Of a stretch of DNA of 64,000 bases, positions 1 to 64,000 are shown one piece after another (within the stretch, counting starts at the first letter, position 1; each line of letters starts with the position of its first letter). The notes beneath the pieces are model-generated. The model saw only the letters and a program-made list of their open reading frames with translations. It had not been told where the DNA came from and did no database searches. The DNA lies in contig NC_068558.1 of the NCBI RefSeq assembly GCF_022201045.2, positions 3,162,001 to 3,226,000 of the forward strand, read 5' to 3'. This DNA is from Citrus sinensis. Lineage: Eukaryota; Streptophyta; Magnoliopsida; Sapindales; Rutaceae. The position numbers were made by a program, and so were the translations under genes.

Positions 1-2106
1 CTCAATGTGGTCTATGTTCTCACAACACCAAAGCCTCAAGAACGTGAGAATGAGACATTAGCGGAAACCAGAGTGCGACATAAGTGGGAGCAAGATGACT
101 ACGTGTGTAAGGGACACATTTGCAATGCCATGTCTGATACTTTATTTGATCAATATCACAACAAACCTATATCAAAAGAGATATGGGACTCATTAGAGGC
201 TAAGTACATGATGGAAGATGCCACAAGTAAGAAATTCTTGGCTTCTAAATTTTTTAATTATAGAATGGTTGATAATAGACTTGTGGTTGAACAATATAAT
301 GAGATTTTGCATATTCTTGATCAATTCAACCAACATAACATGAAAATGGATGAGTCTATTATTGTCTCTTCAATTATTGATAAACTTCCTCCCTCTTGGA
401 AAGACTATAAGAAAAGTCTTAAACATAACAAAGAGGAAATCAGTCTGGATGGCTTAGGCCAAAGTCTTCGTATTGAAGAGGAACTCAAGCTTAATAGTTT
501 TGAGGATCAGACTACTACGACCTCTAAAATTAATGTTGTAGAAGAAGGGAAGGATTTTAAGCATTCTAATCACCCTAAGAATAATCAAAAGAGAAAGTTT
601 GATTCCAAAGAGAATCAAAACAATAAGAAGAAAAAGAAGGGTACATGCCACCATTGCGGAAAACCTGGCCATTTCAAAAGAGATTGTCGACTTCTGAAGA
701 AACAAAAGGAAGTTTCGAACACAAATTTTGTGGCCATGATATCTGAGATTAATGTTCTTGAAGATGATAATGCATGGTGGATAGATTCTGGTGCAACCAA
801 GCATGTATGCAAGGATCGTAGCCTTTTCAAATCTTATAAAGCAATGGATGATGGAAGTGTTCTTTACATGGGAAATTCCTCCACTGCAATAGTTAAAGGA
901 AAAGGCAATGTGCAACTAGAGTTTACTTCCGGAAAAGCTTTAACTCTTACTGATGTTTATCATGTTCCTGAAGTTAGAAAAAACCTTGTATCTGGTAGTC
1001 TTCTTAATAAGTTTGGCTTCAAACTTGTTTTTGAGTCAAACAAATTTATATTATCTAAGGGTGGTACCTTTGTTGGGAAAGGATACATGTATGAAGGAAT
1101 GTTTAAACTCAATATCAATAATATGAATGTTTCTTCTGCTTATATGGTTGATTCATTATCTTTGTGGCATAATCGTTTAGGACATGTGAATATTAGAAGA
1201 TTGCATGATATGACTAATTTAGAGTTAATTCCTAAGCATGAAAATGATATGCATGAAAAATGTAAAGTATGTGCACAGACTAAAATCACAAGATCTCCTT
1301 TTCCAAAAATTGAAAAAACATCTTCTTTATTGCATTTAATTCAAAGCGATGTGTGTGATATGCATAGTAATCCTTCTAAAGGTGGTAAAAAATATTTTGT
1401 AACATTTATTGATGATTTTTCAAAATATTGCTATGTGTATTTGTTACATTCTAAAGATCAAGTGTTAGAAAAATTTAAAACTTATAAAAATGAAGTTGAG
1501 AATTTTTATGACACTAAAATTAAATGCCTTAGAAGTGATAAAGGAGGTGAATATGCTTTTCCTGACTTTTGTGAATATGTTGGCATTATACATGAAACTA
1601 GCACTGCATATACTCCACAACAAAATGGCGTAGCTGAAAGGAAAAATAGGACATTAATAGAAATGGTTAATGCTATGCTTTTTAATGTTGGGCTTGGTAA
1701 AGGTTTTTGGGGTGAAGCTATTTTAACTGCATGTCATATCTTAAATAGAGTGCCTAATAAGAAAACAAAGGTGGCCCCATATGAATTATGGAAAAAGAGA
1801 AAGCCTAATCTTTCTTATCTAAGAGTTTGGGGTTGTCGAGCCATTGTAAGACTACCAGAACCTAAGATAAAGAAATTAGGAGAAAGGGGCATTGAATGCA
1901 TATTCTTGGGATATGCAGAGCATAGTAAAGCTTATAGGTTTCTTGTAACAGAACCTAATAGCTTTGTTGAGATCAATACTATAGTGGAATCTAGAGATGC
2001 AATATTCTATGAAAATAGATTTTCCACTATACCAAAAAGTATTGATTCTCAAGAGAATGATAAACAAATAGAAATTGGTCAAAAGCGTGATGCTAATAAT
2101 GAATAA
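1..2106 (+). pseudogene. copia gag-protease-integrase segment, ended by an in-frame stop
   Basis: Open from the window edge in the frame of base 1 (no start codon visible) to TAA at 2104-2106. Numbering residues from base 7: a UBN2/copia gag domain fills about residues 20-165; a CCHC zinc knuckle sits at Cys214-Cys227 after a Lys-rich stretch; the aspartic protease signature DSGA is at 260-263; the integrase HHCC zinc site uses His388, His393, Cys419 and Cys422; the integrase core carries Asp448, Asp511 and Glu544. The products would form the particle, cleave the polyprotein and insert cDNA. The D511-E544 gap holds 32 residues rather than the usual 35. The stop lies after integrase, in the linker before RT. 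The frame continues directly beyond it, so this is a nonsense change and not a frameshift. Confidence 0.93.
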
Positions 2107-3789
2107 AATCATTTGAGAAGAAGTAAAAGAATAAGGACTATAAAATCTTTTGGACCAGATTTTATAGTCTATTTAGTTGAAGGGACAAGAGACTCACAAT
2201 CAAAACAGACCATGATCACATCTACTATGGAGTCTGATCCCCTCACCTATGAAGAGACAATGAAGTCTCAAGATGCTGCTTTTTGGAAAGAGGCCATTAA
2301 TGATGAAATGGACTCTATTGTGGGTAATAAGACTTGGAAATTAGTTGATTTACCACCTGGCTCTAATCCTATAGGTTGTAAATGGATTTTCAAAAAGAAG
2401 AAGAAAGTTGATGGAACAATTGAAAGATTTAAAGCAAGACTAGTAGCAAAAGGCTTTACACAAAAAGAAGGCCTTGATTATTTTGATACATATGCACCTG
2501 TTGCAAGAATTGCTACTATTAGAGTCTTGATTGCTTTGGCTTCAATTTATCAATTTGAAATCCATCAAATGGATGTAAAAACAGCTTTCTTAAATGGAGA
2601 ATTAGATGAGGAAATTTACATGAAACAACCAGAAGGGTTTGTTATGCCAGGACAAGAACATAAAGTTTGTAAACTAGTCAAGTCTTTATATGGTCTTAAA
2701 CAAGCTCCAAAGCAGTGGCACGAAAAGTTTGACAAAGTGATTGTCTCAAATGGATTTAATATTCATGAATCTGATAAATGTGTCTATAGCAGATTCAATG
2801 GAAATAAAGGTGTGATTATTTGTTTATATGTAGATGACATGTTAATTTTTGGTACTGATAGTGAGAGCATTGAACTCACTAAATTATTATTGTCATCTAA
2901 TTTTGATATGAAAGACATGGGACTTGCTGATGTGATTTTGGGGATTAAAATTCTAAAAAATGATAATGGCATAGTATTGACCCAATCACATTATATTGAG
3001 AAAATTTTAAAGAAATTTAATTATTATGATTGTAAGTCTGTGTCAACACCTTTTGATTCAAACATAAGACTGTATCCTAACACTGGCAGATCAGTATCTC
3101 AATTAGAATATGCACGTATTATTGGATGTCTTATGTATGCGATGACTTGTACTAGGCCTGATATTGCTTTCGCTGTTGGAAAGCTCAGTAGATATACTAG
3201 TAATCCAAGCCAAGCACACTGGCAAGCAGTGTACAGAATTCTAAAATATTTAAAACATACAATGGATTATGGTATATACTACACTGGATATCCTTCAGTT
3301 TTGGAAGGATTTTCGGATGCTAGTTGGATTACTGATCGAGATGATCATACATCCACAAGTGGTTGGATTTTTAATCTTGGTGGAGGAGCTATTTCATGGG
3401 GCTCAAAGAAGCAAACTTGTATAGCAGACTCCACCATGGCTGCAGAATTTGTAGCTTTGGCTTCATGTTGCAAGGAAGCTGAATGGTTAAGGAATTTGCT
3501 TATAGAAATTCCTATTTGGCCTAAACCAATGCCTCCTGTATCTATTCACTGTGATAGTGAGGCAACTTTATCAAGAGCATATAGTCAAATCTATAATGGA
3601 AAGTCTAGGCACATTGGTCTAAGACATAGTTATGTAAGACAATTACTTACAGATGGAGTAATCACAATTGACTTTGTGAAATCATGCCAAAATTTGGCAG
3701 ACCCCTTAACTAAAGGCCTTGCAAGGGATATTGTATTTAAAACTTCTAAGGGGATGGGACTGAAGCCAGCATCATCTTATCACCAATGA
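2107..3789 (+). pseudogene. copia reverse transcriptase-RNase H segment
   Basis: Same frame as the preceding segment, separated only by the TAA codon; the stop is TGA at 3787-3789. The RVT_2 domain is complete: the [17 protein letters not shown] block, the SLYGLKQAP block and the YVDD catalytic box at 2827-2838. RNase H follows, with the FSDASW, MAAEF and HCDSEA acidic motifs and the C-terminal ADPLTKGL motif. It would copy element RNA to DNA and remove the RNA strand. It has no ATG of its own at its 5' edge, so expression would need readthrough of the stop. No other stop or frameshift is seen in this half. Confidence 0.93.
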
Positions 3790-4326
3790 TGGAAACTCAA
3801 CCCAACACTTGAAATAACAAGATCTTGGGTTCAATGAGCAAAAGTACATCATATGTTGTGATAGCAAGCACTATAATATTTTATATGCGTCCCAAAGGTT
3901 AGTGCTTGATACCTGTAACATATGGGAAAGGTTAAGCTACTTAGCTTTTAATGGACTTATAAATGTTTTAGTTACAGGGACATTCTAGATAAGTCTACCT
4001 ATGTGAGTGTAGGAGGTGGTGCCGCTTCCTATGTAACTCGACTGGTTACTAAAGCGCTCATGAAAACAGGATATAGACACAGGGCCAATCCACGTGTCGG
4101 CTAAGGAATACTTGAGAATTTGAAAACTTATGTGTGAGATATATCCGGTTAGTCGATTAAGGTCGCTGGTTCAAAGCTTGCCTACCATGCCACCTTTGAT
4201 TAACTTTGATGCATTGTCACTAAGTGAAGGTTCAAGTCCAAAAGACACCTTCATCTATGCATAAGTTTTCCAAGCCTGTGCAAGATAATTTTTCAAAATT
4301 CATTTATTTTGAAAATGGTGGGGGAT
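3790..4326 (+). other. copia 3' untranslated region with polypurine tract
   Basis: About 540 bp between the pol stop and the LTR with no long ORF. It ends in a purine-rich GAAAATGGTGGGGGA tract immediately before the LTR TG, which fits the plus-strand priming site. Nothing else recognisable is seen. Confidence 0.8.
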
Positions 4327-4675
4327 TGTTGGAACATTTTCAACAATAAATGTGTCTTATGGTAAAGACATGTCCTATTAATTGTGCCTTATAGAAAAGG
4401 TACCTTTCACTAAAGACTTGTCTAATTAAATGATGTCTTGTTTTAAGGACATGTCCATTTAATTGTGTCTTGTAGAAAAGGTATATTTTTACTAAATGAT
4501 ATAACTTTTCATGACAACATTTCACTTAGAGATACATCATTTCATGGTGACATTTCATTTGAAATGGTGATGATTCAATTTGGACCATTGATTAAAATCA
4601 AATCTAGATCCAATGGCCATGAATGAAGGGGTATCATGAAAGATGACAACCCAAATGAGGGGGCACAAGTATATC

Positions 4676-4683
4676 TATAAATA
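4676..4683 (+). promoter_or_regulatory. TATA box of the LTR promoter
   Basis: TATAAATA, preceded by CTA-rich sequence, sits 350 bp into the LTR. In the 5' copy of such an element this position drives full-length RNA. In this 3' copy it could drive transcription outward into 5152 onward. Confidence 0.6.
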
Positions 4684-5084
4684 GGGGTCATGTTTAAGCC
4701 ATTTAGACATGAAATGAATGATCCTACACCACTCTTTTCTTAGCATTCCTTTCTAGTACGAATTTCAACACAAAACACCCATTTCTTTTGTGCATTCACA
4801 TTCCAATATATTGTTTTTCTGCAGGAACAATATATTGTTTCTTGGCAGGCTTGCAACATTCAAGAGTATTCTGGTTTGCTTTCGTCGATGCACAACGCAA
4901 GCAAACAAACAAGTGCTTCATTGTATCTTGGAGGCGTATTTGCTTAACCCATGTGCATCACTCAATTGGTGGGGGCAAATAACGTCTTAAGGAAAGCGAC
5001 TTATTGTAACGTGCCTTGAAGCATACAAAATTTCTGCAGTTTCTTCCTACATACAGAGTTAGTTGTAAACACATTACTTTACAT

Positions 5085-5090
5085 AATAAA
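5085..5090 (+). terminator. AATAAA poly(A) signal in the LTR
   Basis: A consensus AATAAA lies about 60 bp before the LTR end and about 400 bp after the TATA box. This is the expected place for the 3' processing signal of copia RNA. Confidence 0.55.
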
Positions 5091-5151
5091 GTTCCACCAT
5101 TATTGTTGTATTTCTCTACATTTGTCATTCTCCACAAATATTCCTCCAACA

Positions 5152-7428
5152 GTGTTCCCATCAGTCCTGTCATGGCTGCATAAGTCGACATCTTCTAAAT
5201 TGCTTGAGATGCTTCTTTTGCAATGCCACAGTCCTCGAGGTTGTCAAGGTGGACGAGAAAATTGTGTAAAAATTTGTCATGTCCATTTTTGGTCTCTGGC
5301 ATTATACCACTACCCTGGATTCCAAACTGGTCAGCGTCAGATGAATGGTTGCAGATTAAGCTTGAACTCAGGGATTCATCCTTAAACAAAGATAAAAATT
5401 GAAAAGTTCAAGGGAATTGATGATGATATATTCTAATTAAAATTATCCAACTAGAATCGGATGATTATATATGTGTAGTGTGTAATAGCAAAGGGGGTGG
5501 GAAAGATGATCAAGAATTTTTGTAGGGGAAGTTGAGGGCATTATTATGTAAATGGCAAAAGAAATATATCTATTTTAATTTTCTCTCTCGCAACCTGTAA
5601 ATTGTGGTACAGTGTTCATTCAAGCGGCTGAAATTGTTGGTACAGTGCTCATTCAAGCGGCTTTGTTTCTTGAAGTTTTGCCCAATTTCTTGTTGGCTTG
5701 AGGAACTGGGAAGTACTTAGCAAATTCAATTGATGCAGTGCTGATACGGAGATGAAAAGCATAGCAAACAACGTCGTTTGATGGTGATTAAAAATAAAAT
5801 AAAAAGTCACAAAACAACGTTATTTTTATTAGTTTCAGGGTTTGATCCGGGATAAATAGCGGAACCGAACATTTAATACTGGGTGTGACTATATTTTTTT
5901 TCCTTTTTTGTGTCAATAATAAATAATCTAATGACGTCCCAATTCTAGTAAAATTTTGTACGAAACATCCTATTTTCACCCAACAATTTTCTTGTATGGA
6001 TTAGGTGATAGCGTGCCACCCACAACTCTTTTATTATTGGTGTTGTGTGTACATAAACGGCGTGCATTAATGAATATTTAAGTGTCTTTCCGTTTTTTGA
6101 AAGGTCATTTAAGAGTTGTAATCTGTTCATTTTTCTCACACTCCACAACCTTCATTTTTTTTTGTCACCCCCCTTTTTTGGCACGTTTAATTCACCAGAA
6201 AGCTCCAATGCAGATATTCACACTTTTTTTGCCCTTTAGTTTTATCAGAATTTTTATCCAATCAAATATATGGCGATTTTTGTCACTCCACAGATTCATA
6301 TGTATTATAGTATTTACCTATCTGAATCTATAGTGATTGAGGGTTATTTTGGTGTTATATTACAATAATAACTGGGTTTCTCTTAAATTTATTGCTTTCA
6401 AATGTTGGAACTAAAAAACTATGATCTTCACAGTTTGGATTGATTCTTAAAGTAAATCTATGCCTAGTTTGATATTAAAGTATTGTACAGTTATTTTTAA
6501 AAATTTTGTAACTTTAAAATAAAAGTTGATAGCACGTAGTAAATATAATTTTTAGATAAAAAATTAAATAAAATTAGTAAAGACATAATATATTTTTTAT
6601 CAACTAAACTTTTGGACTCTAACAACAAATGTTTACTAAATACTTTAGTACTATCTTAATCTCAAACACATCTTATTCATATCGGTTGCAGAAAGTCAAG
6701 TAAGGTAATAAAGAATCTTAGAAAAGAGCTAAAGGGTATTCCCGAAGCTGTAATTTAAGCCTGCCCTGAAACGAAATGGTCTTTAGATGATATCTCCCTC
6801 AGTACTATTTACCTTACTGACGAAGTACTATTTATTTTATGGCCATGGGCCTTCAACCTGTATTACTGGTTTGTCTAACACCCACAATAATAGATTCGTT
6901 GTGGGTTTGGTTAATAGCAAAACGAACTTTATGTACTTCTGTTTCAAGGTTGTTACCAGCATATACCAACTTGTTCTAACTACAAAGTACAAACAATGTA
7001 CAATCTCCCCCGCGGTTACCCACTGTACACGGTATGAAAGGCAGCCCATATATGGGCCAACGCCAATGAAAAAGTGGCTTGGACCATCAAAAAGCTCCAA
7101 ATCCAATATGAGCATAGCACCGTAGTAGTAGTAGTAGTAACATCATTATTTTCCTCCGTCGCCACACCATCGATGCGCAGAGAATCAACAAAATTTGAAC
7201 AACATAATTAAAACAAACTTAGAACCATGCAGAGGATCACACTCTCAGTGGTTCAGTTACACACTCACAATTCAGATTCATAATGTACAAAATGGCAGTT
7301 CTAATTAATAACCATTAACCCTTGCACCACCTGCCATGTACCATCAATATTAGGATTTGCAGTGTCCCTGATACACCTTCCACAAGTAGCACATTAACAT
7401 CATTTTTCAAATGTTTTCATCAATATCT
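5152..7428. other. Intergenic spacer between copia LTR and ISU1
   Basis: No gene is supported. A 33-bp tandem duplication built on GGTACAGTG..CATTCAAGCGG occupies about 5601-5666. A short MITE-like inverted repeat lies at 6464-6669 and a GTA trinucleotide run at about 7123-7140. The rest is AT-rich with short random ORFs. Bases 5152-5389 are less AT-rich and hold a 64-codon open stretch on the minus strand that I could not tie to any family. It may be a remnant of sequence the retrotransposon landed in. Confidence 0.6.
6464..6669. repeat. Possible small MITE
   Basis: About 206 bp. The left end CTAGTTTGATATTAAAG and the reverse complement of the right end (GTGTTTGAGATTAAGATAG) match over about 15 bases with mismatches, and the interior is AT-rich. 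No clear target-site duplication is seen, so this is only a candidate. Confidence 0.3.
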
Positions 7429-9404
7429 TCAAGCATCGGCAGCCTTCTCTGCAGGAGCTGCCTCTGAGGCGGCACTTGATTTGGTATGTTTAGCTTCGTA
7501 ATCTTTTACAGCAGCCTTGATAGCATCTTCAGCAAGCATGCTACAATGCAGCTTAACCGGTGGTAGAGAAAGATGTTTTGCAATTTCCCTGCAACAACAT
7601 TTAAAAAAGTTAGGTGAGAGTACAATTTTCACTTGCTGAGACCTGAAAGATTTCTCAGGTTTGCCATTCTAAAGCAGCTCCGCCTTATGTCTTCAATCAC
7701 TAATGACTAAACCATAGACAACCTCTGCAACCATATCTAAAATAAGACGACAAACACGACAACAAAGATAGTCATCAAAAGGGGAATAACAATTCAAGAC
7801 AAGTGATGCATCCAGAAAAGCATACATAAATCAGGGAAAAGAAAACCCATACTAGTGAAAAAAGAGTCACTTCATCAAATCATCAAAGCTTCTGCCACAA
7901 AACAGTCAAGCAAGTTCTATGAAAAAGGTTGACGAGTGAAATTTACTCGTGCCACATCTACAGACGACCAAAAACACTCACAAGATAATCCACGCTTGAC
8001 AAAAAGCACTTAACAAACATGCACAAGTTTGCAGAAACACATGATTTGTTTCATTGATTTTATATAGCCTAAAATTCATAGCCAGACTCAATAATTCACA
8101 TGTATGGCAGACATCAGGTCAACACCTGATATTCCAATAAGAGTCTGGAATTTTGAATGGCATGACTAAATATTAGCAAACGGCAAACCAGAGGAACAAG
8201 AAAGGGCGAATAAGAAATTAAAGCACAGCAAAGATAAAAGTAACAGCATATTTGTAATCACATGACTTTAACAAAAAAATAATGATAGGCCAAATTATTG
8301 CCAATAGGAATCTGAAAAATAATAAACAAAATTATCAGGCTGTTAAAATTTTCCATGATATCATAAATCAACACCAAGACATCTAAACAGCAATTACTAA
8401 CAAAAATCCAAATGCTACAAGGAGATAAGAACTCACGTGTTCTTAATGGACAAAACTTCCTCCATCTGCTTCCCTTTCACCCATTCTGTGGCTGAAACAT
8501 GTGAAACCCATAATCAATTAGTAAATCCTTGCAGCAAGATAGAAGTTCAAAAACCCATACACAACTCTAAGATCAACTACAATGACAAATCAAATGCCAT
8601 GCAAATGCCAATTCATTCTCCATAGACTTGTTGATTAAAATCATTAAAAGGATTTTAATGAAAAACAAAATTGGGATAATCAAAACATAAAAGCCAGATA
8701 ATAGGCAACTCAGAATCTTGTTCTTGAGAAGACTATAGAAGGAGTGAATTCCATAATCAAATCTCCTTTTCACTCTCACCAAAACATAAGAATATTGCTT
8801 TCATTAGAAGCCAAAGTGTATCATAATTTGATATGGTTCCTATTCACTGCATCGGCATTGATTTTTTTAATTCATATTGACTTGCATAGAAAACTTGCAT
8901 AAAACATCAATTAGCTTCAAGAGAAATAAAAATAAAATAAAAATAAAAACAAAAACAAACCAAGCCCCCCCCCCCCCCCCCAAAAAGGAGCAAATTAAAT
9001 ATGGATTCAGCTATAAACTTCGTTATTTATCAAACGAACCCTAATTTATCAATCAAAGATAAACTAAACCATAGCAAACAAAATAATCCCGTACCAACAG
9101 ATGATGAAGCGATGGCAGAGCCACAACCGAAGGTCTTGAAGCAGGCGTCGACGATCTGACCACTCTTTTCATCGACCTTAATCTGCAGCTTCATCACATC
9201 GCCACAAGCCGGCGCGCCGACGAGACCGGTACCGACCGTGGGATCGCTCTTGTCGAAGGACCCGACGTTTCGCGGGTTATTGTAGTGGTCGATGACGTTC
9301 TCGTGGTAGAATCGCGGCATCGCCACCAGAACGGGTCGTGATACCGGCTCAGCCGCTGCTGCCGTGGCTTGCCCTAACAGCCTCTTCGAAGCGAATCGCA
9401 ACAT
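7429..9404 (-). CDS. ISU1: Mitochondrial iron-sulfur cluster scaffold protein (ISCU/IscU type)
   Basis: Three exons: 9404-9095, 8491-8437 and 7588-7429, giving 174 residues. It holds nascent 2Fe-2S clusters built with the cysteine desulfurase NFS1 and frataxin, and passes them on with HSC70/HSCB help in the mitochondrial matrix. The three ligand cysteines are present: Cys67 (in GAPACGD, with Asp69), Cys94 (in FGCGSAIASSS) and Cys137 after His136. The LPPVK chaperone-recognition motif is at 130-134. Residues 1-30 are Arg/Ala-rich, as expected of a matrix presequence, and the mature core starts near YHENVIDHYNNPRNVG. The C-terminal tail after residue 155 is Ala-rich. Introns are 603 and 848 bp; the first holds a 17-nt poly-C run. 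The ATG directly follows a 15-nt A run. Paralogues ISU2/3 are possible, but the family call is secure. Confidence 0.95.
8965..8981. repeat. 17-nt poly-C run in ISU1 intron 1
   Basis: An uninterrupted run of 17 C on the plus strand (poly-G in the sense strand of ISU1), inside the first intron and followed by AAAAA. It is one of four G/C homopolymers of 16-17 nt in the window. Confidence 0.9.
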
Positions 9405-9599
9405 TTTTTTTTTTTTTTTCAGTTTCTGTAGATTAGGGGTCTCGAAAATATTCCCTGACTTTTGGATTTAGCCGAGAAGTGATGAAAATAAACGGGCTTT
9501 TGCTTTATAAAGGCTTGTTTGAAGGACACGTGGAGGGTGAGGATGGTTCCAGATTGATGGGAAGTAAGAAGCTCTGTTTGCCCTTGCTTCGAATATGGA
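9405..9599 (-). promoter_or_regulatory. ISU1 leader and promoter-proximal region
   Basis: Immediately upstream of the ISU1 ATG are 15 consecutive A in sense orientation, then a short leader. No certain TATA box is seen. The MITE beginning at 9600 limits the undisturbed upstream sequence to about 200 bp. Confidence 0.4.
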
Positions 9600-10395
9600 G
9601 GTGCGTTTGGTATTGTTTCTCAAATTGTATTTTTGATTTTCTTTTTTTTTAAAAAAAAGAAGGATTAGTTTTTGTTGAAAATAAAAACGTATTTGGTAGT
9701 TTATTTTAAAACTAATATTAAAAAATGAAAAAGAGTAAAATGTATTTGGTAGTTTGTTTGGAAAATATAAATAGTAAAAATATATTTGATACAATTTTTA
9801 TGAAAATTGTTTTAGAATAGTTATATGATATGTATAAATTTTAAATTTATCTTTTTTTATTTTATATATTTTTTAAAAATGAATAAACAAGTAAAATAAT
9901 GTAGTAATAAATATTAATATAAAATTATAAGTTTTTATACTATTACAAATTTTATTAAATAAAATATTATAGAATAATTTATAGAACATCCATAATTATT
10001 TCAAAAAATTATTTATTATTTTATTTAAAACAAAAATTATTGTATAAATATAATAAAATTTATTGTGTATTTATCATTTTAAACCCAAGTTTCATATTTG
10101 TATTTAGGATCAGGCTTAATATCTTTTTGGGTCCATAATTTTTTAATGGTAAAAAACCGCAAAAGTCACCAAAATGTGGTCCCCATTCAATTAATGCATG
10201 CAGAATAGAAAACAAAATTCAGATAACGTAAAAATTGTAATTTCTGCATTTGTTAAGAAAAGTTAAAGAATGAAAATATTTCATTTTCCATAATTTCTCA
10301 TTATAGCTACGAAACGCCCCGGCCAAATGCATTTTTTATTTTATTATTTTTGCAAAACAAAAAACATTTAGTAAAAATCAATACCAAATGCATCC
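9600..10395. mobile_element. Non-autonomous DNA element (MITE), about 0.8 kb
   Basis: The left end GGTGCGTTTGGTATTG and the reverse complement of the right end, GGATGCATTTGGTATTG, agree at 15 of about 17 positions. The interior is very AT-rich with no ORF and repeats the GTATTTGGTAGTTT motif near both sides of 9710. The GTGCGTTTGG start is typical of plant MITEs, but no convincing target-site duplication lets me name the superfamily. Confidence 0.65.
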
Positions 10396-11031
10396 TAAAT
10401 TTACTTTCGAGATTATTGGATTATGATGATCAAGGTCGGTTCAGTTCTGGTCGATAATGACTCGGTGACCGTTATTGTCAGGTCAAGTCTTAAAATCACG
10501 TCGTTTTAAATCCTAGCCTGTTTTTTATGAGTCTTAATAAATCTTACTTTTCAATTTTTTTCTCATTCTTTTATAAAATTATGAAAAAAAAAGATATAAA
10601 AGTAAAATATAATTTTGATTCATAATAGAAGTTTTGTTATTTGGTAATTTATTTCTTTATTAGCTCATAGTTATTTTTAATTTCATCAATAAAATTAATT
10701 ATATCCTATATAAAAATTAAAAAAATAGTTTGGATTCATAATTTGTAAAGATATTTTAGTATAACTAAATTCATTTTATGTAGTTTGCAGTAATAATTGA
10801 AATATAATTATAAAATTGGTGAGGAGGATATTGAGGGGGTGTGAAAAGCGTTACTCCTTTGATATTCCTGGCCACTTAAGATCAGGCCTTATAAGAGTGG
10901 GGTACTAAATGTACCCAAACTCTTTGTAAGTACAGTCGTATATAGGTTTAAAAAAGAACTATGGGCTTCCAATTGTTTGTGTTTTTATGCAAACTGCACG
11001 TAATACTTTTGTCTGATATGTCCTAATCTAA

Positions 11032-11761
11032 GGGTCATTGGATTAGCTTTTGTTTTTGCTTTTACTTAAAAATAAAAAATAAGTAAAAGCTCTATCTTAT
11101 TTTGGCTGTTTAATTGACCATAGTAAAAAAAAATTTTAATGAGAAGCTCTTTTTGAAGTGTTTGGATGACCATATCAAAAAGACATTTTAATCATTATAA
11201 AGTAATTAATACCCTTAAATATTTAAGTCTAACAAATACTTATCAAATTTAAAAATCAATGACAAACAAAATAATTATTTGATCACTATAGTTAAAATTT
11301 TACAAATTAAAGTACTATTTTTCTTTATAAAAAAAGAAGAAAAAAAATAACTAGATTAAATTTATCTAAGTATAAGTTCCCTAACAATATTTTCACGAAC
11401 CACTCCCATTTCACTTGCTTCATTTTCATTTTCATAAAAAAAAAAAAAAAATTGGGTTGAACAATGAAGAGGCAAAACAAGAAAAATACGTCAGAAATAG
11501 GGTTTAAGGGCTTGGCTATGGATGTAATATTTTTTTGTTGCTTTGTTAATTTAAGGTTAGTTTTGGAATTATGAAAAATATAATAAATTAGAAAATACCT
11601 TCTCAAAAGGTCTTTTAGGAAACACTATAAATACTGACTTCTTCCAAAAGACCTTTTAGATTAAAAAAATGACTTTTGGTTTGACACCCAAATAGCCCCA
11701 AAATACCTTTTTTAATTTTAAAAGCCAAAGAGAGCTTAATTAAGCTAACCTAAACATGCAC
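11032..11761. mobile_element. Probable MITE with imperfect long terminal inverted repeats
   Basis: The left end reads GGGTCATTGGATTAGCTTTTG. The reverse complement of the right end reads GTGCATGTTTAGGTTAGCTT, then GGCTTTT, and further in GGGGCTATTTGGGTGTC, against GGCTGTTTAATTGACC on the left. The similarity is collinear but degenerate. An internal hairpin (GCTTTTACTT / AAGTAAAAGC) lies near 11058-11090. There is no ORF and the duplication is not resolved. Confidence 0.4.
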
Positions 11762-13145
11762 TAAATATATTTAAAATAAGGCAATGACTACCTTGGAGTT
11801 GCTCCAAAGTAGAGCACAAATTATAGCTATGCACACAAAGTGATAAATAATAAAAAAATATTTTATAACCTTAATAATGTGGTTATGAAGGCATGCTTTA
11901 CTTTAGACCAGTTCCAACATAGCCTGACCCTTAAAATAATACAAATCATAATCTTCATCAAACTCCGATAAAATATAAGTTTTCCTAACTTAATTATACT
12001 TATAATATTTTCTCGTATATAAAGAGGTCATCATTCAAAGGTAGGACAAGTGGAAAAATGTATATTGGAGAAAGGATATTATATCTTCCAAATATTTTTT
12101 CTTACTCTTCTGATCTCTCTCTTACTCTTCCGATTTTTCTGATCTCTAACTTAAGCAGTAGAAAGCAAGTGGTTATTGTTTTATATAATTCCAACTACCA
12201 ATCTCTTCACTCTCAATGATGGCAATTTCGATAACATCAAGATCTCTTACAACATATTACCTATGTAGAACGACTATTTCTCAACTCTTATTGTATAGTT
12301 AAATTTTAATATCAATAGAAATTGCAAATCCATATTTTTGGAAAATTCTATTATTTTATCAATCGATCTAATCAATTCTAAATGATAAATACTTGTTTAG
12401 TCCCTATATATTGAGTTAACTGTTTTTTTAGTCTCTATATATTTAAAAAAAAAAAAACTCAATACACCACTATTGTTAAACATTACATTCATATCCTTAC
12501 TTTTTTCTCCTTTTTACAATAATACCCTTACAATAATTTTCTTAAGGATATTAATAAAAAAATGACAATTTACCAAAATAACATAAAATTTACACAAACT
12601 TTTAATTTATTATTTTACTTTTAGGATTAATTTGGTATGATAATGAATGTTTTTGTAAAGTGGTGATCACTAAACACTTGGATGATACAAGAAATACAGT
12701 TACTATATATGCTTATTTTAATTTCCGTATAATATTTTGAAATTAGATGATACAAAGCGATTAGTTTAGATTTCATACTATATATGCTTATGTTAATGTC
12801 CGTATAGATATAATTTGGCATATCATTTATTTTTTCACAACAAATACATGATCAAGAGAACATACAGTGATCAAGTTAAGTTTGTTATAGTTAAACAACA
12901 ATGTTAATGTGGTTTGACAGATCGTTTCTTTTCTCATAACTACCACAAAGCTAACTAAAAAAGCGTTAGCTCATGGAAGAAAGGCATACACATTAACACA
13001 TATATGAAAATGAAAACCAAACATACATGGAGACTAGAGAACCAAATAGATATTTTCATTTTCTTTTTCCTCTTTACGAGCAAATTAAGACATAAATAAA
13101 TAAATATCTAATTATTAAGAAGAGAATTAATTATTCCCTTTACAG

Positions 13146-13173
<28 letters not shown>
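13146..13173. repeat. (TA)n microsatellite
   Basis: About 14 uninterrupted TA units. Confidence 0.9.
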
Positions 13174-13178
<5 letters not shown>

Positions 13179-13325
13179 TCAATCAAGGATCACTGACTTT
13201 AATAAAATCAAGATTAATTAAAAGATAAAAAAATTTAGATTTTAATATACTACATGACAAAATATAATGTATTAGAGTTTGTGTTTATTAAAGTCAGAGA
13301 TCTTAATTTAAAAACTACTTATCTA

Positions 13326-13352
13326 TACATACATACATACATACGTACATAC
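13326..13352. repeat. (TACA)n microsatellite
   Basis: Six to seven TACA units with one G interruption. Confidence 0.85.
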
Positions 13353-16300
13353 AGTGATTAGAAAACCTTGGCATTAATTTGCATTATTGAATTGAATGTG
13401 AAGCCGACTTATTAGTAATTAAAATCATATATAGCGTTATACTAGTAGTTGACTCTCAGCCATCGCTGTTGCTAGTTCAAATCTTGTCTTGCTATCAGAC
13501 AAAAACCCTAAATAATATTTGTTTCCATTATCACCCAATTAGATGCCTGTTTAGCGAATAGCGATAGCCATATATTTACCGTTTATTTCATCAGCTTCAT
13601 CAAATTAATTAACCTTTGCATTCGATCGCCATCTTTAACTGTGTAGGTTGACACTTACAGGAGCATTATATCCAGCTGGAGGTGATGGGCTACCAAACAG
13701 CCAGGGTGCCCTGGTCTAGCTTCCTCAATTTTTGATATATAATATCAAAACAACCCTTATGTTGTGGCCAATCTTAGAACTTTCATAACTAAAATGCTCT
13801 TAAACTCACTGGTTCACTTAATCCCTCACCTGTATCAATTCTCAGCCAACATATTCCTGGTGGTATACGCATGACCCGCTGAATCGACATCTAGAAAATG
13901 AATACGAAGTAATATTTCACCATTGGTGTTTAGCAAGGACAAGTGGACGAAATGATTTCTCCGGTCGTGAAAAGGATAAAAGTCGGTGTTGTAGAAAAAT
14001 GTGACACGAGTCAATTTAATGGTCTGCAGCCCTTTCACTTCAAAGGCGACCCAGCTTTCACCATTCATCCTCTTTATTTTTTATTGCTTCTCTTTTTTCT
14101 TTGTCGTTTTGGCTTGATTCCCAGAATGTTTCGTAGACAACACGACTGATTTGTAGTACTAGAATTTGATGGCCCAAAATTAAACAAAGAATCAAAAAGA
14201 GATTGCAACTGAGAATAAGGCAGATCGGCACTATAACACACAACCCATCCTGCATCTTTATAATTATGATTAGGGAGAATGACATTTTCGTTATCCTTAA
14301 CATTATTTTTACCGCTTTAGTTCCTAATATATATTTTAATATCTTATTGCATCCTTGATGTTAATAGAGCAACATAAAAAATCACCTTGTTAAATTAAAA
14401 ATGTGATATTTTTAACATTAAAAAAAAAGATTACTCGACACTTTTTTAAATTAACTCTATTTAATTTATTTGTTCAAACATAACTTTTATCATACAACGG
14501 TGTGTTTTTTCTATCACTTTCTGAACATTATGGATGAAATAAAATAGTTAAAAATATATTGGAATCTATAATACTAAAAACAAGTTCTAAAAGAAGACTA
14601 GAGCATCATTCTTCCTCCTACAATTATTCCCTGTCTATTTTAATTTCAAATCTTAACTAACTTCTGTTTACTGTTAATGAACTTGACCTTCATTTGTAAC
14701 TAATTAACTTCCTAATTAGGTAAGTCCTAATTTAATTTCTCCACAGAATCTTGATAAAGCGTTTGAGTGACACTTGATTTTTAGAATAAATTAACGACGA
14801 CCCAATTCATAAAATTAATTATGATTGTGAGAGAGAAAAAAAAAAGCGTAGCTTTCTAACTAGCAAAGTAGGCTCCACAGAGTTTACATTTTACAAACCT
14901 AAACATGCACCTAATAAATATAATTCGCCGCATGTGCTTTTGCTATCATTTTTAGTACTCGTTCTATCTTGATAAGGTGGGTGGTTAGAGAAGCTTTATG
15001 GCTTCATTCGCCCACAATAAGAATAAGTGACCTGAGATTTTGGAACTTTAAGGGCAGTCCCAAATGCATTCATGTGAGAGTAACAGTTCTCTCAAGTGTA
15101 TATGTGCGCAACTTTTAAAATGTATATTTGGTTCTATATAATTATACGTAAATGTTAAATAAACATCATTTTAATACGCTAATACCTAAATTAGTTTTTT
15201 TTTTTAATTCATGTGGAATTTCCGTGCCCACATTAGAGAGTGTGTATATATAATTCAATCTCTTTTACATTTGTTATAACAACTATTGTTTAAGTGTAAA
15301 CTTATATCAATAGTCATTGCGTCTAATTAAATTTATCCGCTCTTAAAGCTATGGCCGAATGATTCTTATGTAATTTTATTTGACTAACTATGTGAATTTG
15401 AATCTTGAGAAAGGTAAAGAATTAAAAATAAATTTAGATTTTACTCACCTCCTTACTTTTTGTTTTTGTTTTTAAATAATAATAATAATAAAAAAACATA
15501 TCTGAACTAGAGTTTTGTGTAAAATACTTGGCTAGGAGGCTAAAGTTGTTAGGTCACTAGTGGACAAGATTTGTTATGCAAACCTTCTCTTTTTCCTTAG
15601 ATTTTAATCATAAAAAATATCTGGATAAAATTATAAATTAATCACAACAAAAAAGAAAGAAAGAAAATATAAAAAAAAAAATGATTCCCTTTAACCACTA
15701 GACATCTTTTCCCATTTATTTTGTAATGAGATTTAAAATTCAAATATTTTAAATTTTTTTAAACCCAAAAAAAAAAAAAAGAGGCGGCGTTGAGAGCTTA
15801 ATAACGACGATTAACAAAATCCCTTTGATCCAATGAGAGTCAAACAACTCACCGAATCAATACGAGGATTATTGTTACTATCACAAAATTTAATTAATCA
15901 AAATAATAGAGGTTGATGAAGATTAGGCCAATTGGAGTCAATTATCGTGAACCGTTTCTTTCATCTAATACAAAGTCACTTAATAATTAAATATTTTATC
16001 ATCGATTAGATCCATGTACCACCCAGACAAAGCATGTATTATTATATTTTCAATTTGCACGATTCTATCACTTTCCTTCCATGTCAAACATTATTATCGT
16101 ATATTTTGCGGCCCACAAATGGATCATTCCCCATTTTAATAGTGTGGTCTTCTAAATTAAAGCTTATTTAACTACATTTTTTTACATCTCTTAATTTATA
16201 TGAGGTATGACCAGAGGAATCGTATCTATATATATATATATAAAGGTACTTAACACTAGCTAATATCTAGCATTAACACTAGCTAATATCTAGCATTTAC

Positions 16301-16676
16301 ATTCCGAAAACATGAGACGTAATGGAACGAAAATTTTGGAAAATATAACAAAAATACTTTATTGGTCGTAAAAATTAAAGGATTATATATGTTTTCATTT
16401 AGAAACCTAGCTGTCGAGATGGGCCATTTCACCTTTTTATCTTCTTATTTTGGTATCATACTTTGTGGATCAGCACTTAACAAATTGATAGCTATATATA
16501 TATATAAAAGAAAGGAGAAAGTAAAAGAAAGATATACCCCAGCGATTGAATGTTACGAAGTAGAATATTAATTAGGTATGCATTAATTATATAATAAAGA
16601 AATGACAGATGAATTTCATAGAGCAGGCATAGCTGGATGTTGAGAGTTGCTTGCGATAATAATAATATGGCCAATG

Positions 16677-16782
16677 CTACGTTACGTTAATCGTAACGTA
16701 CGTCACACACAGTAACAGTAGCGGGTCCTATTATAGGTACTGTTGTTGTATGTGGATGTACATTACGATTAACGTAACATAG
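16677..16782. mobile_element. 106-bp palindromic foldback element
   Basis: The left arm starts CTACGTTACGTTAATCGTAA. The reverse complement of the right arm starts CTATGTTACGTTAATCGTAA. Pairing continues with mismatches through the CACACACAGTAACAGT / ACTGTTGTTGTATGTG part to a small loop around CCTATTATAGG. So nearly the whole element is one hairpin. It is a very small MITE or foldback element; no target-site duplication is evident. Confidence 0.75.
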
Positions 16783-16928
16783 GGAGATCCTAATAATATA
16801 TGTGAAACGTTTACGTAACACTTATAGTTTACCTTCAGCTTTCAGCAAATCAAAAAGAGCTATGTCTTATGTGGTCATGATACGCATGCATTAACACCAC
16901 AAATGAAGTGTAACAATTTACAGTAATA

Positions 16929-17199
16929 GGGTGCGTTTGGAATTGAGATTGGGCAGCTGTAGTTTTTAAACTACAGTATTAAAGTGTTTGGTAAACACTA
17001 GCTGTTATAATTTGAAAGATATGTTAATATGATTTTTCACTTGTATAATATAAAATCTATTATATTTTGAATAGTTTTATCAAAATTATTATTTAAAATT
17101 TATATTTACTACTTATTATTAATTTTTGTTTCATAATCACATTTTTTTTTCTACAATAATTATAATTTAAAAATTACAATACCTCAATTTCAGACACTC
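16929..17199. mobile_element. Small MITE with likely target-site duplication
   Basis: About 271 bp. The left end is GGGTGCGTTTGGAATTGAG. The reverse complement of the right end is GAGTGTCTGAAATTGAG, matching apart from a small indel. The direct sequence GTAATA abuts both ends (16923-16928 and 17200-17205), which fits a 6-bp or slightly eroded duplication. The interior is AT-rich with no ORF. Confidence 0.6.
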
Positions 17200-17205
17200 G
17201 TAATA

Positions 17206-17664
17206 TCTTAAATCGACTCTTGGGCATGACACATTACGTATGCCAATGAATTGTTATATATATATGGCTTAGCTAAGCTAACCGACTCTTGCATCAGCGA
17301 GCCACATTTTAAGAGAGATATATATTGTATTGTATGTATATCATGCCTGTCGTTTAAATTAATTACGCAACGTACCTATCAAATCTCATATGGCAAAGTC
17401 AAATGTGGCAGCCAATCGAACAGCTATGTTAGCTATTTTCTATAAAACTCATGCGAGGTTTCACTTCAATAATAACAATTAGCTCCAATCCAATGATAAA
17501 TTTAAATAATAATTTTAGAGGTTATATGTAGTTGAGATAGTAAAATTTCTTCAATTGATTTGAAAGTAAGAGATTGAGGGGGGTTAAGAAATGGCTAAAT
17601 TTCATTGACAATCTCGAATCTTCCGTGAAATCTTTTTTCAGCACGTAACCGAGAACTGATCATA
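17206..17664. other. Spacer between MITEs
   Basis: AT-rich; a short TATATA run near 17256. No gene or RNA gene recognised. Confidence 0.5.
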
Positions 17665-18836
17665 GGCAGTGTTTATTTTCTGGAGTTGGAGTGAGGAGTG
17701 AGGAGTGTGGATTCCTCACACTCTAGTGTTTACTTCAACAAAAAAAAAAGGATTGGGAATCCCACTCCGTGGACTCCACCCATTTTTGGAGTGGGGAGTG
17801 GGAGTAGGAATCCACTCACACCTCTCAATTTTCAACCCTTTGCTTTTAATTTAATTTAATAAAATAAAATAATTTATAATTATATTTATTTAAATAATAT
17901 TATTACATTTAACAAAATAATAATTTACATTGAGTATAAGTTAAAATTACTTAAAAATAATATTATTATATTAATAGAGAATTAATAAATATATGCTATC
18001 TTTATTTAATAATATAATATTATTATATTTATTTTAAAAATAATAGTACTATATTTATTTAATATTAATAATTAATAATAATAAATAGGTTATTCTAAGA
18101 AAATATTAATTTTGTACTAAAAAATATTATATTAATAAATTTAATATAATTATATAAAATAAAATAATGTTTCATTTTATATTTATCCTTCTTTTTATTA
18201 AATTTACTACAACTATATTTAATAAATATTTAAATAATATTATTATATTTAACTAAATAATAATTGGGTTTGATTCTAAGTTTAATTTACTTAAAAATAA
18301 TAATATTATATTAATAGAGAATTAATAATATTACTATATACCATCTTTATTTGAAAATATAATATTATTATATTTATTTAATATTAATAATTAATACTAA
18401 TAAATAGTTTATTCTAAGAAAATATTAATTTCATACTATGTTAATAGTAAAAATATTTCATTTATATTGCCCTTATCAACAATTTTTAATTTCTATAATT
18501 AAAATTAATAAAAAATTGTGATGTTCATAATTAAGAATATTAATAATTATTATAAATTTACAAATATAATAAAATAAATGTTTATTCATTAAATATATAT
18601 TTTATTAACTTTGTAATTAAAAAACTATAATTCTTTACATAATGATAAAATTATAATTTGAAACTATTTACTCCCAATTCAAGACAAAATAAACACATAA
18701 ATTGGATTTTGATCTCCATTTCATACTTCCATTTCAGTGCAAGTAAACAATCTACTTCCACTCACACTCCACATTCTCAATCCTAGAATTCTCACTCCTC
18801 AAAATTTTCACTCCAATCCAAAAAGTAAACGCTACC
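17665..18836. mobile_element. MITE family A, copy 1, with internal duplication
   Basis: 1172 bp. The left end GGCAGTGTTTATTTTCTGGA pairs with the reverse complement of the right end, GGTAGCGTTTACTTTTTGGA; the similarity continues as TTGGAGTGAGGAGT against TTGGAGTG..GAGGAGTG. The interior is almost pure A/T and carries a direct duplication of about 340 bp: the landmark TTAATAGAGAATTAATAA appears at 17971 and again at 18311, each followed by matching sequence. There is no ORF. The same family recurs at 20723-21592. Confidence 0.8.
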
Positions 18837-20722
18837 TTAATGAAATCTAAAATGCCCCAAACCTGAGAGAGCGATAACTGTGAAAGTTTGGACTACTTGG
18901 AAGTTGGAAATCATCACTTCCAAAACTAAAATAATATTTGCAGTCCGTAGAATCGACAAATAAACCCAAAAAGTTAAAATTTTAATTAATTAAAAATAGA
19001 ATCGTGATGAGTGAATATATATAATTAACTTGATCATGTCGGTGTTGCAGTTGCAGTATAAAATATTCTTGGTATCGGTAATGTCTCTCTTACGTGTTAG
19101 CATTTGAATTGGGAGGCCGATAATATTACTTAAAACAAACCCATAAGATTCTTTTTTTTTTTTTTGTTGAAGAAAGTTGTTATATTATTACTTGCAAATT
19201 GTAAAACTTTAGTAAATTAATATTTTTGGGTAGCAAAAATTTTATTTATTTGGTGAATATTAATTGATTGATAAATTAATAAATACTTATTTACGAACAA
19301 ATTCCTTATTTATGGGAAAAAGTGATTATATTTATAGTATTACTTTAGTTTAGTGTTTATTATTGTTTCATTATTTTTATAAAGTGATAGTGGCATTGAA
19401 TAACTTCTTATTGTGAAATGACAATATCAACTAGAATTTCACATTACAAAAGAGTTAAACATGAGATTCAAGTCGAAATCAATCTCAAAATAAATAAATA
19501 AGCAACACTCCGATAATATTTTACAAAAGTTACACACGCAATTTAGTTTTGAATTAGATAATTGTTAATTTATACCGTAAGACCCCTCTTATATATAAAT
19601 ATAATTTTTTTTAAAATTATAATCTTATAAATTTATCAAATTATTAATTTATAATATTGACACGCAGTGAAGACCGACAAAAATTATTATTTAATTAAAA
19701 TTATTAATTTATCAATTTTTAACTTACCATGGTTTGTGGCCTTGTGGGTGTTATAATAATGTGAAAAAGTTGAAGCATATGTAATCGGAACGATATATCG
19801 AGTTGCATAAAGTAATAAAATTAGAAAAAATCTTCAAAAGTTTCCATTCTAGTTATTTTATAATATATGAATCACGGCACATATTATGTTAAAAGCCTAA
19901 AGGGGGCGGTTTATTAGAATAAAGTTGGCGTAACCAGCCCCGAAAGGGTAAATTGCTTTGTCCATGGCCTGATGGCCACAAGATAAGATACGATCCATGA
20001 GCTTAATTAATTTTCAAGTAATAATTAATGACATCTTACTTTTAATCAGGATGAGTTGACAAAATAATCAACTCAAGAGCCACTGACACTGAGTACGCCA
20101 ATATTATTCTAATTTCTGGATGAAAACACTGTGCGTCCGCATACCTAAAAAGGTTAGGTTAGCTTTTGGATTTGGTGATTCAAGCTTTTAAGATACCATG
20201 AAGCTTGATCTAGGTGCATAAAGATCTCCATAATTGCGTTAAGTCGAAGATTATTATCAATTGACCCAAATCTCTCGTCTTCCATTAATTGGATCATTTT
20301 CGTAGTATTACCCAAAATTTTAGAAATAAAAACAAAGACGAGAGAAATATTCATACTCACGCACATGTGTATTTGTGTAAAGGTAAAAGAAGATTTTCAC
20401 TTCTTATTGGTATGCATGCATGCATATCACCCTAAAGATGAAACTTCAAAACTGCGTCAAATTTGCTTCAAAATTTTGGGTATTTGTCACTTAAACCCCA
20501 TAAATTTTGTGATATTATCACTTAAATAACTCGTTTAATCTAACATAAATTTACTTTCCACAAATTTAACCAAATGTTTGATCCTTTCATCTCTTTAATA
20601 ATAACGATCTAGTATTATATGTTTGATTACTATAAATGAGAGCTTTTTAGTTTAATATTATTTTTATTAGTATTGAATTTTTAATGATACTCCAAATTTC
20701 ATTGGAGCTAGATCTCAATTAA
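18837..20722. other. AT-rich spacer between the two family A MITEs
   Basis: No gene supported. A T run lies at about 19151-19164. Sequence near 20480-20530 resembles common intergenic repeats of the 'CACTTAAACCCC' type. Nothing else recognised. Confidence 0.5.
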
Positions 20723-21592
20723 TGCTGTGTTTATTTGCTGGAGTGGGAGTGAGGAGTGTGGATTCCTCCCACTCCAGCGTTTACTTCTTTAAAATAGGAA
20801 GGGTGTGGGAATTCCACTCCGTGGGCCCCACTCATTTTTGGAGTGGGGAGTGGGAGTGAGAATCCACTCCCACCTCTCCCTTTTTTACCCTTTTATTTTT
20901 TTTAATTTAATAATTTATAATTAATAAAATAAAATAATAATATTATATTTAACTAAATAATAATATTATATTTAACTAAATAATAATATTATATTTAACT
21001 AAATAATAATTTGAATTAATTATAAGTTAAAATTATTTTAAAATAATATTATTATATTAATAGAGAATTAATAAATATAATATTATTATATTTATTTTAA
21101 AAATAATAGTACTATATTTATTTTATATTAATAATAATAATAAATAGTTTATTCTATGAAAATATTAATTTTGTACTAAATAATATTATATTATTATTTT
21201 ATATAATAATAAATTTAATATAACTATATTGAATAAAATAAAATAAGGTTTCATTTTATATTAAAATTAATAATTTATTGTTCATGATTAAGAATATTAA
21301 TAATTATAATAAATTTACAAATATAATAAAATAAATATTATTCATTAAATATATTTTTTATTAGTTTTGTAATTAAAAACTATAATTCTTTAAATAAGGA
21401 TAAAAATTGTAATTTAAAACTATTTACTAACAATCTAAGACAAAGTAAACACATAAATTAGATTCTGATATCTATTACATACTTCCATTCCAGTGTAAGT
21501 AAACAACCTACTCCCATTCCCACTCTACACTCCTAATCCTAGGATTCCCACTCCTCAAGATTTTCAATCCAATCCAAAAAGTAAACGCTAAC
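20723..21592. mobile_element. MITE family A, copy 2
   Basis: About 870 bp. It begins TGCTGTGTTTATTTGCTGGA and ends TCCAAAAAGTAAACGCTAAC, the same ends as copy 1. Shared internal landmarks include the GGAGTGGGGAGTGGGAGT block and the AATAGTACTATATTTATTT block. It lacks the 340-bp duplication of copy 1 but has its own 23-bp tandem triplication at about 20936-21005. TAA next to both ends is compatible with a 3-bp duplication, but boundaries are uncertain by a few bases. Confidence 0.8.
20936..21005. repeat. 23-bp tandem repeat, three copies
   Basis: The unit TATTATATTTAACTAAATAA plus 3 bases recurs at 20941, 20964 and 20987 with exact 23-bp spacing, inside MITE copy 2. Confidence 0.85.
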
Positions 21593-22270
21593 TAAATGAA
21601 AATAGGCCATCTAAGTCGTAATACTATAAACCTCAGGTGTGGTAACTGATAAATACCCAATATTTTCTCTGATTTTATATTTATTTGGGCAGTAATTTAG
21701 ACACGTCGCAGTATGGAAATAGTTGCTGAATTTTGGTTCTTTTCAGTCGCCTTTTCACTTGTTACAGCAGAAAAGCTTTCAGTTGCATCACCGTTATTGT
21801 CTCTCTCGTTTCACATCACGTCTCAAATTATTAGTCCCAAATAGCAGCTGAATCAAACTCAGAATTAAAAATTAAAAATTAAAAAAAAAAAAATCTACAC
21901 ACACAACAGATTAATTCATTAAAAGGGTATTTAATTCTTGATTTGGGTAGTAATTTCTAAAATTTTGAACATAATTAGGTATTGTTTAAATTTGAGGAGC
22001 CGTGGCTCTCTCAACCCACAACTAATATAAAATGAAAATACAATCTATCCAGCACCATATAAATTGTCAGATAATTTATTTATTTATTTTTTAAATCGCA
22101 CGTCGCGTACAAAACAAATACGATGAAATTTAATTTCATTATTAGTTTTTAGATATTAAAGATTGAGAAATTATTTATAATTAGTCCATTTATTAGTTTC
22201 GTGCTCATGTATGTCTTCTCAGCAACCGTTAGTGGTACTAATTCCACTGCTCTTTCAATCACATTGTTTG
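21593..22270. other. Upstream region of the BOR1-type gene
   Basis: AT-rich. TATAAA at 22058-22063 is an alternative promoter candidate. No separate gene is recognised. Confidence 0.4.
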
Positions 22271-22280
22271 TATTTTATAA
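22271..22280 (+). promoter_or_regulatory. Candidate TATA box for the BOR1-type gene
   Basis: TATTTTATAA is followed by a C/T-rich stretch with no ATG from 22283 to 22425, which looks like a plant leader. Transcription would start near 22300. This is inference; TATAAA at 22058 is the main alternative. Confidence 0.4.
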
Positions 22281-22425
22281 TGCTGAGTCACCACACACTG
22301 CCTCATTCTCATTCACGCCAAAATCCTTCCATTTGCAGAGTTTGTTTTGCGAATCTCTCTGTTCAATAGCTCTTCTTGCTTCATCTTAATCCTCTTACAC
22401 TCTCTGTTATTTCTTGTTCTTGTTC

Positions 22426-22431
22426 ATGTAA
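22426..22431 (+). promoter_or_regulatory. AUG-UAA minimum ORF 1 in the BOR1 leader
   Basis: ATGTAA inside GTTCATGTAACTG, at the end of a C/T-rich leader-like stretch. It is the first ATG downstream of the TATA candidate at 22271. AUG directly followed by a stop stalls ribosomes in a boron-dependent way in Arabidopsis NIP5;1, and upstream ORFs control BOR1 translation there. Whether this base is in the mature mRNA is not shown. Confidence 0.5.
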
Positions 22432-22510
22432 CTGTAATCTTTACACAGTTGCTTCAACTTCTTGTTTCTCAAGTTGTCTTTATATTGCTCAAAATCGTTT
22501 CTTTTGAATA

Positions 22511-22516
22511 ATGTAA
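22511..22516 (+). promoter_or_regulatory. AUG-UAA minimum ORF 2 in the BOR1 leader
   Basis: ATGTAA inside GAATAATGTAATC. It is the next ATG after minimum ORF 1, with no other ATG between. It could be leader or the start of a leader intron. Confidence 0.4.
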
Positions 22517-22767
22517 TCTTGATTCAACCATTTCTTTCGAACTTGTTTGATCCAAACTTTTTTATAATCTCAATCATGGGTTCCCGTTAATTTTTGAGTT
22601 TCTGTGGTTCTTTCGTCGAGACTTTTCCTGATGCCCATTTGCTTTAAATCCGTTTAAACCATCCAAAATTCCATATTTGATAATGGGGTTTCGTTAATTT
22701 TGCTGTTCTTGTGCCCAAACTTTATCAAGTTCCAGTCTTTGATTGATACTTTGTTATATTTTAAACT

Positions 22768-22787
22768 ATGTAAGTTGTACCATGTAA
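22768..22787 (+). promoter_or_regulatory. AUG-UAA minimum ORFs 3 and 4
   Basis: Two ATGTAA elements, at 22768-22773 and 22782-22787, lie 14 bp apart. They may sit in a leader intron; no splice site is fixed in this region. Confidence 0.3.
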
Positions 22788-23085
22788 ATTATCTTCTCTT
22801 GCATTCATTTTTCGTTTTTAATGTACTTTTTGGCGGGATTCGGTTAGTGATGGATCTTGAAGGTGCTAAAGTCAACCGTTAATTGAATTCTTAGACTTAG
22901 CTCATGGAGAGAATCTGTTCATTTCGTTAACTTAATATTTTTGTTTGTGTTCATTATGGATTTTGTTCGCTAATATCTTTGATTCCTAGTCATTTATGGA
23001 TTCGAAGTAGTTTGATTGATAACTAACTGATTCTTTTGTTCTTTATTGAAAATATACCACTATTATTCTTTTTAGATTTCTCGAA

Positions 23086-23091
23086 ATGTAA
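23086..23091 (+). promoter_or_regulatory. AUG-UAA minimum ORF 5
   Basis: ATGTAA about 310 bp before the BOR1 start codon, and immediately followed by another ATG at 23092. Leader or intron status is unknown. Confidence 0.25.
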
Positions 23092-23398
23092 ATGTTTTTA
23101 ATTGGATAATTTTACTAAATTACACATCAAAATATGATGACTTCACATTTTTCTTTTGATTATGTTGTAATGAACATCGTGTTCTTGTCTTTCTGCCCAT
23201 AGTTTCTTGTATTTGTCTTCGCTTATGGAAGTTTAGTAGCTGGTTTGGCCTCTCGAGTCACTTTAATCTGTATTTGAATCTTGTGTGTTGGTGGATTTCA
23301 TCTCAATTTGTTGGTTGTTCAAACAAAAAGCAGAAAAAAGGGGGGAAAAAAAAGAAAAACCCTCAAATTTGGTTTGTTTATTGAAATTTTGAGTTTTC

Positions 23399-26300
23399 AT
23401 GGAAGAAACATTTGTTCCCTTCCGTGGAATTAAGAATGATCTCAATGGAAGACTTAAGTGCTACAAGCAAGATTGGACTGGTGGTTTCCGAGCTGGATTC
23501 AGGTATGTGGCTGTCTCATTTGATTATCTGTCATTGCATAATGTTGTCTTTGATTATCATCATACAATAATGATCTGGATTGCTAGCTTAACATTGCTTT
23601 TTATTTGTTCACAGTATATAATGATTGCAAATACTAGGCTTTTTTGAGGTTATTTGTTTTGAAGTTACTAGGATGTTTTGTGGTTATTTGTTTTGAACTT
23701 ATCATCACTTTTTTTTTTTGTCACCTAGGATCCTTGCTCCAACAACATATATATTCTTTGCTTCTGCTATTCCAGTTATATCCTTCGGGGAGCAGCTTGA
23801 AAGAAATACAAGTGAGGCCATATACGCTGTCAATGTCCTCTTGTTATAGGCCCTCCCAATGGTCATCTACTGAGATGTGCTTTCTTTGATTGTATGTCAG
23901 ATGGAGCTTTGACTGCTGTGCAAACTCTTGCATCAACGGCACTTTGTGGTATCATCCATTCAATTGTTGGAGGACAGCCCCTTCTCATACTCGGTGTGGC
24001 TGAGCCAACTGTGTTGATGTATACATTTATGTTCAACTTTGCAAAAGATCGGAAAGATTTAGGCGAGAAACTATTCTTAGCTTGGACAGGATGGTAACAG
24101 CACTCTGCATCACTAAATTGTTACATTCGGGTTGATTTTGTGGTGATCCCAAAATGTTTTCTGCATTCTGTTGGGTTTTTAGGGTCTGTGCCTGGACGGC
24201 CTTATTGCTTTTCTTGCTGTCCATTTTGGGTGCATGCTCCATTATTAATCGGTTTACTCGCATTGCTGGTGAATTGTTTGGTCTGCTGATTGCAATGCTT
24301 TTCATGCAGCAGGCCATACGGGTAAGGAGATTTGGATTGTTTCTCAAAATGTTTTATATGCAATTTCTTGGCAGTCTTGAATTCTTGCTTGATTTTTGAA
24401 ACTGGTGTTTAAGAAGTACCATATTTTTTCTTTAAAACAATCTTGCATGAATTTGCTAGCATTTTCTCAGTAATTCCCTCAACTATGAACTTAATCCTAT
24501 AGGGAGTTGTGGAGGAGTTTGGCATACCAGAGAGAGAAAATCCTAATCAGATGTCATTGCAACCTTCTTGGCGTTTTGGCAATGGAATGTTTGCATTGGT
24601 TCTTTCCTTTGGCCTTCTTTATACTGGACTAAGGAGCCGAAAAGCTAGATCCTGGCGTTATGGATCAGGTAAAATGTTACTCTGACACTTACATGGCCTA
24701 TAAGTGATGAATTCTACATGAGTCAGTTAAGTAATCACTTCCTTATAATCATGCCATTCTCAGTGAGGTTAGCTTATTTCATTATTTAAACAAGCCCACA
24801 CGGTATGCTGCGTGAGCTGTATATCTCATAAACATTACTGATGAATGTGATTTCAAATCGGTAGGTTCACTACGAGGATTTATAGCAGATTACGGAGTCC
24901 CACTAATGGTGCTTGTATGGACTGCTGTATCATACATTCCTGTAAATAATGTTCCAAGAGGGATTCCCAGGCGACTTTTCAGTCCAAATCCATGGTCTCC
25001 TGGTGCATATTCAAATTGGACCATTGTCAAGGTGAATCCTGCTAGAAAAGATTCCACAGTATACAAATTGATGTTTACTTTGGTATCTACTTGAAGCATA
25101 GCTGAGATTTTGATTGAAGCATTTAGTATCTGGCAAGAAACTGATGCCTTTTAAGTTGTGCAGGAAATGTTGGATGTTCCTCCTTTATATATAGTTGGAG
25201 CATTTATTCCAGCAACTATGATTGCTGTTCTTTACTACTTTGATCACAGTGTAGCATCTCAACTTGCCCAACAGAAGGAGTTCAATCTGAAGAAACCACC
25301 TTCATATCACTATGACCTTCTTCTTCTGGGATTCTTGGTGAGCCATTGTCCTAACAAGCCATTAACTTTTGAAATTAATCTGGTGAAAATCAAATTAGAG
25401 TTGGACCAAAGTCCTTGTCTTCAATTTTATCAAATAACTTTATTATTTTGGTTATGCTGAATATTTATCAGACAATATTATGCGGTCTTATTGGCATTCC
25501 TCCATCCAATGGTGTAATTCCACAATCCCCAATGCATACAAAAAGCTTGGCTACCCTGAAACATCAGGTAATTGTCTTGGTTTTTCAAATCGCAAATCTG
25601 GTTTGTATACCAGCATAGTTCTATCAACTTTTTATTCTCAACTTTCTTGATGTATAGAACTCAGCTTGCCATTTATTACTTTTTGAATTGGAATATAATA
25701 CTCACATTGATGTTGCAATTACTGGTGCACAAACAGGAATGAGGTCCAACATTTTGACAAATTCTTACAATGGTGCAGCGTAGAGATGTGTAACTTAATG
25801 AGCCCAACATTTTTTTATTCAGATTTCTTATATCATTCGATAAGTTGTTATAGACTTTCAAAACTATATCTGAACCTACTACTCTCATGGCAATTTACTA
25901 CCTGATCCAAGGGCTTTAACAGTTGGCCTATGGTGCTTATACATATTCAGTCGCCTTGCTTATATTGCTGCCTTCTGCATAACAAGATTGCAGCTTTGTC
26001 CCATATTTCCGTTTCCATTTGAGTATTCTCTTCCTGTTGCAACAAATTCTTGATTGTGTATTAGATATTAAAGTTAGTGTCATCTGTGCTTCTTGATCAT
26101 GTTTTAGATATTAAAGTTAGTGTCATCTGAGTTTCTACTGCTTTGAAAACTAAATTGCTGCTACGGAATCTTGCTTTTCTTTGTAACAGCTTTTGCGGAA
26201 TAAGCTTGTATCAACAGCACGGAAAAGCTTACAGAGAAATTCAAATCTGAGTCAATTGTACAGGAACATGCAAGAGGCATACAATGAAATGCAGACGCCC

Positions 26301-27727
26301 CTTGTCTATCAAATGCCTCCTGCTCTGGTAGATTTATTTGCATTTTACCTTTTGATTGATACCATAATTGCTGTCATTCCCTTTTGCCCTAATTTCTACT
26401 TTAAACAGGGACTGAAAGAGATGAAAGAATCCACAATCGAACTGGCCTCCAGTTCTGGCTATATTGATGCACCTGTTGATGAGACTGTTTTTGATGTGGA
26501 TAAGGATATTGATGATCTTTTACCTGTTGAAGTCAAGGAACAACGTCTCAGCAATCTGCTGCAGGCATTGATGGTTGGCGGTTGTGTTGCTGCTATGCCT
26601 CTCCTGAAGAAGATCCCTACTTCTGTTCTTTGGGGCTACTTTGCCTTCATGGCCATTGAGAACTTGCCTGGAAATCAATTTTGGGAGAGGATATTATTGC
26701 TTTTCACTGCTCCAAGCCGCAGATACAAGTAATTACCTTCTATAGTTTTCCCCAATCAGTGCCTTAAAAGAAATTGAAAAAATGGAATTCAACTAAATCA
26801 TATGTTCAACTTGTGAAACCATATTTCTAATTTGTTATCGTTCTGATTGTTAGTTATCATTAGTATTCTTATAACAATGAGATATCTAATTTCCCTTTTC
26901 TGAACCTCAGGGTTTTGGAGGAGAATCATGCAACATTCATTGAGACTGTTCCCTTCAAATCAATTGCTGCCTTTACTTTGTTCCAGACAGTCTACCTGCT
27001 TCTTTGCTTTGGCATAACATGGATTCCAATAGCTGGTGTCCTTTTCCCACTGTTGATCATGCTTCTTGTCCCTGTGCGGCAATATTTGCTCCCAAAGTTT
27101 TTCAAAGCCGTTCATCTTCAAGATTTGGATGCTGCAGAATATGAGGAAGCTCCTGCCATTTCTTACAATATGACATTTGAAGTGAGTTGTCTAAGCTTTT
27201 TCTTTGTTTCAGCTAAGCCTAATTTCGCAAAAGCATCTGATTGGAGCATGGAATTAATATTGGTTTACCTAAGATTTACTTGATAAAATTTATTAAATAG
27301 AAAGAGAGGGAAAGGTGGTGGGGGGGGGGGGGGGGATAGACTTTTGATCTCTGGTGATAGTGTGACGCATATATTGGCTAAGCTTAGCCTTGGAAGTTTC
27401 ATTCTAATCCATGATGCTTTTATTGATCGACAGGAAAGAGCCATCGACATTGATGGAGGGGAAATTCTAGATGAAATGATCACACGAAGCCGTGGTGAGA
27501 TTCGCCACTCACAGAGTCCTAAAATTACTAGTTCAACTCCAACTTCACTTGAGGATAAAAGATCTCCTCACAGTCCATCGATGCAAAGGGCATATAGTCC
27601 CCGTGTTAGAGAACTGAGGGTGGAAAGAAGCCCCAGCTTGAGCGGAAAAGGGTTAGAAGTAAAGAAAATTCCCAGTCCCGGGCCATCTAACCTTGGACAA
27701 AGCAGTAACGGTTCATCTCCATGCTAA
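23399..27727 (+). CDS. BOR1: Boron (borate) exporter, BOR1 type, anion-exchanger fold
   Basis: Twelve coding exons: 23399-23502, 23729-23811, 23901-24093, 24183-24321, 24503-24668, 24865-25031, 25164-25337, 25472-25567, 26190-26327, 26409-26728, 26911-27181 and 27434-27727; 714 residues (Arabidopsis BOR1 is about 704). It is an SLC4-like borate efflux carrier of the plasma membrane that loads boron into xylem. Family signatures: the start METFVP-type leader with [43 protein letters not shown], and the [27 protein letters not shown] substrate region (given here only as landmarks, split across exons 7-8). The loop and C-terminal tail hold the tyrosine and lysine region used for endocytic turnover in Arabidopsis, around [19 protein letters not shown]. 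The last exon adds a Ser-Pro-rich tail. Intron 8 has a 43-bp tandem duplication and intron 11 a 16-nt G run. BOR2 or another clade I member is the alternative. Confidence 0.95.
26061..26130. repeat. 43-bp tandem duplication in BOR1 intron 8
   Basis: TTAGATATTAAAGTTAGTGT recurs at 26061 and 26104, with CATCTG following both copies. Confidence 0.8.
27320..27335. repeat. 16-nt poly-G run in BOR1 intron 11
   Basis: An uninterrupted G run in the sense strand of the intron, preceded by GGTG. Confidence 0.9.
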
Positions 27728-28964
27728 AGTCTAGAATGCATAATCCACATGAGTTTATTTGTCACTGGTGCTTGAGAGGTCTTGTACTAAGTTCATGTAA
27801 CTATGTGTTATATGTGCTTCTCTTCCTATTTCTAACCATCGGATGTCTTTCAGTGATTACTGTTATATTTCCTAAATATGGGCAGGTAGAGATTTATGTT
27901 AATAAAAAGCATGCTTTATTATATCACCAAATGATATTTCATTATGTGTGATTTATAAGGCACAGTGAAGATTATCCGTGAGACTAATTTCTTGTTGCCG
28001 CAATTTGAATTTATATGGACACGACTGGGTCAAGTCATATTCATGAATTAGTGAAGCCGATGAATGACTGACTGGAGCTCACATAAGCCATTTTAACTGC
28101 AAGGGACAAGGAAAAGAGACACCCGATCCACCATCTAAATAGGCTCGTCCACTTTCTTATGTCAGCATTCCTATTGGGATACACATTTTTTCCCCTGGAA
28201 AAAGAGTCCTTTCAAAGTAAAAGCTGTTTACTTGGTTAGTGGTGCTGATGAGTAGTTCATGTCTATGAGATTCCCAATAACGATTCAAAAGATGGTAAAA
28301 TATTTTTCTCCAAACATCTGATTTCTGGCTTAGCAATTCTCTTTGCTGATCCTTTGCTTTTCCAAGCACCACTAGCACTATGATTTCAGCGCTTGTCTGC
28401 ACTTCTGAATGAATTACGTAAAGAGATACTAGAAAAGGGTGATTCAGATAGATATAAAGAGAGATTTGCTTAGGCACTAGGTGGACAGACAATTAATGCC
28501 AAATATCACTAGTGATAAGCATGCTATACAACCCACTATCTCTTCTGTACAACAAGGAGTACACAAGGGAGTGAGGGACCCAAATGGTGCTGTTAGGACC
28601 AAAATGATGCTGTCACTTGTCACTCTGATGCTTTGCTTAACGATTGAATGACACTTTAAAAAGTGACACAGCAGATTCTTTGATTTGCACTAATGTTTGT
28701 GGATCAACTGATGGGCACTTAGAATGACGGTAAGTTCCGCATTTTCTTTTCTGTATCAGCATAAGTTCTTCTTTGGTCTTGAACCCATCGAAATTTTGTA
28801 GCCTACAGGCATTTGGCCCAGAGCAAATTTACAGCTCAGTGTCAGTAGCCAGGACAATTGGACATTACAAATGAGTGTCATGGGTTTTCTTTTGAGTTCC
28901 TTAAGATTTTGGTAGGTTGGACATGAGCTAAGCGTTTTATCAAACTATTGAGAACTTAATTAGT

Positions 28965-29100
28965 TTGTGCTAAGCGAGTGGTCAGGCTGCTGCCCTCCAA
29001 TTTGGATGGCAGCAGTTCGAACCTCCACAAATATATTGTGAGAGTATTTTCTTTCTTAATTAAATTTGAATGAAGGTATTATTTTTTTTTATCCAAGTGT
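28965..29100 (+). mobile_element. Candidate tRNA-derived SINE
   Basis: GCTAAGCGAGTGG resembles a pol III A box. It is followed about 40 bp later by GCAGTTCGAACCTCC, a good B box. Between them TGCTGCC..GGCAGCA forms a stem like a tRNA anticodon arm. A T-rich 3' end follows (about 29080-29090). Ends and target-site duplication are unclear. Confidence 0.5.
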
Positions 29101-29116
29101 GATGAGTAGACATCTC

Positions 29117-29394
29117 TTGAATATTTGTGAGGGTTAAAATATGAATAGCGCTCCATTAGTATTGATGTAAGTTGATCCCAATAATAGTCTGATTTGTAAG
29201 CTCATTAGTATTGATGTAAGTTGGTTCCAGTAATAGTCTGATTTGTAAATATCAGTTGAATATTTATGAGGGTTAAAATATGGATAGCGCTCCATTAGTA
29301 TTGATGTAAGTTGATCCCAATAATAGTCTGATTTGTAAGCTCATTAGTATTGATGTAAATTGGTCCCAGTAATAATCTGATTTGTAAATATCAG
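29117..29394. repeat. 139-bp tandem repeat with internal half-repeat
   Basis: Two units start at 29117 and 29256 (TTGAATATTTGTGAGGG and TTGAATATTTATGAGGG), 139 bp apart and over 90% alike by eye. Each unit itself contains two related segments beginning CATTAGTATTGATGTAA about 49 bp apart, so the duplication is nested. Confidence 0.85.
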
Positions 29395-30003
29395 TTTAGT
29401 CTTATATAATATGAGTTATAATTTAAGTAATAATCTCATGTAATAAAAAAAAAATAGTTTGTACAGTTACCATTTTTCTTCATCCTCAATTAAATAAATT
29501 ACTTTCATCCTCAATGAAATAAATTACAAGCCAAATGGAGAATGAAACTGAGTTTTATAACATAGGAGCTACTTGAAGTGACCAAAATGAGATGAGGATG
29601 GCAAAGAAAAGATGAATTGAATTTTCGGCAAGAAATCATTATTATTTATCAATATTTTCTTGAAATGACTCAGAAATTAAATATTTGACTGAAGCAGAAC
29701 AATCATTTATGCTGACATTTTAATGTGTGATATAGGTGCATTATCCATAAATAGGAAAAAAATGAAAAAAAAAAAGAGGGAAAAAAATGCGCGTTTGTCC
29801 AGGTTGGTGGAGGGGCAGAGGACCGGACTTGTGGGTAGAGGTGGGTGGGTGTTCGATCGGTATCTTTCAGCCGGGGGGAGATAAAAAGGTGAAAAAGAAA
29901 ATGATTATCATAAATAAATAACATTAAACAACAAGAAATAAATAAATAAAAACCGCGCCAGTTCTGTTGTCTAGATCTGATCTGCGCTCTTAAGAAAACA
30001 GAA

Positions 30004-33000
30004 ATGAGGCCACAAATAGTGTTATTTGGAGATTCAATAACACAGCAGTCTTTTGGATCAGCCGGCTGGGGAGCTGCTCTTGCTGACGCTTACTGTCGCA
30101 AGGTTTTAACTTTTACATTTCTTTGATTTTTTTTTGTTCTTACTGATCTTTTTGTTCAATTTTCTTTATGCTGTTTTTGGTGATACCCAGCTTTTTTATT
30201 CTTGGCTTCGTGTATTGGGTTTTGCTTGTTTTGTTGTTTTATAGGCTGACGTGCTACTTCGTGGCTATGGTGGTTACAATACTAGATGGGCATTGTTCTT
30301 GCTACATCACATTTTCCCTCTGGTAAACAATCTCCTTGTTTATTTATTTCTTTATTTTGGTTGGTTTGTTATAGATACCGACTATTTACTTCTGTTGGAA
30401 AATTTCAATTTTTCTTGTGTAACACCAACTGGGTTTATTGAATTTTGCTACTTGGTGGTTGTTTTGGCAGGACAATTCAAACCCGCCAGTGGCTACAACA
30501 ATTTTCTTTGGGGCTAATGATGCTGCTCTTTTTGGGAGAACTAGTGAGAGGCAGCATGTTCCTGTGGAAGAGTACGGGGACAATCTCAAAATAATGGTTC
30601 AGCATTTGAAGGTTCAAATTTTGATCTTTCAGTGATGATTGAGCAACCCATTTGAGTTTTTCTGGTTTCTGTTCTTATCATTTGCAGCATATCAATTCAT
30701 TGTTTGCAGAGACTCTCACCAACTATGTTAGTTGTTCTTATTACTCCACCGCCAGTTGATGAGGACGGGCGTATGGAATATGCAAAGTATGTTAACTCTT
30801 CTCCTTATATTAACTGTTTTCTAGGACGTCCACCCAAGTACCCACAACCAATAGGAAAACAACAATGGTTTTACCATGGTGGTTGCAGCATATGTTATTT
30901 TCTTTTGCGGCTATCAACAATTTGATATAATTTTGAATATTTCATTATTTTTAAGAGAAAATTTATACGTTGCCATTCAAAGAATTTATATTATTTTTAA
31001 GAGAAAACAAGTACGGAAGATTTTTGTATTTTGTTTAAGGTCCTTTTTTTTTCTTTGTAGTGAAAATCAGTGTCTTAGTCTGTGGAATGTCATGGACTAA
31101 TATAACTTTAGTATGTTGAATGACTTAGACCACAAGTTTGAGCTTTCTCATGCAGGGATGTCATTTCCCTATTCTGTAATCGTGGCTTGGAGATCCCAAG
31201 TTTTAGTTGTAGATCCTTATCACCTAATGGAAATGGAGCCGCTTGATCTCAATTTTGTTCATTATAGCCTAATCCTAACAGTGACAAGCATATTACCACC
31301 ATAAACCTCTGCCGCAACCTCCTGTCTTTCCATTACTGCTTGCTTACTTGTTTGCTTGTGCTATTTCTTCTATTAATGCTATCGCCATTGCTTTAAACTG
31401 CCATCTTGCTGCCTCTGTCATCTTCACCATTACCACAAGATGTTAACAGACATTCCCACTGCCATCAGATCAGCAACACCAGCCCCTGTGGCCCTGCCAC
31501 AAGATCTCCTTCTTCCTTTGCTGCCACCTTAATGGTCAGTTCCATTTTGATCTGAAGGCTGTACAAATTCACGTGCTCATTTCTTATCAAACTTGCCTCT
31601 GTTATTGCATTAGCGCTGTTTATGCATTTTTAATTTGATCTATCTACGACTTCCAGCTCATGTCCACCATGCAATTTCTTATATTTGTTTCCGTGGCCAG
31701 TAATATTTACTCTCTAATCCTTCGGTGTGATGGGAGGATACACCATTAGGTCAGACGGGTATCGGTGCTGCCACGATCAATCAGTTTCACTCTTAACAAA
31801 AAAGCTCTTCCATCCCAGCCAACATTGACTTTACCATCCCATTCACATCCATGTACCATCACTCTCTCCAGAGTTGCCACTAACTATATACAACTGACCT
31901 TGTTCGAAGCAGATTGAGATCAAAACCAAGTGGCAGTGGCATAGCAATTACCTTGTTTAGATCTAGATACCTTCCAAGAAAGAGTTTGTGCCCCACATAA
32001 AGAAATGGAGAGATATAAACATGCCATTCTTTCCTCTTCTAATTGATCTTCGAAATCCTTGGAGTGGAAAATAACCATGACCGATCCAGAATCATCTCAG
32101 AGTCCTGATTCTTAAGACCTCAAAATCCTCAAATCTTGGAACTCTAACCATAAAATTACTGTTGTTATTTCTCTTTCTAAGGTATTATTAATGTGATAAG
32201 ATACTTGGTATGTTTTATAATTGTGTTTGCAGATCACTGTATGGTGAGAAAGCTATGAAACTGCCTGAAAGGACAAATGAAATGACAGGAGTTTATGCTA
32301 GGCAGTGCATTGAGACTGCTAAAGACTTGGGTGTCCCCTTTATTGATTTGTGGTCCAAGATGCAGGAAACAGAGGGTTGGCAGAAAAAATTCCTGAGGTT
32401 TGTGATATATAAAGCTTGTGTCGGTTTGTGGTCCAAAATGATAATCTGACTGATTTTGGCTTGGTAAAACATATTTCCTCATGTTCATATCTAGACTAGA
32501 CTGAAGTACTACAATAATCTGGCTCAACAAAGTAGTAGTTACGTTTGATCTTTTCCTGGAACTGCATGCCCGATTGATGAATTTTTGTATGCAAGTACTT
32601 TCAACTTGGATTGCATGGATGACAAACCTAATGGATCTTGGACTTCATCTAGGAATACATAGATGACAAATCCAATGGATCTTGGAAAGTCGAGACACCC
32701 GAGCCACAGCAAAGAAATACTAAATCCAGGTGTAGGACTTATTATTAGGGGAAAGAAAAATAATCCTAGTCTGTTTGGTTTACTGGAGACATAGACTTAG
32801 TTGTTTCACAGACTAATATTAGCTCTGCAAGAGTGTACTGATAAGAAATATGATCTGAGTATATTTGTTTCATCTTTCATTACAGTGATGGATTGCACCT
32901 GACAGAGGAAGGCAATGCAGTGGTCCACAAAGAAGTTGTGGAAGTTTTCAGTGTCGCCGGGCTTTCTTCTGAAGAAATGCCATATGATTTCCCTCACCAC

Positions 33001-33069
33001 TCGCAAATTGATGCAAAGAACCCCGAGAAAACTTTCCAACAACAGCAATGCTTGGCACGGCCCCTTTAG
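30004..33069 (+). CDS. GDSL esterase/lipase, CPRD49 type
   Basis: Six exons: 30004-30102, 30245-30322, 30471-30611, 30710-30786, 32233-32397 and 32886-33069; 247 residues. It is an SGNH-fold hydrolase predicted to cleave esters. The catalytic Ser11 lies in FGDSITQQ; the oxyanion Asn75 is in FFGAND; the catalytic pair Asp188/His191 is in SDGLHLT. RGYGGYNTRW and LITPPPVDE are hallmarks of the short CPRD49 subgroup (cowpea drought-inducible protein; also like yeast isoamyl acetate hydrolase IAH1). There is no signal peptide, unlike most plant GDSL lipases, so a cytosolic or peripheral location is expected. The GDSL block begins only 8 residues after Met1, normal for this subgroup. Intron 4 is 1446 bp and contains C/T-rich DNA unlike its surroundings. 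The natural substrate is unknown. Confidence 0.93.
31140..32160. other. Unexplained C-richer insert-like block in GDSL intron 4
   Basis: Plus-strand sequence rich in CCACC, CTGCC and CCATTA motifs, clearly less AT-rich than the rest of the intron. It contains short ORFs up to 63 codons but no recognisable domain. It may be a decayed retroelement fragment. Confidence 0.35.
32608..32683. repeat. Short imperfect tandem duplication in GDSL intron 5
   Basis: Segments of the form ATGACAAACCTAATGGATCTTGGA and ATGACAAATCCAATGGATCTTGGA lie about 48 bp apart. Confidence 0.7.
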
Positions 33070-35046
33070 AAAGGCTTTGACTTCTATACCTAACTTTTAA
33101 ATATACTCATATTTTGAAGAAAGTTTTGGACTGGGGATTAATTTTGCCACATAAATGGTGATAATAATGATTAATTCTGTGGTTGTTCTTTACCCCTGGG
33201 GGTTGATAAAAAGGTTTTTAAGGTTTTTTTTTTTTTTTGGTGGGTCACCTGAGTTCAAACCGCAAGTAGGTAGAGAGCTAAAATATTAATTTGAGGTTTC
33301 CCTAAAAACTTTGCGGCTGTTCTTGTTCATAAGGCTTATTGGAGAGTAGTAGTGAGTAGTAGTCCCCTTGTACGCAGGGGATTGCAGTCTTTCTTCCACT
33401 ATTAATTAAAGGTTAAATTATTGATAATATATCAGATATTCATAACTAGAGGAAGAATGTTTATGTTCCACTCGCATTTCGTAAGAAAGAATTGACTTAT
33501 AAATATTAATATTGTGGGGCTTGAACCTGTCCTCACATCCAACTATTTTTGTTTCATTCTTAAAAAGTAAAGAAAAAATATTTTTGTTTTGCTCCTGATG
33601 GTCTAACCAGTGATTTTTTAAAAATTTACTTTAATATAATTTAGAATATATCCAGCTCTTTACTTAGAAAAAGAAAAAGAAAATAAAAAATAAAAAAGAC
33701 AGCAATATGTGCTTTGTTGGTTTGTTGGTGTTCATGTATTGCCCTTTATCCTTAAATGAGGAATTCTTTTCTAATTATATAAAAGTAAATAGAATCATAG
33801 AAAGTATTTAACCAGCGTGGTAGTGGACTTCACAAACACCTTAACATTATGGACTGATTGATTGGCCTCTATGTTTTGATGTCCAAAACTTTCAGATTAT
33901 CTTCAAAATTAAGGGTTGGAAAATCAAAGAAAATTGTCATGGGCATTTACAATTTCAAAATTGGAAAAGGGATTTGAGACTTGTAGATGTAAGCCATAAG
34001 TTGCACTAAATCCTTTGTAAACATCGTTTCTTACTTAACCTATTACATTAAAGCTTTTTATTTTTTTAATTGTGATTAAAGAACACCAACTGCAAAATTA
34101 AGGCTAATAACAAATGCTTAGCGTTATCACTACTAATCCGTACTAAAAGTAGTCTTTAATGTAGATTGATTTTTCTTTATTTAACATGACCATAATTGTG
34201 TTTCTTAGTCTTAAGACCAAATTTACCATTAGATTTATTTTTTAACGACTCGCTGAATTTTGATATTAATAAGAAAGAGTAAATTAACTTATTTAAGGTT
34301 TTGTTTGAAAACCATTTCCGTTACAAATAAGTATTACTCATTTAATTTAGATAATTTGTAATTATCTAAAGTGAACCTTAGCCAAAGCCATTTTTTTCAA
34401 TTCATATTGACGGATTTACCCTCGTTTATTTCCTTCTCCTGATGCCACATAAAAAATGTACCATCAAATGAGTTAAATTGACTTGATTATGTTTTGAAAG
34501 TTTTTTTTTTTTTTTAAAGTCCAATGTATACTTCTAATGGCCCCATCCATGATATTCTTACTATTTATGTACGAATAAATATAAAGTAAAAATCCCATGA
34601 ATGAATGAGTTTATATACCGAAGACAATAAGATTTTTAGTGATGCGAATTAAGGTTAATCAACAAAAATTTGTCTGCCCAAGAGGAAATTCTTCACTTAT
34701 TCAGTTATTATAAACAAAAGTTCAATAATATACAGAAATAGAACCTAAAAGGAAAAAGACAAGGAGGGAGGGTTAAGATAGACATTTGATTCATGTGCTA
34801 TGTATTTTTTTAAATATTAAATTAAATAAAAAGTGAAAAAAAGAGCCATAAATATGTTAATTAAGAGAGGCTTGATGGTCAAGATAGCTAAGTAATGCTA
34901 AACGATCCTGACCATGGGATTAATCATAATGAACGATCATGATTAACTTTGATAATAAATGCCTTTGCCATATGCTCACTTATTAAGGAACACAAAGGTG
35001 ACAGTTCCAAAACGCTCAAACATCAAACGTTTTGCTGCATGTTGTC
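33070..35046. other. Spacer between GDSL and MYB genes
   Basis: Starts with GDSL 3' UTR. A T run lies at about 33224-33238. Minus-strand sequence at about 33520-33620 reads CACTGGTTAGACC and GGACAGGTTCAAGCCCC, which resemble pol III A and B boxes but are about 75 bp apart, too far for a normal tRNA head. Otherwise AT-rich with nothing recognised. Confidence 0.5.
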
Positions 35047-35068
35047 ATGGAGCTGGACACAAAGCTAA
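35039..35068 (+). promoter_or_regulatory. Overlapping upstream ORF at the MYB start
   Basis: An out-of-frame ATG lies 8 bases before the assigned MYB start and opens a 9-codon ORF that ends at TAA within the MYB coding sequence. Its context (GCTGCATGT) is weaker than that of the main start (TTGTCATGG, with G at +4). Leaky scanning would be needed to make the MYB protein. Confidence 0.45.
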
Positions 35069-36608
35069 GAGACCAAACACATCATCATGCGAGCCAACAA
35101 CAACCAATATTCTTGTCTGAAAATTACATGAAACCTGAGCTACCTTTTGAAGTCCCTTCATCGAAGGGTACTCATATAACTAATAATCTTCAGGATTTTG
35201 ATCGTCACCACCATGATCTTGATGACGATGACGGTCGTCATCATCTGTTCGTTAATCTCAACGGATCCTCCTCAACAAACCCTTTTGCTGTTCACACTCC
35301 ATGCTTTGAATCTCTTGATGCTTTCCCATACAATTACTCGTCATCATTAAACTTTGACTTTTATGAGTGCAAGCCATTTGCTGATCACAATTACAGTAGC
35401 GGCAACGGTCAAGTCATGGACAATTTCCAAAGTGGAGGATACCTAAATCATCATCAGCAACAGCAAGTGAATCCAGTCGATATTTTGGGATCCGATCATC
35501 GCAGCCACATGCAATTAGATTTTCAAGAAATGAAGCCTGTAAATTTTCTTGTTTCCGATGAAGTTTCATGTGTAAGTGCTGGCAATGGTTACTATAAGAA
35601 AGCTGGCATGGATAAGAACAATAATAGAGCATATCATTCGGTAAGAAAGACGATGAAAATTGGTAAGAAGTCCAATGTAGTGAAGGGACAATGGACTACT
35701 GAAGAAGACAGGTAATCTAATTTTGAAATTTTTGCATGGTTAATCTTTACATTTAGCTTCGTAATTTTTCAATGAAAAGTTGATAATTAATGTGTATATG
35801 CATAGGCTATTGATTCGGTTGGTCGATCAATTTGGGATAAGAAAATGGTCTCATATTGCTCAGATGTTGCCTGGAAGAATAGGCAAGCAGTGCAGAGAGA
35901 GATGGCATAACCATTTAAGGCCTGATATCAAGGTAAATGAACATTTTAGACCCTCGAATATATGTATTATTTACAATGCATGTGCAATTTATTAATTTGT
36001 ATTTTTTTTTCAAAATATTGCAGAAGGATATTTGGAGTGAGGAGGAAGATAAGGCGCTTATAGAGGCGCATGCAGAGATAGGAAACAAATGGGCAGAAAT
36101 TGCAAAGAGGTTGCCTGGAAGAACTGAAAATTCAATCAAGAATCATTGGAATGCAACCAAGAGAAGGCAATTCTCGAAGCGAAAATGTCGTTCAAAATAC
36201 CCCAGAGCCTCTCTTTTACAAGACTATATCAAGAGCTTGAACTTAGATGCAGCGGGTTCTTCAAAACACCAGAGAAAAAACTCCTCTAACATTAACGCTA
36301 ATAACAAAAGCAAAGCAGCAACCAAGAGTAGCCCTCCAGCTGCCGCAGAGCAAGACTTTTGCCGTAGTGATCATTTGGTTCCGGATTTTGATTTTAATGA
36401 GGTCCCGGATTTTGATTTCGATGACAAGTTGTTTGATGAGAATTGTAGCATTGATTCTCTAATTGAAGAAATGACTTGTGCTCCTGTTGTTGATCATCAG
36501 AAAAGCTTGGACATGAAGGTGCCACCATTGGATGTGCCTCCAGTGATGGAGTTTGAAGTGAAGAAGGAGCTGGATTTAGTGGAAATGATCTCTGAAGCCA
36601 ATCTTTGA
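35047..36608 (+). CDS. R2R3-MYB transcription factor, MYB98/MYB64/MYB119 clade
   Basis: Three exons: 35047-35711, 35806-35932 and 36024-36608; 458 residues. The DNA-binding R2 repeat (about 213-263: KGQWTTEEDR...LPGRIGKQCRERWHNHL) and R3 repeat (about 264-312: DIWSEEEDK...RTENSIKNHWNATKRR) sit mid-protein after a long His/Asp/Asn-rich N-terminal region. That placement is itself typical of this clade. KRKCRSKYPRASLLQDYIKS right after R3 is its second hallmark. The C-terminal part has acidic repeats (PDFDFNE / PDFDFDD) and a DLVEMISEA end, likely activation sequence. Arabidopsis relatives act in female gametophyte (MYB98 in synergids, MYB64/119 in cellularisation) and in embryo/endosperm control (MYB115/118), so a nuclear, reproductive role is inferred. 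I cannot choose among the paralogues from memory. Both introns fall inside the MYB repeats. Confidence 0.92.
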
Positions 36609-37462
36609 GTAACTAGGATTTAAAGATTTTTAATCTGTTGATTCTTACTTTGTATTTGTTTTAGAGTACTTTACAGTTATAATTATATAATTGATAGAAT
36701 AAGATACTGATCAGAAGGGTTGAAATTGTATCAAATGTTAATTTGCGTCATGTAAACTTCCTATACATATATATGGAAAGCCTTTTTACGTACATTCTCT
36801 GTTAGGATTTTGAATGGTGTTTTCTCAAGTTCTTTATTCTTCTATAGTTCGTATTATTATTTTGTTATTAGGGTTTTGACTTTTAACGTTGTTGTCATCT
36901 TAATTCTTAACATAGCTTCAAAAAAGTTTTAAAATGGAGTTTTATTCAGACGTGCATGGATTACTCCGATAGTGCCGCTCCAGAACATATGAATTTATAG
37001 TCTGAAGCATTAATTAGGTATTTATGGGTTTTGAGTTTACTTGGAACTAAAGAAAGTCTTCAATGAAATTTATTGATAGGATGGGGCTACTTGCACTGTG
37101 GTGAATATACTTTTTTTTTTTTTTAACCGAAGACACTCATTCTATAAATTAAATTTTACTCAATTATGCTTTGAAAATATCAAAATTTTCCTCGAATTAA
37201 ATATCTGTTATTATCAGTTTTTTTTTTAAAATTACAATCATAAAAGAAATTTACATCTAAGAACTTAGTTCACGTGATTGCTAAGCTTATTATATGAATT
37301 AATGAAGACAATTTTTCAAGAAATAACCGAACTTGTTCATATGAATGACTAGAGGATTTTTTTTTTCCTTCTCACGTCATTCCGTAGGAATATTGAGGGC
37401 TATTCGATTTAACAAAATGTTTTTTTTTTTTTTTTTTTTTTGTAATCTATCATCATATGTTA
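36609..37462. other. MYB 3' UTR and spacer
   Basis: AT-rich, with T runs at about 37111-37124 and 37422-37441. The TSD left copy (ATATGTTA) occupies 37455-37462. No gene. Confidence 0.5.
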
Positions 37463-38396
37463 TAGGGATGGCAATGGGGAGGGGAGGGGAGGGGACCGAT
37501 CTCCCCGTACTCATCCCCGATATTTTGCATATGTCCCCGTCAGAATTACTTGAGAGAATTTTCATCCCCTCCCCGAATAATAACAGGGGATCCCCAAGGG
37601 TCCCCGATCCCCGAATCACTAATACATTTTTTTTCGATTTTGAGTTAATCATATTAAAATAAAAAATTTAAATAAAAGTAAAGTTCGAAATATATCTTAC
37701 ATTAATATCTATTACAAAAGTTACATACATTAAATTAGTAAGTAACGCAACATGCAAGGGATATAAACTTCTTTTACAAACTATCATGAACAAATTAATA
37801 ATCTAATACAAAATTGTTACAAATAAAATCAAATTTAAATTCAAAATTAACTTTTTCAATGGTGGCGTGGACACTTTATAAATGTGGACTATTCCCTTTA
37901 CAACACAATAGTTAAATCGGAGCAAATCAAAAGCAAATATTAGATTAGATTAGATTAGATATTAAAATTGTGATTCCTGTGGGCAATTATAACATCTAAA
38001 ATTAAATAAAAAATAGATTTAAGTTTAAAATATTTAAAGAATATTAAAATTAAAAAAAATGTTTGGCTAATAGAATCTACTCGGTCTTTTTAATGTCCTA
38101 AATAAAAATTTAGAACTTTAATTAGCTAATTAGGCCTAAAAGTTTAATAATATAAATATTTTGATATTTTTTATTTTTACCAATATTTATAATTTTATAA
38201 TTTATTTACTAGTAATTTTAAAAAATTAAAATAAAATTAAAAATTAAAATGGGGAAATGGGTAGGGGATGGAGATTCCACCTCATCCCCGTCCCCTCCCC
38301 GAATAAGAAATTGGGTATAAAATTATTCCCATATCCTCCCCGAATGGAAAAAATCCCCGAGGGTACCCGTCCCCGTGGGGATTTTTGCCATCCCTA
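37463..38396. mobile_element. hAT-type MITE with intact 8-bp target-site duplication
   Basis: 934 bp. Both ends show TAGGGATGGCAA as terminal inverted repeat. The 8-bp direct repeat ATATGTTA flanks it exactly (37455-37462 and 38397-38404). An 8-bp duplication with TAGGGATGGCA ends is diagnostic of hAT. Subterminal regions are rich in GGGGA / TCCCC blocks, and the middle is AT-rich with a TTAGA microrepeat at about 37942-37958. There is no transposase ORF, so it is non-autonomous. Confidence 0.93.
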
Positions 38397-38404
38397 ATAT
38401 GTTA

Positions 38405-39136
38405 CCTCAGTAGAGAAAACTAGTTTTAAATGAAGATTCAAGATTAAATTGATACGATTAACAAAATAAAATTTTAGTTTATAGTATGAATGAAGTAAAT
38501 GAATGTTAAGAGTAATATATTTTTATTCACTCGAATATAATTATTCTTAATTGTAAATTCAATCAAGAGCATTTTCGTATAAATATTAAATATACCAAAT
38601 AAATTTTACGATGTAAATAATCGCACTTATGTTGTAACACTAATGAGTCACTGTTATCATAATACCGAAAGAGCCACTCAATGGGCCTAGTTACCCATGT
38701 CCATAGGTCAGCATCATGAAGAAAGAGTTCAACGGCGGGCCGTTCGAATCAGTGTCTGCCGGTAGCTTTTATTTTCCATTTTCCATGTTGATGAATCTTC
38801 GCTTAAGGCGAAATGAAATTAAATAAAAGAGCAAAATTACATTTCACATTCAAACGAGGAACTGCCGATGGGAGATGAAACATTGGGGCTTAAACAAAAA
38901 GGACAAGATACAATTCAGAGCAGCTGATTTGCTACCGGCATAACTGTGGCGAAATCCACAAAAGAATGTATCATCTCAAAAGAAAGATAAAGAGAGAAAC
39001 AAAAAAGAAAAGAGATTACAAACCCAAAATAAAAATTAAGTTCCTGCCCTGACCTAAAAATAAGTTCTCAATGAACAACTTAAATTTTATCAACTAACAA
39101 CCCAATTGCCTGGAAAAAAAATTCTCCACAAGAAAT
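38405..39136. other. Spacer before the PPT gene
   Basis: AT-rich. The last about 300 bp is probably PPT 3' UTR (minus strand). No gene seen. Confidence 0.5.
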
Positions 39137-41581
39137 TTAAGCAGTCTTTGCCTTTGGCTTAATGCGCTTCACCCTTGAGTACAGGAAAACTCCAGCAAGA
39201 GCGATCCCAGTGCCTGCATCAATATCAGGAAAAACAATTTTCATAATTATAAAAGAAAATATTAACGCAGGACATGAACAGGAAATTATAAGTGTAAGTT
39301 CGAATGCAATGTTATCATACCAAAGGCATTGATAGCTGAGACTGGAGTTCGGAAGAACATAACAGAGCTCACGATGACCACCACCCTCTTCACACAATTG
39401 CCTACTGAATGGGTAACAGGGCTTACCCTCTGTAATATCATGTAAGAGACCTGCACAGTCCAATCAGCATTTTTAGCAAGGAAGCATAAATGATTTATGC
39501 TTTTTAGAGAGGCCATGGCAAAATATGATTATTTTCATTTTCAACAAGTTCATTGTCAAAGGAGGCTTCAGCTTTGAGTTGAATATGAAACTACGGTTTA
39601 AGAGCTTACACATCACATGAAATACGCTAGATATGAATTTAGGAACAAAAAGGGAAATCCCAAAGAAATTCTAAAGGCCTCACCTGCTGATAAGCATGGT
39701 AACAGATTGCAGCGATAAGTGACCTTACATAAACCTCTTTAAGATTCAAACCCTGTCATGCAAGATAGTGAATCAGACGCCAACTTGGACAGAATACATT
39801 TACTATAAAAGTAAAAAAATTAGTAACTAAATCAAGTTTAGCTATTTAGCAAAACTCACAGCAGACTGTAGGTATGCAGGGGTAAATGTGACACCTTCCA
39901 TAATGAGAGTCACGGGGATCATCAGGATGAAAGACATGACTGTTATTATAGAAAATAGGGTGATATTGTCCAAAGCTTCCTGTTAAAAAATACGAAATTA
40001 TATTTATGAACAAATTCAAACAGAAGAAAATATACTAATACACATTTCACATATGCAACTTCTGATTAAATTGGTCAGTACCAATCATGAAAATAATTCA
40101 ATGTACCATAACCACAACTACTGAACCATGCTCATTAATTCACATCAATGTGGACAACGCAGATTACCTCTTTATTCACCATGACTTTTTTGCTAAGGAC
40201 ATTACGAGATTGGTTTGTCAAATTGGAAGCCATTGCACTCCAGAAACCAGCCCTGTTGCACAAACCAAAAGAAATAAAGTCATATTAGTTTAAATAAAAA
40301 ATATTTATATTGACCATTCTACCAAGGGAGAATTGGAATGGAATCATACACATGCAAAAAAAGAACCTCATCCTGCAACATTCCTTTTGGAAGCAATAAT
40401 TGGAAACACAATGAACATTAAAGTTCTTACCAATTAAAAGAAACCTCAGTAACTGATGCAAGCGCAACACCACCCATAATAGGTATTAGAGATCCAACAA
40501 CCCAGAGAGTGGGGAACTGTATCAGCAAGATCGTAACTAGAATTAACAATAAGCATCCAATCATATGATGCAACGAAATCTGAATTTATTGTTCCAGTAT
40601 AAATATGCATGCATATATACTTATAAATGGACAAAATCTCCCTACTTATCAATTTAATCTGTGATCCATATCCAGCATACCTCCCCTAGAAACATAGCAG
40701 ATAGGAGAACAGAGAAGAATGGCTCCGTAGCCTTAATCGTGTGAGTGAATGAAACAGCCACTTTCCCAAGACTCATATTAGTAAAGAGGTTACCCAATGT
40801 GTGCACCAATGCGAGCGGCAAAATAGCTGCAAGCTGCCAATACAACACACAATAAGCATCAGCTTTTAAAATTTTGGTTTTTTTTTTTGTGGGGGGGGGG
40901 GGGGGGGTTGCCATCCAAGAAGATCATCAAGTACCTGGGTGCTGCTAACTTTTGGTCTATACAAATTAAAAGTCCACAACAACAAAACCAGTACGGTTCC
41001 CACGCCAAACTGACAAGTCGTTACGGTTACTGGAAAGCGATAAACCTTCAGCACCTGTTCACAATCAATTAATAATCAGTTAATCATTCTCCAAATTCTA
41101 AATAATTTCGCTGGCCAAATCCTAAAACAACCAAAAGCTTAAATATAAATCTTAGAAATTGGAAAACAAATATAAAAAAGTTAGTTAAAAATCGGACCTG
41201 TTTGTTGTAAATATTGAAGATGATATTGAAGAAGTACCACAAGCCCATCAGCAGGAGAACTTCTATCTTCCTAGCCAATTCAGTCGTCTGGTGTTCCTCA
41301 CCGCCGGCGCTCTCCGGCACGGCCGTGGCTTGAGAACGGCCCGTGGTATCGGGATCCCGCAGCGGCACGGCGGTCCAAGGCCGGAACATGGAGGAAGGAG
41401 TGGAGGAGAGGGACCAGGATCGGCGGATAGGCGGGAAGGCAGAGGGAGAAGGGGGGACGACATTGGAATCGTGTCGTTTAGAACAGAGAACGACGTGGCC
41501 GGGCGCGTGGTTTGCGGATAATCTTCGAGGCTTAAGGAGAGGAAGATTAGGGGCGGCCGTGAATGCAGCAGCGCTTTGCAT
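39137..41581 (-). CDS. PPT1: Plastid phosphoenolpyruvate/phosphate translocator
   Basis: Nine exons, from the start: 41581-41198, 41054-40935, 40833-40681, 40516-40431, 40252-40168, 39979-39860, 39752-39684, 39450-39321 and 39213-39137; 407 residues, matching the roughly 408 of Arabidopsis PPT1. It is an inner-envelope antiporter that exchanges phosphoenolpyruvate for phosphate and so feeds the shikimate pathway and fatty acid synthesis. Residues 1 to about 100 are Ser/Pro/Arg-rich, a chloroplast transit peptide. The membrane core starts at [24 protein letters not shown]. Family blocks follow: [68 protein letters not shown] and [19 protein letters not shown]. The tail [12 protein letters not shown] is PPT-like; triose- and glucose-phosphate translocators differ here. 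PPT2 is the alternative. Intron 2 carries a 17-nt G run. Confidence 0.94.
40891..40907. repeat. 17-nt poly-G run in PPT intron 2
   Basis: Uninterrupted plus-strand G run, preceded by a T run and GT. Confidence 0.9.
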
Positions 41582-43323
41582 ATTTTCGGAGACCTGAAAA
41601 TGAAATCAAATCGAAGCGAAAAGAAGCAAAGCGCTGCGTATTTGAAAAATGAGCGAGAGAGCAAGTGCGTTGTTGTGTTTCGGTTATAGCGTTGGAGAGT
41701 CCGCCCGATCGAGGTTGGTGTGACAAACAACTAGTGTGTTTGAAAATCAATTGACAATTCGACTTTTACTTCTCTTCCCCTTAAGGTTAAGGCCTTAATA
41801 ATAATAATAATAATAATAATAGAAAAACTAGAGAGAAACAGAGAGAATCGCACCAGGCCAGGCGGCACGGATATTCTAATGTGTGATCGCGCGTGATTTT
41901 GTTTTATTTATTTATTTCTGAGATCTTTACTTTAGGTAAAAGGGTTTTTTTTTTTTTTGGGGGGGGGGGGGGGGGATGGGGTCTGGGGACGAGGAGTGTT
42001 TCAGGAATTCAGATCGAACAAATTAAAAAAAAGAAAGTGACGTGCAACTGTGCAAGTAGATCTTTCTTTCATTGCGATTTTTGAGTGCGGGGGGTAACAC
42101 TACTTTATTTTAGTAGGTCGGTAGAGGCGTGTCCGGTGCGGTGTGGCTCGAGATCTGAAGCTAGCTGGATTTTAAAGACATAAGTAACGCACCCATTAAA
42201 CCATTCATATTTGACCAATTTAACAATTAACAATTAACAATTATACATTTATACTCTTAAGCTGCAGTTATAATGCCTCTTGTGTCTATACAATTTAACA
42301 CTTTTTTTAAGTTAAATAGCGTCACCCTTATTAAGAGGGAATCGGTTACATTTCATTTTCACGACCGTTCCTTCAATAGTGTATTTTAACCAACTTTTGT
42401 TATAACTTTTTTAAATATAATTTTTGTCAGTAAAATTTTTACAGATACAATTTTTGCTTCAAAATATTAATTGTTTAGTTGCCCATGAGAGTTTTTATTA
42501 AAATTTAAAAAATTAATTTAATAGATAATTTTTTTAAAAAAAATTATATTATGAAAACAATTAAATAAATTTATCAAATACATAAAATATATTTTAAACA
42601 TTTCAACATTTAAAAAAAATTCAATCTCTACTTCAGAAAAATAACTTATTTAATCTCTTAATATTCTATTAAAAAAACCCAAACAACAAAAATTTTGATA
42701 AAAACTTATGAGATCAAATAAGTACTAATAACCATTAAATAAATCATACCAAACAGCCACTTCATCAAATTTACAGTAAATCAAATTTACAGTAAGTTTA
42801 ACTAGAAGGTACAAAAAAAAATTAGAATGACGAAATTACTGGTATTAAGGTGAATTGAGTAATTAATTCTCTCAAAGAAAGAAAGAAGAAAGATAAAATA
42901 ATTATTTTCCGGAGGCAAATGAACACAGCAGCAGTTTCTAGTTTTATTATGGCACTCGGACTCAGATACAAGTCAGGCCTTCATTTATTATCATCATGGC
43001 TTCTTAAGCAACATAATTTATATTTGGGACTCATCTACCCAAATATTAATTAATATACATATAGAATAAGACGAGGTTTATTTTATTTTTTTAATTTTTT
43101 TGATAAAAAAAGAAAAGAGATGTCCTACCAACCTTCTTCAACAATTTCTCATAAAAAACCAGCATAACTTCATTTCCTCACCCCGCTTCCATCAAAAAAA
43201 TCTTCACGCAACAACTAGGTTTGTCTAAATGATGATATTAACATTATAATTTAAACTCATTCTTTCCCTTCTGGATAATGAGTACTGCAAATGCTTGGAT
43301 ACACGCCAAAACACAACACATCT
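41582..43323. other. PPT promoter side and spacer to the RING gene
   Basis: Near the PPT start is leader and promoter. An AAT trinucleotide run spans 41796-41821. A T14-G17 homopolymer junction lies at 41945-41975. Then about 1.3 kb is AT-rich, with short direct repeats of ATCAAATTTACAGTAA near 42766-42795. No gene is supported. Confidence 0.5.
41945..41975. repeat. T14-G17 homopolymer junction
   Basis: Fourteen T followed directly by seventeen G, upstream of the PPT gene. Confidence 0.9.
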
Positions 43324-45779
43324 TCAGGACAAGTATACTTCAACACTTGCCGTCCTCATTGCCTTGCAGACGGGACAAACGCCTATAAGCCCTTCACAGT
43401 CTTTACACAAACACAAGTGTCTGCATGGCAAAAGCAATATAGAGACTTCCTGGATGTTACACGCTCTACAAATCATCTGCATTTTCATGGGACTTGAATT
43501 TCCAGAACCATCTACAACACTCAGATAATTCAGATTAGTGCGAGACGCAGCATCGTCTACCTCACTGTCTCCACAACCCTCCTTCACATGCAAGGAACCT
43601 TGTGCCACGGCCTGCTTAAGATTGTTCTTCAATGCATTGACTACAGACTCGTTATATTTTGCTTTGTAGTGCCAAGATTGAACTTCCATGCTAACCTGCT
43701 TTATTTTTTCCACTAGTTCCTTGTTCTTGCAGTTCATGACCTCTATTTCCATCTCCTTTCCATGTAGCCTCCTTCCAACTTCTTTTTCTATGGCAGTGAG
43801 AAAAGAATATGTGTGTCTTTGCTTCATTTCCCTTACACCCTTTATCATGTTTCCTTCCTGTATCAAACAAACCAAGTAAGAACCAGCTGCAGAAGCTATC
43901 AGCCTATCACTCAGTCTACATGGAACCCTGTAGACTTAATTAAATGCAATGTATTATATCCCATTCCATTATATTTGCAAAACGTTAAATTTCTCATGGC
44001 CATGCTTTTTTCATTATTAGGCTACTGTCATTTAGATGAAGAAAACAGCAGACACATTCTGCCTTTGCCAGTAAAAAGATAACAACAACACACTTCATTA
44101 TAATTTTATGGTACTTTAACAGTAGGAAAAAAAATGATTCTGAGAGGATATTTAGCTTATAAACCTAAAAAGTGATGACAAAATGACGAGAGCTGTTAAG
44201 AAACTAATGAGCATGTGAGGAGAATTGGAGAAAGAAAGTTGATGGGAACATAGTGAACGACAAGAGAATTGTTGAGAACGCCATGGAAAAGGGATGAGAA
44301 ATGATAAAAAAAGAAAAAAGAACAAGAAATGTCAAGAAAGTGATGTAACTCGATGAAAATGTGTAATGAGAATGTGATGAGAAATGTTGAGTCTCTAAAA
44401 CCAATAAGATTTTTGCATCGAAGACATTGACGGTTGTCTCTCTAAAATCAACAAGCTAAGTGACTACAGTTTGATAAGCCGACACTTTAGCATCTCAAGT
44501 TGGACTGATTGCAGAGGTCAATGATCGGTCATGACATAATATATTAACTACTTTAGTTACAGAGGTTCAAGGGATTGAAGAAACAGAAGCATCAAAGTTA
44601 TCCTTTTGTCATATGGAATCAGATTATCACCTGAATTCTCATGTACTGATCAAATTCTTCCTTCTGACGGTCAATCTCCAATTTAAGATTATCACCAAGG
44701 GACAGTATATGAGGAATTGCACCAGAAATATTTTCACACGCCGAAGTAACAGAAGAATTGTGTTCATCATCCTCATACGAAAGTCTAAGACCAGTTGATA
44801 CAGGGTTCGGATTCATAATGTTACAATGCTGACCACCTTCATCTTGATGCACTTTATCATTCAAAGATATATGGTGCTTTTCCTGTCTGGAAATAGATTC
44901 AACCTCCCTGCTTCTTTTAACTGGCCGCTCCACTGTAGTTGCATGCTGATTCCCCGTGAATTTTGAGGGACCAACGCTGCATCCAACTGGAACAAAGACA
45001 GATTGCAACATCCCTGAACGAAATTAGATAAACCATAGACCACTTTGTAGAAGGAAAAAAGCACACTACAATAAATAATATATAAAGTGAAAGAAACAAG
45101 ATTTGAAGGCAAGAATACAAACTGAAATTTGCAGCCAGAAAAGCATGACAACCCATGGCAAACATAACAAACACAAGGAGAATCACTAGATGATAAGATA
45201 GCATGCCCCAGCAGGGAAAAAATGGAGAATGAAAGCAGAAAAGTGAATGAGATTTCCTAAATAAATTCATCATCAATAAAAAATAATTACCCAGATTCAG
45301 TTGGTTCATTGACTGCTGCAGCCATTTTAGGTTCACGGCATGCTATGCAAAATTCAACTGATAATGCATTCACAATGCCGCATCCCTTACTTCTACTGAC
45401 ATGCCACAAAGAAAATGAAGCTAATGGTCCTAGTGATGAGGCAAGAAATTTTTAAACAATAAACAATAAAAAAGTATAAGCATATGTTGTTTAAGAATAA
45501 TCAAAATTAACCAGACTCCTAAAAGCGATGTCATCCAGAGTGGTCACTAAATGAAGAGGCTTCCTAGAAACAAAAACACGCACCCAATATAAAATGCCCG
45601 CAATTACCACCACTGACTTTCTAATTACAAAATTTATGATCGCCAAATTGCATTCAGCAATAAATATACTCACCATCTCCAAATAACTGCAGCTGCGGCA
45701 ATGCATTTGAATTGAATTGGAATTGATGATCTGCGAGATAACCAGGAAGCAAGACATTGTTGTTTTCACCTCCGAACAT
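43324..45779 (-). CDS. BOI-related RING-type E3 ubiquitin ligase
   Basis: Three coding exons: 45779-45674, 44986-44631 and 43857-43324; 331 residues. The C-terminal RING finger (CRAC...LLPCRHLCLCKDC...GVCPVC) and the conserved segment before it (WHYKAKYNESVVNALKNNLKQ) define the BOI/BRG family. In Arabidopsis these proteins ubiquitinate BOS1 and repress gibberellin and flowering outputs with DELLA proteins, in the nucleus. The N-terminus MFGGENNNVLLPGYL matches the subgroup with MFGG starts. A coiled-coil-prone Glu/Lys-rich stretch precedes the WRD-like region. The PVKRSREVE motif in exon 2 is a nuclear-localisation candidate. Intron 2 contains a GA-rich, strand-asymmetric stretch. The leader probably contains an intron, since minus-strand sequence to about 46480 looks leader-like; that is not resolved. 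The exact paralogue is not assigned. Confidence 0.92.
44170..44400. repeat. Purine-rich asymmetric tract in the RING-gene intron
   Basis: On the plus strand the tract is dominated by A and G with recurring GATGAGAA / GAGAATG-type words and almost no C. It lies inside intron 2 (43858-44630). Confidence 0.6.
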
Positions 45780-47569
45780 TTTTCTGACAACAACCAAAAA
45801 CACATAATGTTCATTATACCATTATTGCACTCTAAAAGAACTTTACCATACACGAAAACAACCAAAATAAAGAACAAATAAATTTGAAACACAGGCATAA
45901 AAGCTCACAAATGCCCGACGCCCAGCCCAAAGAAGCTGAAAGCACCCCTCGGCTAATGCAGCTATTTAATCAAGTCAAGACGACATTTTTCGAAGTGTAA
46001 TTTTCCTTACTTTCTTACCAACCGATCAGGCAATGGAGTTCATGGGAACCCACGACTCCCATTCCCTCAAAGAAGCGAACTTTGTCACAAAAATCAAAAC
46101 TTTACCAAAAAAAAAGAAAAAAAGTGGGTTCCCAATAAACCAAAAACGAAATCAAATACTACTAAAACATAAATATAATCATAAACGGCTGAAGATGGTA
46201 AAAACAAATACCTCAAGGCTGATAAGAATGAAGCAAAAACCGATGAAAAGAAGGAGAGAAAGAGGTTGCTAAGAGGATAGAAAAAGAAAAAACATCATTG
46301 ATATTGATGATGATGATGACGGGTGGTGGTATTGTCTGTTGGGGTGGCGATGATATAGATGAAAATACAAAAAAGTATGGGGAAAAAGAAAAGAATGGGG
46401 TGAGTGGTTAAGGTTAAGGCAACGAAGAAAACCGATGAATTTGAAATTGATTCCTTTTCCTTCCGTTTGTAAACTTGTGCCATTACTTCTTGTTGTTGGT
46501 GTAGTTGGTGTTGGTGTTGGTGTTGTTCTCTTTCACCTCGTCAGCTTTCTTTTCGTTTTCCTCTCCCACCAGTAATTCCCCCCCTTTTTCTTATTTTACT
46601 TTCTTTTTTTTTTATGTTCGATTGGGTGTCAATTGACCAAAATGGGCTCTGTGCTTGAGAATCTTTCAAGGAGATGTGAGGTTGGAAATTTGGAATTTTG
46701 GATGGTGCCTGCCTGCCGGATGAAATAATTATTTGCTTTTCTTGTTTTGAAAGTTGTTTGAAGCTTTTTTTTTATCTCCGGCAGCTTGGTTGTGTAATTG
46801 CCCTTCATAATGCTTTGGTTGTGTAATTATTTTCTATAGACAATGACTTTTGTTTCTTTTTCTTTTTTTTAAATTGAGATTAGTATATTACAATATGGGT
46901 TGATATTGCCAATTTTTTAAATTCATAAAATTATAGAGATCAATTCAAAGCTCAAATTCCTTGTTTTTAACATGAGACATTTTACTATATCAAACTAAAT
47001 AACACCCCTCACCTAACACCATAGTATATATCGCATAAGTTTATATATATAAACACATGAAAATTAATACATCTGACACTTTTCAAAAAATGAATTGGTA
47101 AAGTGGCTGACTCAGTAAGGATTTCCTTTCTCCATCAGCTTTTATCAATTCAATTTTTACTGTGTCAAAAGACCAACGAGAGATTTAACCAGAAGAGAAG
47201 ATGAAGAATACTTTAGTAGGAAACAATTTAATTTAAACCATCTAGTTAGATAAAAATTAACAAAGTACTTAGTTTTAGTTAATATTCTTTTTCCTTACTG
47301 AAAGTGAATTTTAATTAAGTTGATAGATATACTATGCAAAAAAGATTTTCAATGCATGGAAATTGAATTCTACTCAAATTAGATAGCTAATTACGTTGGA
47401 CTTAAGTATAAATACTAGGATTAAATAGACTTGGATTGATAATCTAATCTAAACCAACTCTTTAATCATTTGAAGACATTAATAGCCAATTTCTTTCGTC
47501 AAATCCACCTAACTCGAATTGGTAGTAGCCATAGACTCGATCACTCCTCTGCACGATATCCCTCGATTC

Positions 47570-47600
<31 letters not shown>

Positions 47601-47768
47601 GTTTCTTCTTTATGTTGGTGGATTCGAGATGGAGACCAACCAATCATCTAAGTTAGCAAAATAAATTACGGATTAAACAAATAAAAGGGTGTGGGGAGGG
47701 AGGACCAAGAGGTCGAAGAGCGTATACGTAAAATAAAAAAAAATGTCGCTGCATTCAAGGCTGCAGAA
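45780..47768. other. RING-gene leader/promoter and spacer
   Basis: 45780-46480 is probably leader and promoter of the minus-strand RING gene. A GAT microsatellite lies at about 46298-46318, GGTGTTGGTGTT repeats at about 46497-46526 and an ATT run at 47573-47600. The remainder is AT-rich. No tRNA or other gene is supported. Confidence 0.5.
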
Positions 47769-47957
47769 ATGGCTCAGCTCAGTTATGTAATGGTGACTCT
47801 TTTCTGTCTCATCATCTCATGGGCTCACCTCACCTCAACACAACCCTTGTGGGTTCCACTTGGCTTTGTTTCTGGCTCACGTTACGTGTTGGGTTCGTTG
47901 GCCTTAGCTAATTATGCCATCCTCATACTCATTCACGGCTTTTGCAGAGTCGCATAG
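47769..47957 (+). CDS. Hypothetical small protein with two membrane segments
   Basis: 62 codons from ATG 47769 to TAG 47955-47957. Two hydrophobic stretches (YVMVTLFCLIISWA and about LGSLALANYAILILIHGF) are separated by a Trp/Pro-containing loop. The frame is open upstream to 47691 without another ATG, so this could be the last exon of something longer. Composition is more gene-like than its surroundings, but I recognise no family and it may be chance. Confidence 0.25.
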   Translation: MAQLSYVMVTLFCLIISWAHLTSTQPLWVPLGFVSGSRYVLGSLALANYAILILIHGFCRVA

Positions 47958-48122
47958 ACCGAGAAAGAAAGCTCCATAATGTAATTCCCGGACAGCTTCA
48001 GCCTTCAGAATTCAGACTCTGTCTCTGCGTCCTGTCTTTTTCTTTTGTGGGTTTTCAAAGGGAAGACAGTAGCACTCGGCCCTCCAATATCTGTCATGAT
48101 ATACAAACAAGTACTAATAAAT

Positions 48123-48309
48123 GAGTAATTATATAGTTATAAATTTTTGTGTAAATTTATATTATATAAACTGACGTAGCGTTAATTTATTAGTTGAATT
48201 AAATATCTATTAGTCCACATAATTTATTTTTATTATATTATATTTTTATTCAACCAATAAATTAATACCACATCTGTTTATACAAAAATTTATGGTTGTA
48301 TCATCAGTC
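48123..48309. mobile_element. Mutator-type MITE with 9-bp target-site duplication
   Basis: 187 bp. The left end GAGTAATTATATAGTTATAA pairs with the reverse complement of the right end, GACTGATGATACAACCATAA; both continue AATTTTTGT(G/A)TAAA and then, further in, TTAATTTATT(A/G)GTTGAAT. CTAATAAAT flanks it perfectly at 48114-48122 and 48310-48318. Nine-base duplications and long inverted repeats are hallmarks of the Mutator superfamily. No ORF. Confidence 0.9.
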
Positions 48310-48318
48310 CTAATAAAT

Positions 48319-48666
48319 ATATCTTCGAAGGTTTTTATAATGGACAGAACGAGCCCCTTTTAGTATACAAATATGTTTGATGCCGCTAAATGTAAGTGAA
48401 AAACAGTAATAAAAAAGAGATCTGCGCATGCATTTTTTCAATTGTTAAAAATCTACTTTTTATTCTTATACATGAACCTTGGGCGTGAATTTTATTCTTA
48501 CCACAGAAGCAATCAAAATTTTATATTCAAAATGCAATTGTTTATGGGCTAGGCCCATTGTTTCAATCTGCCAAAAACAAGTTCAGGCCCAATAGCCACC
48601 TGCACCCCAGAAACGCTCACAACCCATAGTCACGACTGAGATCACACAATTCCAAAACGGATCCCT
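48319..48666. other. Spacer between MITE and hairpin element
   Basis: AT-rich to about 48540, then more mixed sequence. Nothing recognised. Confidence 0.5.
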
Positions 48667-48762
48667 CTAAGTTACATGCATGTATCTTACAACCCTCTCA
48701 CATGAATAGTATTCATACACTATTCATGTGAGAGGGTTGTAAGGTACATGCATGTAACTTAG
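48667..48762. mobile_element. 96-bp near-perfect hairpin element
   Basis: Two arms of about 44 nt pair with a single mismatch: CTAAGTTACATGCATGTA, then T (left) or C (right, as reverse complement), then CTTACAACCCTCTCACATG and AATAGT. The loop is only about 8 nt. Each arm also contains the palindrome TTACATGCATGTAA. It could be a tiny foldback element or a small-RNA-producing hairpin. No target-site duplication is obvious. Confidence 0.85.
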
Positions 48763-49245
48763 CATTACCCTTCCAAAACGCACCACCCTCCCATGAACGA
48801 GCATGCGGTATCATAGTGCTGATACGTGGCGTTCATAAATTGAATTTTAAGATACTCAATGGCCAACGCCTGACCATAGCGCATAGCAACAGCCACGTTT
48901 GAGGCCAGAAATGCGACATGAGTTCCCAGGTAAGGAGAGAAACAAAGATGAAAATATTCCACGTGTAAATTTCTCATCCATTATCAGGGGAAAAAAAAAT
49001 CACTTGCACCAATATAAACACCCTAAAATATCCGTAGCCTCCGAATCGTCCCATAATTACCCTCACGTCTTCACCTTTCCCAAGCCAACAAAATGGGGCT
49101 AATTATGTAACATCAAGTTTTGACCACACTGGCAAAGTCTATAAACCGTAAACAAAAACATAACCCGCAAAAAAGGACCGAACAGCCCGAGTTCCGAATT
49201 CCTCGTCAGAACTGAAGAGATTGTAAATTGTTAGAAATACAAAAA
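48763..49245. other. Upstream region of the UVR/ApaG gene
   Basis: Mixed-composition promoter and leader region with no ORF of note. No certain TATA box. Confidence 0.4.
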
Positions 49246-51340
49246 ATGCATGCTTTTAATTTAAGTAGTATTAATGTTTCTACTGAATTTAATGCGACGA
49301 GGAGGAGGAGATGCTTAAGTTATAATAATTCTTTGGATTTAGAGTACGGAAGGAGAAGACGAGTCGGTCGGGGTTGTAAAGATCTTACGAGGACGTACGG
49401 GATTGTAGCCTGTGTCGGCGGCGGAGGCGGCGGCAGCGGAGGAGGAGGAGAGAGACTGAGTTCGAGTGCGAGGTCGTTTTTGTCTCGGAGCCAAGCTTAT
49501 GCACTCTTGAAGCAGCAAATGGAGGTCGCTGCCAAAACTGAGGTTTGGTATCTACTGCATTACTTTTGTAATTTTGTCATTTTCAACATGTTTCGCAATA
49601 TTAGCACGTTCCTCATTTTGTTGTACTTTTTACGGAGGCGCGCGCCGTTTTCGTATTTCTGCTGCTCAGGACTATCGGCATTGGTTTCTTGATGAGTTTG
49701 TTGTGTTGATACCAGGATTACAAAGAAGCGGCAAGAATTCGTGATTCATTGAGATCATTTGAGGAAGAGGAGCCGATTTTTCGGCTTCGGAGGTTAATGA
49801 AAGAGGCAGTTGCTGAGGAAAGGTTTGAGGTATCCAATTTCGAATGATTAACTCATGTAACTGTATGTGGTTTTCCTTATGCATGTTTATGATGATCACT
49901 AGCAAAATCTATTAACGCAAAGTGTTAGGCAGCCATTATTTAGTAATGATACTTGTGTAGCTAGCTACTCTTTATAATGGATTACAATATTTTTATGATA
50001 TTGTTTGGTTTTGAGAGATATGATGGGTAAATCGTTGTCTGCTACAATATGGTAATGTTTTGACCCATGTTATTGGTTTCGTATTTACTAGCTTCCTGAT
50101 AATTTGTTCTCTTTTATTGAATTCTTTGCCAGGATGCTGCTAGGTACCGCAACAAATTAAAGGAAATAGCACCAAACTCTCTCTTGAAATGTTTGAGTGA
50201 TGCAACAACCTTGGTACGAAGAGATCCAATTTAATATTGCAAATATTGCCTGCTGTCTAAAGGGCTATGTGATTTGTTTTAGCGTGTGTTATAAAAAAAT
50301 TTTCTACCTGGGATGTCTGTCTTTTTTATAATAATCTGTTTAAGATATGCTACCGGCAATCTATTTTAGTATGTGTATGTTAGAGGCCTTTCTGAATTCT
50401 TGATGGACCAGTTTTTGGCATATGATGATTTTTCAGGGGATAAGGGTTCAAGTTAGAAGTGTGTACATTGAGGACCGTAGTCAACCTTTGAAGGGGCAGT
50501 ACTTTTTCGCATATAGGGTAAGAATTACCAATAACTCAGAACGTCCTGTTCAACTTCTCAGACGGCATTGGATTATCACAGATGCAAACGGAAAAACTGA
50601 AAACATCTTGTGAGTTATTCTTCTTACTTTCTTTCCATTTTATCTTTTCTTTGTCTTATGGGCATAATAAGATAATAATTTCTCCTTGCTTTTCCCTTTC
50701 TTTCGGATATGAATTTGGTATCTCTCACTTTTTTTGCAGAGGAGTTGGAGTCATTGGTGAACAGCCAGTTATACTTCCTAATACCAGTTTTGAATACTCT
50801 TCAGCATGCCCTTTAAGCACTCCGAGTGGCAGAATGGTAAGATGGGATAGTTTTGCATTCTTATGTCCTTTGCAACTTGTTAAACTTAAAATCCCACTGT
50901 AGTTATGGATTAAAGAGGTTAGATTTGAAACAAGTTTTAAAACAAGTTGCGTGCTATCCATCATGGTCACATGCCGTTGTAATCCAGCTTTTCCTATGAA
51001 TTTTTTTTTTAAATAATTTTTTTAGGGTGAGGTTTAATAGATTCTCAATGTACTCGAAAGTGGCAGATGAATGTTGCTGTCTTCTCAACTTAAAATCTAT
51101 ATTTTATTCATCAACTCTGTTCTTGCTGTTGTTAGTTATATGTGTTTTTGCCATACCTTAAAGCCAATATCATATTATTGAAAAAAATATCGAAGAAATT
51201 TAAAAATGTTTCATTGGATTGCAATGCAGGAAGGTGATTTTGAGATGAAACATGTTGATAGAGTAGGTTCACAAACTTTCAATGTGGCGATTGCACCTTT
51301 TTCTCTATCCACAATGGGTGATGACAGTGATTCTTTTTAG
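49246..51340 (+). CDS. UVR- and ApaG-domain protein, predicted chloroplast-targeted
   Basis: Six exons: 49246-49542, 49716-49829, 50133-50213, 50437-50609, 50740-50836 and 51230-51340; 290 residues. Residues 1 to about 75 are Arg/Ser/Gly-rich and poor in acid, a chloroplast transit peptide by look (with a Gly-rich run near 58-66). Two helical UVR-like segments follow (about 83-113 with [12 protein letters not shown], and about 135-155 with [10 protein letters not shown]). An ApaG fold covers about 165-285 ([73 protein letters not shown]). ApaG domains also occur in bacterial ApaG and in F-box proteins such as SKIP16; UVR is a protein-protein contact motif. The biochemical role is unknown. The start is the first in-frame ATG. 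Confidence 0.9.
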
Positions 51341-54300
51341 AACTGGTATTAGGCGTCTCTGTGGAGGGTTGAGGCGCCATATCCCTGTCATGGTTGATTA
51401 TTTTCAGAATTATAAATCAATGCATTGCAATATGTAAGTGTAATTATTGGTCTATAAGCTCTTCATTTGTTTCTCTGCAAGGATCATATGTAGCAAACTT
51501 TCAAAAGAAATCAATTAATAATAAGTGTATTATAGCTTCTACTGACTTCTTTCTTTCTTTCCGATGTTGGGGATGAAATTCAAACATCCCTAAAGTTGTA
51601 TATGAAACCGCATGGCTAATCATAATTCTCATGAAGTTGATAGATCTAGAAAGCATCCATACTCGAATATATGAAGTGCACTACAAATGAATTTTCTGCC
51701 ACTATTACTGTGCCTATCTGGTAATTTGGTAGATCTCAACGTTAATCAAAAAGTCTTATTGAACAATTGGTAAACATGTAAAGGTAAAAATGAATTTATA
51801 CATATCCCTCAGCACATTACCCAGTGTTGCTTTTTCGTCTCACGGACAACTTCCCAGCCTATTTGGACCTTCCTTTAAAATGCTCTTGAAGTGGCCCTCG
51901 TATTTTGCATCTTCGTTTATGAGTGGTTTTGTTTTCCAGCTGTGTTCCTAGAACATCAAATTGCTTGAACAGCTCCAAACAAGAAGTCATTGCAGTGTAT
52001 ATATCATTGTCATTTTTCTAATATCTCATTCCGTTGTCCACGTGAAAATTTGTATTAAAGGAAACTTGAGATAGATCTACATTTCCTCAGCAACCACTAC
52101 CAGACAAAGCACAGGACTAAGTTTGTTGTTTAGGATGGTTCATGGTTGTTTCCCTTGCTGCATCTGCATGCACAATGATTTGTCCTTTGCTATACAGGAT
52201 TTATTGCTAAAAACAACGGGAAAAAAAATCACATTTGGGCATGCCAATTTATATATCTATTTCTCTGGTCGCTTGTTACCTACATCTTTGCATTATCAGT
52301 ACTAGCAGTTCAGAAGTATACCCGAGCGAGTGACTAAACGAGACTTCATCCAAACCTCAACCAACCGCTTGTTTAACTGCAGGCAACTCAAGGACCATCC
52401 CAATTTTCATTTGCTCTCTCTTTCTTTTTAGGGGAATCAGTCGACCGATTCCCTTTCGTCTCTGCAAACATTATCGGGTTCAGAAGTAAACCTGGCTATC
52501 TTCATTTTTAGTTACTAAACATGAGAGGTATCTTTTTAACTCTCTTTCTCTCCCTACTGAATCTCATGTAGAATCTATGTTTTGAGCTGTTATCTTTAAT
52601 TTTTAATGTTCACAGAAAGAGTTCAGTGTTTTAAACAAGGGATATATATAATTTATATATGGTTTGGTTCAATTTGGAAAGTAATTTTGCATAGAGTTCA
52701 AAGGCTCATGAAAGCTATTTGCTGGGGTTGTCTAAGATTATCATTCAGTTTTGCAAAACTCTTTGCATCAACATGCTAAGATTATGTTATACTAACCATA
52801 AATTGGTGTTTTGATGCTTTTAAAACTGTCACGCTGTAGTTGAGTGGTGGTTTCATATTGGCAAATGGCTCATGCTTTTGTAATGTTACAACCAAATACG
52901 ATGGGCCGTATAAAACTAATGCACCACTTCTCTTCATGCTTATTATGACTCCCACAAATCAAGTTGGAGACTGAGTTTCTCCCCCCGAAATTTTGCCTCT
53001 TCATATAAACATGGGTTCTTCTTTTATGATCTTTCAAAAAATCGATTGAGAAAATTGCTTGGTCTTTGCCCAGAGTGGAGCTGCTACAAAAAGACAGCTG
53101 GTTCCACTCCATCAAGTTTTTTATGGCTTCGGAAGGTAACGTTTTTTTGAACAACGCATTGTTGATTGCTGTGCAAGTTTTGTTAATTTTATAGTGCTAT
53201 TATTAGGAAATTCCCATTTCCGTGCTTGAATATACTATGCATTGCCTCGTTACCAGCGTAACTTGTTGCTTTTGCCCATTTTGGTGTCTTCCTTGATGGC
53301 CAAGTTTGTTTGAACATTTACACGTCATAATCAACTTACCATGAGTTTAAAGTGCCCGTATTCAAGATTAAAAATGAACGTATTCAGATTGACCCATTTT
53401 GTTTAATTTCTTTAATATGATTGGAATCCTAAAATATAAATCCCAGAGGAAGGGTTTCTTTTCCGCTACCGACTTGTCACTTTTTCATCTTTGATTTTAC
53501 TTTTGGTTTCTTTAGTCTCTGTTTTCTGTTCAATTTGCTAAAGCGAAAAGCGATTAAAGCCGGTGACATATGTGCGCGTTCTGTTTTCACCTCTGTATTT
53601 TTTTCTTTTTTGGTAATACAATATTAGATAGGGTTCTGTTACAAAGCTGCCAGTGTCCTATAATTTCATTTTTCACCCCAATTCCACTATCATGCAAAAC
53701 GACGCGCTTTACGCTTAGTTGTACTTTCCAATTTTGCATCTCCGAGTCCCCCTCTGTAGGGGCCCATGACATAAACCCCTCTGCTACTGCTAGCTTAGCT
53801 TTTGCAATGCAACCAATGCACAAAAGACACGTTGCTCTCAGAAACCCAAACGTAAATTGTATGTAGTTACCAAATTATTTTGGTCGCGGGCTCGGTCCAC
53901 CGCGCCAGGACCAGGAGTCGTAACTGGGCCCCAGTAATTGGTCCTTTTTTTCCAAATCTCTTGCTTCAACAAAAAGAAAACACCATGATTGCTAATCACC
54001 GTTTACATTTAATTAACCACCAAATCATGCCCCATTCGATCCAGGCAATTGACCACAATTGGTCAAAATGTGGGCGGGGCTTCATCATTGATCATGATAC
54101 TTCGCTTTACCTCATCATTTTTCAATCACCAGCTCAGGCCCCAGAGAAACAGAACACACCCAAACCGTGCTGGTACATTACTCAAAAAGCATCTACGAAT
54201 TCCGACACAAGGTCCAAATACAGCATTCTCTCTCTGATAGTCTGGTCCTCTCCTCTTTCCCTGCCTTTCTCTGTATTCCCAATAATATTATTGATGTATT

Positions 54301-54998
54301 AAAATACTTAAAAAGGCTGGAAATCTAAGAAAAGGTGACAAAAACGTGTTTTTTTTAATATTTTTTATTTGCATGGGTATGAGACTACGCAAAACAATGC
54401 TCCATTTAAAAAAAAAAATTCTTTTATTTTTTTTAATAAATGAAAAAAGAAGCTTGTTCTGAAAGCCTACCCTTCTTTTAGTAATAGTTCTTTTTAAAGC
54501 CAAGAAGCAAAGCATCTCCTGTTACACACCATCACATTTATCTTGCTTTCCCTTGCAAGCATCAGCCTTTCCTTCTGTTAGAATTCAGCGGCTAATAAAT
54601 TAACTAATTAAACTCAACCACAAATCTTTCATTTATATGTTCTTTTGCAAAAACATTCTCAAAGTTTGGAATCTCTGCTAGCCTCTGTCAGTCATTAAAG
54701 GGTCAAATTCATATTGGCATTTTTTTTTCTAATTTTCTTTTTCATATTTTTAAAACTTCTCATCCCATGTGCCCGAATCTTTATCAACTTGTAGCAAACC
54801 CATAGTCATAGACTTTTTTGAAGTTTATTCTAACGCCATTTATTTCTTGGTAGACATTGTGCTCTGGTTTTAGCCCTTGCCAATTTCGTGAACACTTTTT
54901 GATATTGGTTCTTCGTTTTCTTCTCAAAAGTGAAGATTTTGAGAGAGTTTCGGCACAATCCCAGTTAATTTCAGTGAAAGTGATTAATAACAATCCAT
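51341..54998. other. Spacer between UVR/ApaG and rolling-stone-like genes
   Basis: The first few hundred bases should be 3' UTR. I find no gene in the 3.6 kb. Short ORFs up to 94 codons (for example minus 52870-53154) show no family motif. A C/T-rich leader-like patch lies at about 54215-54275 and T or A runs at about 54340-54440. Sequence from about 54780 is probably leader of the next gene. Confidence 0.5.
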
Positions 54999-56819
54999 AT
55001 GACCTACAAAACAGGTTCAAAAGTGTCATGGCATCCAGCCTTGACAGTTGATACAACGACCTCAGAATACTGGCTCAATTGGAGGGTCATATTATGTGCA
55101 ATTTGGGTACTTATTACTATGATTTTCGCGTTTTTTATTATATGGAAGTATGAAGGTTTCCGCAATTCGAATCGAGATACTGCAGAAACACAGCAGCCGG
55201 AAAAGGCAGGATTTTTGTATGAGGATGAAACTTGGAAGCCTTGTTTGAGAGGAGTCCATCCTGCTTGGCTTCTGGCTTTTAGAGTTCTTGCTTTTGCTGT
55301 TCTTTTGATATTGCTTGTAGCCACTGCTCTTTTTGACGGAGGCAGCATCTTTTACTACTACACTCAGTAAGTTTCTCTGAAAAGAAATGTATTCAATTTG
55401 AATCAAGTTGTCTTCCTCTTTTTTTTTTTTTTTTTTTTGCCTCCCCTTTTTAACAAATCTAATGTTTATCGTTTCCTGATAGGTGGACATGTACGTTTAC
55501 CGCAATTTATTTTGGGGTATGTCTTATAGCTTCAAATTGTTATTTGATTCTATCATAAGTTTCTCTTATTAATGTTTCTGTTAATGTTGTGTTTCCTTGC
55601 AGCTTGGGTCATCGCTCTCTATGTATGGATGTTACCAATATCACAAAAGCCTTGGCGGCGATAAGGTTGATAATGTGGAGGGAGATGCTGAACAAGGAAT
55701 CTGCGCAACTCCTGCAGTACTTGGTGAAAGTTCTAATAGTTCAGCAAAACATACAAGCTCCCGTGAAGAATTTAATGCTCGCCGACCTGCTGGCTTTTGG
55801 GGTTATGTCTTTCAAATAATTTTTCAGGTACATTTTCTGAGATGAGCGTCAGAAATTTGGGTGTTTTTCAACTTTTGTATCACAGAAATGTATCTGAATT
55901 ATGCATTTGGTTACCTAATTGTTGCTGTCTGGCTGCTTTCATAGACGGAAGACTAATTGATACACTTGCTTGTTTACTCTGAATAGAAATGGTGACTGAT
56001 CATTTGTGTTTCTTGTGAACAGATGAATGCAGGGGCTGTTTTGCTCACAGATTGTGTCTTTTGGTTCATAATTGTCCCGTTTCTTGAAATCAAGAATTAC
56101 AGTCTGAATGTTGTAAGTATCTGCTTAGATTTCTTTCCTCTATAATTTTTACCGTCACATTTCTTAAGTCTTACTTTCTTTCTCACCTAAAGAACGTCTT
56201 TGATTGTTTCTGCTTCACAGTTAGTGATCAATATGCATACAATAAATGCTGTTTTGCTACTAGGTGATGCTGCGCTCAATTGCCTGGTGAGTTGCCTTAA
56301 CTCATTTTCGTTCACTAACCATTTCCATTTCTTGCAAGATTATAAATTTCTAATCAACTTGTTCTTCCCCTTTCAGCGGTTCCCCATGTTTCGTATTGCT
56401 TACTTCTTCCTCTGGACAGTGACTTATGTTATAGTCCAATGGGTTGTCCATGCATGTGTCAAAATCTGGTAAATACAATTGTGTTTTATCTTTCTGCAAA
56501 GCAAAGCGGTTTTCATTCGATTTCTTCTAACCATGGATATTTTATAATTTTGAAACAGGTGGGCATATCCATTTCTTGACTTGTCATCTCCATATGCTCC
56601 ACTTTGGTGCGTCCAATGTTTAAGAAACAATATAAATATTCTTGATTGGTTTTAGCCTGTATTTACCAATTCTTTCTCCCCTTCTCAAATGGGATTTGCA
56701 GGTACTTCGCGGTGGCGGTGATGCATATTCCATGCTACGGTGTTTTTGCTCTTGCAATAAGGTTGAAACACACACTCCTGTCAAGATGGTTTCCTGATTC
56801 TTATCAATGCGTGAAATAA
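54999..56819 (+). CDS. Rolling-stone-like multi-pass membrane protein
   Basis: Eight exons: 54999-55366, 55483-55516, 55603-55827, 56023-56112, 56221-56286, 56377-56468, 56559-56606 and 56702-56819; 346 residues. About seven hydrophobic segments are seen: WRVILCAIWVLITMIFAFFI; AFRVLAFAVLLILLVATALF; the exon 1-3 join around TCTFTAIYFGLGS; the exon 4 segment around VFWFIIVPFLE; exon 5; IAYFFLWTVTYVIVQWVVH; and YFAVAVMHIPCYGVFALAI. The WHPALTVDTTTSEYWLNWR start and the HPAWLLAFRVLAF block match plant proteins distantly like Drosophila Rolling stone. A soluble Ser/Glu-rich loop lies about residues 155-195. Function is not established in plants. The gene is tail-to-tail with the PX-RH gene, with about 1.1 kb between the stops. 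Confidence 0.85.
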
Positions 56820-57903
56820 CTTTTGGAACCAAACAAGCTTCAAGATCTTCAGGAAAATGTGAATTTTTCCGGTAGAAGAGTGGTATAAAATAGCAGAGAA
56901 CCAAAATGTAGTGTTAAATGAGACAAGATTGATTGAAATCCTGACAACATTCCTAGAAATATCATTCTGTATAGTAAGTTTTGGAAAATACAAAAGTTCT
57001 AAAACGACAAAGCAGAATTATTACTCTGATTATTTAGGCATATATGGATGATTGCATTGGCATCATTGTAATCCATGTAGATGATACAGAAATTAATAGA
57101 AATTTTTTAATTCTCTCAGTTCAATCCTTGATTCCATCATTCCTGTTTCTTCTCCGTCAAGTTGCAGGGCAAAACCGGCCTTATTAGAGCCCCAAAAGAA
57201 CAAAAAGAACCCCATTATTGACCAAACCAAAATTTGTTATCCAATAATCCTGCTCTAATTTTTCTGCATATTTTTATGGACAATGATTGATTTGTAAAGG
57301 TGCATCCAAATTCAGAGCGAACACAATGGACCACCTTTCTGAATAAATACACCTCAAAGCGGGCGGACCCCATAAAAAAAGAACAAGTCAGAGAGAGTAA
57401 AGAACAATGACATGTTTCCACTTTACAGATTCATGGAAACAATAAATCACCTTATGATATTCCAGTGCATTTTTATGATGATCACCGAATACTTGTTTCT
57501 CTTAATTATAATTTTTTCTTTCCACAGTATGTTAGCCAGGACCCAGCCGCAGAGAAAAATACCTAATCACCAGTTTCCTGCAATTAAATAATGTCTAAAA
57601 CGTATGGAAATTCAAATGTGTGAAAATAACTACCATTTTGTTTGATACCATGAGAGGGGAAAAAAAGGGAGGTAATAATCACCATTTAGAGGAGAAGAAA
57701 AAAAAATGACAACACAACAATCTGTTTTGCTTGTAGGTTACAAAGAATAAACTCCCGGAAAAAATCTCAACCCGAATCTGCTCTGTAACCCTCTTAGTAT
57801 TGGCCACTTTCAACTATTGGAATATTTACCCGGAAGTTGCAACAAATAGCTCTTAAGACTTTTCAGGTCAAGCTAAAATACAAATGTTTACAACTATATA
57901 TGA
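56820..57903. other. Convergent 3' region between two genes
   Basis: It holds 3' UTRs of the upstream plus-strand gene and the downstream minus-strand gene. No separate gene is supported. Overlapping transcript ends are possible but not visible in sequence. Confidence 0.5.
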
Positions 57904-60900
57904 TCAAATAGAAGTGTTTGGCAGAGAACCCATTAGAATAACATTGTTGCTACCTCTATTCTCTGCTCCATCTGGTTTTGGTTTAGAAAATAGTCTGGAG
58001 AGGAGTCCTATGGACAGTCCAGTAGCAGCTCTATTCCCCAGTAAGTTCAATGGTCCATTTGCCTCAGCATTGGCATTATGGCTTGCCCTTATAACGGAAT
58101 TCACAGCGGTCTCCACCACTAGGCTTGTGCCACAAGAGCAGGACGTGAGTTTCTTAAAGCAAGGCTTATGGAATACTGCTTCACAAGATTTACACCTTTC
58201 AACCTCGCCTTCCTGTTGATTGTTTTAAACTGTCAGATTATTATTAAGACAAATAACTATAATCAACTCACTGTAAGAATTTTGAGCTCCCTCAAGGTAA
58301 CTATTTAAAATAAACATGTTTACTTTTATGTTTAAAACAGAACTCCTAAGTAGGAGTGTCAAAGTACCCCCCATTGACACCTAGCGTCTATGAACTTAAG
58401 ATATAATGTGTTAAGAAATTGGAGCTGCCAGACACCTTGACAGCAGTTGACAAATACAGGGAACAAAGGAGCAGTAACGATGCGCATTGTATAATACTGA
58501 CCTGAAAAGCGAAAATAAGAGACGATGGGTCATCACAAGCTTGTCGGGCACAGCACGGTACTCCCACATCACAGCATATAAGGCATTGCTCCGTGATATG
58601 CACCAGGATTTTCTTTGAAACGGTTTCCACCATTGCAGGTAGTGCTGCCAGAACAGTTAAAAATTCTACTTCAGTCAACTAAAGATTCAAAGTAGATGTG
58701 AAATAAATTCTTGAAAATTGGAATCCTACATGGCTGATTCAGAAAAGGACCCATCACACGTTTAATAGAAAACTATCATCATCAAACTAAGCAAGGCCAT
58801 TGGTTTTGAGTCCGATAACACGAACTATGGCATGAGTTGTTTTAATCTTCAAAAATCTCTGTTCTACTTTATTCAATATATATTCAACTTTCTATTTAAA
58901 TGGTCTTCCAAAAATGGGCATATGAGCTGCTCTTGCAGAAACAGGCTGCAGACCACACTGAAAAGTTTCCCTCTTCTCAGTAAGGTTAATCAGCCCACTG
59001 GAAAGCCAACTAAGTTGAAATAGCAACACTCGTGTCATATGAAACTAAACATGAGCCCTTAAAGATAAATCTTCGAACTAATACACCAATTAAATGTTAG
59101 CGATTAATTATAGCAAACCTGCAAATGGCCCTTTGGAAAGGTCAATGAGGTCTCTGAGTGCAAAAAAGTCATTGCTTTCAAGAAGATATCTTCGAGATCC
59201 AAGCCCTTTGTTGATGGATCTACGAAATGGGCAGCGAACATAAGGAAGCATACTTCCAATTTTCTTCCTTACACCCATGACATGTTGTAGAGCTGGGACC
59301 TTTGAGTATAGGAGAGGATTAACTGCACTGACACAAAGCATGGGCTGCAGCAAAGGCAAAACAATAATCAAAGATACTAAAGATAGCATCTAACAAGATT
59401 TCAGTAAACCGTTTTAACTTGAATTTCAAATATGTAGAGTGGTGAAAATAAAATACATGATTGTTCCATCTCAAACAATATACAACTGCATGACAAGTCC
59501 CAGTTGGGAGAGGAGAAAAGAAATTATACAAAAGAATCTAGAACATATCCAAGAATAACACACTACAGGTTTCATAGTCTCCCTACTAAGTACTGACAGA
59601 CTGACAGCCATCTAAACATCTGCTTTGGCACAAGATGTGAGTCAAACAGTTAAATGTTAATCTTATAAGCAATCAGCTAGCAGATCTTTTGGAATTTGTT
59701 TTCTCTTGGCCGAGAAATGAATGACGCGACAAATATGACCAATGAAAAGCTTGGATATTTGGAATTTTACTTATCAGTTGAACCAAATATTCAACTGATT
59801 AAATTTACGCAGGCAATGCCACCAGTTGCTGCAACTTTTTCATTTTAAATTTCAGCCATTCACAGGGGACTTAAAGAGGAGTAGGTTGCAGGAGCAAACC
59901 TGCTTTTACAGGCATTGCATTTAACTCCCAATATCCATGGTGAAAATCAGATTGTAAAGCAAAACATAATGCCCAAGCTATGTCCCTAATAATATAATAT
60001 CAATTCATCCACACACTCAAACCCACCACTAACAAAGCTGTAAACACAGTCCTGGATTTCAAATACCTGGTTGTACACGGAATCCAAAAATGATTTAGCC
60101 AATTGAGAAACTGGATATCGTGTGAAATCCCAATGATGCAATACTCTTGCTGGCAAGACTGCGGTCTCATTTGTATGGCAGGCGGAACAAAACAACTGAC
60201 CGGTATATTCACAAAGTCGGGGTTTGCCCCACCCCAAGGTTTGTACAAAGTCTTGCATTAGAGTAATTCCATCATCAAAATGTTTGTGGCAGCCAGCACA
60301 GGTATAATGTTGTGATTCTAACATCTGTTTCAGAGATCTGTGCGGTCTAATTTCAACAACAAGTGATATGGTCTTTCCTAAAGCGGACATATTTTCTGCA
60401 TCTGTCCCTTTAGCAAAAGATGTATACCCAGACACCAGTGGATTCGATGCAGGGGAATTACGCAACGACTCTTGTTGAGACAAGAATGTAATCAATGCAT
60501 TTGGGGGACTGGAAAAAGAACTGGAATGGAGAATAGATTGTAAACACTCTTGAATGAGCACACTTCTGTGAGCAACAACCAGAGGAGACACATTTCCAAA
60601 TATCTTTCGAGATTCCTTTTCTACAGATGACCAAGGAGAAGGAAGACTCCAGCCTTCGTCAGCAGACAATGATTTCAAGCGACGATAGAGAGTATAGAAA
60701 TCACGATATCTTCGTTCAACCTCCCACTGATCCTTACCGCTCCACACTCTGATTTTGTATACAGTGTATTCCTTTACTCCCACCAATCTTTCACTAAGTG
60801 AGACATCACCTTTCTTCTGCTTTGCACCTATCACTTCAACACCATCAATTCTAAGGGGGACCAGAGTCAGTGGGTAAGCATCATCTGTACCAGAAGTAGA

Positions 60901-63325
60901 GGCTGTCGAACCACCGTCTCTTAGAGGTAAAGATATCTGTGACTGAGACATCTGGTTCACCTGAGACAATCTTGCCCTAGGAGATTCACTGTAATCAAGT
61001 AAAATTTCTTCCATTTCATGAACAACCTCATCATAAAAGTCGTTCAGCTCAAGATTCTTACTCTGCAAAAACATTGTGATATAAAAGATAAGAAAAGAAG
61101 ACTTAACCTGGAGATTAAAAGAGCCAAAATAAATTCATGCCAAGAGAAAAAAAGATGCCATGCTTAAGCATGAACGGAGTTTGATCAAATATGTTACCCA
61201 TTCTCATGCAAAAAAGTTTTTAAGAGTATCAACCTAAGAGTAATTTTACAATAAGGGAATCCCTAACTTTCTTATTTTAATAAAGTAAGGACAAGATAAA
61301 AGACAAAAAAACACATATTGCAATAAACTATGGGACAAAATACACTGCATTGGAGTGCATATTTGTTTGTCTTCTGGTTGTCCCTAAAATAAGGGATTCC
61401 ATTATTGTAAAAATTTCTGATCAACTTAAAATGATATATAGACCAATGCTCCTAGTCTTATAATTTATCAACATAAAAAGGCGTGAGGACTGATATTAAG
61501 AAACCATTAACTGGTTAAGAAAAAGAAAAATCTGGATAAACAAGAAAGTGTGTGCTCAATGGCAATTGACCTTGGCAGGGTGTTCTTTAACGAGGTCTGC
61601 TGAAGATGGAGAATCCTTTGATGCATTTGTGATATTTTCAAATGCTGATGGGCATAATTTTGATTCACGGTCTTCCAAAAATTCCACAATTAGCTCTCCA
61701 GGATATCCAATTGAATCTGAACAAAGTTGATCAACAGAAAAATCAGCAACAGGTTCTGTAAAATACCCAAATTCTTGATTGTCAAAAATTCCACTATCAT
61801 TGGTGCTGACTTCCTTGTTATTCAAATTCTGATGCTTCCTTTCCATTCCAGAATCAACAATGTCCAGCCCTATTTTCAGGGGAGCCATATCTACCAGTGG
61901 TTCATGTTCCACCTCAAAGAAATCACTGGCCGAACCATTATTATGATGCATTTTCAAATCATAAGCACCTCGGACTTGAGTGCTGCCTGCAACATTTCTT
62001 ACATATCGATCTGGGCTATAAAACTTTGGCAAATTACTTGGCGTTGGAGAAGAAACTCTGTTACTTTCTTCTGATAAATCAGTGCCATTCAATTGATTGC
62101 ATGTAACAAAAATATCTCTTACATCTTGAGGTGGATGAGAAAACCTCGGCAAGCCAATTGGAGTTTGGGGCAAATTACTGATATTTTCTGTCAATAAATC
62201 CCCACCTTGAACTTGATAACTGGCTACAGAAATGTCCTTCTCTTCTTCCAAATTCTCCTGTTCAGCAGAACTTGGAGCCCCAACTGGGGTTGCAGTAAGG
62301 CGATTGATGTTTTCTTCACACTCATCAGCACCTCTAACCTTTTCACTAACTACAGATTCGTCTGTGGCATCATTTCCTTGCTCTTTCTGACCACCACTTG
62401 GAAACCCAATTGTGCTTTTAGAAGTGAAAATTAAAAGATTCTTTCCACTTTCAATAATTGGTTCTCTCTTCTCATGGACTTTCTCCAAAGTCAGAGAAGA
62501 TGTACTTCCTCCTACTTCTTGCTCAAAATCATCCCAATCATTCGAACCAAATGCTACATGTGAGTTAATAAATAATGGATTTTCATTCTCCCCTTTTGCT
62601 TCCTGAACACGTCCCACATTTCTTGGATGATACAACTTACCCCTATGCTCCTCGTCGCTACCATAGTTGTACATTGAATCCTCATCTTCTGAGTGCTCGT
62701 ATCTCAATGAAGTCCCATCTTCCTCCCCCTCCATCCCATTTCCATCAAACCCATCTGAGCAATGGCCCTTTTCTTCATTATATACACCAAAAGAAGAGCC
62801 CTCTTCAGCCCTCGTTTCAATATCCCAGCTGTTTCCAACTACACTGCCAACCAAGGTCCTCTCACCACCTTCAATCATAATTTCACTACCATTCATTTGC
62901 ATATCCACATGATGATTTATCCTTCCCTCATTACTATTATTAAAATTACTATCACCATCACAATGTAACCCACTAACCCCACTTTCCATTTCCAAATCCT
63001 TATCATTTCTCCCTTCCCTAAATTCAATTCTACGATCACCTAAAATGGAAAGCTTTTGCTTACCTCCCAAACTAAAATTCTCAAAACTAAGATCATCTCC
63101 AAATCCAAGACTCTTTAAAGCAAACTCAGAATCTACACAATCGTTACCAAATGAGCTACGCACACTGGGCGTGCCCATGACAGAATTGGCGCTACAATAG
63201 CGCTCAAACTCGGATTCTCCGCATGAAGAGTAGTGTGATAATGATGCAGGTGACACGTCACCACCGTAAGACTCCGGAGAGGCGACTTCGGAGACCTCCC
63301 CGCGAGTCCCCTCTCCATTATTCAT
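57904..63325 (-). CDS. PX-domain protein with C-terminal Rubicon-homology zinc domain
   Basis: Five exons, from the start: 63325-61571, 61062-60067, 59344-59119, 58644-58502 and 58212-57904; 1142 residues. Exon 1 alone encodes 585 residues of acidic, Ser/Asn-rich, low-complexity sequence with no domain I know. The PX domain is at about 681-780 (YTVYKIRVWSGKDQWEVERRYRDF, phosphoinositide-binding Arg/Tyr block 701-707). The RH (DUF4206) domain runs from about 838 to near 1085 with the expected paired zinc ligands: CAGC 840-843, C869, FCSAC 877-880, CLICC, CCARQAC, ERCKSCEAVFHKPCFKKL and SCSC. In animals RH domains (Rubicon, PLEKHM1, DEF8, Pacer) bind Rab7 on late endosomes. By analogy this should be a PI3P-linked endosome/vacuole trafficking protein, which is inference. 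The start is the first in-frame ATG, in CCAATGA context. Confidence 0.92.
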
Positions 63326-64000
63326 TGGATACTCAACAATTATCAAATCAAATCAAAACGATCTCAGAATCAACTGAAAATATAAATAGCACCTACCCCA
63401 CTTGATGATACAATCCGGATCGTGTATTAAATCTGGAAAGGGACGAAGAGAGCGGAAATTTTTTGGAAGTGGTACGGAAATTCAGGAAATGTTTTCACCG
63501 TTTTTTTTTTTTTTTTTGATGGGCTGTTCTTGTTTTTTATTTTTATTTTGGGAATTTCAAAAAAAAAAATTGTTTGGATGCTAGATCATGGGCTCTGCAG
63601 ACATCAACTTTGATAATTTTGTTACGTTACGTGTTGTATTTTATCTGCTAATTTTGTTTTCCCTCTCTTTTTCTTGTATTTGGTATATATATCCTTCTTA
63701 ACTGTTCTTCTAGTAACTGACATTTTCTCTTCTGAATAAAAGATTTGATGTGTTTTTTTATCGTTAAAGTCTAATTTTCCCTTTCCTTTTAAATATTTAT
63801 TTTTTCAATTGGTTCAACTTTTAAGAAACTTTCTATAAAAACTCCGAAATGGGCAGTATTACCTAATTTTATATTGAGATTAGCATTCAGGTCCCCAAAA
63901 GTTTTATAATTTCAAAGGAGCGTACAGTTTATCCATTTGTCACATCAGTTCGGAATCCCACGCAAATGGACATTTATCCTTTGAGTTATAATAGAGTCAC
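63326..64000. other. Promoter side of the PX-RH gene
   Basis: A T run at about 63501-63517 and an A/T-rich region follow the start. Plus-strand TATATATA lies near 63684. No further gene in the window. Confidence 0.45.

Follow-up and report, generated by a model that had tools for sequence, protein, structure and literature searches.

A cluster of AUG-stop elements upstream of a BOR1-type borate exporter gene in Citrus sinensis

The BOR1 locus

The window, which is the whole stretch of 64,000 nucleotides of Citrus sinensis DNA that was analysed, carries on its forward strand a gene that the original prediction had named a BOR1-type borate exporter (Table 1). This identification is borne out, as the 12-exon coding sequence is intact, the exon chain gives the protein exactly with all introns GT-AG, and the protein carries Pfam PF00955, has 8teg "Boron transporter 1" as its best PDB match (1230.6 bits) and matches "Boron transporter 1 [Citrus sinensis]" at 100% identity; a boron transporter from Citrus macrophylla is 99% identical. 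Protein alignment also places a lysine in the orange protein at the position of K590 of AtBOR1, which is described as a ubiquitination site in PMC8136889, and therefore this other form of high-boron control could operate in orange BOR1 too. The Citrus BOR1 isoforms differ at the C-terminus, with forms of 756-759 amino acids that have a shorter last intron near a run of G at ~27315 (matched by eye) and a form of 652 amino acids whose final residues match, again by eye, the DNA near 28435-28480 (region 27182-28480).

Elsewhere in the window there are the frames of a Copia-type retrotransposon at 7-3789, encoding gag, integrase and reverse transcriptase with one break near 2107, and three neighbouring genes that encode a MYB factor (35032-36608), a RING-finger protein (43324-43875, minus strand) and a PX plus Rubicon-homology protein (59986-61074, minus strand).

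Table 1. Features of the BOR1 gene and the region upstream of it, in window positions
Feature	Position	Strand	Remarks
TATA candidate TATTTTATAAT	22271..22281	+	from sequence; counterpart in paralog C3b is TATATAAAT
CCTCATTCTC, likely transcription start region	22301..22310	+	10-mer common to BOR1 and C3b
AUG-stop element 1	22426..22431	+	ATGTAA; +125 from CCTCATTCTC element; first upstream AUG
AUG-stop element 2	22511..22516	+	ATGTAA; +210 from CCTCATTCTC element; second upstream AUG
AUG-stop element 3	22768..22773	+	ATGTAA; overlaps donor-like TAT/GTAAGT, cut after 22769
AUG-stop element 4	22782..22787	+	ATGTAA; donor-like as well (CAT/GTAAAT)
AUG-stop element 5	23086..23091	+	ATGTAA; followed at once by ATG at 23092, another short upstream ORF
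Weak leader intron candidate	22843..23075	+	TCG/GTTAGT ... TTTTTAG/A; branch-like CTAAC at 23023
BOR1 coding sequence	23399..27727	+	12 exons, 714 aa

The ATGTAA cluster

Five copies of ATGTAA, in which an AUG is followed directly by a stop codon, lie upstream of BOR1 on the forward strand, all of them at the positions claimed for them in the original prediction. This cluster of AUG-stops before BOR1 is a real feature, with five copies in 22426-23091 set against a mean of 0.30 in dinucleotide-preserving shuffles, none of 5000 of which reached at least five. The rate in the genome, taken from 18 sampled stretches of 10 kb, is 0.357 per 666 strand-bases, and none of the 36 stretch-strands in this sample has more than three ATGTAA within about 666 bp. 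The 0.4-0.6 copies per 670 bp that had been expected are slightly high in this light.

When the whole window is corrected for, with 400 shuffles in 1-kb blocks, at least five ATGTAA per 666 bp are found on the forward strand in 11 shuffles (2.75%) and on either strand in 23 (5.75%), and the count alone is therefore borderline. Tiles of 666 bp with at least four ATGTAA number 0 of 3060 in the 18 sampled genome stretches and 8 of 1142 in the window, where three belong to the BOR1 leader and five to a tandem repeat near 29.1 kb. This repeat runs from 29117 to 29396, with units of 139 and 49 bp, and holds four members of a second run of five ATGTAA (29165-29443), the fifth being just past its end; the second cluster is chance-like and illustrates how repeats can mimic what is found in the BOR1 leader.

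There are 19 ATGs in 22300-23398, the five ATGTAA and 14 others that the original prediction had left out, and the 5 of 19 compare with a base rate for AUG-stops of 0.062 (436 of 7037 ATGs in the 18 sampled stretches), which is similar within the window (139 of 2541, or 0.055). The binomial P for the BOR1 leader is 0.005, although this value and that for the paralog C3b below may be too small because leaders may tolerate AUG-stops as the least harmful kind of upstream ORF (uORF). Just upstream, in 21300-22299, none of seven ATGs is an AUG-stop, and in what is most probably the opening part of the leader (22300-22769) they make up two of five ATGs, which is a modest excess (P 0.034). The order of the ATGs is also as originally described, the next two after the TATA candidate being elements 1 and 2, if one sets aside an ATG at 22280 that overlaps the TATA itself.

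Likely transcription start and the BOR paralogs

The paralog comparison covers the Citrus sinensis genome only, in which we grouped 59 matches into six BOR genes. The closest to BOR1 by first exon are C3b (C3:46370286) at 84% and C1a (C1:24483132, minus strand) at 78%. In both BOR1 and C3b the 10-mer CCTCATTCTC lies behind a TATA sequence, at a distance from the first T of TATAA of 25 nt in BOR1 and 21 nt in C3b, these offsets having been counted by eye. Any common 10-mer between two stretches of 101 nt from the two genes is found in 2.7% of 3000 simulations (P 0.027), and chance is made less likely still because the match stands behind the TATA in both genes. A start of BOR1 transcription at about 22301-22312 is therefore likely, from which it follows that elements 1 and 2 would be the first two upstream AUGs; they are, as anticipated, the first two ATGs past the start region that C3b shares, and 17 further upstream ATGs, three of them ATGTAA, come before the main ATG of BOR1.

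A stretch rich in C begins at about 22220-22400, which is a composition that a leader would show. Transcript-like contigs of citrus BOR1 reach 3636 nt against a coding sequence of 2145 nt, so that the longest would have 1.2-1.5 kb of UTR, and these lengths were rejected as proof of a long 5' leader given that one named Citrus isoform terminates in a distant 3' exon. The RNA fold of 22305-22769 has a z of -1.07, with 14 of 100 shuffles folding equally well, a scan of 20000-29000 against Rfam gave no matches, and a search across the genome for copies of the BOR1 leader found none except its own locus.

The best support for the reading of these elements as AUG-stops that matter comes from C3b, in whose leader (L028) there would be four ATGs behind the TATA, the first three being AUG-stops: ATGTAG, ATGTAG and ATGTAA (binomial P 0.0009). 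These are at +146, +197 and +339 from CCTCATTCTC, and upstream of the C3b start region none of 40 ATGs is an AUG-stop. When the leaders of the three BOR1-like paralogs are aligned, the coding start alone aligns at E below 1e-4; since the leaders of BOR1 and C3b do not align, their AUG-stops are not merely a copied stretch. With C3b repeating the feature, a single chance reading for all the observations was rejected, and the cluster is probably meaningful, a view that the paralog strengthens.

Over the 1100 nt that precede the main ATG, AUG-stops make up 5 of 19 ATGs in BOR1, 3 of 20 in C3b and 0 of 15 in C1a, and in the other genes 1 of 22 (C7a), 2 of 15 (C7b) and 1 of 31 (the most distant BOR gene), which sum to 4 of 68. 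The counts in C1a and C7b mean that AUG-stops are not a general trait of BOR1-like genes and are also found outside them. The two in C7b, one of the more distant BOR genes, are both ATGTAA and lie at 1054 and 1145 of L031, 550 and 641 nt before the ATG.

Possible splicing of the leader

A leader intron in BOR1 was sought by site scores among 1109 pairs of splice sites, and no pair stands out. The scoring used dicot site models, which rank the true pair first in 5 of the 11 BOR1 introns and no lower than second in 10; with the same models 10 of these genuine introns score 9.2-17.3 and one 6.1. The top-ranked of the 1109 leader pairs is the weak candidate in Table 1, which scores 8.5 and would, if used, keep all five elements. 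Other pairs have their donor at element 3 or 4 (6.9 and 7.3) or at element 1 (6.7). A softmax over the pairs, which is rough as it uses these models and has no "unspliced" option, keeps element 1 in ~83-85% and element 2 in ~68-79% of the weight.

Elements 1, 3, 4 and 5 all rank among the top eight donor-like sites in 22301-23395. Element 3 has a perfect GTAAGT, and its sequence ATGTAAGT also contains what a 5' splice site has on its intron side; splicing there would destroy the AUG of this element. From about 22673 on, the base composition moves closer to that of the BOR1 introns. From the site scores and this shift elements 1 and 2 would be the safe ones in the RNA, while elements 3-5 may be intronic. 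Among the paralogs, leader intron pairs in C1a score up to 13.6, and the best candidate in C3b (1749-1844, score 9.2) would remove the third of its AUG-stops.

Comparison with NIP5;1

The orange orthologue of NIP5;1 (L033, reverse strand, main ATG at 1851) served as a positive control. It has five ATGs behind its TATA, two of which are ATGTAA, and both of these are preceded by an identical TATAAAAGCCT that covers bases -18 to -8 and ends 7 nt before the ATG. Within this leader (L033 reverse strand, 1542-1749) an identical TTTATAAAAGCCT precedes each ATGTAA. The motif TATAAAAGCCT followed after 4-10 nt by ATGTAA occurs six times genome-wide, two of these being in NIP5;1, so where an AUG-stop is known, it can readily be spotted together with its upstream motif. 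There are also three identical copies of the 23-mer TATAAAAGCCTTTAAATATGTAA (G000:C2:13881760, C9:13094619 and C9:26972822), which are perhaps a repeat family.

The original prediction had suggested that the cluster could work as the NIP5;1 switch in denser form. This is not supported, as TATAAAAGCCT is absent before all five elements of BOR1, and likewise before the three of C3b, the best ungapped match being 5-6 of 11 positions; a match of at least 6 of 11 is reached by 77% of 7005 sampled ATGs. An AUG-stop switch coupled to decay in the manner of NIP5;1 was therefore rejected for BOR1. In the orthologue of NIP6;1 (L034 reverse strand, 1263) the later of the two leader ATGs belongs to an ATGTAG.

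A possible boron brake on BOR1

The primary paper on the 5'UTR-dependent repression of AtBOR1 is reportedly that of Aibara et al. 2018. PMC8136889 and PMC10755862 describe translation of AtBOR1 as repressed at high boron in a manner that depends on the 5'UTR, in agreement with what the original prediction had stated, and in PMC12666852 the AtBOR1 mRNA is largely stable at high boron while its translation is suppressed. For NIP5;1 the same source describes a conserved region 12-19 nt upstream that boosts mRNA degradation and not stalling, and we would equate TATAAAAGCCT with this decay-enhancing region, a correspondence drawn from its description rather than from its letters. The mechanism set out in PMC11915504 is that boron stabilises eRF1 on the ribosome at AUGUAA, reinitiation drops and the mRNA is cleaved. 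NGAL1/ABS2 is also reported to be under AUG-stop regulation (PMC12666852). In the literature on citrus, boron and uORFs, as represented by titles, the starts of abstracts and passages, no AUG-stops are reported in citrus BOR1.

As in NIP5;1 of Arabidopsis, with its conserved leader AUGUAA, a boron transport gene here would carry in its leader an AUG with UAA directly behind it, of which orange NIP5;1 has two. The two cases differ in that the elements of orange NIP5;1 stand behind TATAAAAGCCT whereas those of BOR1 and C3b do not, and in that BOR1 is an exporter with up to five elements and NIP5;1 a channel. With AtBOR1 orange BOR1 has in common the gene family and the expected outcome, less translation at high boron through the 5'UTR; in orange BOR1 the first upstream AUGs would be AUG-stops. 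NGAL1/ABS2, by its published description, is similar in that a boron-responsive gene carries an AUG-stop in its leader, and different in being a transcription factor.

On the evidence of the DNA, the cluster is filed as what may be a variant of AUG-stop control and not a decay switch of the NIP5;1 type, and a built-in boron brake seems plausible. The region upstream of BOR1 would be a transcribed 5' leader with minimum ORFs as its first upstream AUGs. Scanning ribosomes would begin translation at element 1 or 2 and come upon the stop codon while the P site still holds the initiator tRNA. When boron is low, most ribosomes would move on and reinitiate downstream, and exporter would be produced; when it is high, boric acid would keep the terminating ribosome on the AUG-stop, as by the stabilised eRF1 in NIP5;1, and with reinitiation falling less BOR1 would be made. 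As the upstream motif of NIP5;1 is missing, this brake would be expected to reduce translation with no strong decay of the mRNA, as is described for AtBOR1. A stall without a decay element at AUG-stops of the BOR1 type would combine what is described in PMC11915504 and PMC12666852. We infer the start site, the presence of the elements in the mature mRNA, initiation at the AUG-stops, the boron dependence and the mechanism. Overall we would give a boron-dependent translational brake on BOR1, acting via leader AUG-stops and without the NIP5;1-type decay signal, not quite an even chance; points against it are the borderline count across the window, the modest excess in 22300-22769, the absence of AUG-stops from C1a and their presence in C7b, the missing NIP5;1 motif, the up to 14 other uORFs and the C3b intron candidate that would take out an AUG-stop.

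It is unlikely, if by no means far-fetched, that the leader is an ordinary repressive one, in which AUG-stops and other short uORFs lower BOR1 translation constitutively without any boron sensing by the AUG-stops, these being common as the least harmful uORFs. An unspliced leader with so many other uORFs would repress without any boron sensing, and the majority of ATGs in 22300-23398 that are not AUG-stops, the lack of the NIP5;1 motif and the two ATGTAA among the upstream ATGs of C7b all fit with this. However, the leader of C3b has hardly any uORF other than its AUG-stops, which means that there is no general accumulation of uORFs. Against it too, in the 500 nt upstream of 16 long ORFs AUG-stops are 7 of 152 ATGs, with at least two in 1 of the 16, although this is a rough control as these ORFs, from the sampled stretches and the window, include transposon and internal-exon ORFs.

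Rather unlikely as well is an account by splicing and composition, in which the T-rich stretch is mostly a leader intron, the elements there, above all 3-5, merely resemble splice sites of the GTAA type or arose by chance and would not get as far as the cytoplasm, and elements 1 and 2 are due to chance. Four of the five elements being among the best donor-like sites, the perfect GTAAGT of element 3, the intron-like composition from about 22673 and the well-scored leader intron of C1a are in keeping with this, but the best leader pair scores below 10 of the 11 genuine BOR1 introns, elements 1 and 2 are kept in most of the admittedly rough softmax weight, and the three AUG-stops of C3b would require a second coincidence. 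It would seem very improbable that transcription starts downstream of 22516, making elements 1 and 2 promoter DNA. The TATA candidate of BOR1 is by eye weaker than that of C3b, yet the CCTCATTCTC behind the TATA in both paralogs and the leader-like C-rich stretch argue against such a start, as does the UTR left in the longest contigs, though the far 3' exon blurs how this is split between the 5' and 3' ends. Returning to the boron brake, an extended version of it, to which we attach very little weight, is that the leader is a splice-tunable array of AUG-stops, in which elements 1 and 2 would form a basal brake without decay and regulated splicing or intron retention around element 3, with its double role as a 5' splice site, would add or remove elements 3-5, so setting the boron dose at which translation of BOR1 is shut off.

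Implications for boron transport in citrus

Excess boron is a subject of research in citrus, a crop plant. BOR1 and C3b provide a natural comparison, both having leaders led by AUG-stops, with many other uORFs in BOR1 and hardly any in C3b. If the boron brake proposed for BOR1 is true, boron sensing by AUG-stops would extend beyond the uptake channel NIP5;1 to borate exporters, which would keep the stall and omit the decay signal, and this would give a reason at the level of sequence why at high boron the NIP5;1 mRNA is destroyed whereas that of AtBOR1 is stable and less translated.
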